DNA of 64,000 nt from assembly GCF_035083965.1 (NCBI RefSeq), contig NC_089738.1:2338259-2402258 (forward strand), given 5' to 3'. Positions 1 to 64,000 of this stretch are shown in pieces (position 1 is the first letter of the stretch; each line of letters begins with the position of its first letter). Under the pieces are notes generated by a model. The model saw only the letters and a list, made by a program, of their open reading frames with translations, was not told the origin of the DNA and searched no databases. Made by a program: the position numbers and the translations under genes. This stretch comes from Branchiostoma lanceolatum. Taxonomy: Eukaryota; Chordata; Leptocardii; Amphioxiformes; Branchiostomatidae.

Positions 1-274
1 ACCTGCTACCATAGGTGATTCAAAGACTACTAAAATATAGCACTGAATGCACCATGTAACAACAACGTACCGTGGTTTAACTGTGCTTAGTACACAGCTG
101 TTGTGTTCAACCAGATCTGAATGGGGGCTAACTTGTTCACTCGTCGGCCTTTTTTGTTTGACAGAATTCAGCAAATAAAGCCCTAATGTAATCAATGTGA
201 TAAGTCAAAACAATAAAAGTTGCAAGATATCGATAAATGTAAATTGTTCCCTATGTTGCACGATAATGCCTTAA
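1..274. other. AT-rich flank, nothing recognised
   Basis: AT-rich sequence left of the TTAA-bounded block. I see no open frame, RNA gene or repeat I can name. The final four bases (271-274) are the TTAA that flanks the next element. Confidence 0.5.
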
Positions 275-380
275 AGGAAAGCTACACAAAAAATTGAAAA
301 TGCTTGATATATTTCAAAGTCAAATTCTTACTTCAAGTTGTTATGTTTAGCCATACCTAGTATGGCTCAACATATTGTTT

Positions 381-3107
381 TTATGTTTAGCCATAAGTAT
401 GGCTAAACATATTGTTTTCTCTCATGTTTCTTCTTCTTCTTCTTCTTCTCCTGTCAAATCTTCAAATCGATTCATCTCTGTCATCTTTTGACCAAATGAC
501 CTGAAATTTGGTACAGAGGTAATGTAGGCAAAAACCAATGTGCGTTCTTTTCCTTGTTTTGATATTGACCTTGAAAGTGATTTTATTGAGGTTTTTAGGC
601 TATTTTTAGCATATCTTGGCCTCCTGCGCCCTGGTATTTCAACCGAATGACCTGAAATTTGCTGTATATGTGGCTTGAACAAATATTTAAAGGACTACAT
701 TCCCATTTTTGGCATACATATATTCAAAACGATTTATTTTGGGCTTTCTTGACAATATTTGCCACTTCTGTCACTTTCAATACTACATATGACCTACAGG
801 TCATTGACCCCGAGTGCCTTGCACCTGGCCAAGCTGGAAGTTTGCTTACGAGGAGGAAAGACCGGACATAAACATTTAACGTGATTATCGGGAAAACACC
901 ATGTTCCCTTAAACTCAGTGGTTAAATTGCAGTTTAGGAAATTTTATAACAGAAAACAAGTTAAATCAATGATTTTGTGAATGTTTATTCTAGCATTAGT
1001 TATTCCAGATATTTTCAAACTCCAAATTCTTCAACACAACACGGGAGATCGTTTCTCCTCAGACTGGCGCGACACTCCTGTCAAAATTGATTGATGATCT
1101 CTCTCTGCCGCCGACTTCATACATGATCAAAGGCGGGTGGTAGGCGGTGCGCGGGGCCGGGGAAACTTAAACATATAATGTAGCGAAGTGTTGCACAAGG
1201 AATTCTCACGCTGAGGGGTACATGAAATAATGCTTACAAAATAGACCTCTATGAATCGGGCTACATTCAGCAATGGTAGACGGATTCGGGGCATGCCGCG
1301 CAAAACACATGGTCTCACTGGGGACATGCGTTTTTGCGTTACTCTGGTACTAGTGACTATTATGTGCCGGGAATGTTTATCTATCGCACGCCTTGGAAGG
1401 AAGTTCAACCATGATAAATGGTCGGTCGTTGCGAAAATTTAGAATCCCATGCTGTTGATTTTCGTGATTGAATCTGTAAGAAAATATATTTTCATGTCGT
1501 TCATGTTTTTGGGATGGACGCCGGGACGGGGTGAATTTTTTCTATCATTTTCGTCCCGTTAGTAATGCAAATCGAATCGTGTTGCACAAGAGGCAAAACC
1601 CTAAAAACGTGGGTCTTGTGGAGTGTTTTGGAGCGGGAAAATGCCGGATATTAGCGGTGCCGAACAGTGTACATCGTCGCGCGCGGGTGACGCTCCGTCA
1701 AAACAAATCCGCTGGTGGTCTAGCGCGGCCACCGAAAATAGGCAGAAACACACAGGAGGACTTAGCACCTTCGTTTATGAGGGCAATTGTGAAAATCTTT
1801 TGTTACAAATTGTTCGAACATTGAAACATTTGGATAGATGGTTTGAAACTGTTCTAAATAAAGAGATTTTTGTGTAGTTACGTTCGAAATGTTTCCAACG
1901 TATGTGAAATAAGTTCAAACATGTTATAAGTTTCAATTCTAATTGTTTGAACACTTTAGAACTAGAGTCAATTCCATGTCACCGAGAGGGTTTTTAGATG
2001 ATATTGCTAATAAGTTTGAACAATTTTAGAGAAAAGACTATTTCAGTCAAAATAATTCCAGACCGTTCAAACAATAAGAAATTAAAGTTTGAACATGTTT
2101 GAACTCATCTATATATTTTGGAAATATTATGAAAGTATTTGCACAAATATCTCTTTATTTAGAACAGTTTTCAAAGATCTGTGTGATTGTTCTACTGTTG
2201 GAACATGTTCCAACATTTTGCATCATTCTCAAAATGGTAGATTTGGGTTATTGCCCCCATAAAAGTAGGTGCTAATCACGCTCTATTGTCTGCCTCTGTA
2301 TATTTTTAGATTTCACGTCTGGACACTGGCAACTCTTTTGTCTTTAGGTGTTTATGCATGGCACCTAGTCCTAATCCCCTATACTTTGAAGGGATGTGTG
2401 AATTGCCCTGTTCCCAGCCCACTGACCCAGTTATATCATATTTGTAGAATGTTGGAACATGTTCAAACAAATGATCAATCTATGTTGCAACAGTTTAGAA
2501 ACTAATACAAATAATGTGTTCAATGTTGGAAATTTGTTTAACCTGTTGGAACACGGCAGAAAATATTTAGAACATCAAATAAATGTTGGAAATTGTTCTT
2601 AACAGTTACTTATCTCACATAGATTGTTACAAAGGTTTTGTAAATGTTAGAACAAAAGGCAACAAACACCCTCTCGGTGATGTGGAATTGACTCTATTGT
2701 GACTTAGACATTCTTTTAATCAAAATAGTTCAAACACATTACAAATATTATATTAAAACCCTCTCGGTGACTTTGAATTGACTCAAATATGTTGTTTTTG
2801 GTCATTTCCTTCGTCTCCTGTAAAATCTTCATATGTATACTATGGAAAACTTCATTCTTCCCTGGGGTTGATCTTTTTTAATTCAATTTTGAACTGGGTT
2901 GATTATGCGCAAGAGTGTAATTTTCAGCGGATATTTTTCGACTGGTTTACATGGAAATGGCACGGAATATCCCATTCTTGCAAGGGGAGGATTCTTTAAT
3001 TATTTCTTTCAATTTTGAGCTGGAATGATTATGAAAAAGTCCATTTTTTGCATGGCGAGGAGTATGGCTAAACATGCTGTATTTGCTCACAAATGTTGCC
3101 TTTCTAG
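381..3107. repeat. Triplicated segment, copy 1 (longest)
   Basis: Copy 1 of a long direct repeat that starts with TTATGTTTAGCCATAAG. It carries a TA-type MITE at 1965-2694 that copy 2 lacks. Around 1077-1330 its sequence differs from copy 2, consistent with a replacement or gene-conversion tract. Short open frames here recur in the other copies but resemble no protein I know. Confidence 0.75.
1965..2694. mobile_element. TA-flanked MITE (Tc1/mariner-like target site)
   Basis: The ends are inverted repeats: GAGTCAATTCCATGTCACC on the left, and GAGTCAATTCCACATCACC as the reverse complement of the right end, both continuing into GAGAGGGT. TA flanks both sides (1963-1964, 2695-2696). Copy 2 of the surrounding repeat has the uninterrupted site, so insertion came after the duplication or was lost from copy 2. 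The inside is rich in variants of GTTCAAAC and GTTGGAAC and has no coding frame. A second, unpaired end of the same family occurs at about 2757-2784 and in the other repeat copies. Confidence 0.7.
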
Positions 3108-5205
3108 TTATGTTTAGCCATAAGTATGGCTAAACATATTGTTTTCTCTCATGTTTCTTCTTCTTCTTATTCTTCTTCTCCTGTCAAATCTTCAAATCGA
3201 TTCATCTCTGTCATTTTTTGACCAAATGACCTGAAATTTGGTACAGAGGTAATGTAGGCAAAAACCAATGTGCGTTCTTTTCCTTGTTTTGATATTGACC
3301 TTGAAAGTGATTTTATTGAGGTTTTTAGGCTATTTTTAGCATATCTTGGCCTCCTGCGCCCTGGTATTTCAACCGAATGACCTGAAATTTGCTGTATATG
3401 TGGCTTGAACAAATATCTAAAGGACTACATTCCCATTTTTGGCATACATATATTCAAAACGATTTATTTTGGGCTTTCTTGACAATATTTGCCACTTCTG
3501 TCACTTTCAATACTACATATGACCTACAGGTCATTGACCCCGAGTGCCTTGCACCTGGCCAAGCTGGAAGTTTGCTTACGAGGAGGAAAGACCGGACATA
3601 AACATTTAACGTGATTATCGGGAAAACACCATGTTCCCTTAAACTCAGTGGTTAAATTGCAGTTTAGGAAATTTTATAACAGAAAACAAGTTAAATCAAT
3701 GATTTTGTGAATGTTTATTCTAGCATTAGTTATTCCAGATATTTTCAAACTCCAAATTCTTCAACACAACACGGGAGATCGTTTCTCCTCAGACTGGCGC
3801 GACGTAGCGTCCACCACCAGGCCTTCCTACATGCCCTACGTACGGGCGTATGGATCGTAGAATTCGGCAAAAAAGGAATGATTAGGCCAGTAGAGTCAGT
3901 CCCCGGTAAGGTCAATGATTCGCCCCTTTGCGCTAGCTTGTAACGTTAAATGAATGTACCCTCTGGTGGCCAAACTTCACTGACAAACTTTCTCCCTATT
4001 ATCATCATGAGCTTGCGTTAGTCTGGTACTAGTGACTATTATGTGTTGGGAATGTTTATCTATCACACGCCTTGTAAGGAAGTTCAACCATGATAAATGG
4101 TCGGCCGTTGCGAAAATTTGGAATCCCATGCTGTTGATTTTCGTGATTGAATCTGTAAGAAAATACATTTTCATGTCGTTCATGTTTTTGGGACGGACGC
4201 CGGGATGGGGTGAATTTTTTCTATCATTTTCGTCCCGTTAGTAATGCAAATCGAATCGTGTTGCACAAGAGGCAAAACACTAAAAACGTGGGTCTTGTGG
4301 AGTGTTTTGGAGCGGGAAAATGCCGGATATTAGCGGTGCCGAACAGTGTACATCGTCGCGCGTGGGTGACGCTCCGTCAAAACAAATCCGCTGGTGGTCT
4401 AGCGCGGCCACCGAAAATAGGCAGAAACACACAGGAGGACTTAGCACCTTCGTTTATGAGGGCAATTGTGAAAAGCTTTTGTTACAAATTGTTCGAACAT
4501 TGAAACATTTGGATAGATGGTTTGAAACTGTTCTAAATAAAGAGATTTTTGTGTAGTTACGTTCGAAATGTTTCCAACGTATGTGAAATAAGTTCAAACA
4601 TGTTATAAGTTTCAATTCTAATTGTTTGAACACTTTAGAACTATTGTGACTTAGACATTCTTTTAATCAAAATAGTTCAAACATATTACAAATATTATAT
4701 TAAAACCCTCTCGGTGACTTGGAATTGACTCAAATATGTTGTTTTTGGTCATTTCCGTCGTCTCCTGTCAAATCTTCATATGTATACTATGGAAAACTTC
4801 ATTCTTCCCTGGGGTTGATCTTTTTTAATTCAATTTTGAACTGGGTTGATTATGCGCAAGAGTGTAATTCTCAGCGGATATTTTTCGACTGGTTTACACG
4901 GAATATCCCATTCTTGCAAGGGGAGGATTATTCAATTATTTCTTTCAATTTTGAGCTGGAATGATTATGAAAAAGTCCATTTTTTAGCAGAAGTGTATTT
5001 GTTAATCAATTAGTGGATATGGTTGTGGACTGGTCCATATTGTGTTGAGGTGCTACTGGAAGATTCAATTTTGGACTGGGGTGATTCATTTTTTTAGTGC
5101 AAGTATTTCAGAATGGTCCATTGTTATTTTGGGAGAGTCCATTTTTTGCATGGCGAGGAGTATGGCTAAACATGCTGTATTTGCTCGCAAATGTTGCCTT
5201 TCTAG
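3108..5205. repeat. Triplicated segment, copy 2
   Basis: Second direct copy, offset about 2.73 kb from copy 1 and nearly identical over long stretches. It lacks the 730-bp MITE of copy 1, so the sequence at 4642-4643 is the uninterrupted TA target site. Confidence 0.75.
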
Positions 5206-6980
5206 TTACTCATGTTTCTTCTCCTGTCAAATCTTCAAATTGATTCATCTCTGTCATTTTTTGACCAAATGACCTGAAATTTGGTACAGAGGTAATGTAG
5301 GCAAAAACCAATGTGCGTTCTTTACCTTTTTTTGATATTGACCTTGAAAGTGATTTTATTGAGGTTTTTAGGCTATTTTTAGCATATCTTGGCCTCCTGC
5401 GCCCTGGTATTTCAACCGAATGACCTGAAATTTGCTGTATATGTGGCTTGAACAAATATTTAAAGGACTACATTCCCATTTTTGGCATACATATATTCAA
5501 AACGATTTATTTTGGGCTTTCTTGACAATATTTGCCACTTCTGTCACTTTCAATACTACATATGACCTAAAGGTCATTGACCCCAAGTGCCTTGCACCTG
5601 GCCTTGCATGCCTGTGAGCCTTGCGACCACCTGATTGGTCAATTGGGTTAATCTAATTATTTTGCATTCCTGGCGCAGGTGTGCTAGTATTCATGCCAAA
5701 TATGGTATGGGAATTCCTAGGACAAGCACGCCGTTGTCTGTCTCGGACCAACACGCGTCTCCCGTGATGTGTAGCGTCCACCAGGCCTTCCTACATGTCC
5801 TACGTACGGGCGTATGGATCGTAGAATTTGGCAAAAAAGGAATGATTAGGCCAGTAGAGTCAGTCCCCGCTAAGGTCAATGATTCGCCCGTTTGCGCTAG
5901 CTTGTAACGTTAAATGAATGTACCCTCTGGTGGCTAAACTTCACTGACAAACTTTCTCCCTATTATCATCATTAGCTTGCGTTAGTCTGGTACTAGTGAC
6001 TATTATGTGCCGGGAATGTTTATCTATCGCACGCCTTAAAAGGAAGTTCGACCATGATAAATGGTCGGCCGTTGCGAAAATTTGGAATCCCATGCTGTTG
6101 ATTTTCGTGATTGAATCTGTAAGAAAATATATTTTTATGTCGTTCATGCGTTCATGTTTTTGGGACGGACGCCGGGATGGGGTGAATTTTTTCTATCATA
6201 ACATTTTCGTCCCGTTAGTAATGCAAATCGAATCGTGTTGCACACGAGGCAAAACACTAAAAACGTGGGTCTTGTGGAGTGTTTTGGAGCGGGAAAATGC
6301 CGGATATTAGCGGTGCCGAACAGTGTACATCGTCGCGCGCGGGTGACGCTCCGTCAAAACAAATCCGCTGGTGGTCTAGCGCGGCCACCGAAAATAGGCA
6401 GAAACACAAACATTTGGATTAATCAAACACATTTCTTTTAATCAAAATAGTTCAAACATATTACAAATATTATATTAAAACCCTCTCGGTGACTTGGAAT
6501 TGACTCAAATATGTTGTTTTTGGTCATTTCCTTCTTCTCCTGTCAAATCTTCATATGTATACTATGGAAAACTTCATTCTTCCCTGGGGTTGATCTCTTT
6601 TAATTCAATTTTGAACTGGGTTGATTATGCGCAAGAGTGTAATTTTCAGCGGATATTTTTCGACTGGTTTACATGGAAATAGCACGGAATATTCCATTCT
6701 TGCAAGGGGAGGATTCTTTAATTATTTTGAGCTGGAATGATTATGAAAAAGTCCATTTGTTAGCAGAAGTGTATTTGTTAATCAATAAGTGGATATGGTT
6801 GTGGACTGGTCCATATTGTGTTGAGGTGCTACTGGAAGACTCAATTTTGGACTGGGTGATTCATTTTTTTAGTGCAAGTATTTTAGAATGGTCCATTGTT
6901 ATTTTGGGAGAGTCCATTTTTTGCATGGCGAGGAGTATGGCTAAACATGCTGTATTTGCTCGCAAATGTTGCCTTTCTAG
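5206..6980. repeat. Triplicated segment, copy 3 (shortest)
   Basis: Third direct copy. It lacks the TTATGTTTAGCC lead-in and skips part of the middle: after the GC-rich block ending near 6408 it jumps to sequence matching about 4660 of copy 2. It ends where the palindromic MITE at 6981 begins. Confidence 0.7.
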
Positions 6981-7240
6981 TTTCACATAAGTCCGTCATA
7001 GTTCTGGGATTTTCCACAGTTTGCAACGTATGCCGTGCTGTCGCCTTCTCGCGTGATAATTGAATTATATGACGTCAGTGTTTCAAATTTTTCTCCTGAT
7101 GATCTAATTTTAGAACACTGACGTCATATAATACAATCATCAGGTGAAAAATTTGAAACACTGACGTCATGTAATTCAATTATCAGGTGAGAAGGCGTCA
7201 GCACGGCATAAGTTGCAAAGTATGACGGACTTATGTGAAA
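6981..7240. mobile_element. Palindromic MITE, 260 bp
   Basis: Nearly perfect foldback. It starts TTTCACATAAGTCCGTCATA and ends with the reverse complement of that sequence, and the arms run inward about 110 bases. The arms contain TGACGTCA-like cores. The left arm carries about 18 extra bases near 7001. There is no coding capacity. Confidence 0.75.
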
Positions 7241-7317
7241 CAACTTGAAGTAAGAATTTGAAATATATTAAGCATAACATAGAAGGATTTTCAGTTTGTT
7301 GTGTAGCTTTCCTTTAA

Positions 7318-7867
7318 AGGGGTCCTAAAGTCCAGAGGGGGGAGTTATTTTCCAATAGATGATAATTTTTGGAAGTAAAAATTGATATTTTTTACAGTAT
7401 ACGATTAAGTACACACTAGTTCCGTGCGCATCAAAAAGCATCCAGTATTCTACTAAATTCCCCAGGTGACCCTCTATTTTCTAATTAATTGAATTAAAAA
7501 ACCTCAGCCTATGGCTTAATACAATGTGCCTTACAAGGCCTGACAAAAGTTAGATTACAAAAAGAATGTCAGGGTGGTTAAGAAAAACCTTCTGGCTATG
7601 TGTACTTTTATATCTTCTCAACAATTGGCCTTCTTATTGTGCTTAACCACCCTCATTTATGCCAAAAATATTTACGATTAAAGATGTATGTTTACGCATA
7701 ATGCATGGGTAGGGTCTGCACGGGTTTAGTGAGTATCATATTATTTTACAAAACTCACCTTGTGCAATTTACCACAAGCAGAATTTTGTAAAAAGTCGTC
7801 TGATTATGTATTTATTGATACATAATCTAGTGGAAAATAACACCGCCTTCTGGAGTTTAGGACTCCT
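7318..7867. mobile_element. TTAA-flanked MITE, 550 bp
   Basis: Terminal inverted repeats of about 37 bases: AGGGGTCCTAAAGTCCAGAG on the left, AGGAGTCCTAAACTCCAGAA as the reverse complement of the right. TTAA lies at 7314-7317 and 7868-7871. It abuts the 7.04 kb element and shares its TTAA, as if one inserted at the edge of the other. Non-autonomous; piggyBac-type target choice is inferred from TTAA. Confidence 0.6.
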
Positions 7868-7916
7868 TTAACATTATACCCACGTATACTTTTTGCCTAG
7901 TCGGCGTATCAAGTAA

Positions 7917-8810
7917 CTAGGATTCCACGATTCCATACCTTCGTCGACTAATGTTAACCTTTTCGAGTGGCATATCATAAAATTGATACTAAAATTTAAT
8001 GTTTTCAATCTATTATGTAAAAGGGACCTAATTCGCATGAATTATGTCAGTTGACCATCATCTCTACCCAAATTGTTCAAAGTATATTAGCAAAGAAGAC
8101 TATTGTAGCATTCTCTCATAAATCATGTAAATGAGGCCCTCATTTGCATGACTCGTGTCTGATCATGTCCACATCAACTTAACTTCCAAATGCTGCAAGA
8201 ATGAAATCCCCATCATTTACCATTATGGAGTTAAAGTATTTTATCATTAATTATGCAGATTAGGTGGTCATTTGCATAATTGATATCTATCGATATTCCT
8301 CTCTTTCTCAGTTACATATGTGACGTGTTTGAGAGTCCTATAATGGAGTGCAGCGGATTTATAAAATTTCCTAATTAATTATGCAAATCATCGCCTTATT
8401 TGCATAACTTGTATTTGATCTAGTTAATCATCACTCAAGCTATCTACATATCAATCATCATGCATGACGATCCGTCAACCCCTTCTTGAGTTATTCCCTT
8501 TCAAAGTTTGAAACGAAATTGGCTCCTGCAGTTTCAAAAAAGCAGCTAGGTCACCCAAAACCTACACGACTTATCTTCCCTGTGGTGAGCTATCTGCCAC
8601 TCAAAAATCATGACCATACCATGTTCCGCTGCAGTACCATAGCAAGTAGCTAGGGGGCTTAAAATCTTATCATTTTGAGGTCTCAAGAAGACCTACCCGC
8701 ATACCAAGTATTAAGACAATCCATCCAGGCATTCTCGAGTTACAGCATACTGTTCACAGACGGACGGACACACACACCAATGCAAAACATAACCTTCCCG
8801 GTGAAGCTAA
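7917..8810 (-). mobile_element. Non-autonomous Helitron, CTTCGCC subfamily
   Basis: On the minus strand it starts near 8810 with a TTAGCTTCACCGGGAAGG-type 5' end and ends at 7917 with GTGGAATCCTAG, the family 3' end ...GGAACTCTAG. The 5' terminal motif recurs inverted just inside the 3' end (TACCTTCGTCG on the plus strand at 7936). The body has repeated ATTATGCAAAT / ATTTGCAT tracts typical of the other copies here. No coding capacity. Confidence 0.55.
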
Positions 8811-9858
8811 AAGTCAAAGTGCAAGTCACATATGACGGGTCAAAGATTAAGTATTACACGACGTGCATCAAGTTAAAACGTCCTGATGACGTGTAACATT
8901 AGCACAAAACGAGATTTACAGCAATTCAGGATATGATGCCCTTGCAGTAATCCAGCCAGAGCGAAATAAACCTGGCCTAAACTTTAGAAAGACAAGGGTA
9001 ATTTGTAAAGTACAGTCGAGACTATCAATTAGTAGGGCCTGCTAAACCTCCTTGCTTGTATTTATACAATTTAGTATCTACATCTGTCTTAATGAGTATC
9101 ATAGATATCATAACTATCCTTGTTAAAAGACATCTGACTTAAGATTCAAGGTTATTGACATTTCCGGCGTCTATTCAAATCCAGAGTTGCTGGTGTTTAA
9201 TGAGCTGTGAAACAAATTCCCCCTTTGACCCGTGGAACAACAAAGGAGAGGCGACAATGGCGATCAAAGGGCTGTACCAAAGTGGTTATAGGGGAGGGGT
9301 TCACAGGTTACTAACACGTAAGGTCGGGATTGATTATTATTCTAGTAGTCAGGTATTAAAAAAATGAGTCAACTTCCATTACGACATTTCTACTTTGCCC
9401 AGGTCTGGGGAAGGTTACATCATTATGCTTCCCACGTCAGTATCAAAACATTGACTGATTAGCATTTAGTCACAGAGCTACATTTACAAAGGACAGTGAA
9501 AGTGCTTTCTCGTAGTGTTTTACTAAAAAAAAAGGCTTCTTCAAACCAGCCATGAGGCCGAAGGTATGTTACTTGATCACTCGGTGCAGTTCAAGTGTCG
9601 CGTTAGCCTTTTATACCGACGGTCTGTCCACACCTCGGGATGTCTTTGTCTGGTTTGAAGTCTTGCGTACGTTACGATCGACAAATTATGTGAGTCTGTT
9701 CAGCCACGACGACATGACAGTCTTGACTTCGGGTGCGGAAAAGGCGGGAGTTGTGTCAACAGCTTCTTTTTTCCGTCTTACCAACGAGATTTCATCAAAC
9801 GCTAACATTCATGAATCCAGCCATGAAATGAATCCCATGCTTAGCGACAATTACAAAC
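8811..9858. other. No recognisable gene
   Basis: Unique-looking sequence between two Helitron ends. An open frame from 9552 runs into the Helitron terminus at 9859-9892, so its C-terminus is transposon end sequence. I do not call it a gene. Confidence 0.4.
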
Positions 9859-9892
9859 ACTACCGAAAGCATAACTTTCTTGGCGAAGGTAA
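9859..9892 (-). mobile_element. Helitron 5'-end fragment
   Basis: Contains GCATAACTTTCTTGGCGAAG followed by GTAA, matching the terminus of the Helitron copies ending at 24285 and 19527. The rest of the element is not evident to the left, so this is a truncated or decayed copy. Confidence 0.45.
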
Positions 9893-10154
9893 TTCGCTCA
9901 TAATTCTGTCACAAGGCACATGATAAGAAACACGTGTACTGTATCATTAATCACATACGTTATTAAGATACCCATGGCGGATGCCCTACCTTGTACTACA
10001 AGTTGCAGTACACTGACATGAGAAAATATCTGGTTTCGGTCCATTGTCACACTATTTTTTTTTACTTTATATGACATGCAGTCAACTGAAAGTACATTAT
10101 ACTTTTCGTGCTAAATTAGGCTCTGCAACTACTTATCATATGATTGAATAATCA

Positions 10155-10193
<39 letters not shown>

Positions 10194-11344
10194 AGTTGGT
10201 TGATCGATGGATAGATCGATTGATTGACGTGATATGCACATTACTCTGTGATGTAACACCCTGGCTAGAAAAAGCTCAAAATTGAACGATGACCCCCACC
10301 CCATCCCACCGTACGCTGAGCATTTTCCAACATCTACTCGACAGTTTAATGCCGCCTTATGACTGCCGATGATCTGATTCAATCCTAGAGGGGCGACTTG
10401 ATCTCAACAGCCGTCAGAAACCCAGTCACTATAAGGAAACAGCGTGGTTGTTGAAAAAAACACCCACCCCACACCAAACATACACACGGTTTCCTACATG
10501 ATCCTACAGCTGAAACAACGGGTACAGCTGAAACAACGTGTTCACTTACGTATCCATCGCTACCGCTACATCACGCACATGGAATGACGTAAAACAGTTT
10601 CCTACCTAGTCTTCACACCGTCTTGTTCCCCTTTCTGTAGCGATGCCACAAATAGTCCTGCTAGCCAGGCGATGTCGTCGGGAAATGGCACCGAAACCCG
10701 TTACTTCCTCCTCGCGTGACGTCCCCGAAACTGACGACGCGCCACGATTGGTCAGCGAAGGGTGTCGTCATGAAACAGCAACCGCGTGACTCGGGAGGGC
10801 GGGTATTTGAACTGGTATTTGTGTAAATATCGAAATTGTCGTCGAAAGCTAAAATAGGGATCAAAGTCTCAGTCACCGACTGTTGAATCAATACTTTTGA
10901 ATGAATCTAGAACGTTGTAGATTATTCACTCAACAATCGAGAGCAGGAATTTGTCAACAAAAGGCATCGGATTAATCTTGTTTATTGACAGTCCTATCAT
11001 TTACTTAGATGAATTATGGCGCTTTTGAATTAATCAGGCAAATCAGGGATTTAAATAAAGAATTGTTTTTTGTCATATGTTACCTGACCTGTATGTACCC
11101 CAGGTGGGGTTTGAAGAGAAAAAAGAATGACAAAGTAGAAAGCCCGACAAAAACGCATAAAACACGTCAAAAACCTACCGGAACCCATCCTCTGCTTAGA
11201 GAGTATAGATTTGGGGCTTGCTATGGTACTGAAGTGGAACTTCCGTTTTTGACATCTTGTGCCCTGGAGATGCCATGATTTTTAGTGGTAGGTAACTTTT
11301 GGGATCGGAGGGAGAGTAAGCCATGTAGGTTTGGGCACCCTAGC
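9893..11344. other. Intergenic; (TGAT)n microsatellite and a GC-rich block
   Basis: A tetranucleotide TGAT/TTGA microsatellite lies at about 10151-10192. At 10660-10800 there is a GC-rich stretch with an inverted CCAAT (ATTGG near 10747) and TGACG motifs. It could be a promoter, but I cannot attach a gene to it. Confidence 0.35.
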
Positions 11345-11432
11345 GGCCTTTTGGAACTGCATGAGCCGATTACGTTTCAAATTTTTAAAGGGAGAAACTC
11401 AGGAAGGGGCTGACGGATGGTCATGACATCTA

Positions 11433-11492
11433 GCCTGCGTCGGCACCTCCATTCCTCGGAGTCGTCAATCAGCGTTGCCACAGCAACGTTCG
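11433..11492 (-). pseudogene. Relic of the peptide-gene signal/R-rich exon
   Basis: On the minus strand these 60 bases read VAVATLIDDSEEWRCRRR, a diverged copy of the exon 2 part VVVATLIDDSEGWRRRRR of the two peptide genes nearby. There is no start codon or splice context, and copy B lacks it at the matching place. It suggests a third, mostly deleted paralogue, or a small templated insertion. Confidence 0.6.
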
Positions 11493-12021
11493 CTAGTATG
11501 AAGATAGCTTAAGTGACGATTGACAAATTCATATGCTAATTGTTAGCGCTATGTGGAAATATGGACTGTCGGTGCTGTTAATAATGTATTACTGTGCTGT
11601 TATAACATATGTAGATGAAATAAATCGATTCACAAGTTTTCATACAATAGAATTTATTGAATCAGCACTTTCAGTGCACAGAATGATGTATATCGGAGCA
11701 TGGTATTCTTGTAATTTATATACACACGTTGTTGATGTTGTGAGAAGGCGGATTCTGTTTTTATACACATTGTTTACCTTATCCGTTTGTATTCCGTATC
11801 TATATTATATTGAGTTCAATAACATTGCATGTTACGTAATTAGAAGTAATCCCTCAAAGTCTCTTGACAATGTAAATTCAGATACAGGCGACGACAAATT
11901 ATATTTTGGGTCTAAATCATTTGATTTTTTCGACATAACTATTTATCGTGACTCCTGCGGTTATGACGTCATTATCATTTGAAACTTGTGCTGTTCCGGT
12001 CATCCAGCATATCACTGAGAA
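11493..12021. other. 3' flank of peptide gene A
   Basis: AT-rich. Read on the minus strand it is the downstream region of peptide gene A, with a possible AATAAA polyadenylation signal at about 11653-11658 that copy B keeps. A 149-codon plus-strand frame at 11533-11982 is broken in copy B and reads like AT-rich non-coding DNA. Confidence 0.4.
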
Positions 12022-13018
12022 CTAGCGTCTTCTTCGAGCATCTGTGAACAAAAAATATCAGTATTAGCGACAGGAAAAGTACCTAATGCGATGCACAATT
12101 GGTTGAAGCCATGAATAAACGTATCTAAGTGACAGCCATGATATTTTTTGCGAAACTGTTGTACTCAAAGCAACACCTTAATCAACCGTTTTGTCCTCAA
12201 ATATACAGAAAGATTCGTTATTATAAGTGAAAAGTGAAAAGTGGAAAGAAGACGAGCGCAACTTGATGGTTGCTCAAGTAAATCCTGGGTAACCAACATG
12301 TTGTGCCTGGATCTTGTCAATGACGTTATCGATCAATCGCTCCTTACACTGGTCACACAAGGAACAACACTGACGAACAACGTTAACGGTTCCCATTAAA
12401 ACGTGGTAAGTCACAATTACATAGAGTGGGCTAGAGAGGGTAAGTAGGACGGGATTGGTTCCGTGGTCTTACGGCGACAAGTGTGAAAACCAGATTGGCT
12501 GCTTACCCTCTTCATGATATGTGCGTATGTTCTCCAAATCCATGTCCTTCAGTCCCCGTTCGTTCAACTGTTCAGGCTGTTCATCCAGTTCTTCCAGGAG
12601 CGACCTCGCCTCTTCCACTACCTCCCTCAGCTCTGCGTCAACTGGAAGGAGAAACGGGAAGGCGCATATTAGTTGGTCACGTATGATGCTGGTGCTGCAT
12701 TACATGAACAAATCCATTCTTAAAGAACATTTTGATACGAGTATGATGTCGTGGAACAGATCTCGGGCTCTCTTTACAGGTTTTTCTTCTGTGTGCGATG
12801 TAAGAACATTGTATTATCAATCCTTAGCCAACCAGACAAAATCTATATAGAAAATTGAATTGTCCGTCTGAATGTTTGTGATGACCGAACGTACCATCAT
12901 CGGCGTCGCGTTTTCCGTATCTTCTGCGCCTGCGTCGGCGCCTCCATCCCTCGGAGTCGTCGATCAGCGTTGCCACGACAACCATCGTTACAAGCAGCAT
13001 GCAAACAAACAGCTTCAT
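12022..13018 (-). CDS. Secreted Arg-rich peptide precursor, gene A
   Basis: A three-exon coding region (13018-12895, 12641-12507, 12041-12022) predicts 92 residues. A non-coding first exon (about 13335-13272) splices to 13031. Every junction has GT...AG: donors GTAAGT (exon 1), GTACGT (exon 2), GTAAGC (exon 3); acceptors CACCAG, CTTCCAG, TTCACAG. Residues 1 to about 17 form a hydrophobic signal peptide, then IDDSEG, W25, eight Arg (26-33), Tyr34 and G35-K36-R37, a standard amidation/dibasic cleavage signal. The remaining 38-92 is strongly acidic and helical-looking, ending DARRRR. Known precedent: tunicate styelin/clavanin and fish piscidin precursors pair a short cationic peptide with an acidic pro-region. 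Inference: the mature product is an Arg-rich, possibly amidated peptide acting as an antimicrobial or signalling peptide. I do not recognise a named family. The paralogue is at 20518-21497. Confidence 0.72.
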
Positions 13019-13271
13019 GATGTAGTTTGAACTGGTGCAGAAAAAAAAACATCTTGATTAGTCGGGTATTGTTTGGTCTTTTTTTGGCACCGTCTTAGAG
13101 GCGGAGGCAAAACCATCCCTATGTTGCTTGAAAACATTACAACACAATACTTATTGTAAAAAGACAGAGTGGAAAATCAGTATTATCATTGTGGTAACCC
13201 GCTAAGAAAACAATAAGGTAAAACAATGGTTGAGACCAATGCCCTACAGTTGGTAACAGTTTGATACTTAC

Positions 13272-13370
13272 AGAATTCCTGGACAGGTAGATCACGGTAC
13301 GACGTCACTCAGGTGTCACGACGGGAGGGAATGAATGAATAAGAAGACCTCGCGGAATGGCAATATATAC
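13272..13370 (-). promoter_or_regulatory. TATA promoter and non-coding exon 1 of peptide gene A
   Basis: On the minus strand GTATATATTG (13361-13370) is a TATA box about 30 bases before a likely start near 13335. Exon 1 runs to 13272, where GTAAGTATC begins intron 1. The same arrangement is kept at 21750-21848 in copy B. Confidence 0.6.
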
Positions 13371-13487
13371 TCCAGTGTAAGACAATTATGCAGATGAGTC
13401 ATTGTATTAATGTCTGTGGCGAATTGTCTGTTGATTATACTGCAATGGGCGTTTCATATCTGTGAAAAGATGACACACATATGGTAA

Positions 13488-14831
13488 AGCCCCCGTCACA
13501 AATCAAGAATTTCGCTCGGCCGACTTGTCGGCGAGCTCCAAATGGCGATTTTCGGCCGAAGTACGACCGACGTCCTGGCGATTCTGCGAGCTTCGGGCGA
13601 TTTTTCGGAGCTCGGCCGACGTTCGCGGGTCACTGGAAGCTGCGCTTAAATTCAGCGAGGCCTCGGCGACGATTTTTGAACTCGCACAGCTCGTCAACAG
13701 TTTGCCCGTAGCTCGCCCGAGCAACGCCCAGCGCTCGGCCAATATTCGGGCGGGCATCCGACGATTTTAGACCCGATTTTTGGTCGGCCGGAGGTCGCCC
13801 GAGCTCTTCGGCCTCGTGCGAGCCTCGCACGGGCTTTGTACAATAATCGGACGACCGTCGTCAGTGTTCCGGCCGACTCATGAAAAATAAGGCGTGCTTC
13901 GGGCGAGCGTTGTACTGGTATCGCTGGGCGCTTGGACGGGCTCCGGCCGAACTCCTTCTTGTTTATATATAAAAGGTAACGACAGTTTAGTTTATGACAT
14001 AAGATGATAGATGATACTGTGATATTAATTGATACTAATATCATCTTGTCAAAGAATGCTGTCAAACGTTTCTAATGAAAGACAATTCAATTGCAAAGTT
14101 AAATTTTCATTAAAAAAATTATCATCAATGAGATTTGGACACCGCAAACAATACCTGTTTCGTTTTTGTTATTGTTTTGGATGTTTCAATTTATATATCA
14201 ATGGACTGGGGCTTGACTTATGAGGCTTGACTTGACTTCCTGAGTTTTTCCTCCACAAAACGACTACTAGTATTTGAAAGTCCACTGAGTCATTATAGAT
14301 CTATGTTTGTCGGCCGAGGCACGCCCAGGCGTCGGCAGGGCGTCGATAGGCTTACCAACGGTCGGCCGAAGCTCGGACGGCGTTCGCCCGAGCTTCGGTC
14401 GATTTCCGTTTGGTGAAAATGTTTGGATCGGGGTTGAACGACTGATCTATTGACTTTGTGGCTCCTGAGCTTTTATTTGGATTGGTCTATAACAAAATTC
14501 CTGTCTATAGTATTATTTTCAGTGTGGCCGTCCACTTCACTCATGCCCTACAGATTTGCCACAACTCAGAAAGTAAAGTTGGTCCAAGTATGCCCTTGTT
14601 ACCAGGTCAGTTGATTCTGACTTCGTCCGTGTCCAAGAGATGGTACCGTCTCATGAGGTATTTATGATTATTAGTGTTTGACGGACGTCGCCCGAGCTCC
14701 GTTCAATTTGTGACGGGGCAGGTTTTCAGCGAAAAATACGGTCGCAGCTCGGGCCGGGCGATTGTGAAATTCGGCGAGCTTCCGGCGATCTACAAAATCG
14801 GCCGATGCTCGCATGAATTGTGACGCCGGCT
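13488..14831. mobile_element. TAA-flanked DNA transposon (PIF/Harbinger-like), 1344 bp
   Basis: Terminal inverted repeats AGCCCCCGTCACAAATC and AGCCGGCGTCACAATTC (right end reversed) match at 14 of 17 positions. TAA is duplicated at 13485-13487 and 14832-14834. Copy B of the segmental duplication is the empty site with a single TAA (21963-21965), which proves insertion and fixes the ends. GC-rich outer parts (13500-13960, 14310-14400, 14690-14830) contain dozens of TCGGCCGA / GCCCGAGC-like words in both orientations; the centre is AT-rich. Open frames here are by-products of the CG-rich words, and I see no transposase. Confidence 0.8.
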
Positions 14832-14847
14832 TAAAGACAATTGTCTG

Positions 14848-15340
14848 TCAATGGTAGAGACACGTCATACTGACAAAAAAGTAGAGAAGACAACTGTGAA
14901 AGAGTAAACTCACACGTTTATGAAAGAAAATGACATCTGTTTGTAAAATCAGCACACAATGTACAGAATACCAACAGACAACTGCTTTTGCTTTCTTTGG
15001 TCGTGTCTTGACTTGGCTATAAAATTCAGATTGGACACGTATGATTGAATTGGGTAGCGTGTGTAAGTAGTTTTGGCGCTGGAAATCGTTCAAACAATTT
15101 ATATTGTGGTATGCAATAGTTGAAACGAAAAATGAATTCTTTATTGTACAGGATACACAAAACAAAACACGAGCGTGCGAAACTGTCAGTACGTGTTTTA
15201 TTGGACTGAGAAAATAACTTTTACAACTTTTGTTTCCAGCTTTTTTAAGTGCCCCCAAAGCTGAATTTTGAAATTCCACTCAGTATTATTTCAAACCCCC
15301 TTTGTGAACTTTGCTGATCTCCTAATTTCAGAACAGACCG
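14848..15340. other. Non-coding part of duplication copy A
   Basis: A 143-codon minus-strand frame (14848-15279) is also open in copy B (21979-22410). However, the single-base differences I see between the copies within it all change the amino acid, the reverse of what selection on a protein would leave. I treat it as non-coding. Confidence 0.5.
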
Positions 15341-16150
15341 ATTTTGTGAAGTATATTCAGGAAGAGGTTGGTACTGGCATTGCAGAAAAGGCTCTGATAG
15401 TGACAGTCAAGGGTCATATCATTAGAAGCGCAAATACTTATGCAGCGCTCACCAGGAATCTTCCGGTTTCTCTTTGACAACTAAAATCAAACCTACACCC
15501 GGCTACCATTTTTAGATTATTACTTACTTTATTTTGATACTCTCAGTATATAAAACCTACTGAAAACACGTTTGAGGCGTTTCTCTCGCATAGAAAAAGC
15601 TCTATTTGTGCTACTTAGACTTTTTACACCATTCTTAACACAATCGTCAAGTTTTGTGAAACGCACATTGTACATTTGTGAGCCGTCCTTCGTTTCAATA
15701 CAGAAGATATTACTTTCTCATAGGCCCGAACTTGCAGTAGCAGTGGTAGTGGAAAATCAGGTTCCATTTCTAACCGTTGTACCTTCTACCCCAGAACCCA
15801 TTTTATCAATTGCAAACATGAAATAACAAGCTAAAAAAGGCCAATTTTGTGAAGTATATTCAGAAACCGGTTGGGACCGGCACTGCAGAAAAGGCTCTGG
15901 TAGTGTGAAACTATCAACAGTGACTGTCAACTTTCATATCTTTACAGGCCGCAAACACTTATGCATCGCTCACCCAGAATCTTCAGAATCCTCTGTATTT
16001 TTACCACTAAAAACTATGCAAAATAACTGATTAAATCAACTCAGCTACCATTTTTTAATCATTACTTATTTTTATACATTCAGTGTATAATACAAACTGA
16101 AAACACATTTGAGGCATTTCTTTCACATAGAAAAGGCTTTATTTGCGCTA
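15341..16150. repeat. Tandem pair of diverged ~0.3-0.5 kb units
   Basis: Two diverged direct copies share TTTTGTGAAGTATATTCAG (15344 and 15846), GCAGAAAAGGCTCTG, the CAGCTACC/CGGCTACCATTTTT region and GAAAACAC.TTTGAGGC. The same pair is present in copy B (22475 and 22978 onward). Function unknown; it lies just left of the H3 promoter remnant. Confidence 0.6.
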
Positions 16151-16171
16151 CAATCCTCTTCAATTGTCTCA

Positions 16172-16245
16172 AGTACACGACAAGAAAAGTAGTCAATGAG
16201 CGATGGGGAGTGAATTTATAAGACCCGCTAAACCTCCCTAATTCC
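16172..16245 (-). pseudogene. Orphan histone H3 promoter/5'UTR remnant
   Basis: ACGACAAGAAAAGTAGTC and GGGAGTGAATTTATAAGACC match the H3 leader and TATA region of the histone units (28566-28617). No H3 coding sequence follows, and the match stops at CCCGCTAA. It marks the breakpoint of the segmental duplication. Confidence 0.7.
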
Positions 16246-16814
16246 GCTCTAGCAGCGAGGCCACACGCCGATCTAGAAACATGTAGGGTTTGTTTACAGA
16301 ATTTTAGTTTGGTTGATTGGATAGGACAGGATTTGGAACTTTTAACATAACCCCAGATTTCCTACCTATAAAGAACTAGAGTTCCACGAACACATATCTT
16401 CGCCGAATAAGCAAGGGTTTCTATAAAGAGTGCAGAGAGCGGTGTTTTTATAGAGTTCTTAAATCTATTATGTTTATAAATGTTACCTCATATATTAAGT
16501 TGAGTCTGTCAATTGACATGTGTGTGTTATGTACAGGGTATAGTGGTTTGCAAGTTAGATTTGAAATTTATGTTACAATCAATGCCTATGTAATTATAAT
16601 TGCTATTGTTAGAAGAGCGTTTGAATTATATGTGCCAAGGGTTAAGATGTAAAAAATGTAGCTTTGTGTGTATGGACAGTATTACCTTAAGTAGCAGTTT
16701 GTTGTTATATCAAGGCAACACAGAAGATGATGATGATTACAGTAACTCTGATACTGTCTTGTACATGTCCACGGACATAAACGTGATCTAGAAGGGTACT
16801 ATTGTCAGTGGAGC

Positions 16815-17220
16815 TTGAACTGTCCCGTTACGGATTACAAGGATTTGGGCAGGAAGAGGTCAAAATTGAAATCACCAAGGATAATTGTCAAGATGTCACT
16901 TGGAAGTGGATGCATGACGTTTTTGTAGTCTATCGATAAAGGCGGCTTCAGGCAGGGAGTGTGGTCTGTAGATGTTAATGCTGTTGACTGTGGTCGATAG
17001 TTTAGTGACTGTGGTAGCTACATGTATGCACTCCAGTCCATCTCTGAAATACATGTATGGAGCTGTGTAGGATTGACGTCTTGTGTTAAGTAACAGTCAT
17101 CACCCCTCCTCGTGTTCCATTTCTGTCTGTTCTAAAGGCCGTTGGTTGTGGCAGAAAATGTTAAGTCTGTTGTTGGCCATTCAGGAAGGTTTCCACGAAG
17201 CAGAAGACATCGACTGGTTG
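16815..17220 (-). pseudogene. APE-like endonuclease remnant after the helicase
   Basis: Minus strand, downstream of the helicase: QPVDVFCFVETFLNG (the ETWLN motif), FRTDRNGTRGGVM (the RGGV motif), TVNSINIYRPHSLPEA (the YRPP motif) and DILTIILGDFNFDL (the GDFN metal-binding motif). They come in the right order but in different frames. Helentrons are known to carry a C-terminal endonuclease of non-LTR type. An independent LINE fragment is the alternative, but the adjacency and shared strand favour one element. Confidence 0.6.
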
Positions 17221-17237
17221 CATACAGTTTAAATCCC

Positions 17238-17960
17238 AATAGATACAATCCGTTCAAACTCAACACGACTTAAGGGAACATATAACTGACCTGGGAAAAA
17301 ATGAGCTTTGCGCTCAAAGGGGACAACAATTTTGCCCAGTGATTTACCTCGAACTATATCAGAATATGTACAGCCCCATGCTAAAGACAGAGGGTACTGT
17401 TCTCGTTGTACTTGGATCGTCCGCTTGTCGTAACCGTTGGGGAACTAAACGTTGTATTTTAATGAGTACCACGTTTGGGTAAATCTTTCTTGTATCGTCG
17501 GTAATTGCTTGTTTGCCAACGCGATCACTGTCGAATTTTACGAGGATGGTGTGGACATCATGACCCGTGCTGTCAATGCCTGCTACTGTTGCGAATGCGC
17601 CCTTAACAGTTCCGTCTGAAACGTTACGCCAGTGGCAGTGACTATGACTCTTGCCCCTACTGCTATTGACAATATCTCTCTTAAGCCTCCTGTTTTACTT
17701 GGTTTTGTCGAGTGTTAGATTTGTGAGACCTGACTGTTACTGTTTTATGATATATTTTTGTTGTGTCTCTGGCTTTAATGTGAAACACCCTGGAGAGGAG
17801 TTTAGTCGGGTGTTGCATATTGTGCTCTTGTACCTCGGGGTTGGTCCTAAAGACGTGCAACGCTAGTGCTCCTGATGGGTCTGTTTTGAAGGCTTTCCTG
17901 GTTTTGAGGATATTTATATCACTATCTGTACAAGAACCTTTTTGTACTCTCATTTACGAA
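17238..17960 (-). pseudogene. Helitron Pif1-like helicase remnant
   Basis: The minus strand reads GSCTDSDINILKTR, then ALHVFRTNPEVQEHN and SRVFHIKARDT. Further on come DGTVKGAFATVAGIDS and ILVKFDSDRVGKQA, then in another frame KSLGKIVVPFERKAHFFPG and QLYVPLSRVEFERI. These match the C-terminal helicase motifs of Helitron/Pif1 proteins (the LF.TN..V..HN block and the GQLYVALSRV block). The frame changes several times and stops occur, so it is dead. It is followed on the same strand by the endonuclease remnant. Confidence 0.65.
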
Positions 17961-17999
17961 GGACTGTGGTCCACATCCAGCGTAAGTGTGGTATATACA

Positions 18000-19500
18000 A
18001 CGGCATTTTACAAACCACATAAAGCTTAGTATAATGCCTTCTGTATTGCCTGCTGCTTGCACATTATTTCTTATATCTATCGATCGCCAACGCTTTCATT
18101 TTTGTTTTCACATAAATGTTGCGTAAAGAATTCTTGTAACGTGCCATGTATATAGTCACATGTGCACAGTTAAAGCATAATGGTGGTGAATTGAGAAACG
18201 CCGTGTCCAGGCGATGTTCAATTGTTTTTATTTTGACTTGTCCCACGCGAACAGTCCTGTCCGTCTTTGTTGATATAAGCTCCCTCCGTGTTTGTTGATA
18301 TAAGCTCCCTCCAAGCGGGTGATCATGATGTAGTGCTGCCTGACCCATACAAGGAATGCAGAGCATCAATCTTGAGCCCAAGTGACAAACAGGTGTTGTC
18401 CTTGGATGTAGGTCGACAACAGGTACTTAAACGCAATTATAAACAAGCCTATTTCACAACTTAATTAGACCCTGATTACAATTTCATACATCTATATTTG
18501 TTAATCATTACCTCAATAAGCTACCTGTCAAAAACAATGCAAATTCATCAAACCCTACCCGAGATATTTGCCTCCAAAGGTAACATAAAAAAAAGCCCAC
18601 TGCAGTTCTAAGCAAGCCACTAGGGGGCCTAAACTTACATCACTTACTCCCTGTCCCAAGAGCTATAAACCACATAAAAATCATGACTATAACGCTTGCA
18701 TGAAATTTGACTACAAGCTTTTGGCGGTGTGATAAACTTTCCTCATTTATTATGCAAATTATTTCCTTATTTGCATTATAAGTATTCAATAATGTAAAGC
18801 ATCACCCAAACTATTCACATGCAATAAATCATGATGATCCATCAATCCCTGCTGGAGTTATTCGTCTCCAAAGGTAAAAACAAAAACGCCAACTGCAGTT
18901 CCAAACAAGCAGCTAGGGGGCCTTAATTTACACCACTCACTTGCTGACCCAGAACCTATCTACCACCTAAAAATGATGAGTCTGACACCTCCAGAAAATT
19001 TGGCCTCAAACTTTGAAGCTCCGCTGCAGTACCTTAAGTATCCGCTAGGAGGCCCATTATCGAACTTGACCTTCCTCTTTAAAACCCCTACCTATCTACT
19101 TAATATCATGCACAACCGTCAACAGCTCCTCGAGTTATGCTGGCGACATACAAAATCACGTACACACAAAGCATGCTGCAGTACTGTAGGAAAGCGCCAG
19201 ATAAATCATTTTCGAACTTGACCTCCGTTTTCACAATATCTACACACCTACAAAAAATCATGAAGATCCATCAACGTTTCCGTCACTTTTTTTGCCTGCA
19301 TACAAACACAAAAAGATGCAAAGTGCGCTGCAGTACTGTTAAAAAACGCAAGGTTAACCATTTTCGAACTTGACCTTCCTTTGCACAACCACTACACACC
19401 TACCAAAAATCATAAAGATTCATCGAAGTTTTCCTGAGTTATGCTCTTGACATACATACAGACCCACCTAACAGATTTCTCAACCGAAAACATAATCTTC
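18000..19500. other. Helentron 5' non-coding body
   Basis: Repeated phrases such as TCATGAAGATCCATCAACG, CAGTTCCAAACAAGCAGCTAG and CTGCAGTACTGTTAAAAAAC occur several times, as in the short Helitron copies at 8500-8800 and 23880-24240. No coding signal is recognised. Confidence 0.45.
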
Positions 19501-20517
19501 CCGAGTACTAGTACTCGGCGAAGATAATTATGGGCTTAACGCAGATGTAGAAAAGTCTGATTCTGACAGAAAAAAAAGCGCATCGGCTTTGTCTGGCGAT
19601 TGAATCTATCCCAAATAAGTCCCTTACGGTACAGGTGTTTCGCCTTGAAAATGCCCGCAGAGTTGACAACAATGTCTAAACAACAATATGACGACACCAT
19701 TTCAACAGTATTTTTCTTATACATGTTGTCTTGTGCATGGAGGATAACTCTTTTGGTAGTCGGCTGCCCTTAGTGAAAACAATAACCTTTGTTTTCCTAA
19801 GGTTCCCATTTAACTTCCAGGTATGACATTAGTCTTATAATCTATTCAAGGCAGACTGTAGTCCTTACGCGCAAGTTGCTTAGCTTTTTTGAACTACAGG
19901 AGCCGGGATTTCGTTTCAAATTTTTAAACAGAGATACTCAAGAAGGGGCTGACGGATGGTCATGACATCTAGTATGTAGATAGCTTAAGTGATGATTGAC
20001 AAAAGGATATGCTAATTGTTAGCGCTATGTGGAAATATGGACAGTCGGTGCTATTAATAATGTATTATTGTGCTAATATAACATATGTAGATGAAATAAA
20101 TCGATTCACAAGTTTTCGTTTTCTTTCAATAGAATTTATTGAATCAGCACTTTCAGTGCACAGAATGACGTATATCGGAGCATTGAATACATGGTATCCT
20201 TGTCATTTATATACACATGTTGTTGATGTTGTGAGAAGACGGATTCTGTTTTAATACACATTGTTTTGCCATATCCGTTTGTATTCCGTATCTATATTAT
20301 ACTGAGTTCAATAACATTGCATGTTACGTAATTAGAAGTAATCCCTCAAAGTCTCTTGACAATGTAAATTCAGATACAGGCGAGACGACAAATGATATTT
20401 TTTTGTCTAAATCATTTGATTTTTTCGACACAACTAATTAATCGCGACTCCTGCTGTTATGACGTCATTATCATTTGAAACTTGTGTTGTTCCGGTCATC
20501 CGGCAGATCACTGAGAA

Positions 20518-21497
20518 CTAGCGTCTTCTTCGAGCATCTGTGAACAAAAAATATCAGTATTAGCGACAGGAAAAGTACCTAATGCGATGCACAATTGGTT
20601 GAAGCCATGAATAAACGTATCTAAGTGACAGCCATGATATTTTTTGCGAAACTGTTGTACTCAAAGCAACACCTTAATCAACCGTTTTGTCCTCAAATAT
20701 ACAGAGAGATTCGTTATTATAAGTGAAAAGTGAAAAGAAGACGAGCGCAACTGGATGGTTGCTCAAGTAAACCCTGGGTAACCAACATGTTGTGCCTAGA
20801 TCTTGTCAATGACGTTATCGATCAATCGCTCCTTACACTGGTCACACAAGGAACAACACTGACGAACAACGTTAACGGTTCCCATTAAAACGTGGTAAGT
20901 CACAATTACATAGAGTGGGCTAGAGAGGACGGGATTGGTTCCGTGGTCTTACGGCGACAAGTGTGAAAGCCAGATTGGCTGCTTACCATCTTCGTGATCT
21001 GTGCGCATGTTCTCCAAATCCATGTCCTTCAGTCCCCGCTTGTCCAACTGTTCAGGCTGTTCATCCAGTTCTTCCAGGAGCGACCTCGCCTCTTCCACTA
21101 CCTCCCTCAGCTCTGAGTCAACTGGAAGGAGAAACGGGAAGGCGCATATTAGACACATATTATGCTGGTGCTGCATCACATGAATAAACAAATCTATTCT
21201 GAACATTTAGACACTAAAACTGTCTGAGTGTGGAATGAATCTCGGGCTCTCTTTACAAGTCTTTCTTCTGTGTGCGACGTAAGAACATTGTATTAGCAAT
21301 CCTTAGCCAACCAGACCAAATGTAGAAAAAAAATTGAATTGTCCGTCTGAATGTTTGTGATGACCAAACGTACCATCATCGGCGTCGCGTTTGCCGTATC
21401 TTCTGCGCCTGCGTCGGCGCCTCCATCCCTCGGAGTCGTCGATCAGCGTTGCCACGACAACCATCGTTACAAGCAGCATGCAAACAAACAGCTTCAT
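20518..21497 (-). CDS. Secreted Arg-rich peptide precursor, gene B
   Basis: Paralogue of gene A with the same exon plan: coding exons 21497-21374, 21121-20987 and 20537-20518, with a non-coding exon 1 ending at 21750 that splices to 21510. It predicts 92 residues. I start at the MKLFVCML methionine. An upstream in-frame ATG lies in the intron before the acceptor at 21511-21512. Signal peptide, W-R8-Y and GKR are identical to gene A; the only base change in that exon is silent (Gly35, GGA/GGC). The acidic pro-region differs at six codons, including N68D and E69K, which create a Lys-Arg pair (69-70) and so a possible second processing site absent from gene A. Function as inferred for gene A. 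Confidence 0.72.
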
Positions 21498-21749
21498 GGT
21501 GTAGTTTGAACTGGTGCAGAAAAAAAACATCTTGATTAGTCGGGTATTGTTTGGTCTTTTTTTGGCACCGTCCTAGAGGCGGACGCAAAACCATCCCTAT
21601 GTTGCTTGAAAACATTACAACACAATACTAATTGTAAAAAGACAGAGTGGAAAATCAGTATTATCATTGTGGTAACCCGCTAAGAAAACAATAATGTAAA
21701 ACAATGGTTGAGACCAATGCCCTACAGTTGGTAACAGTTTGATACTTAC

Positions 21750-21848
21750 AGAATTCCTGGACAGGTAGATCACGGTACGACGTCACTCAGGTGTCACGAC
21801 GGGAGGGAATGAATGAATAAGAAGACCTTGCGGAATGGCAATATATAC
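21750..21848 (-). promoter_or_regulatory. TATA promoter and exon 1 of peptide gene B
   Basis: GTATATATTG on the minus strand (21839-21848), then a short leader exon ending at 21750 before GTAAGTATC. It is almost identical to the gene A promoter, so both genes are probably expressed alike. Confidence 0.6.
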
Positions 21849-21978
21849 TCCAGTGTAAGACAATTAAGCAGATGAGTCATTGTATTAATGTCTGTGGCGA
21901 ATTGTCTGTTGATTATACTGCAATGGGCGTTTCATAGCTGTGAAAAGATGACACACATATGGTAAAGACAATTGTCTG

Positions 21979-23158
21979 TCAATGGTAGAGACACGTCATA
22001 CTGACAAAAAAGTAGAGAAGACAACTGTGAAAGAGTAAACTCACACGTTTATGAAAGAAAATGACACCTGTGTGTAAAATCAGCACACAATGTACAGAAT
22101 ACCAACAGACAACTGCTTTTGCTTTCTTTGGTCGTGTCTTGACTTGGCTATAAAATTCAGATTGGACACGTGTGATTGAATTGGGTAGCGTGTGTAAGTA
22201 GTCTTGGCGCTGGAAATCGTTCAAACAATTTATATTGTGGTATGCAATAGTTGAAACGAAAAATGAATTCTTTATTGTACAGGATACACAAAACAAAACA
22301 CGAGCGTGCGAAACTGTCAGTACGTGTTTTATTGGACTGAGAAAAGAACTTTTACAACTTTTGTGTCCAGCTTTTTTAAGTGCCCCCAAAGCTGAATTTT
22401 GAAATTCCACTCAGTATTATTGTAAACCCCCTTTGTGAACTTTGCTGATCTCCCAATTTCAGAACAGACCGATTTTGTGAAGTATATTCAGGAAGAGGTT
22501 GGTACTGGCACTGCAGAAAAGGCTCTGATAGTGACAGTCAAGGGTCATATCATTAGAAGCCGCAAATACTTATGCAACGCTCACCATCTTCCGGTTTCTC
22601 TTTGAAAACTAAAATCAAACCTACACCCGGCTACCATTTTTAGATTATTACTTACTTTATTTTGATACTCTCAGTATATAAAACCTACTGAAAACACATT
22701 TGAGGCGTTTCTCTCGCATAGAAAAATCTCTATTTGTGCTTCTTAGACTTTTTACACCATTCTTAACACAATCGTCAAGTTTTGTGAAACGCACATTGTA
22801 CATTTGTGAGCCGTCCTTCGTTTCAATACAGAAGATGTTACTTTCTCATGGGCCCGAACTTGCAGTAGCAGTGGTGGTGGTGGTGGAAAATCAGGTTCCA
22901 TTTCTAACCGTTGTACCTTCTACCCCATGACCCATTTTATCAATTGCAAACATGAAATAACAAGCTAAAAAAGGCCAATTTTGTGAAGTATATTCAGAAA
23001 CCGGTTGGGGGACCGGCACTGCAGAAAAGGCTCGGGTAGTGTGAAACTATCAACAGTGACTGTCAACTTTCATATCTTTACAAGCCGCAAACACTTATGC
23101 ATCGCTCACTCGGAATCTTCAGAATCCTCTGTATTTTTACCACTAAAACTATGCAAAA
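21979..23158. other. Non-coding right part of duplication copy B
   Basis: Matches 14848-16023 of copy A, including the diverged tandem units. A (GGT)n expansion, GTGGTGGTGGTGG at about 22872, distinguishes it from copy A. No gene is supported. Confidence 0.45.
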
Positions 23159-24285
23159 CTAGAGTTCCACGACCTCATACCTTCGCCAAATGATTTTAAC
23201 CTTTATGACTGACGTATCAGGAGTGTTTCTCATCAGTTATAAATCATACCAGTTGATCTTCTTCACCCAAAAAACAAAAGTATGAGCTTAACAAAGAAAA
23301 TTATGCTAACAAAGTAACATTTATCATGAATTATGCAAATGAGGTCCTTATTAGCATAATTTGATTCAACGATGTTCACATTCACATAACTTCCAAATAA
23401 CACAAGTATGAAATTGCCATCATTTACCTGTATGGAATTATAGTAGTTTCTCATTAATCATGCAAATTAGGCCTACATTTGCATATTTTTTAACCATCAA
23501 AAGTCCTCAGTAACAAATGTCACATATTTCAATAGTCATATCATGGAACACAGCGTTTTTTTTTAAATTGTATCATTGATTATGCAAATTAGAATCTGAA
23601 TTGCATAATTATCGTCCAATCATTCTAAGCATCACACAAGCTATCTACATACCAAAAATCATGACCATCCATCAAGGCCATCTTGAGTTATAGTACTTTC
23701 TCATTAATTATGCAAATTAGGTCTTCATTTGCATAGTTCATATCAATTAATATTTCTCTCTTCCTCAGTTACATATGTCACATGTTTCAGAGTCCTATCG
23801 TGGAATTTGGCGGATGTAAAAACTTTCCTCATTAATTATGCAAATCAGATACTGATTTGCATAAAACGTAACTTATCATGTACATCATCACTCAAGCTAT
23901 CTACTTACCAAAAATCATAACCATCCATCAAGCCCTTCTTGAGTTATTCCCTTTCAAAGTCTGAACCAAAACCTGCTCCTGCAGCTCCGCTAGGGGTCCA
24001 AAACCTACACCACTTACTCTCTGTCCAAAGAGCTATCTACCACTCAAAAATCAGTTCCATAGCTTGTCCAGAACACGAGATATCGAAACAGGAAGTTCCA
24101 CTGCAGTACCGTAACAAGCCGCTAGGGGACCCAAAATCTAATCATTTCTTAGTCTCATCAAGACCTACCCACCTACCAAATATCAAGACAATCCATCAAA
24201 TCCTTCTCGAGTTATGCTGGTGGTTACAAACATACATACATACATACAAACGCTACCCTCTGCATAACCTTCTCGGCGAAGGTAA
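23159..24285 (-). mobile_element. Non-autonomous Helitron with known empty site, 1127 bp
   Basis: Copy A reads GCAAAA|TAACTG uninterrupted. Here the element sits exactly between that A and T with no target duplication, the hallmark of Helitron insertion. On the minus strand it begins TTACCTTCGCCGAGAAGG and ends GTCGTGGAACTCTAG, a CTRR-type 3' end. The 5' motif TACCTTCGCC recurs inverted about 20 bases from the 3' end. No coding capacity. It shares ends with the helicase-bearing copy at 16376-19527, the likely autonomous relative. Confidence 0.8.
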
Positions 24286-24445
24286 TAACTGATTAAAAAA
24301 AATAAATCAACTCAGCTACCATTTTTAATCATTACTTATTTTTATACATTCAGTGTATAATACAAACTAAAAACACATTTGAGGCATTTCTTTCACATAG
24401 AAAAGGCTTTATTTGCGCTACAATACTCTTCAATTGTCTCAAGTA

Positions 24446-24848
24446 CACGACAAGAAAAGTAGTCGATGAGCAATGGGAAGTGAATTTATAAGACCCGCTA
24501 ATCAGATGTCCGCAGATTACAATTGCTCGGCGCCCTGCCGTCTGATTGGTTCCCTCGCTAGAATCCGACCTTGCGATTGGTCAGTTGTCGTGTCTCCACG
24601 ATCTGATGTTTGCAGCAAGGTCACCCTTTTTTTTTTGGGGGGGGGGTCCTGCATGGAAGATGCACTTTAGAATGACAATTCGCTACATGTGCTTGTAGAT
24701 GTACAGCGGCAACAAAACGCAAACACACATCTATCCTTTTGCTCAATAAAGTTTGCGACTAGTAGCATACGATATCGCCAAGAAACTATAACGTCTTTCG
24801 TAGTCTACACACGCCCATACTAACATTCATGCTTTTGGTAGTGTGTCA
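24446..24848. pseudogene. Left-edge histone unit fragment: H3 promoter, H1 deleted
   Basis: Diverged copy of the H3 leader/promoter and H3-H1 spacer (compare 28560-29036). At about 24848 it jumps from GGTAGTGTGTC to ACACACTCCCAATTG, which in full units lies about 1.2 kb further on. The whole H1 gene is therefore missing, and the H3 coding region is also absent on the left. CACA-rich sequence at the junction suggests a microhomology-mediated deletion. Confidence 0.75.
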
Positions 24849-25163
24849 CACACACTCCCAATTGCACCAAGATCTCTCCACACGCCACGCCAATCATCTT
24901 ATTCACGCACACAGAGTATACCAACCAAGACAATAAAACATACTGCGATTCATACGCATTTCTCAGTATCCAACCGTGCACACATCTTTACAGAAATCAA
25001 CAAGACAGTCTATCACTACAAAGAAAACGGGACCATAATTGTTCATTGTGTGTTTGCATGACCGGCTTGGGTCTTTTGTTTTATGTATATATTATGCTCG
25101 TTGTTCGAGTCAGGTGTGTACATGTGTTGTGAGAAGATACAGCTCTTTTGGTGAGATTTGGGT

Positions 25164-25179
25164 GGCCCTGAAAAGGGCC
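25164..25179 (-). terminator. Histone 3' stem-loop, H4 unit 1
   Basis: Minus strand GGCCCTTTTCAGGGCC: six-base-pair stem, four-base loop, binding site of SLBP. A purine-rich downstream element CAAAAGAGC follows for U7 snRNP pairing. It directs replication-dependent, non-polyadenylated 3' ends. Confidence 0.95.
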
Positions 25180-25216
25180 GGGGTTTGCTTGCTTTCGATG
25201 AGGAGAGTCAGATCCT

Positions 25217-26429
<1,213 letters not shown>

Positions 26430-26445
26430 GGCCTTGAAAAAGGCC
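26430..26445 (-). terminator. Histone 3' stem-loop, H2B unit 1
   Basis: Minus strand GGCCTTTTTCAAGGCC. The fifth stem pair is T-A instead of the C-G of the other loops, so pairing is kept by a compensated change. An AAAAGAGC downstream element follows. Confidence 0.93.
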
Positions 26446-26478
26446 GGGGTTGGTTACGAGCAGAGTCGGTCGGTCGCT

Positions 26479-26841
26479 TTACTTGGAGCTGGTGTACTTG
26501 GTGACGGCCTTGGTGCCCTCGCTGACGGCATGCTTGGCCAGCTCGCCCGGCAGCAAGAGTCGCACGGCGGTCTGTATTTCGCGGCTGCTGATGGTGGAGC
26601 GCTTGTTGTAGTTAGCCAGACGAGAAGCCTCGCCAGCGATACGTTCAAAGATGTCGTTGACGAAGGAGTTCATGATTCCCATGGCCTTGCTAGAGACGCC
26701 GGTGTCGGGGTGCACCTGCTTCAGCACCTTGTAGATGTAGACACCGAACGTTTCCCTTCTCTTTCTCCTCCTTCCGCGCTTCTTGTCTCCGGCGGGCCTG
26801 GCCTTGCCAGCTTTCTTGGCGGCTTTTCCACTTGGCGGCAT
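26479..26841 (-). CDS. H2B: Histone H2B, unit 1
   Basis: 120 residues. A Lys/Arg-rich tail (1-30) is followed by the H2B fold with [31 protein letters not shown] and the C-terminal [16 protein letters not shown], which includes the conserved ubiquitin-acceptor lysine region. It dimerises with H2A in the nucleosome. Divergent from H2A with 277 bases between start codons. The shared region holds an H2B octamer (ATTTGCAT on the minus strand, 26918-26925), a TATA box (26901-26907) and CCAAT. Intronless. Confidence 0.97.
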
Positions 26842-27493
<652 letters not shown>

Positions 27494-27525
27494 ATTCCAG
27501 ACGGAGACCGAACCACCAAAACCCC

Positions 27526-27541
27526 GGCCCTTTTCAGGGCC
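27526..27541 (+). terminator. Histone 3' stem-loop, H2A unit 1
   Basis: GGCCCTTTTCAGGGCC, 33 bases after the H2A stop, with a purine-rich CTCGAAGGAA downstream element. Confidence 0.95.
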
Positions 27542-28075
27542 ACCCACATCCTCTCGAAGGAACTGTATCATCTACACACTAATTCAACTGCATAAAGCCA
27601 AATATACGTATGAATACATGACCAAAACACACAGTACATCTTTGGAGACTAACAAGACAATTTAGCACTGAAAGTACCCTTGCACATCTCATTTCAAGAT
27701 AGCATACAGACAACGTTGCACGGTAATGCGTGAGCAAGACCGACCACACAAGAAATAACCGCAATGTCGCAATATCAAGTATGTGATTTGATGCTAGCTG
27801 ACAATATCTGTATGCTATATGTGTTTGTGTGGCCGGAGAGGGTGGTGGAACGGACACTTTTGCACGGAGTACGGACACTTCTGAAGAAGATCATGTTTTT
27901 ATTGATATAGCTTCTACGCGTAATTCGCCTGATTGGTTTGTCTGTATAGGTATGTAGGGGGGGGGAGGAGTAGTCGACTTGTGATGTGTAACTGTATTTC
28001 TGAGGTAAGTGTGGCAGAATCATGCGTCTGTTTAAAGAAACGTGAACGATGTAGATCTTTCTGGGATATGTGAGT
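27542..28075. other. H2A-H3 convergent spacer, unit 1
   Basis: Between two convergent histone genes. AT-rich with a G run (27957-27966) and no gene recognised. Confidence 0.5.
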
Positions 28076-28700
<625 letters not shown>

Positions 28701-29194
28701 GTTGTCGTGTCTCCACGATCCGATGTTTGCAGCAAACTCGCCACTTTTTTTGGGGGGGGGGGTCTTGCATGAAAGATGTGCACTTTAGAATGACAATTCG
28801 CTCCATGTGTCTTATAGATTTACAGCGGCAACAACACACATCTATCCTGTTCCTCAATAAAGTTTGCGACTGGTGGCATACGATATCGCCAAGAAACTCG
28901 GACGTCTTTCGTTGTCTTAGCCAGTGCGTGCGTGCGTGCGTGCGTACGTTCCTACACACGCTCATACAGTGATGATACACACACACACACGCACACACAC
29001 ACAAACATACTAACATTCGTGCTTTTGGTAGTGTGTCTGCGAGTGGGAAGACTTGCCTTTTAATTCATTTTTCATTCATTCATTCATTTCTTTCTTTCTT
29101 TCTTTCTTTCTTTGAGGGGATGGTGTGTAGATATTCGTGTGGACATGGGATAACTTTGACGTGGATGACATAGTTCTTTTGTTAGGATGTGGGT
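28701..29194. other. H3-H1 spacer with microsatellites, unit 1
   Basis: Contains a G run (28752-28762), (TGCG)n near 28926, CA repeats near 28978, (TTCA)n and (TTTC)n near 29070-29113. No gene recognised. Confidence 0.6.
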
Positions 29195-29210
29195 GGCCCT
29201 GAAAAGGGCC
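29195..29210 (-). terminator. Histone 3' stem-loop, H1 unit 1
   Basis: Minus strand GGCCCTTTTCAGGGCC with an AAAAGAAC downstream element, 25 bases beyond the H1 stop. Confidence 0.94.
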
Positions 29211-29234
29211 GGGGTTTATAGAAAGTTCGACTCT

Positions 29235-29798
29235 TCACTTCTTCTTGGGCTTGGACGCCTTCTTGGAAGGCGCTGCCTTCTTAACGGCCGGCTTCTTTTT
29301 TGATGTCTTCTTGGTGGGTTTCTTGGCAGCTGGTTTCTTGGCCGGAGATTTCTTGGCCTTCTTGGCGGCTGGCTTCTTGGTCTTCTTTGGGGTGGCAGCC
29401 TTCTTGGCCTTTGGCTTTTTCTGCTTGGTGGCCTTGGGTTTCGTGGCCTTCTTAGCCGCGGGTTTCTTGACTGGCTTCTTGGCGGCCTTCTCGGCGGCTT
29501 TCTTGGCTGCGACGTTGATTTTAAAGGATCCCGACGCCCCCGTGCCTTTAACCTGAAGGATGGTACCCTTGTCCACCAAGGCTTTCAGGGCGCGCTTGAC
29601 GAAGTGCGCTTTCTTGTCCACGTCGAACTTGTAGTTGGCGGCGATGTACTTCTTGATGGCCGGCACGGAAGAACCGGTACGGTCCTTGAGTGCTTCCAGA
29701 GCCGCCGTAATCATGGCGGTGGTGGGCGGGTGAGCCGCCGGGGCCTTGGTCGCCTTTGGCTTGCTAGCCTTCTTGGGGGACGATGCTGCAGCGGACAT
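29235..29798 (-). CDS. H1: Linker histone H1, unit 1
   Basis: 187 residues from the [15 protein letters not shown] methionine, the usual H1-type start. An in-frame upstream ATG at 29843 would add 15 residues, and I cannot exclude it. A short basic N-tail is followed by the winged-helix globular domain (about 22-95: [20 protein letters not shown], then [12 protein letters not shown] and GASGSFKI), then a C-terminal tail of KKPAAKK-type repeats typical of H1. It binds linker DNA and compacts chromatin. Upstream on the minus strand AAACACA (29934-29940) is the H1-specific box. Intronless. Confidence 0.93.
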
Positions 29799-29843
29799 GA
29801 CGGTTTTCTTTGTCTGCGATGGACGTGCAAATGAACCCGACAT

Positions 29844-30569
29844 CTTGTCAAGCTGGCGTCATGTAGCCGTGGTGCGAACGTGGTCGGAGACGTCGCGGCT
29901 TGTCTGCGTCTTATTGTCCGTCGCGGCGAAATTTGTGTTTCTTTCCTAACTTTATGGTTGAATTTCTCCATTCCCGGGTATCGAAAATGTTACTGGCTCG
30001 GTTTCCGTACAAGAGGACACGTCCACCTCACTAATTTGATGGAAGAGGCTGGTCACTAGCCCTCAGATACTGAGATATTTGCCATACTTATCAGTAAGCA
30101 CGCCCTGAGAGTGCCGACGGCTGATCGAGTTTGCATGCAGAGAAACGAGTGACCGCATGGATCGATGAGCACCAAGGCTTACGACGCAGATATAACATAT
30201 TTGAGCTAAGCAACTTCACTACGCGTGAACGAGCAGAGATCGACAAGATATAGACCATAAGCAACACACACTCCCAATTGCACCAAGATCTCTCCACACG
30301 CCACGCCAATCATCTTCTTCACGCACACAGAGTATACCAACCAAGACAATAAAACATACTGCGATTCATACGCATTTCTTAGTATCCAACCGTGCACACA
30401 TCTTTACAGAAATCAACAAGACTACAAAGAAAACGGGACCATGTTTGTTCATTGTGTGTTTGCATGACCGGCTTGGGTCTTTTGTTTTATGTATATATTA
30501 TGCTCGTTGTTCGAGTCAGGTGTGTACATGTGTTGTGAGAAGATACAGCTCTTTTGGGGAGATTTGGGT
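29844..30569. other. H1-H4 spacer, unit 1 to unit 2
   Basis: H1 promoter side: AAACACA box at 29934-29940, then about 600 bases without a gene. Matches 35250-35975. Confidence 0.6.
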
Positions 30570-30585
30570 GGCCCTGAAAAGGGCC
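30570..30585 (-). terminator. Histone 3' stem-loop, H4 unit 2
   Basis: GGCCCTTTTCAGGGCC on the minus strand, followed by CAAAAGAGC. Confidence 0.95.
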
Positions 30586-30622
30586 GGGGTTTGCTTGCTT
30601 TCGATGAGGAGAGTCAGATCCT

Positions 30623-31835
<1,213 letters not shown>

Positions 31836-31851
31836 GGCCTTGAAAAAGGCC
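31836..31851 (-). terminator. Histone 3' stem-loop, H2B unit 2
   Basis: GGCCTTTTTCAAGGCC on the minus strand, the variant stem also seen in unit 1. Confidence 0.93.
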
Positions 31852-31884
31852 GGGGTTGGTTACGAGCAGAGTCGGTCGGTCGCT

Positions 31885-32247
31885 TTACTTGGAGCTGGTG
31901 TACTTGGTGACGGCCTTGGTGCCCTCGCTGACGGCATGCTTGGCCAGCTCGCCCGGCAGCAAGAGTCGCACGGCGGTCTGTATTTCGCGGCTGCTGATGG
32001 TGGAGCGCTTGTTGTAGTTAGCCAGACGAGAAGCCTCGCCAGCGATACGTTCAAAGATGTCGTTGACGAAGGAGTTCATGATTCCCATGGCCTTGCTAGA
32101 GACGCCGGTGTCGGGGTGCACCTGCTTCAGCACCTTGTAGATGTAGACACCGAACGTTTCCCTTCTCTTTCTCCTCCTTCCGCGCTTCTTGTCTCCGGCG
32201 GGCCTGGCCTTGCCAGCTTTCTTGGCGGCTTTTCCACTTGGCGGCAT
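31885..32247 (-). CDS. H2B: Histone H2B, unit 2
   Basis: The same 120-residue protein as the unit 1 copy, with the same divergent promoter toward H2A (octamer at 32324-32331). Confidence 0.97.
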
Positions 32248-32899
<652 letters not shown>

Positions 32900-32931
32900 A
32901 TTCCAGACGGAGACCGAACCACCAAAACCCC

Positions 32932-32947
32932 GGCCCTTTTCAGGGCC
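32932..32947 (+). terminator. Histone 3' stem-loop, H2A unit 2
   Basis: GGCCCTTTTCAGGGCC after the H2A stop. Confidence 0.95.
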
Positions 32948-33481
32948 ACCCACATCCTCTCGAAGGAACTGTATCATCTACACACTAATTCAACTGCATA
33001 AAGCCAAATATACGTATGAATACATGACCAAAACACACAGTACATCTTTGGAGACTAACAAGACAATTTAGCACTGAAAGTACCCTTGCACATCTCATTT
33101 CAAGATAGCATACAGACAACGTTGCACGGTAATGCGTGAGCAAGACCGACCACACAAGAAATAACCGCAATGTCGCAATATCAAGTATGTGATTTGATGC
33201 TAGCTGACAATATCTGTATGCTATATGTGTTTGTGTGGCCGGAGAGGGTGGTGGAACGGACACTTTTGCACGGAGTACGGACACTTCTGAAGAAGATCAT
33301 GTTTTTATTGATATAGCTTCTACGCGTAATTCGCCTGATTGGTTTGTCTGTATAGGTATGTAGGGGGGGGGAGGAGTAGTCGACTTGTGATGTGTAACTG
33401 TATTTCTGAGGTAAGTGTGGCAGAATCATGCGTCTGTTTAAAGAAACGTGAACGATGTAGATCTTTCTGGGATATGTGAGT

Positions 33482-34106
<625 letters not shown>

Positions 34107-34600
34107 GTTGTCGTGTCTCCACGATCCGATGTTTGCAGCAAACTCGCCACTTTTTTTGGGGGGGGGGGTCTTGCATGAAAGATGTGCACTTTAGAATGAC
34201 AATTCGCTCCATGTGTCTTATAGATTTACAGCGGCAACAACACACATCTATCCTGTTCCTCAATAAAGTTTGCGACTGGTGGCATACGATATCGCCAAGA
34301 AACTCGGACGTCTTTCGTTGTCTTAGCCAGTGCGTGCGTGCGTGCGTGCGTACGTTCCTACACACGCTCATACAGTGATGATACACACACACACACGCAC
34401 ACACACACAAACATACTAACATTCGTGCTTTTGGTAGTGTGTCTGCGAGTGGGAAGACTTGCCTTTTAATTCATTTTTCATTCATTCATTCATTTCTTTC
34501 TTTCTTTCTTTCTTTCTTTGAGGGGATGGTGTGTAGATATTCGTGTGGACATGGGATAACTTTGACGTGGATGACATAGTTCTTTTGTTAGGATGTGGGT
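34107..34600. other. H3-H1 spacer, unit 2
   Basis: Same simple repeats as 28701-29194. No gene. Confidence 0.6.
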
Positions 34601-34616
34601 GGCCCTGAAAAGGGCC
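34601..34616 (-). terminator. Histone 3' stem-loop, H1 unit 2
   Basis: GGCCCTTTTCAGGGCC on the minus strand beyond the H1 stop. Confidence 0.94.
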
Positions 34617-34640
34617 GGGGTTTATAGAAAGTTCGACTCT

Positions 34641-35204
34641 TCACTTCTTCTTGGGCTTGGACGCCTTCTTGGAAGGCGCTGCCTTCTTAACGGCCGGCTT
34701 CTTTTTTGATGTCTTCTTGGTGGGTTTCTTGGCAGCTGGTTTCTTGGCCGGAGATTTCTTGGCCTTCTTGGCGGCTGGCTTCTTGGTCTTCTTTGGGGTG
34801 GCAGCCTTCTTGGCCTTTGGCTTTTTCTGCTTGGTGGCCTTGGGTTTCGTGGCCTTCTTAGCCGCGGGTTTCTTGACTGGCTTCTTGGCGGCCTTCTCGG
34901 CGGCTTTCTTGGCTGCGACGTTGATTTTAAAGGATCCCGACGCCCCCGTGCCTTTAACCTGAAGGATGGTACCCTTGTCCACCAAGGCTTTCAGGGCGCG
35001 CTTGACGAAGTGCGCTTTCTTGTCCACGTCGAACTTGTAGTTGGCGGCGATGTACTTCTTGATGGCCGGCACGGAAGAACCGGTACGGTCCTTGAGTGCT
35101 TCCAGAGCCGCCGTAATCATGGCGGTGGTGGGCGGGTGAGCCGCCGGGGCCTTGGTCGCCTTTGGCTTGCTAGCCTTCTTGGGGGACGATGCTGCAGCGG
35201 ACAT
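34641..35204 (-). CDS. H1: Linker histone H1, unit 2
   Basis: Same protein as the unit 1 H1: 187 residues from MSAAASS, or 202 if the upstream ATG at 35249 is used. The AAACACA box is at about 35340-35346. Confidence 0.93.
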
Positions 35205-35975
35205 GACGGTTTTCTTTGTCTGCGATGGACGTGCAAATGAACCCGACATCTTGTCAAGCTGGCGTCATGTAGCCGTGGTGCGAACGTGGTCGGAGACGTC
35301 GCGGCTTGTCTGCGTCTTATTGTCCGTCGCGGCGAAATTTGTGTTTCTTTCCTAACTTTATGGTTGAATTTCTCCATTCCCGGGTATCGAAAATGTTACT
35401 GGCTCGGTTTCCGTACAAGAGGACACGTCCACCTCACTAATTTGATGGAAGAGGCTGGTCACTAGCCCTCAGATACTGAGATATTTGCCATACTTATCAG
35501 TAAGCACGCCCTGAGAGTGCCGACGGCTGATCGAGTTTGCATGCAGAGAAACGAGTGACCGCATGGATCGATGAGCACCAAGGCTTACGACGCAGATATA
35601 ACATATTTGAGCTAAGCAACTTCACTACGCGTGAACGAGCAGAGATCGACAAGATATAGACCATAAGCAACACACACTCCCAATTGCACCAAGATCTCTC
35701 CACACGCCACGCCAATCATCTTCTTCACGCACACAGAGTATACCAACCAAGACAATAAAACATACTGCGATTCATACGCATTTCTTAGTATCCAACCGTG
35801 CACACATCTTTACAGAAATCAACAAGACTACAAAGAAAACGGGACCATGTTTGTTCATTGTGTGTTTGCATGACCGGCTTGGGTCTTTTGTTTTATGTAT
35901 ATATTATGCTCGTTGTTCGAGTCAGGTGTGTACATGTGTTGTGAGAAGATACAGCTCTTTTGGGGAGATTTGGGT

Positions 35976-35991
35976 GGCCCTGAAAAGGGCC
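35976..35991 (-). terminator. Histone 3' stem-loop of truncated H4
   Basis: GGCCCTTTTCAGGGCC, intact although its gene has lost the 5' part. Confidence 0.93.
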
Positions 35992-36028
35992 GGGGTTTGC
36001 TTGCTTTCGATGAGGAGAGTCAGATCCT

Positions 36029-36307
<279 letters not shown>

Positions 36308-36619
36308 TTATTTCGGTCCCTTCTTCCGTCCGGGCGCACTACTTTCAGCCGACGCACAGGCGCGGTAAAAATAGGGATGGATTCGCCCGTATCAGGTAAG
36401 TAAATCGGTCTTCCGGGTCGACTTTTTGCCGAAATGCACCGGGATGCATACAAAGAAGGCCGAAATTTGCCGCAATAATGTACAGTATGTTTTGATGAGT
36501 TACCATGGCAAGGTGCTATATTGTGGATGCTGTCTGAAACGTCTGACTGTCTCAAAATTTTATCCAGTTGCTTTGAGTAATTATTTTTGTATTGTCTAAC
36601 TATATTGTAGAATTGAAAA

Positions 36620-36796
<177 letters not shown>

Positions 36797-37394
36797 CTTG
36801 GGTACAAGAAATCACCAGAGAAAACTGGGTTATGGCGAACGGGGTGATTTCCATCTGCCATATTTTTTTCGTTACAGATTTTACAATTTATATTTTTAGA
36901 GGCGCTACTGTATTTCGGTGGATTTCATCCTTGTTTATGTGTATTCCAGTGTATCCTGTTGTAGTATGTTGTATTCCGGTACAGTCAGACCCTATGTGAA
37001 GTTTTCAAAACATTCACTTGACATGTGGTGCCGGGATGAAGCGCTTGTAGGATGATAGTGGGTCGTTTGTAGCTGCACTATGTAAGATTTGGTCAATACA
37101 GAAAGTCTATTCCCAATTTTACTATTTGTTCAGTTGTAAAACTCAATAGCCACCATAGTAGATTATAGAGGCCTGCACATACCTAAAAAGTGTTGTCATA
37201 TTGATCATAAATTATAATCTTTCATTTATCAAATTATTTCTCAATATCAATCCATATATTACATGGCAAAAGGTAATGTTGTTGCTGAAATCATGGTACT
37301 AGATCAAAGAAAGGGGTGCATTGCATTGAATGAGCCATACAAAGCTGAAATTTGAATAATCCTCTTATTCTTTATGTTAAGTAAACCCATATCT

Positions 37395-37832
37395 TTACCC
37401 CAGATTATTTGCAAAAAAAAATTGTATTCTAATTCTTTTTCTGCGATTTCTCTCTGTCGCTCCAATGTTTTTCTGAAAAAAATCCGAGAAGCAACAAATT
37501 AATTTGGTGTGGCCTAGTGATACTGTACTATGAATGTAGGCACTAATGTGTCTGCGTTCCTCAACCTGTATGACACACATAACGTTGTCTGTCCTCACTA
37601 AGAAGTGAGTGATTGATCTGGCTTTAAAGTCATCTTTACAACTGACTAACAAGTTTCTTTGTACACAACCAGGTTTCTCTTCCTTCTCAGCTTCCTTCTT
37701 TTGCGTTCTCGTATTCATTCCCCCTTGATACTGTCTGCCTGTTTTATATGTTCTAACGGTAGAGCCAAATGTTCTCCATGTCTCACCTATGTATACCTTT
37801 TTGAAACTCTTGTCAATGTATTCTGTATACAT
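37395..37832 (-). pseudogene. Possible Penelope-type GIY-YIG endonuclease remnant
   Basis: A 145-codon frame contains KKVYIGETWRTFGSTVR, like the YIGETGR core of GIY-YIG endonucleases at the end of Penelope-like retroelements. A VYRIHC-like GIY part appears just upstream in another frame. The remainder resembles nothing I know, so this is tentative. Confidence 0.35.
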
Positions 37833-37963
37833 GGTATGCTTTCAACTGAGTCTTCATAACAAGTTTGTTTGAAATGTACCACTTGTGGTTACAGGCTTGA
37901 CTACTGTGACTATGTTCTGCTTCTAGAAACTTCTCCAGTGAATTTGTCTATCCTTTTATGTAA

Positions 37964-38199
37964 GGGCCCTGTCACACTTGTGCATACATTCAAGTGCGTG
38001 TGAGTTGCGCATTAACATTTTTTTTTTTGGTTTAAGTAAGGTTTGCGGGGAAAAGTTGTTTTCTACTTTCAATCACCGTTGTGCAGCCTAGTGATCGAAC
38101 CTAAAAAATCATTTATTCAGCTGCAAACTTAACCTAAACGAAAAACATGTCGACACGCAACTCATGCGGACTTATATATTAGCACAAGTGTGACTGGCT
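37964..38199. mobile_element. TAA-flanked MITE, 236 bp
   Basis: Ends GGGCCCTGTCACACTTGTGC and, reversed, AGCCAGTCACACTTGTGC, with TAA at 37961-37963 and 38200-38202. Second inner inverted motif: GAGTTGCG. PIF/Harbinger-like target site. A diverged relative lies at 60282-60525. Confidence 0.75.
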
Positions 38200-38205
38200 T
38201 AAGTT

Positions 38206-39097
38206 GGGGATACTACGCACTGGTACAGAAACATTTTGTCTTCCTCAATAAGAATGCTGTCCATTGCTTCGGCCAGGTGTTCACTGAACCTCAACTAGGT
38301 TTTTACTCTTTGGTTGTGTACAGAGAACTTTGCTTTTAAGCAATGATTTACCCACCTGATGAAACCACACCGCATCAGCACTACAGATCTACATTGTAGC
38401 AGTGCACACCCCCCATTCCTTGCACTGGGAGTGTCAGGATTTGTCTACAATAGTGCACTTTTCAGTAGTGTGACAAGTTTGTTTTTATTATTGTGCAACA
38501 ATGCATGTCTAGACCATGTTTTAAGTATTGAAATGTTTGGACTCTGTGTATTGTATCACAATATCTGTTGCAGGTAAGAAAGATGTTGAGTCCATAACAT
38601 ATTTTTCATGTATCTAAAGCAATGGAAAATGATGCCTGGTTTTATACCTAAAGTACATTTTGAAATAGATAAATTTGTATGATGTAAATACGCTATTTTA
38701 AGTGTAAGGAAAATGTGAGTACAATGTCTGATGTAGAGACATGTAGTTGAGTTTTAAACTGCTGTATTTGTATTGATAACTGTCAGAAGACAGTTTAGGT
38801 TTATCAGATTTATCATCGGTGACGGGTTTGATATATATGTATATTTGGAGAAGGAGCTAGCACAAAAGATATTTTTACAATTGTGCAATGTTATACAAAG
38901 CAAACTTTTTGATGTATTTCATACTAAGGCTTTGATTATTGGGGCCTTTCTATTTATTTGTGTATCTTTCTCCATGTAGAAAGTTTAAGATAATCAGATG
39001 GTGAGAACAATACTTTGTTATGCAAAAGTCCCAGAATAGTTTATCTCATTTCTTGTCTTTGATTTCCTGCTATATACATGTCTCTTGCATTTCAAGC
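38206..39097. other. No recognisable gene
   Basis: AT-rich, short frames only; nothing I can name. Confidence 0.4.
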
Positions 39098-39500
39098 GTC
39101 AGTGAAGAAAAATGAATGACATAATTGATTTGGTAATTTGAAATCCAGAGTTGCTTTGTTTTAATCAGTGTATAAGATAGTGCTGTGTACCTAAACCCAT
39201 GTTCAGACTCAGGTCCAGATTTAGATCCAGAGGTTCAGGTTCAGGTCCGGACTTATAAGTCCGGACCTGAACCCATGGCATATTTGCATTTTAAGAGTCA
39301 ATGAAGAAAAATGAATTACATACATGTAATTGATTTGGTAATTTGAAATCCAGAGTTACTTTTGTTTTAATCAGTGTATAAAATAGTGACGTGTACTTAA
39401 GCCCAGGTTCAAATTTTTTTCAAGTCCGGACTTGTTTCCAGACGCTTAGTTTTTTTTGGACTTGAACCTTAACTTTAGGTCCAGTCCGGATCAGGTCCGG
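39098..39500. repeat. Tandem duplication (~195 bp x2) with a perfect palindrome
   Basis: TGAAGAAAAATGAAT...AATTGATTTGGTAATTTGAA is repeated at about 39101 and 39299. Between the copies, 39238-39273 is a perfect 36-bp palindrome centred on ACTTATAAGT and built of GGTCCGGACC-like words. Variants of CAGGTCCGGACT recur to 39500. Confidence 0.75.
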
Positions 39501-40002
39501 GGTTAAGGTACGCAGCACTAGTATAAAATCATTGATGACCATTGGTCACACCATAAATACCCTTTACACATATGCCTAAATAAGGTGTGACCATCAATGG
39601 TTCACACCATAAATACATTCAACATATATAAATTCCCACAAATTTCGTCGATAGAAAAAGAATCTGTTTACGCTTTGTGTGTATTGTTGCTTTTTAGTAA
39701 AACTTGTACTGTTTGCATGATATTCCCATTGCAAAGTCAAGGATAACGCAAATCCAGTTTAGGATGGGTAGAAAGTCGCATGTGTCGCAAGTCGAAAAAG
39801 GCATTCAAGTGTTAACTGTCCTGTGTGGTGTAGAGATATGTTGGCTTTTAGACTGTAGGATTTGGATGGTGGACCTTTTCCACTCTAGCTGTAAATGCGC
39901 TTTCTTATTAAAGCAACTGCCTCTCGGGGTGAGACGGCTGCAGTTCAGTGACCTATCGCAAGTGGGCGTGAGACGCCGATGAGCCGACAGATCTTTTGTT
40001 GA
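39501..40002. other. No recognisable gene
   Basis: Short imperfect repeats of ATTGGTCACACCATAAATACC (39540 and 39595). No gene supported. Confidence 0.4.
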
Positions 40003-41168
40003 TTTTATCTCCATGAAAAATGGAGATATAGGTTTGGGTGTGTCTGTCTGTCTGTTTATTTGTGTTTCCGCACCACTCCGGTCAGCATAACTCAAGAGCC
40101 TCTTGATGGATTACAATGAAATTTAGTATGTGGGCAGATGTTGGGCAGCCGAAATTCAGGGTCGATTTTGGGCCCCCTGGTATGTGACCTTGGTACTGCA
40201 GCAGAACTTCAATTTTTGTATATTTTGACCTGGACGTGCTGTGGTCTTGATTTCTGGGTGGCAGATAGCTTGTGATGTAATAAAGAAGTGGTGTAGGTTT
40301 GGGCCCCCTAGCAGCTTCCTCTAGAACTGCAGGGGCTTTTTGTGAAAATCTTCCAAGGAGAATAACTGAACAAAGGAACAACGGATTTCCATGATATTTA
40401 GTACGCAGGTAGCTTAGATAGAGATATACACAATGAAGTGCAAATTATGCTAATTAGGACTTAATTTGCATAGCTAATGAGGAAAATCTATATTTGCAGT
40501 GTTTTCCATTATCAGACTCAAATACATGAATCGTATGGAGTTTATGGAAAGTGGATCATCAACAGCTACCAATTATGCAAATAAATTCCTAATTTTCATA
40601 ATTAATGCAAAACACCATATCTCATCTAATTGGAAAATTATGGGACTGTCGATATGAAATTTAGTATGCAGGTAACTTAGACAAAAATATACATAATGAA
40701 GTGTAAATTATGCTAATTGTGAGTTAATTTGCATAGCTAATGAGGAAAATCTATATTTGCAGTGTTTTCCTCCATCAGACTCAAATACATGTAACATATG
40801 TAGTTTATGGAAAGTGGAGCATCAACAGATACCAATTTGCAAATAAATTCCTAATTTGCATAATTTACGCAAAAACACCATAATTCATCTGATTGGAAAA
40901 TTATAGGACTGTCAATATTGCAACATGTGTAAGTTAGATAAAGGTGTTTATGATGATGATGATGATGATGACAGGTTTATTCAGTAGACAAACAGATACA
41001 GGCCTCATGGCAGCCCTGAGGCTGAATTAACAGGCTTGTTCACAATATCAATAATCAAATTTACAATACAGTTCACAATATCAATAATCAAATTTACAAT
41101 ACATTTCATTGTTACCATAACAATTACAAATTTCTTCGAATTTAAAATCTTAATGTCATATTCTCTTA

Positions 41169-43313
41169 CTAGTCAGTGTTGTTTAGCAGAGTTACCATGT
41201 AGTAAATGGGGCTCTTAGTGAATCTGGCGGTATTTGCTTTAAAAGTCTGTAGCCGGTTACACGACCGAGTCTTTCTGCCGGAAATCGCCTCGCGGCACGG
41301 TGGGAGGCAGTCTCGGAAGATCGGGGATCTCAGTAGGGAGCGAGCATAACTTCTGCATAGTTCTAGTCGTCTTTGGGCCAGTGGTGTAAGGGAGAGTTCT
41401 GTCAGGGCTGAGCTGTAGCAGGTGTAGTTCTGTCTCAAGATGATCTTACACGCCCTCTTCTGCACTGTCTCAATTGATTCAGCCACAGTCAATCCCGGAT
41501 GCCACACTTGGCATGCATATTCCCGACGCACGAAGCCGATATAAACAAGTACAAGGTCATCGGTAGTAAGGCCATGCTTGGACAATGTTCTTAACATATA
41601 GAGACGTTTGCTGCCCTTCCCAACAATCATCTCGACGTGCTTGGTCCACTTAAGGTTGCTCTGTAGTATGATGCCCAGGATGCGCGCATATTCTACAACC
41701 TTCAGCTGAGTGGGACCCACTGTGATGACAGGTGGGGGTGGTGGATGCTTCATGAAACAGAACAGAAGCACTTTACATTTGGACGGGTTCAAAGTCATAT
41801 GGTTTTCATCGGTCCATCTGGCTAAGCCGTCGATGTCATCTTGGATGGTGGGCACTCTAAGAACATGTCGTGGTTCTAATAACGACAAGTCGTCGACATA
41901 CTTGAAGGTATCTGCTGTCGTGTTGTCAACAGGTACCGCGTCGTTAACAAGAACTAGAAAGACCAACGGCCCTAGCTTTGTACCCTGTGGCACTCCGCAC
42001 GTTAGTGTTTGCCATTCTGACACTTCACCTTGGTATCTGACTCGCTGTCGTCGTTCCGAGAGAAAACTGATGATCCAAGGAATGACAGATGGGCGGACTC
42101 CAAGCTCAATCAGTTTGTTGATGGCAGTGTGGTGATGGACGGAGTCAAAGGCTCGTGTAAAATCCGTAAGGACTAGCGTCGACAGGTGGCTACGTTTGTC
42201 TGCTGTTTCCAGAATCTTGTGCGTCAGAAACGTCAAGTAGTGTGTAGTCGAGCGGCCTCGCAGTGACCCATATTGTCGCGGGTCTACACGGGGAAGTATA
42301 TCCTTGATACACCACTCAGTCATGATGCCTTCACACACCTTGGCAAACACTGATGTTAAAGAGATAGGTTTCAACTTTGACAGACTTGGTGGCATCTCCT
42401 TAGGGACCGGGATGACATCCGCGTCCTTCCAAACGTCGGGTACAACACCTTCACAGAGCGAAGTGTTCATGATATCGCACAGTGGTTGGCACAGTTCAAA
42501 AGCGAACTCCCGGACGATCCTGGGGGAAATATTATCGCTGCCAGTGGCCTTTCCGATCTTCACCTTCTTGAGTCTATGTCACATGTCCCAGAAAGAGACA
42601 AAGGGTGAAGGGGCCGGGGCAGGCAGGTACGCTTGGAGATCTTGGAGCTGCAAAGGGGCGTGCTGCTGTGATGCCGCTGCCAAGTGGACATTGATGGCGC
42701 TCGCTACAGCCTTGGGCAATGATGATGGTACGCCAGGTACTTCAACACAGAGCTGTCCTTTGCTGCAATTGGTTATATCTTTGATGGCATTGTACCACTT
42801 TCTGGGATCTGTCGTTTTGAGGTGCTCTATTTTGTTTCTGTAGAAGGCTTTCTTCGACGACTGGATGTTTTTAGAGATTTTGTTCCGAAGATGTTTCCAC
42901 TTTGGGCGATTTCCCTCCGCAAAGGCTCGTTGTCGGTCTCTGATCAGAGTTTTCAAATGTGGATTAATCCAGGGTTTATCTTGCTTGTGGATTCTTACAG
43001 TCTTAACTGGGAAAAAACTGTCGACCGCACTGAGCAGAGTAGTGTAGAACGCTGAGCTCTTCTCCTGGGTGTTGTCTGCACAGTACACTTCCTCCCAATC
43101 ATGGCCAGTAATCCAACATCCAAAGGCTCGCAAGTCTGACTCTCGCAGGGGTCGCACCTGTTTCTTATGGGTCTCGTTACCAGTTTTGGAAGTTGGTCTT
43201 TCCTCCCAGATAACACAGTTGTGGTCGCTGTCACCAATGGGGGGATCAGTTGTTGGTTCTTGGTAGCAGGTGGCCAAGATGTCATTGGCCAGGGTCGAGG
43301 ATGGCATTCTCAC
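41169..43313 (-). pseudogene. LINE reverse transcriptase part
   Basis: Continues the element in one frame: IGDSDHNCVIW (end of endonuclease), a linker, a single TGA at 42579-42581 after FVSFWDM, then the RT. RT motifs: IGKATGSDNISPRIV, LTDFTRAFDSVHHH, CGVPQGTKLGPLVF and the catalytic FKYVDD, followed by LNPSKCKVLLF and a C-terminal thumb region with QKRACKII. The motif style fits the CR1/L2 group. It copies its own RNA at the nicked target. Confidence 0.9.
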
Positions 43314-44115
43314 GTGTCGGCATCTTCACAAGTTGTTTCAGTGAGTGCTTCGAGCAAAGGCCAGTAACATCCAGTCGGTTAAGGTCGCCAAGAACGACCA
43401 CTCCTATATCTGGATATTGTCTACGAATATCGTCAATCGATGTTGACAGAAAGTCAACTGAAGCCTCTTCGTGAGCCGAGTTTGGGGGATGGTATACCGC
43501 ACACAGAGCAATAGATGTTACAGATCTCGGGAGCCAATAGGGGCGGATGTGGATCCAAACACACTCAAGTTCCGTTGGAATAGGAATGTCCAGAGGCTTC
43601 GAAAGAATGCTCTCCTTAGTGTACACTGCGACTCCTCCTCCACGCCCGTCGTTTCTACACTTAGAGAAGAGGTTGAAATTCTGTATGGATGTCATTTCGG
43701 CTGGTAGTTGTGGGGTAAACCACGTTTCAGTTACAACCGCGATGTCAACATCGGATGTGGACAGGATTGCTTGAAACTCGTCAAGCTTGTTTACAAGCGA
43801 CCTGGTGTTGGTAAGCAGCATTCTTGGCATGTGCCGAGGTCGACGGAATGTTTTTGTCTTTTGTTCTGTCATAACAGGGCGCAGCTGTGCTACGTGCCTT
43901 GACTGAACGTAATTAGCGATTGGTCTATTCCCGATGACTGTTTGTATGTGTCGTGCATGGTTCCTACCAGCTTTGCATCCCCTTGGTCTGCTTCTCCACT
44001 TCAGGATGCCTAGACCATGTAAGGTTGACCTCAGTTCCCGATTCACTGGTGTGGTTGCTTTCCGCAAGCTCTGCAAGATCCGTAGTGAATATCCCCAGGT
44101 GTGGCGTGCCACCAT
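43282..44115 (-). pseudogene. LINE endonuclease part
   Basis: About 100 N-terminal residues without clear domain, then an APE endonuclease: LLTNTRSLVNKLDEF, VVTETWF, GRGGGVAVYTKE, VYHPP and VVVLGDLNRLDV. The SDHN motif lies in the next frame (43313 downward), which shows a frameshift around 43290. It nicks target DNA to prime reverse transcription. Confidence 0.85.
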
Positions 44116-44779
44116 TATTGCACAAGTGATGAAGACGCCGATACAGACTAAAAGTTACACAGCTCTAAAACACTCGAGGAAGCTCCGATCCTGTTCAAAC
44201 TAGCAGGAGATGTTCGGTGCATATTCCGACGGCAGGAGACAGACACTGACATCTAAAACGGGGTCTAAAGACACCTTAAAACGCCACGATGGCAGAGACG
44301 AGCAAAGTCATGCGGCTGCCTTCCAGAAGCGCCACCTACCTAGCATATATTATGCAAATGTGTAAGTCATTTGTATGAATAGAATTGTTCATGGAGATAT
44401 GAGGTCGTGGAACTCTTGTTGAATTATGAGTAGGTTTATAACTTTAACTGAAACATGTTTCTTTCTCGTATTTCTCAAGTGCACCCTACTATAATTTCAA
44501 CCGCGTCGAAGCTAGTCTCCTTGTGGCCCTTAACTATAGAAACCCCCATAGGCCGAAAACTTAAAAAAGGTACTTAATGTTGCAAAAACAGACGTAAAAC
44601 ACACTATAAAGAATAAGCCAGATCCTTTAACATCTGCTTGAAGAATAGGACGAAGTCCCCCAACCTACCGGTCGTTCGTGACGACATATCTTAATTTGCT
44701 CAGTCAATATTATACACAAACACGCAGCTCGACCAACTGGCCGCTGACCCCGCCACGACAAACATGATTTGCATAGGAG

Positions 44780-44822
44780 TGACGTCAGCTGCCACCAGGT
44801 GTACTCCACAGGTCTATATAAG
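44780..44822 (+). promoter_or_regulatory. P450 promoter: CRE palindrome and TATA box
   Basis: TGACGTCA (44780-44787) is a perfect CRE-type site and TATATAAG (44815-44822) a TATA box, giving transcription from about 44850 and a leader of about 80 bases to the ATG at 44932. cAMP/CREB control is inferred from the motif only. Confidence 0.65.
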
Positions 44823-44931
44823 GAGCGCTGATTGCTGGCTAAGTAGGTCAGCCGGGTCAGTAAGCATTGCAGTGTCGTCAGCGTTCTGAGCGGAGAGGTC
44901 AAGCTGTCCTGGTCTTCAAGAGAGTTACACC

Positions 44932-47900
44932 ATGTTGGAATTTCTGCCGTTTTCCCCTACCTGGGTGCTGGTAGGACTGTGTCTGGTCCTGCTTTACCTG
45001 TAAGTAGCTTCTTATCTACGTAGTAACAACAAACAAGAGTCCTTGTGTACATAATTTGTGAGTAAGGTGTTTGTTAATTTCCTTTGCTAGTGACCTGCTA
45101 GTTGTAAGATAAATGCATGAAATGGATCTTGATGTAAGGTGTGAAATCACAGACCCTGATTCACTTCTAGGAATTACCATCCTGATTTTTTGTATTGGCG
45201 ATTAATTGTCTAGGGATGAGCCATCATACTGGATAATTGTTAATGATGGCCCCAGACTTTAATGGTTTCGTCCATTGTATGTCATTCTTATTATGAAGCA
45301 CTATTTCTCGATTAGAACTGCCAGTCCTATCATCTTTACGAGGGGGCGAACTAATTTAATTCAAGGCCGTAATCCCACACCACGAGCGGACTAAGCTGTC
45401 TGGGCGGGCGGGCATCACTCCCAGGGCCGTAGAGGTATTGGGGAGCCCCCGATGGTCTGGTTTCCAGGCAAACCGGAAGTGACTTCGCGGCCGCCCGCGG
45501 ACACTTTTCTCAGAGACATATCTCAACAATCTTTCATCCCCTGCGTAAACGTTGTACATTGTCACAGCCTCCGTACTACAAACTACAAGTGTGGTAAGTT
45601 TGAAGGTCCAGAGATTTCCCATTATTAAACGGCGATCTTGAAATTAAAAATCGGTGTGCGTAAACGTGAACCGTCCCGACCCGTGCGCACATATGATCAC
45701 ATATGTGCGCTGCGACTGGACACCATACTTATACACAGACAGGAGGTCACTCCTGCACATGTTCGCAGCTAGAACTCACAATGCCCGTTGCCGCATTGGT
45801 ATGTAACTTGGCATATCGTTTGCTAGGTTCCGTGTGGTGATGCACGTTGTCTATTTTACAATGTAACCGTGACTATACGATCACAGCAAGTAGCGAAGGG
45901 ATGTACCCTGTATCTGCTTACGACATTCAGCGATGCGGAACGGCATGGTCTCTATGGGAGGGCAGTGGCGCATGCCATTAATTATAGGGGTGCAATAACG
46001 ATATTGCATTGACGATAAAAGCAGTTACGGTGTAAAGACATCGTGCATCACCACGCCACGCCCAACCTGGCAAACGATTTGTCAAGTTACACAGCAATGC
46101 GACGACGGGAACGTGAGTTTTAGCTGACGCGCAAACAAAAGCATTTCCAATACTCCCAGAAGAAGGTCATCCTCCTTCCCGGAGTAATAACTATAGACCG
46201 ATCTCCCTGCTGAGCATTATCAGTAAGGTGATGGAAGCACTCAATAACAATGCACTATGGAAACACATTAGTAAGAACAATATTATAAGCGACACTCAAT
46301 CTAGATTCAGGGCAGGCCACTAGGCAACAGATGCGCTTACTTTTGCAACCCAACAACGGCACCAAGGATAGACGGCAACAGAGCAGACTGATCTGCCTAG
46401 ACATAAGCAGAGCATTCGACTGAGTCTGGGTACAGGGGGCTCATTGCTAAACTAGACGCCATCGGTGTTAAAGGAAGTTTATTAAAATGGATTGAGGATT
46501 ACCTGTCCGACAGAAAACTGAAAGTAGTAATCAGCGGAAAAACATCCTCCTCCAAAGCTATCAACGCTGGAGTCCTCCAGGACTCAATCCTCGGTCCTCT
46601 CCTATTCCTCATTTTTATTGATGACATCACCGAAAAGCTAAGAAACACTGCCATGCATATGCTGACAACACATCCCTCAAGAATATCATCAGGAAAATAC
46701 TAGAAAGAACTTCAGCTGCAGAGTCACTCAACCAAGACCTCCAGGAAATCCAGAAATGGGAAAAAAACTGGAACGTTCTTTTTGGGGCGACAAAATGTAA
46801 AAGTTTGACAGTTAGCAACCTGAAGGACGTCGACGTAGAAGGCAACCACCCTGTCCTCAACTTCATGGGCACTGTCCTCTCTGAAGTGGAAGGACTGCAA
46901 GTCTGGCAGAAGTCGAACTGCTAGGACTTACAATAAGGAGAAACCTGACTTGGTCCCACCACATTGACAGAATGTCTACTGATGCTGGAAGACGACTAGG
47001 CCTGTTATTAAAGAAGAGTCTCTCCACACCTAAGTCCTAAACAAAGAGCTACTACTGTATTTACAAAAGCATCCACTGCACGAAATGGCGTCGGATCCTG
47101 ACGTATCCTGAAGTATCCTGACGTGATCCGGAACCTAAGATCCGGAAGAATCCGACCGGATCCAGGGCCGTATATTTCTCGGCAGGCTAACGGACATCCA
47201 AATATTGGGAGTCAAGGTACCACTAGCATATTTGACTTGTGTAAGTACGTGCTTACACAAGTTGTGTAAGTAGTACCTTGAGTCCCAATATTTGGATGCG
47301 CATTAGCCTGCCGGGCCTCGGATCCTGACGTATCCTGACGTGATCCGTGACCTAAGATCCGAAAGAATCCGAACGGATCCGGGGCCGAATATTCTTCGGC
47401 CAGTGTGTGTGTAAACCCTCCTGTGGACTGACTCTTGGCCAATCATTCCCTTGTTTGCCGAATTCTGTACGATCCGCACCCCCTAGGCCGGCCTGGCGGA
47501 GGCTAGATATGGTGTCTTCCCATGGTTTCTAGCTATGATGTGCTAGAAATGTTCGAGAGACACCAAGGTCTTATGCTGTGGTACTGGTGGTCCAGGTGGG
47601 ACATCATTGTCCCAGGGCTTTTCATGCACATTTATGAACATTAGGCATATGTACCCTAAAATTGACATAAAACAGCATAAGTGTGTCTTTTTGCATGTTT
47701 TTAGTTATTGAGATCACGTACAATGACGTGGTGCATGGTACTTTTGGGCAACGTAGCAGTATTTTTACAAACTGAAACGGTAAAACGATTGTCTTGGTAT
47801 AAGTCCATGTATAGTAATAATGATAACTTTTATTTGCAAATTCATGTCCGTAGGCTAATTGCAGGGGTACAAACAGTAGAAATGGTAACGATGGTAACAA

Positions 47901-50900
47901 GTGTCTATTCTATCTATGCATCTAACTTATATTTCTGCATGCGACATTACTGGAGGGTTTGACTTCTTCTTTGGAGGCAGTGGCTGATGAAAAGGCCCAC
48001 GTTTTAATGGTTAGTGGGTTTTGCGTTTTATAAGTCCGATAATCCCGATACTTTCACATTCTTCTTCAGGTACCTGGTGTGGCCGTATTCAACCTTCAGG
48101 AAGATGGGAATCCCTGGTCCAAAGCCCATCCCGCTCCTTGGAAACTACCTAGAGTATGGGAAGGTTGGTATCTACTCTTGTAAATCCGAATCGCACTGGT
48201 AGTTATCCGCAAAGTTTTTAAAAACCTACCCATTTGATGACGTACCGTCGACTTAGGCCCACTTTAGACTTGCCACGCTTTAACCGACCTGAGTCAATCA
48301 ACCGACGTGTGTCGCTTAGGCCCGCTTTACCTACATGTAGGCGGAATTTATTTGCATATTTCTATGTAAGTGGTTTTGTTGACTTCCATGGCCAGACCTT
48401 CGGTCAGGAGGTAAAATAAGAAGACAGGGCAATTTTCATTAGCTCATATCGAGTACCATTCTGACCGGCACAATTTCAATGGTTACATGTCCTTTTCTAT
48501 GTCTGATGGTGTAACCTTTGCTCCATTGTCTTGCACCCAGGGAGCTCACCTGTTCGATAAGGAATGCTACGAGAAGTACAACAAAGTCTATGGGTAAGGT
48601 CTTTGCCATATGCTGTCTTGAAAGTGATTACGATTGCAAGCAATATTTGCTTTGTAGTTGATTTACGTAAAACAATTACAGTGTAGTAGCCGTTGCTAAC
48701 GGCGATGGCAGAAGCGTACAACCATCGTGAGTCGTTACCATAAATGTTTTATTGTTTATTGATTTATTGGTCAGAAATTACTCGTGCAATGGCAGCTAGT
48801 GCTGAATTGCTGCAGGGTTTACAATCACATAATACACAACAGATACATATTTGCTCCCCACTTGCACTTTGTGGAACTGTCGCAAGGGTCTGAGAGGCTG
48901 CCATTCATTGTCGATCGCTTCCTGGTCGAACCGAATGCCAAGTTATTGAGTAGCCGTAAGAATATAAAGCTATTGTCTGTCTTATTTCAGGTACTTCGAA
49001 GGCAGGACACCGAATCTGATGGTCGGTGACCTGGAACTTATCAAAGAAATCACAGTGAAGGAGATCAACAAGTTCACTAACCGAAGGGTGAGTTAGGCCC
49101 ACTTTAGACTTGCCACTCTTTAACCGACCTGAGTCACTTAACCGACCTGTGTCGCTTGATCGTTACCGGTCAAAAGAGGAAATAAGCGTCATATGTCGGT
49201 TTTTCTTGGAACCGATCCAGACCACCTTCCAACCCCGTGACGGTTCCTCCCTGTGTGTAAAGTGATATCCGGCTCCGGCGACGCTTAGGAGGTCATGGTA
49301 ATGACATGCTAATTCTATTGCGAAACGCTACATGTATGGAGAGCCTATCAAAAACACTGAAAGAAGATTACAGCCATCACAAGCTAACCAGTGGTGTAAA
49401 CCCAATGCTTTATTGACGTTTAAAATTCGATCCCGGCTTTGTCCCCCTCCCTTCATGCAAGCTACTGGAAAGGGAGACAGTCCTTGGGAAGGGAATTTAA
49501 GCCGTGGTTCGCTGTTCATCATGTGATTGTCAAACAGAGCTAGGGGAATTTCCCCGGTACAATGAAGCTGTGAACATTTACAGGTTTGCGTAGCAAAGCC
49601 TTAGTTGGATCCGTTGGCATGTGCGGTGGTCGCCATCTTGAATTGTGACGTCATAGGGTCGCCATACCATTTTATTGGGAGGGGTGTTTTTGGGGGTCGT
49701 TAGTTCTATCCACTGCCGCTCTCACTGCTGCTGCTATGCTTAGTCCTGTCCACTCTTTCACATTGTCTTCCCACCGTTTTCTCTGTCTTCCTCTCTTTCG
49801 GCTACCTGGCACTGTTCCTGTATTCAAGTTTTTGCAAGCCCTGGCGATCTTACCACATGTCCGAACCATCTTAGCTTGCGCTTCATTACAGTTGTCAAGA
49901 GGTTGTCATGTGGTCCAATGGCTTGTACTACTTTGTTACTATTTGCTACCATTATCTCATATTGTATTAGTCAAACTGTAATATATTGTCTTACGTGCAG
50001 ACGTTTGATGGTCAAGGTGAGATTTTCGACCAAGCTATGACCAGCCTGAAGGATGCGGACTGGAAGCGTGTCCGAAGTGCCATCACCCCAACCTTCAGCT
50101 CCGGGAAACTCAAGCAGGTAGGCAAGCAAGAACCTTATTCTCCCTTTAAGTTTTAAATCGCCAACATTTACATGGCAGTATAGCTTCGGTGAACGTGATT
50201 ATCATATGGAATATGTAAATGAGAAAACAAAAACAAACAAACATACCAGAAACAACTCCATGTGAACTAGTAGGCCCTTCCATTGACCCCATGACCTGGA
50301 ATGTCTGTCAGTTTGTACGTAAGGTTGATAAATTACTCACTTCCTGTCACTATGGTAAATCCGACCTTTACTTCCTCTGAACGTGACTAGAAGTGGAAAA
50401 TACATGATGCGGAAACACAAACAGACCAAAAACTCTACTTCCGTAAGGATGACTGTGGTTCCTGTGTTTTCTGTAATCCCAGATGGCGGTGCAAGTCGAG
50501 CGATGTGCGGATGGACTCGTGGCTGGCATGGCGGAGAACGAGCAGAAAGGGACATCGTTTGACGTGAAGCGGTGAGCAGTGTATTAATCTGTGCTCTCTT
50601 TTTAATTACAGATTTGCGTAGCAAAACCTTTGCTGGATCCGTTGGTATGTGTGGTGGCCGCTATCTTGAATTTGTGACGTCACAGGGTATTTTAGGATTT
50701 TATTGGAATTGCAACAGTGCAATAAACGTGGGGCATAGGCAGCTATTGCTGATGTCGTGCCCCACACACATAGTCACAGGGTATGACGTCACAGTGTGTC
50801 AGGCTCTACAGACAATAACTGTTTTTACCCTCTAACTTTACCTGTAGTCTTGCCGGTGGCTACACCATGGACGTGATCTCCAGCACTGGGTTCGGAGTGG

Positions 50901-53900
50901 ACGTCGACTCCCTGAACAACCCCGACCACCCACTGGTCACCAGCGCCAAATCGTTTTTCGACTTCAACTTCTATAATCCTTTAATCATATTGATATGTGA
51001 GTATCGAACTTTCGTTACCAGTTACACAGTTCGTGATTGATGCACAAAACGTACGCCTATCGGCCATACAAGCCCGGCAAATACACACACACACAAAAAT
51101 CAAACAAGTACAAAAAATGCCCCTGCAGTTCCAGAGCAGGCAACCAGGGGGTGTGGGTTGACCAACGTAAACCACCTCTTCGCGACGTCTAAAGCTATCT
51201 GGTACTATCATGTCCAGATCAAGATATCATGTCAAGATGCCGACCATAGCAAGTTCAGAATTGATGATAAAAAAAGGACTTTCCGCTGCAGTAACAAGTA
51301 AAGCCGCTGGGAGGCTCCAAATAGACCTTGACCGTTGTCTTCCCTAGCCTAACCGACAGACCGAATAGCATTACAATCCATCCGTAGCTTTCTTAGAAAT
51401 ACGCTGACCGAAGTTTGTGGAAACAGAAACAGGCACACCTCAAAGCATCACCTCCTTTCAAGCAGGTTACAAATGCCTTATCTCCCAGCAGATCTACACG
51501 GTGCCAAAAATGGTATATGCTAGCCAGAGAAGCTCCAGTCAGCCAGATAAGCTCCAGTCCGCACCAGTCCGCACTCCTGACTGGAGCTTCTCTGGCTAGC
51601 ATATACGATTTTTGGCACCGTGTAGATCTGCTTGGATATTAACAAATGCCATGGTATCGGTCCCTGTACTTTCATTCGATGTTTGTATAATCCACAAATG
51701 ACGTGTGAAATCACATTGTTCCATGGACAGCATTGATGTTGTGTAGGTACCTCACAGCTGATCAAAACCATGCTTCTCTCTCCACAGTTGTGTTCCCGTC
51801 ACTAGCCGGAGTCCTTGCACGCTTTGGGGTCACGTTTTTCTCGAAGAAGGCCTTGGACTATTTCAGCCAGGCTGTGGACACCGCGATCAGCATGAGAGAG
51901 GGCCAGGCGACCGGAACGGATAAGGTATGAAAGAGAGAATTAAGCCCCTGTTACACATAGTCTGGAAACCATACCATCGGGGGGCTCCCTGATCCTGATA
52001 TCTCTACGGCGCTGGGAGGGACGCCCGCCCGCCCGCCCAGACAGCTTAGTCCGCTCGAGGTGTGGGTTTACGGCCTTGGCTGCGAAACTCTATATAGCAG
52101 CTAAGAAGACAATCTGACAGAAACGGGTCAATAAAGCAGACTGGGCCCGGTAAAACACACCTATGCCGACCCGTAGAGACTGGCGACCAGGCTATGTTAC
52201 ACATAGCCGAACATGGCCTCCCGAACTTCCCCAACCATGTTTAGGAGTGGCTCTGTAAAGCCCCTGTTACACATAGCCGAACATGGCTGTGGACGAATGG
52301 TATTGAATGGGTTGGCTGATGGTTGACTGATCGTTGGCAGGTGGTAGGGAGTAAGTCAGTAGTGGCCAGGGTGTGTCTGGGAGTGTGTCTTGACTCTTAA
52401 TATAAAACTAGTCAGACTACTCCCGACCTCCCACCAACCTTGGTTGACAGGTGTTCAGGAGCCATGTACGGTCATGTGTAACCGGGGCTTGAAGGAAGGA
52501 TGGAAGGAAGGAACGGGGGGGAGGTTAAGGAAGGGAGGAATTGATGAATGACTGAATAAATGAATGAATGAATGAATGAATGAACGAATAAGTTGATGGA
52601 TGAAGGAAGGAAGGAAGGATTGTTTCATTCGTAAGATACAGTGCAGCCAAGGGCTAAGTTGCATCTTCGTAACAGTTTGTTTATGATCTATGTCAACATT
52701 TTATCGTTAGAACTGGCTTCCGTTTAAGACTAAAAGTCACCTATGTTTTTTTTGTACGATTAATGACATTAAACTATTTGAACATTCCCAGAAAGCAGTG
52801 GACCTCCTCCAGTTGATGCTTCAAGCTCACAACGAGGAACTGGACAAGAAGGGAGCCAACGACGTCGCCAAGCATGGCATCTCTAGCATGGAGATTAAAG
52901 GGAACGCTATAGTCCTGTGGGTTGCCGGGTACGAGACCACAGCCAACACCCTCACTCTGACGCTCTACAACCTGGCCGTGCACCAGGAGATACAGGACAA
53001 AGTCATTGAGGAGCTGGACGATCTTCTGGACAAGCGCGTGAGTGGGGTTAAGTTTGTGCATCTTTAGAGCAACAACAAGGAACCATTCTGAATAAAAGTT
53101 GAACTGCCAACAGCAAAAAACCTTGACGTACCCAAATATTCGACTGATCAGCTCCAGTCTTTGTCAAGGAATGAGCAATCCACTGCTTGTGTGATGTCAC
53201 GTTATGCAGATAGAACATGTGATTGCTCATTCCTTGACAAAGACTGAAACTTATCAGTCGAATATCTGGGTAAGTCGACTGTTTTTGGCTGTTGGGTAAA
53301 TCCAATTTTTGTGTTGGCAATTGCTGTTCAACTTTGATTCAGAATAACTTCTACCGATACAGATTAACTTTCTTTTGCTATGATACCTTTAAAACTAACT
53401 ATCATCTTTTGTGTTTCGAAGATGATGGTTTCTTCATTTATTCGGTGGTTATGGGTGGTTTCTTCATTTATTTGTTCAAGTCAAGTGATTCAGAACTTCG
53501 TAATATCATTTATCGACTGATGCAAACTATTGGTAATAGAACCTTTGTTTCTCCATTTGACTACGAATGATTGAATAAAAGTTTTCCATCAGGGCAAGCT
53601 GGACTACGAGGCTGTCCATGATCTGCCCTACCTGGACATGTGCATCAGCGAGACACTGAGGATGTACCCTGCTGCTATGAGGTAGAACATCTTCTGTTAT
53701 TTTTATCTCCATGAAAAATGGAGATATTGTTTTTGGCGTGTCTGTGTGTGTGTGTTTGTGTTTGTGTTTCCGGACTCTTGTAGTCAGCATAACTCAAGAA
53801 CCTCTTGATGGATTACAATGATATTTGGTATGTAGGCGGGTGTTGTGAAGCCAAAGGTCAGGGTCGATTTTGGGCCCCCTGGTATGTGACCTTGGTACTG

Positions 53901-56900
53901 CAGCAGAACTTCAATTTTTGTATCTTTTGACCTGGACGTGCTGTGGTCTTGAGTTTTGGGTGGCAGATAGCTTGTGACGTAATGAAGAAGTAGTGTAGGT
54001 TTGGGCCCCCTAGCAGCTTGCTCTGGAACTGCAGGGGCGTCATCGTGAAAACCTTCTAAGGAGAATAACTGAACAAAGGAACGACGGATATCCGTGATAT
54101 TTAGTATGCAGGTAGCTTAGACAGAGATTTACATAATGAAGTGCAAATTATGCTAATTGGGACTTAATTTGCATAGCTAATGAGGAAAATCTATATTTGC
54201 AGTGTTTTCCATTATTAGACTCAAATACATGTAACATATGTAGTTTATGGAAAGTGGAGCATCAGCAGATACCAATTATGCAAATAAATTCCTCATTTGC
54301 ATAATTAATGCAAAAAAAACAGAAATTCATCAAATTGGAAAATTGTAGGACTGTCAATATTGCAACACGTGTAAGTAAGATAAAGGTGTTTATGATTAAG
54401 CATATATTATGTAGATGTGTATGTCATTTGCATAAATAGAATTGTTCATGGAGATATGAGGTCGCGGAACTCTTGTTGTTATTTTTTTGCATACCCGGTA
54501 AACCGCATCAAGTTGTAACACACCAGGTTTGTACTAAAGAGTACAAGCTGCATATCTAGACAGATTTATATGATCCACACTTCAAGGACCTCTTTTCGAT
54601 AAGTGTGTTGGGTTCTTTAACGTGCTTGAGGTGTGGCTCTCCTCAAACACGGGACCTCCACTGAACGCCCTATCAGAGGGACGCCCCTACCCGAATCTAG
54701 GTACTCATTTTCACCTGAGTTAAGTGGGGAAAGTTGTGTAAAGTGCCTTTTCCAAGGGCACAACGTCAACGGGACAAATCAAGGAACCCCGGATTCGAAC
54801 CCGGTATCTCTGGGTTCTGGGACCAAACACCCTGCCACTACGCCACCGCAACACCACAGTGCGGAGATGCCTTCTCTTTTTTGTTAAGGCGACCAAAATC
54901 GTATTTTGAAAGTCAATTTATTCAGTCATTTCTATACATGATTAGTTCAAACAACACTATCACAAAAAAGACACAATATGTATGGTGACGTCCATCATGC
55001 AAAAAATATAACGTCGTTGGGATGTGAGAACTCACTGAAAATCGTCGCCATGGTTTTTGTAGACTCGCGAAACTAAGGGAATCGTCGTAAGGCACGTTTT
55101 TGCGCGGTTTTGAAATGCTCAAAATAGAAAATTATTACGCATATGTGCTAAATGATGTTAGTTAATGTCACTACCTTAAAGATTTCAGCATTTTTTTATT
55201 TCTATATTTGGGCCCTAACATTGCTTTGGTTGCCTTTAAGCTGTGGTACACTATTAATTGTACTTGTTAAAACGAGTAAGGGGAATTTGCAATGATTGAC
55301 CATGGGAGTCCAGTAACGACGAACAATTCCCGGCTTCAGTGTGCTAAACTTGATCGAGATCAATTTCTATTATACTACAAGGACTAGGACTAAGCTTCTA
55401 TATCATTTCTTTTCTACCTCCATGAAAGGTGGAGGTGTTGTGTTGTGTTGTGTTATGTACTGTTTGTTTGTGTGTGTTAGCATTCCTGGATATTTTTGTC
55501 AGCGTGCCTTAAGAACCCTTACATGAATTGTGATGATATTTAGTATGCGGGTTGGTATTTGGGAAGATGAAGATCAAGGTCGATTATGGGCCTCCTGGCG
55601 GCATTCCTTGGTAATACAGCAGAGATCTTTTGTATATTTTGTCCAGGACATGGTATGGTCTTTTTTTTAAGGTTTAGGATCTTACAGGAAAACTGATATG
55701 AATTTACCGGGTTGACAAAGAGACAGAGTTCATCTCGAAAGCTCCCTATATATATATAGTAGCAAACTCTTTTGTTGTATCAAAACAAATCTGTTTTGTT
55801 ATCAGGTTTGACCGGATTTGCAAGGAAGACACGGAGGTGAAAGGCCTGCACATCCCAGCCGGCATGATCGTCAACGTTCCCGTCTACCCGATCCACTATG
55901 ACCCAGACATCTGGCCGGAACCTGAGAAGTTCAAGCCTGAAAGGTAAGGTTAAAGAGATTCATCAGTCACGTGTGATAACAGTTACAAGAATATTCATCA
56001 ATCAGTGACGTAGTGACTCCAAACAAAACATAGAGTCACTAACTACCCGATCCCGGACATTATAGAAATCATAGATCAAGAATCGCGAAAGGCCCACAGA
56101 AAGATCAAAGAGGCAGTCCACATCCAGTGGAAACGTGCGGGTAAGGGGAAAACCCTGTATAGGTACCCGTACCCGTATAGGTACCCGTATAGGTATACCG
56201 GTATACCCCATTTGGGCCCCAACAAGCCAGGAAACACGCTTTGAAGGCCGCCTTATAGGGCACCAGAACTGCTGTTTTTTACGGTCTCCACATTGATATA
56301 AGACACAAACAGTTGACTATACTCAGAAAATAGCTGAACAATCATATTTTACGATCTTTTGATTTCTATGAAGGACGGAGGTTTGGAATATACGGAATTT
56401 GCGAAGTTCGTACGGAGTGCCTGTCAGAACATGCGAGCACCGATCTCGGAGACCTTTCAACTAAACCTGTTCTGAAAAGGTTTAACTTTAATACAGAAAA
56501 CCTACAGGAAACACCTCACGCTAAAGACAGAGACCGAGCACAGCATATTCAGACAAATCACGCAGAATGGCCGTAATGTTTGTGTCGCAAGTGGTTACTT
56601 TCCGTCTAAGCGGCTAGTTCGCACATGTGTCATGGCGGACCTCCCGTGCATCGAGAACCGGGCGTTTCCTGTAGGTTTTACTGGCAGCTCCAGCCAAACA
56701 GATCATGAGTATTGCATCTGAAGATAATGCAAAGCGGAAAGGTTGATAGTTTGAGTGTTTCTTCTATTTCTTTTCAGAACGGGTTTAGTTGAAAGGTCTC
56801 TGAGATCGGTGCTCGCACGTTCGGACAGGCGCTCCGTACGAACTTCGCAAATTCCGACGTCACCACCAATCAGATTATGCCTTACATAGCTAATTTGGGT

Positions 56901-59900
56901 TCAGAGCAAAAATAACGGTTGTTTGTATCAAATAAGGCTAGCTCGTTAATTATTCATGAGCGTTAATATTCATGAGCCATAATGGCTGTTTGTGTCAAAA
57001 AACGCATAGGTCATTGATTAGTCATGAGCAACTGTCAATAACGTCGCCAGAAGCGAGTTCACAGGCTGGAAATTGCAGGGCCGCTATGGGAGGTAATGAA
57101 CCGAGCATATCGGGCCTGCTATTGGAGGATGGGAATGAGCAACCCACTGCTATCAGCAATCCCTATCAATCCACGAGGAATCCATTAACATCAGGCCCTT
57201 ACAATCATCCCATAATGTTTTTTTATAATCTTTATTCTATAAACAAAAAGAAAATACATACATGTCGCCAGAAGCGAGTTCACAGGCTGGAGAGGTAATG
57301 AACAGAGAATATCTGGCCTGCTATTGGAGGATGCTCATTCCTTGACAATGGCTGGAGTTGGACAGTCACAATTTTTGGTGAATCCAATGGTTGTGTTGTA
57401 AATAGACTGTTCAACCTTGCTTCAGATTGACCGAGTACTTTTTCTAGGTTCACCAAAGAGGAGAAGGAGTCACGTGACCAGTACGCCTACCTGCCGTTCG
57501 GAGCCGGACCCAGGAACTGTGTGGGCATGCGCCTTGCACAGCTGGAGCTGAAGTTCGCTCTGGCTAAAGTTCTGCAGAAGTTCCGCGTCGTCACTTGCGA
57601 CAAGACTCCAGTAAGTCTCCGGTAACATGTGAATACTATGAATAAGTTGCAAAAAAAACATGCCGACTGTTAGGAGAAGTAAGAAGAACACTTGACACAT
57701 ATAGCCTACGTTGTAGACTCCTTCCGGCTGTTTTCTTTTTCAACTTACCGTTTTCTTATTACATTTTTTTTTCTTATTGCTGGCCGAGAAGGGGACTTCG
57801 CAGATCGATATATCATTATCTCCATGAAAAAAAGGCCTTTTCATGGAGATACTGTTTTGCGTGCGTTTGGTGTTTGTGTGTATGTTTGTGTCATCGGATG
57901 CTTAAAGTCAGCATAACTATAGAACATGTAGATGGATTGTAATGATATTTGGTATGTGGGTAGGTGTTAGGAGGAGGAAGGTCAAGGTCGATTTTTGGGC
58001 CCCCTGGAATGTGTCACTGGAATTGCAATGGCGTATTTGTAAAAATCTTCTAAGGAGAATAACTGAAGAAAGGATTGACAGATTGTCATCTTATTTGGTA
58101 TACAGGTAGGTTGGACAGAGATGTACACACTTAGGTGCAAATTATGCAAATGAGACTGAATTTGCATAAGTAAGGAGGAAAAGCATTTGCATGTGTGTCG
58201 CTGGATGCTTAAAGTCAGCATAACTGTAGAACGTGTAGATGGATTGTAATGATAGTTGGTATGTGGGTGAGTGCTGGGAGAAGAAAGGTCAAGGTCGATT
58301 TTGGGCCCCCTGGTATGTGTAACTGGAACTGCAGTGGCCTATTTGTAAAAATGTTCTAAAGGAGAATAACTGAAGAAAGGAACAACAGATTTTCATGTTA
58401 TTTGATCGCAGGTAGGTTGGACAGAGATGTACACACTGAAGTGCAAATCATGCAAAGTTAGTGTGTTTGCGTGTGTGCGCGCGTGTGTGTGTGTATGTTT
58501 GTGTCACCGTGTGTGTATGTTTGTGTCACCGGATGCATAAAGTCAGCATAACTGTAGAGCGTGTAGATGGATTGTAAAGATATTTGGTATGTGAGTAGGT
58601 GTCGGGAGGAGAAAGGTCAAGGTCGATTTTGGGCCCCCTGGAGCTGTGTCACTGGAGCTGCAATTGCGTATTTGTCAAAATCTTTTAAGGAGAATAACTG
58701 GAGAAAGGAGCGACAGATTTTCATGTTATTTACTATGCGGGTAGCGTAGACAGAGATGTATACAATGAACTGCAAATTATGCGAATTGGACTTAATTTGC
58801 ATAAGTAATGAGGAAAATCTATATTTGCAGTGTTGTCCATTGCATATTGTGGTTAGTAGCTATTTATAGCGAAAGTGGGTCACTTCTCCTGGGGGTCATA
58901 CCATTCAGCGATATAGAATGGGGGGAACTGGTTTAATAAAAAACAAAGTTTCATGGAGATTTTGGGTCCTAAGACTCTTGTTTACAAAATGGGACACATC
59001 TCTGTATAAAATATGTTTTTAAGACAATCAAAAATCAACATGCAACATAGACTGGACCTTTTGTTTCCTCTAGTGACAATATGATATCACTTTTTCGATA
59101 TCTAACACAATGCAGGAACCGAACGTATGCAGGTTTAGGTACATTTTTTAAAATAAGACTGAGGATGAGCATGTCATACCAAAATGGGTACATACTGCTT
59201 TCTCTACCTACTCATAAGCACCCAGCACTTATGAGCAAGAGGGTGTCCCTGTGGTGTAGTGGTCTGCGCTTCTGTCACTTGCCACATCAGGTTCAAATTA
59301 CTTGGAACCAGAAGACCCGAGTTCAACTCCCGGGTAGGACACCTCTGGACAAGAGGCGCATTGAGTCATACCAAAGACTTTATAAAAATGGTACATACTT
59401 ATGAAACAGTGTGGAAGTTTAACACACTCCACTGTCAGTGGACTAGCCCCCTGCTGCAGTGATTGCACCACAGTGTGGACCAGGGCTATGAAACGGGGAT
59501 GGGCACCGCCCTATACACCTAATGGTGTGGGAGGATGAGTATGGGACATGAACACACACCACTACCAGTGGGCTATCTCCTTGCTATAATGGCCTGCGTG
59601 GCCCAATGGCTATTGAAACGGAGATGGACACCGCCCCTGTAATAAGGGGGTAACCGGTTGTTTAGCTACATTATCAGTTCGCCACAGTCGTTTCGCTACA
59701 TGACTGAAGTTGTTTCGCTACATGGTACAAGTTGTTTCGCTACATCGCAGTAGTCGTTTCGCTACATTTGAATGTTATTTCTCTAGATAGTCGGGCCTAC
59801 AAACAAAATTTTGACGTGACGTCGAAACTGGTGAGAATAGCAAGGTACGCCAGTAACATTTCTTCTGTTGTCAGATACGGATAGCTAAGACGTATTGCAT

Positions 59901-60253
59901 GATTGCATTTATTGACATCTTTCTAGAAATACGAATGTGGATGCAGGAATACGATTCCTAATGCTATTAGTCTATCTAGAGAAAAACATTCAAATGTAGC
60001 GAAACAACTCGCACCATGTAGCGAAACGACTTGCAATGTAGCAAAAAGTACTGTAGCAAACTGACAATGTAGCGAAACAACCTGTAACCACCAAGAGTTG
60101 TGGGGATTTTATGGATTTAAACTTATTTTTAAAAACTGATAAGCATGTAAACATTTTGATTGTTGTCCACCTCAGACCCCTGTCAAGCTGCAGAACACCC
60201 TCGGCAACCAGATAGAGGATGACGTCATCTTGAAGGTGGAAGCTCGTACTTGA
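44932..60253 (+). CDS. Cytochrome P450, CYP3/CYP5-like, 13 exons
   Basis: 505 residues. Exons: 44932-44999, 48070-48163, 48541-48593, 48991-49087, 50001-50117, 50483-50571, 50848-50996, 51788-51924, 52792-53037, 53593-53681, 55806-55943, 57448-57610, 60176-60253. All introns are GT...AG and phases fit. N-terminal membrane anchor (about 9-27), proline hinge GIPGPKPIP (36-44), helix C WKRVR (125-129), I-helix AGYETT (313-318), ExxR ETLR (370-373), PERF spanning the exon 11/12 junction (424-427), heme-binding [10 protein letters not shown] with the iron ligand Cys450. It is an ER-bound monooxygenase using NADPH-P450 reductase. The motifs resemble CYP3A and thromboxane synthase; the substrate is unknown. 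No break is seen. Introns are swollen by transposons. Confidence 0.93.
45000..46139. other. P450 intron 1, left part, with a MITE copy
   Basis: The stretch 45360-45480 (AAGCTGTCTGGGCGGGCGGG, TGGTCTGGTTTCC) is the inverted counterpart of 51958-52075 in intron 8, a dispersed repeat family. The rest is without recognisable content. Confidence 0.5.
46140..47090 (+). pseudogene. LINE reverse transcriptase fragment in P450 intron 1
   Basis: Reads [19 protein letters not shown], then [45 protein letters not shown] and [19 protein letters not shown] across several frames with stops. It is a different family from the LINE at 41-44 kb (QxSILGP here, QGTKLGP there) and much older. No endonuclease part is seen. 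Confidence 0.75.
47094..47390. mobile_element. Foldback element with flanking direct repeats, P450 intron 1
   Basis: An inverted pair (CCAAATATTGGGAGTCAAGG at about 47197 and its complement near 47277) surrounds a near-perfect palindrome around ACTTGTGTAAGTACGTGC. Outside, a roughly 75-bp direct repeat rich in GGATCCTGACGTATCCTGAC occurs on both sides (47094 and 47320). Confidence 0.65.
48252..48330. repeat. Dispersed repeat, P450 intron 2
   Basis: TTAGGCCCACTTTAGACTTG...TTTAACCGACCTGAGTCA recurs at 49094-49170 in intron 4, directly after exon 4. Origin unknown. Confidence 0.6.
49094..49170. repeat. Dispersed repeat, P450 intron 4
   Basis: Partner of the repeat at 48252-48330, same orientation. 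Confidence 0.6.
49586..49660. repeat. Dispersed repeat GCGTAGCAAA, P450 intron 4
   Basis: TTTGCGTAGCAAAGCC...GGATCCGTTGGCATGTG...ATCTTGAATTGTGACGTCA recurs at 50612-50690 in intron 6. Confidence 0.6.
49672..49869 (-). pseudogene. LINE C-terminal remnant in P450 intron 4
   Basis: The minus strand reads [19 protein letters not shown] followed by AVRAAVDR, a typical last segment of LINE polyproteins (GR..KRWEDN..EW). Only the 3' end is present. Confidence 0.55.
50612..50690. repeat. Dispersed repeat GCGTAGCAAA, P450 intron 6
   Basis: Partner of 49586-49660; lies about 30 bases after exon 6. Confidence 0.6.
51487..51632. mobile_element. Foldback hairpin, P450 intron 7
   Basis: Nearly perfect 56-bp arms (AGCAGATCTACACGGTGCC... 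and its complement ending GGCACCGTGTAGATCTGCT) separated by about 33 bases. Near-identity of the arms indicates recent origin or arm conversion. Confidence 0.8.
52259..52489. mobile_element. TAA-type MITE, P450 intron 8
   Basis: Ends AGCCCCTGTTACACATAGCC and, reversed, AAGCCCCGGTTACACATGAC. TAA on the left (52256-52258), TGA-like on the right. An incomplete relative starts at 51943. Related by its ends to the elements at 13488 and 37964. Confidence 0.6.
52490..52620. repeat. (GAAG)n/(GAAT)n microsatellite, P450 intron 8
   Basis: Runs of GGAAGGAA and TGAATGAA. No coding value. Confidence 0.85.
53103..53299. mobile_element. MITE, P450 intron 9
   Basis: Inverted arms containing CAGTCTTTGTCAAGGAATGA / TCATTCCTTGACAAAGACTG and TTCGACTGAT / ATCAGTCGAA. 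A relative (GCTCATTCCTTGACAATGGC) is in intron 11 at about 57333-57425. Confidence 0.7.
53700..54475 (+). mobile_element. Uninterrupted non-autonomous Helitron, P450 intron 10
   Basis: 5' TTTTTATCTCCATGAAAAAT, 3' GGTCGCGGAACTCTTG followed by T. The inverted copy of the 5' motif (TTCATGGAGATATG) lies 15-30 bases inside the 3' end. It serves as the intact reference for the LINE-split copy at 40003-44418. It begins about 20 bases after exon 10, so the splice donor escaped narrowly. Confidence 0.7.
54534..54860 (-). mobile_element. tRNA-derived SINE, P450 intron 10
   Basis: On the minus strand the head has box A (GGTGGCGTAGTGGC) and box B (GGGTTCGAATCC) in tRNA-like spacing. A body follows with AAGGCACTTTACACAACTTT and CAGGTGAAAATGAGTACC, a conserved core seen in many marine invertebrate SINEs. 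Transcribed by Pol III and moved by LINE machinery. Confidence 0.65.
55411..55665 (+). mobile_element. Helitron 5' fragment, P450 intron 10
   Basis: Starts TACCTCCATGAAAGGTGGAG (5' hairpin) and continues with the family body (GTGATGATATTTAGTATGCG, AAGGTCGATTATGGGCCTCC). It stops without the 3' end. Confidence 0.55.
56393..56857. mobile_element. Foldback MITE with ~88-bp arms, P450 intron 11
   Basis: The left arm 56393-56480 (CGGAATTTGCGAAGTTCGTA... ending TTCTGAAAAGG) is the inverse of the right arm 56771-56857. The middle is unrelated to other elements here. Confidence 0.75.
57816..58980 (+). mobile_element. Helitron with internally triplicated body, P450 intron 12
   Basis: 5' ATTATCTCCATG with a hairpin (CTCCATG...CATGGAG), 3' end CCTAAGACTCTTG followed by T, with TTTCATGGAGAT just inside. 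The roughly 300-base body starting AAAGTCAGCATAACTGTAGA is repeated three times in tandem (about 57905, 58211, 58540). Confidence 0.6.
59226..59400 (+). mobile_element. tRNA-like SINE head, P450 intron 12
   Basis: GGTGTCC and GGACACC can pair as a 7-bp acceptor stem. TGTGGTGTAGTGGTCTGCGC carries a box A and GAGTTCAACTCC a box B. Between them TTCTG/CAGAA could form the anticodon stem around an oversized loop of about 34 bases, too long for a normal tRNA. Followed by GCGCATTGAGTCATACC and a GGTACATACT tail repeat. I call it a SINE, not a working tRNA. Confidence 0.55.
59641..60095. mobile_element. Inverted-repeat element with iterated GTTTCGCTACAT motif, P450 intron 12
   Basis: Both arms carry five or so copies of GTTGTTTCGCTACAT spaced roughly 20 bases apart, in opposite orientation on the two sides. 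The arms start GGTAACCGGTTG and, reversed, GGTTACAGGTTG, and an ATCTAGAGAAA(A) motif closes the inner ends. Possibly a transposon with subterminal transposase-binding repeats. Confidence 0.65.
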
Positions 60254-60281
60254 GGTGCCCAGAGTGGAATGCTGCATACCT

Positions 60282-60525
60282 AAACTTGTGCGTATATACA
60301 AGTCCGCATGGGTTGTGTATTAACATGTTTTTGGTTTAGGTTTTTGCAGCAGAATATTATTTTATTTTGGTTCGATAACTAGGCGCACAACGGTGGGTCA
60401 AAGTAGAAAACAATTTCTTCCCCGCAAACTTTGCTTAAACCGAAAAAAATGTTCATGCGCAACTCATACACACTTGAATATACGCGCAACTCATACACAC
60501 TTGAATATACACGCAAATTGCGCCA
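60282..60525. mobile_element. Diverged relative of the 37964 MITE
   Basis: Shares AAGTCCGCATG, GCAACTCATACACACTTGAA and CAGCAGAATATT-type internal sequence with 37964-38199. The CGCAACTCATACACACTTGA part is doubled. It begins about 30 bases after the P450 stop, so it probably lies in the 3' UTR. Confidence 0.55.
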
Positions 60526-61047
60526 GGCATTCACAAAGTGGCAATTTGTTGCCTGACATTTTGTTAAAATCGTTATTGGTAAAATGGAGTTCCTCTTAGA
60601 TTTGTTAAGTGTAAATTCACATTTTTTACTCATAATTGCTTGGGGCAATTGGTATAACAATGAATGAAAGTTTAGATTCGTGTGTGGCTTTTTGCCATCA
60701 TAACTGACTTGAGACTAATGAAGATATGCAAAAATATAAATGAGCGTATACATACTTGCTGTATAATCTAGACCGCATTCGTTTCTTAGCAACTTATATC
60801 AATACATGGTGATATAAAGAGCTTTCAATGACATTGTAACTGATAATTACTGACTATTAAATATATAATAAATCGTTTTGTTTTAGCAAGGATGGGATAA
60901 CAATCCATAGATATAACGATGTAGATTGATAATCTCTGTCACAGAGACGCTATAGATTTTGATTGACCGCTACTACACTAATTGCGATAGTAGATGTGTG
61001 TTTGTTTTCATTTCAAACATAGATAGGGGTCGTTTGAAATGAGTCTA
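60526..61047. other. P450 3' flank
   Basis: AT-rich. AATAAA near 60868 is a possible polyadenylation signal for the P450 transcript. No other gene. Confidence 0.4.
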
Positions 61048-61540
61048 TTTTGCACCCGTGAAAACGCATGTTTTTTTAGTGGCTCTAGTTTGTGTGTTTT
61101 GCACCCGTGAAGACGCATGCGTTTGTAGTGGCTCTGGTTTGTGTATTTTGCACCCGTGAAGACGCATGCGTTTGTAGTGGCTCTAGTTTGTGTGTTTTGC
61201 ACCCGTGAAGACGCATGTGTTTGTAGTGGCTCTAGTTTGTGTGTTTTGCACCCGTGACGACGCATGTGTTTGTAGTGGCTCTAGTTTGTGTGTTTTGCAC
61301 CCGTGAAGACGCATGTGTATATAGTGGCTCTAGTTTGTGTGTTTTGCACCCGTGAAGACGCATGTGTATATAGTGGCTCTAGTTTGTGTGTTTTGCACCC
61401 GTGAAGACGCATGTGTTTGTAGTGGCTCTAGTTTGTGTGTTTTGCACCTGTGAAGACGCATGTGTATATAGTGGCTCTAGTTTGTGTGTTTTGCGCCCGT
61501 GAAGACGCATGTGTTTGTAGTGGCTCTAGTTTGTGTGTTG
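61048..61540. repeat. 49-bp minisatellite, about 10 copies
   Basis: Unit TTTTGCACCCGTGAAGACGC... repeating every 49 bases (61052, 61101, 61150 and on). Copies differ mainly at GTGTTTGTAG versus GTGTATATAG and ATGCGT versus ATGTGT. Open frames through it are repeats, not a protein. Confidence 0.95.
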
Positions 61541-62119
61541 GTGTGTTTGCTTCTTTGTTCATTTTTACAGAACCAGGATGACTGCGTAATGGATTGGTTG
61601 TGATGATTTCCTACCATACCTTAGTGTTAGATAACAGGTTTTCTGTACTTGTCGTCCATGTGATTTATAATTAGACAACATTGAATACTAACTATGCAAG
61701 TCAGAGAATCAGTTGCGTAATAAATATGAAAACACCAAACTTTTTGTTGTGTTAAATAATCTTTACAACGAAGACATATTCAAAACATGCACAGATGCAT
61801 ATCGTGAAGTACACTGAATGTAGATAAGGGTGTGATATCAAAAGTTAATTAAGTAGACAATTCTAACATTTTTTAGTGATGAGAACTTAAGTGATTGTAC
61901 TAAAAACGAACGTGCTAAAGTATTAGCCTCAACCAGGCCCTCCTACGGGCGTATGGATCATAAAATTTGACAGAAAAGGGAATTATTAGCCAGTTAAGTC
62001 GGTCCACGGTGAAGATCACATTTCGTCCGTGTATGGAGCCTGCAAATGAAATCCTGGCAACTATTTTCCCTTTGGCCGGCATTGTTACTAATTATAAAAT
62101 GTACTCCGTCAGGAAGATC
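61541..62119. other. Intergenic; piece of the 1-7 kb repeat
   Basis: At 61928-62030 CCTACGGGCGTATGGATC and following bases match 3818-3925 and 5782-5890 of the triplicated block. AATAAATATG at about 61720 could be a polyadenylation signal. No gene. Confidence 0.45.
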
Positions 62120-62656
62120 TCTAATAATGGCCACATTTACTTAACTTCCAAATGTTGCAAGGATGAAATCCCCATCATTTACCACTATGGATCATAGTAT
62201 TTTGTCATTAATTATGCCAATCAAATTTCATTATTAATGTCTATCGATATTTATATCTTTCTCAGTAACATATGTCAAATGTTTGAGAATCCTATAATGG
62301 AATGCAGCTCATTTGCTTTCACTTATTCTCGTCGAAAGATTTTGACCAAAAAAACAGCAAGCTGCTAGGAGGCCCAAACCTACACCACTTCTTTCTTATA
62401 TCAAAAGCTATCAGCCATAAAAAATCAAGACCATAGCACGTCCAGGTCAAAAGATTCAAAAATGAAGCTTTGCTTCAGTACCAAGGTCACATACCAGGAG
62501 GCCCAATATCGACCTTGACCTAGTCACATATCAAATATCATCGTCTTCTTGTGCTTGTACTACAAAAATCCGGAAGCACAAACACACACACATACACACA
62601 CGCGGACACACAGACAGACACACCCAAAAATAATCTCCATTTTTAATGGAGATAAA
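62120..62656 (-). mobile_element. Helitron fragment, 3'-truncated
   Basis: On the minus strand it begins TTTTTATCTCCATTAAAAAT (5' hairpin) at 62656 and contains the family body (AACTTCCAAATGTTGCAAGG on the plus strand, as at 8176). The GGAACTCTWG 3' end is not found on the left. Confidence 0.55.
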
Positions 62657-63289
62657 AATGCTAGGGTGGTCAGTAGTGGCGGGGTGTGTCCGCGGACATT
62701 CTGGATAGGTTGCAAGCAATGACCACAGCATCCCACATGGACCAGATAGCCTCCGTTTACCTGATACCATTCGCCGTAGGCCGTCTTACAATGTTGTGCA
62801 AATTATACAAGGCTAGACCGAAAAAGGTTTCAAAGTATCCCTATCCTCAGGTATCACCATCATGTTAAAGCAACATTGGGATTATCAAGCAGCCATGCCC
62901 ACGGCCAACGACCCCGATGACTACCTGTTCCTTTATTAAAAACATTTATTCAACAAAAAGAGGGAGGGGGTAAAGCTTTTCAATGTCCTGTTTTACTTTA
63001 TCAGATCTTGTGGGCAATTCACTAAAAAAACGCAATCGGCCATCTTGGTTTAATTTCCCCATCCCTTGGGGGCTGTCAGGTGATATGTGGAAATTTGTCT
63101 CAGTACCAGGAAGAGCTCTTAGCTGTTTCCGCGGGGCACTGACCTGTCGGGATGTTTCATCAGTAATATCCTGTACACAATTCTTTCCATGTTACATGGC
63201 AGCACAAACTTTCGGCACGTGTCTTTGGCTTAGAAACTTAAATAGTGGTTTTCAGGGCTGGAAAACCAATTTACACAACAGCTCACTAA
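62657..63289. other. No gene supported
   Basis: Short frames only, none resembling a known protein; no splice pattern I can follow. Confidence 0.35.
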
Positions 63290-63420
63290 CGGTAACTCCT
63301 AATTTTATTTCATTTCATTTTATTCTATTTTATTTTATTTTATCTTATTTCATTCTATTCTATTTTATTCTATTTTTCTGTTATTTTGTTTTATTCCATT
63401 TTATTTTTTCATAACTGTTT
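63290..63420. repeat. T-rich (ATTTT)n-like microsatellite
   Basis: Degenerate pentamer runs TTTTATTTTATTTTA with C interruptions. Confidence 0.85.
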
Positions 63421-64000
63421 TCATCTAGCAGGATTTCTTTACTACAATACTCACCATTTTCTAAATTATGTATGGACTTCTCATGATCAAAGACAAAGAC
63501 TCTAATTGTCTACTATCATCATCATTGGTCGGCTGCTACGCAGGCGATTGTAAGTTTCCAGTTCTTTCTGTCAGCAGCAAGGTTTGCGATTTGTCCAGGT
63601 ACAAGTAGACCGCTGTTGTCACCCAGGAGTACTATTCAACAAACTAACATAACATCCATCAATATCTTGATAGAATATCCATTTCGATTCATTATACACA
63701 TGTATGATTTTTCAAATTACAATATCAGATAATTCATCGTGCTGTCTTTCACACAAATAACATTTTTTCACAGCAAAATTGCATGTACCCCAATGCCACT
63801 ATAATCATTGGCCTGTGTCACTTCAAAACCTTTCAGGCGAAAATAGTGTATTTGAAAAATCATACATATGTGCAATGTAAACTTGTCATTTACCTTGACA
63901 AAACAGCAAATAAAAAAAAGGAAAAAACATTGGGCTTTAAGAGCGATTGTTTTTCATTAATAAACCAAAAGCCACCATCCCAAGTTTTTCCGGTGTGCGT
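63421..64000. other. No gene recognised to the window end
   Basis: AT-rich. CATCATCATTGGTCGGCTGC near 63510 looks like part of a dispersed repeat. Nothing else I can support. Confidence 0.35.

Follow-up and report, generated by a model that had tools for sequence, protein, structure and literature searches.

Gene structure and encoded precursor

The window, by which we mean the whole stretch of 64,000 nucleotides of Branchiostoma lanceolatum DNA that was analysed, contains on its minus strand a four-exon gene for a small precursor with a core of eight consecutive arginines (copy A) and, about 8.5 kb away, a second full copy of it (copy B). The locus is a duplicated gene, not the single one of the initial annotation. 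Direct reading together with in-silico joining of the exons confirmed the junctions proposed earlier for copy A, at 13272/13031, 12895/12641 and 12507/12041. A TATA box (TATATAT, 13363–13369, on the minus strand as are all the gene features below), read directly and found also in copy B, lies 23–29 nt upstream of the putative transcription start near 13340. Exon 1 (13272–13340), the 5′ end of which is placed from the TATA spacing, consists of 5′-UTR only. Exon 2 (12895–13031) holds 13 nt of 5′-UTR, the ATG at 13018, the predicted signal peptide, the W-R8-Y-GKR segment (arginine codons of the run at 12920–12943) and the residues DADD, and exon 3 (12507–12641) encodes about 45 residues of the acidic extension, while the coding part of exon 4 (12022–12041) completes an aspartate codon and adds ARRRR and the stop. 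The coding parts measure 124, 135 and 20 nt (stop included) and therefore both introns inside the coding sequence are in phase 1, one at the end of exon 2 and one at the end of exon 3. All introns are GT-AG, with donors GTAAGT (exon 1), GTACGT and GTAAGC and with acceptors that have pyrimidine tracts and AG ends.

The joined exons give a coding sequence of 279 nt including the stop, for a precursor of 92 residues, MKLFVCMLLVTMVVVATLIDDSEG-WRRRRRRRRY-GKR-DADDVDAELREVVEEARSLLEELDEQPEQLNERGLKDMDLENIRTYHEEDARRRR, in which a hydrophobic N-terminus is followed by W-R8-Y, GKR and an acidic tail of 55 residues. The gene model and precursor layout originally proposed (TATA, non-coding first exon, three coding exons with their phases, W-R8-Y-GKR and an acidic part ending in DARRRR) stand in all their elements at these junctions and are conserved in copy B. 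The 3′ end has to be extended: there is an AATAAA at 11658–11653, and the transcript is therefore probably about 370 nt longer than the end at 12022 given before, with a putative 3′-UTR, read directly, at 11653–12021. The transcription unit of copy A probably runs from 13340 to about 11640. We consider the locus to be, very probably, a real protein-coding gene.

The second copy, a relic and a local insertion

When the gene was compared against the window, a block at 20077–21967 aligned with the gene region, at 93.7%. Aligned to copy A, copy B has its exon 1 (5′-UTR) at 21750–21818, exon 2 at 21374–21510 with 41 identical residues, arginine codons equal to those of copy A at 21399–21422, exon 3 at 20987–21121 with six residue changes, an identical exon-4 coding part at 20518–20537 and a region corresponding to the 3′-UTR at 20137–20517, with the conserved AATAAA inside it. 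Copy B keeps the TATA box, both splice sites of each of the three introns, the reading frame, the stop and the AATAAA. Residues 1–41 of the two precursors are the same, and the changes from A to B are A44S, N68D, E69K, I80M, Y83D and E86D; despite these six changes the charge of the tail is −11 in both copies. Four collinear duplicated blocks, 88–97% identical, cover window positions 11346–16231 and 19883–24501 and hold both gene copies.

A further piece of exon 2, 63 nt long and 87% identical, lies downstream of copy A at 11433–11495. It extends from the signal peptide to a point inside the arginine run, with a cysteine replacing one arginine and without the GKR, and, compared with the matching 3′ flank of copy B, it is a clean insertion. 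Judged by its sequence, this relic is a fragment of exon 2 and not a whole third gene. On the other side of copy A, some 150 bp upstream from the putative start, a 1.3-kb insertion (13490–14831) has no counterpart in copy B. It is bounded by an imperfect inverted repeat, AGCCGGCGTCACAA and TTGTGACGGGGGCT (12/14 by eye), with TTA on both flanks, and it contains repeated stretches resembling CGGCCGAG; it is probably a non-autonomous DNA transposon.

The window holds several other features. A tandem histone array (H1, H2A, H2B, H3 and H4) occupies 25100–36300, with units of about 5.4 kb and 11 histone 3′ stem-loops. The H3 frames at 28080–28565 and 33486–33971, one in each of two histone units, depart near the C-terminus from what we take to be the usual H3 sequence, possibly due to a frameshift or a sequencing error. 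There is also a LINE coding for reverse transcriptase and endonuclease, and three of 137 scanned members matched Pfam cytochrome P450 (best E 8.7e-21); the frame at 52711–53064, with GYETTANTL, is probably among these three. The histones, the LINE and the P450-like frames are what one would expect of animal DNA.

Divergence between the copies

Piecewise alignment of A and B shows that the divergence is patchy. Mismatches per aligned position amount to 3/149 upstream, 0/69 in exon 1, 4/239 in intron 1, 1/13 in the exon-2 UTR, 1/124 in the exon-2 coding sequence (a synonymous change), 37/249 (14.9%) in intron 2, 8/135 in exon 3, 5/449 in intron 3, 0/20 in the exon-4 coding sequence and 19/367 in the 3′-UTR. 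As far as the stop, the exons are free of indels; five gap runs fall in the three introns and five in the 3′-UTR. The coding sequence as a whole thus has nine substitutions and no indels in 279 nt, and the introns 46 substitutions and five gap runs in 937 aligned nt. Clustering of the changes in intron 2, and also in part of exon 3, is suggestive of gene conversion or of split alleles. The two copies likely represent a tandem gene family, unless the assembly has split alleles: A and B could be alleles that were set in tandem by the assembly.

Is there a sign of selection in these numbers? The NG86 estimates, which rest on nine changes only, are dN 0.029 and dS 0.049. The substitution rate of the coding sequence does not differ from that of the introns (9/279 versus 46/937, Fisher p 0.32), nor does the exon-2 coding sequence differ in divergence from introns 1 and 3 combined (1/124 versus 9/688, p 1.0). 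We at first read the identity of exon 2 as purifying selection and dropped this reading, since introns 1 and 3 are equally little diverged. In exon 3, six of the eight substitutions are non-synonymous, so that non-synonymous changes number six there and zero in the exon-2 coding sequence (p 0.030). We do not take this value as proof of selection: the divergence of exon 2 is not below that of introns 1 and 3, and the substitution rates of the whole coding sequence and of the introns do not differ.

The arginine run and its counter-charge

The arginines of copy A are encoded by AGG CGC CGA CGC AGG CGC AGA AGA, that is, by four kinds of codon without any short repeat, and we reject a microsatellite origin of the run on these grounds. 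In six-frame translation the window contains three runs of at least eight arginines, namely those of copy A, copy B and a microsatellite run at 429–452 which uses two codons, while 60 dinucleotide shuffles of the whole window produced none. Since the run has four codons, is not a microsatellite and did not arise in any of the 60 shuffles, its origin by chance is unlikely. As for the run at 429–452, a segment of about 2–2.7 kb occurs three times in window positions 428–6727, with pieces 65–99% identical, and in the first of these copies an AGA microsatellite reads as R8.

The core with GKR carries a charge of +10 and the tail −11, so that the precursor after residue 24 sums to −1. It had been suggested that the acidic part neutralises the polycationic core, and with these values this is plausible. 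Exon 3 alone was modelled by single-sequence prediction as helices at 3–21, 23–33 and 36–44 of its 45 residues, with mean pLDDT 74.2 and pTM 0.41, the first half being more certain and the second lower.

Comparison with known families

Searches with the precursor gave nothing above cut-off in Pfam (best E 0.036, at 14 bits against a cut-off of 25), and no match in NCBIfam (best E 0.52) or the PDB (best 0.7). In IMG/VR there were 29 pattern matches, none of which was confirmed as a relative. A text search of the literature did not find the strings RRRRRRRYGKR, RRRRRRRRYG or SEGWRRR; the W-R8 string occurs there in six papers, of which, as far as the retrieved text goes, five concern synthetic or therapeutic peptides and the sixth the signal peptide of PTPRJ. 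The family had been called apparently unnamed at the outset, and the absence of relatives from Pfam, NCBIfam, PDB, IMG/VR and the literature agrees with that, while its novelty is provisional: these collections are not animal transcriptome or protein sets, so that absence from them is weak evidence of novelty and a description under another name could be missed. Within the collections searched, what appears to be new is, provisionally, that a gene which otherwise looks like that of an ordinary secretory peptide has an R8 core without interruption.

In layout the gene is close to those of the myticalins and modiocalins, linear cationic antimicrobial peptides of mussels, of which the myticalins are antibacterial. 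As far as the available text of these reports describes, myticalin genes have a 5′-UTR exon 1, an exon 2 that encodes the whole signal peptide, the cationic peptide, the dibasic site and the beginning of the extension, a phase-1 intron 2 directly behind the cleavage site, an anionic extension, a frequent glycine for amidation, and a clustered arrangement with pseudogenes (PMC5577615; PMC12294457). Copy A has the same tripartite precursor, with a signal peptide (judged by eye), a cationic peptide, a dibasic site and an anionic C-terminal extension, and likewise a first exon of 5′-UTR only and an intron 2 in phase 1, four residues after GKR. The differences lie in the number of exons, since myticalins are described with three exons and two introns while copy A has four exons, its third intron splitting off the last 20 coding nt, and in the peptide itself, which in the myticalins described spans 17–42 residues with arginine mixed with Pro, Ser, Tyr or Trp, in contrast to the R8 homopolymer here. 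In these accounts myticalins are reported only from mussels (Mytiloida). The signal peptide agrees with the published 50% consensus of myticalins at 8 of 18 informative positions; this was reached by 869 of 20,000 shuffles when the two regions were shuffled apart and by 3040 of 20,000 when only the hydrophobic part was shuffled. In view of the extra intron, the homopolymeric core and a weak signal-peptide similarity that shuffles reach with fair frequency, we do not accept membership of the myticalins.

Amphioxus itself has BjAMP1, which resembles copy A in being a small secreted precursor (97 aa) with a 24-residue signal peptide and a dibasic site between anionic and cationic parts. The order of the parts is reversed, however, with the anionic region first and the cationic peptide at the C-terminus, and the peptide is described as a 21-residue amphipathic one of charge +6, with cysteines and, in the available text, without an arginine run (PMC4683396). 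The reverse order of the two parts sets copy A apart from the BjAMP1 type. The NPY family ends in R-x-R-Y/F-amide, which R-R-R-Y-amide would resemble, and its intron sits within the codon of the penultimate arginine. In copy A the RRRY-GKR is present but this arginine codon is uninterrupted, and by this intron rule we reject membership of this family.

Proposed processing and function

The layout of the gene suggests the following route to a mature peptide. Signal peptidase would cut near G24, as predicted by eye, or alternatively after A16; the −3,−1 rule allows the S at −3 and the G at −1 of the G24 site. A convertase may then cut after the KR of GKR, and a carboxypeptidase together with the amidating enzyme would leave roughly WRRRRRRRRY-NH2, with eight positive side-chain charges and a free N-terminus. 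The acidic extension would mask the charge of the core in the secretory pathway, so that the cation would be freed only at or near release. Once free, the unstructured polycation may bind anionic microbial envelopes, with the terminal W and Y serving as interfacial anchors. That the product is a secreted, processed peptide we regard as probable.

What would such a peptide do? Antimicrobial peptide, neuropeptide and natural cell-penetrating peptide had been put forward together, and the anatomy of the gene, judged by analogy, favours the antimicrobial type. Layout, paralogue and relic are all in keeping with a host-defence peptide. We propose, with the balance of chances near even, that the two neighbouring genes, accompanied by the relic, encode precursors of a small, C-terminally amidated arginine-homopolymer peptide whose likeliest role is host defence; for defence as the main role taken separately, we would likewise put the chances at about one half. 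By analogy, the peptide may work like a myticalin-type peptide, and we do not claim it as a myticalin. Several points count against the defence reading. With its many sites for cleavage at basic residues, the R8 run might be fragmented before release, hydrophobic residues are mostly more abundant in the linear defence peptides known so far, and the GKR site, with Y and not R at P4, suits dibasic-cutting convertases more than furin.

Alternative explanations

A neuropeptide or peptide hormone, in which amidated W-R8-Y-NH2 would act on a receptor and the acidic part would be a spacer like the GnRH-associated peptide, is an unlikely reading. GnRH precursors carry before GKR a decapeptide of the general QHWSxxxxPG type. 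According to the available text on vertebrate GnRH genes, one exon holds the signal peptide, a short peptide, GKR and the helical start of the associated peptide, two more coding exons follow and some genes have a separate 5′-UTR exon, which is all similar to the arrangement here, as is the helical associated peptide of many (PMC6135963). The coding exons of three such genes, however, are 138/84/36, 141/90/54 and 144/81/27 bp, all multiples of three, and the introns are therefore in phase 0 as against phases 1 and 1 in copy A (PMC6135963). The different intron phase, and W-R8-Y-GKR in place of the GnRH motif, led us to reject GnRH membership; a homopolymeric arginine core also offers little receptor specificity, although the NPY-like end would speak for a neuropeptide. 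Somewhat less probable still is a polyanion binder that would condense or cross-link acidic matrix, mucus or nucleic acids in a protamine-like manner, or act as a natural cell-penetrating peptide. As a synthetic core, R8 is standard in cell penetration and delivery, and in the literature text retrieved the W-R8 strings are mostly in synthetic or therapeutic peptides. Synthetic octa-arginine and W- or Y-tagged R8 peptides have an equal core, but they are not genome-encoded secretory precursors. The locus offers no positive evidence for this reading, which would reflect a general property of polyarginine.

The arginine run could also act as a brake on the secretory pathway by binding in the acidic cleft of convertases of the furin type and inhibiting them, which we find improbable. 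Tandem families are not typical of convertase-inhibiting regulators, and the charge-balancing tail would counteract binding. Furin is indeed strongly inhibited by polyarginines, with Ki of 0.0013 µM for nona-D-arginine amide and 0.106 µM for hexa-D-arginine amide in the available text of the source, but these values come from D-peptides, and L-R8 may be a substrate (PMC4482483). At a comparably low level we place a non-functional locus, either a recently duplicated one in decay or an assembly-split pair of alleles: a coding sequence with no demonstrable selection, the nearby relic and the 1.3-kb insertion upstream of copy A, about 150 bp from its start, would all suit it, but both copies retain intact splice sites, frame, stop, TATA and AATAAA, and the exons carry no indel as far as the stop. 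A role in the nascent chain, where the run would slow translation and the released peptide would have no role, seems very improbable. It has a precedent in the arginine cluster of the extended signal peptide of PTPRJ, which is described as attenuating translation (PMC7725344); here, though, the run follows the hydrophobic segment, and the well-formed GKR after it would be superfluous.

Implications

The boldest version of our proposal is that of an animal family of naturally encoded amidated octa-arginine peptides, cell-penetrating or convertase-blocking, which are kept safe by an acidic counter-ion helix until processing; we hold this to be unlikely. If the reading of these genes as R8 precursors is correct, a genome-encoded secretory precursor of this kind would show how cells make and store R8 without cleaving it or coming to harm from it, and it would be a naturally occurring template for masked polycations. 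That it shares its layout with the mussel myticalins would then point either to a wider spread of this gene plan or to convergence.
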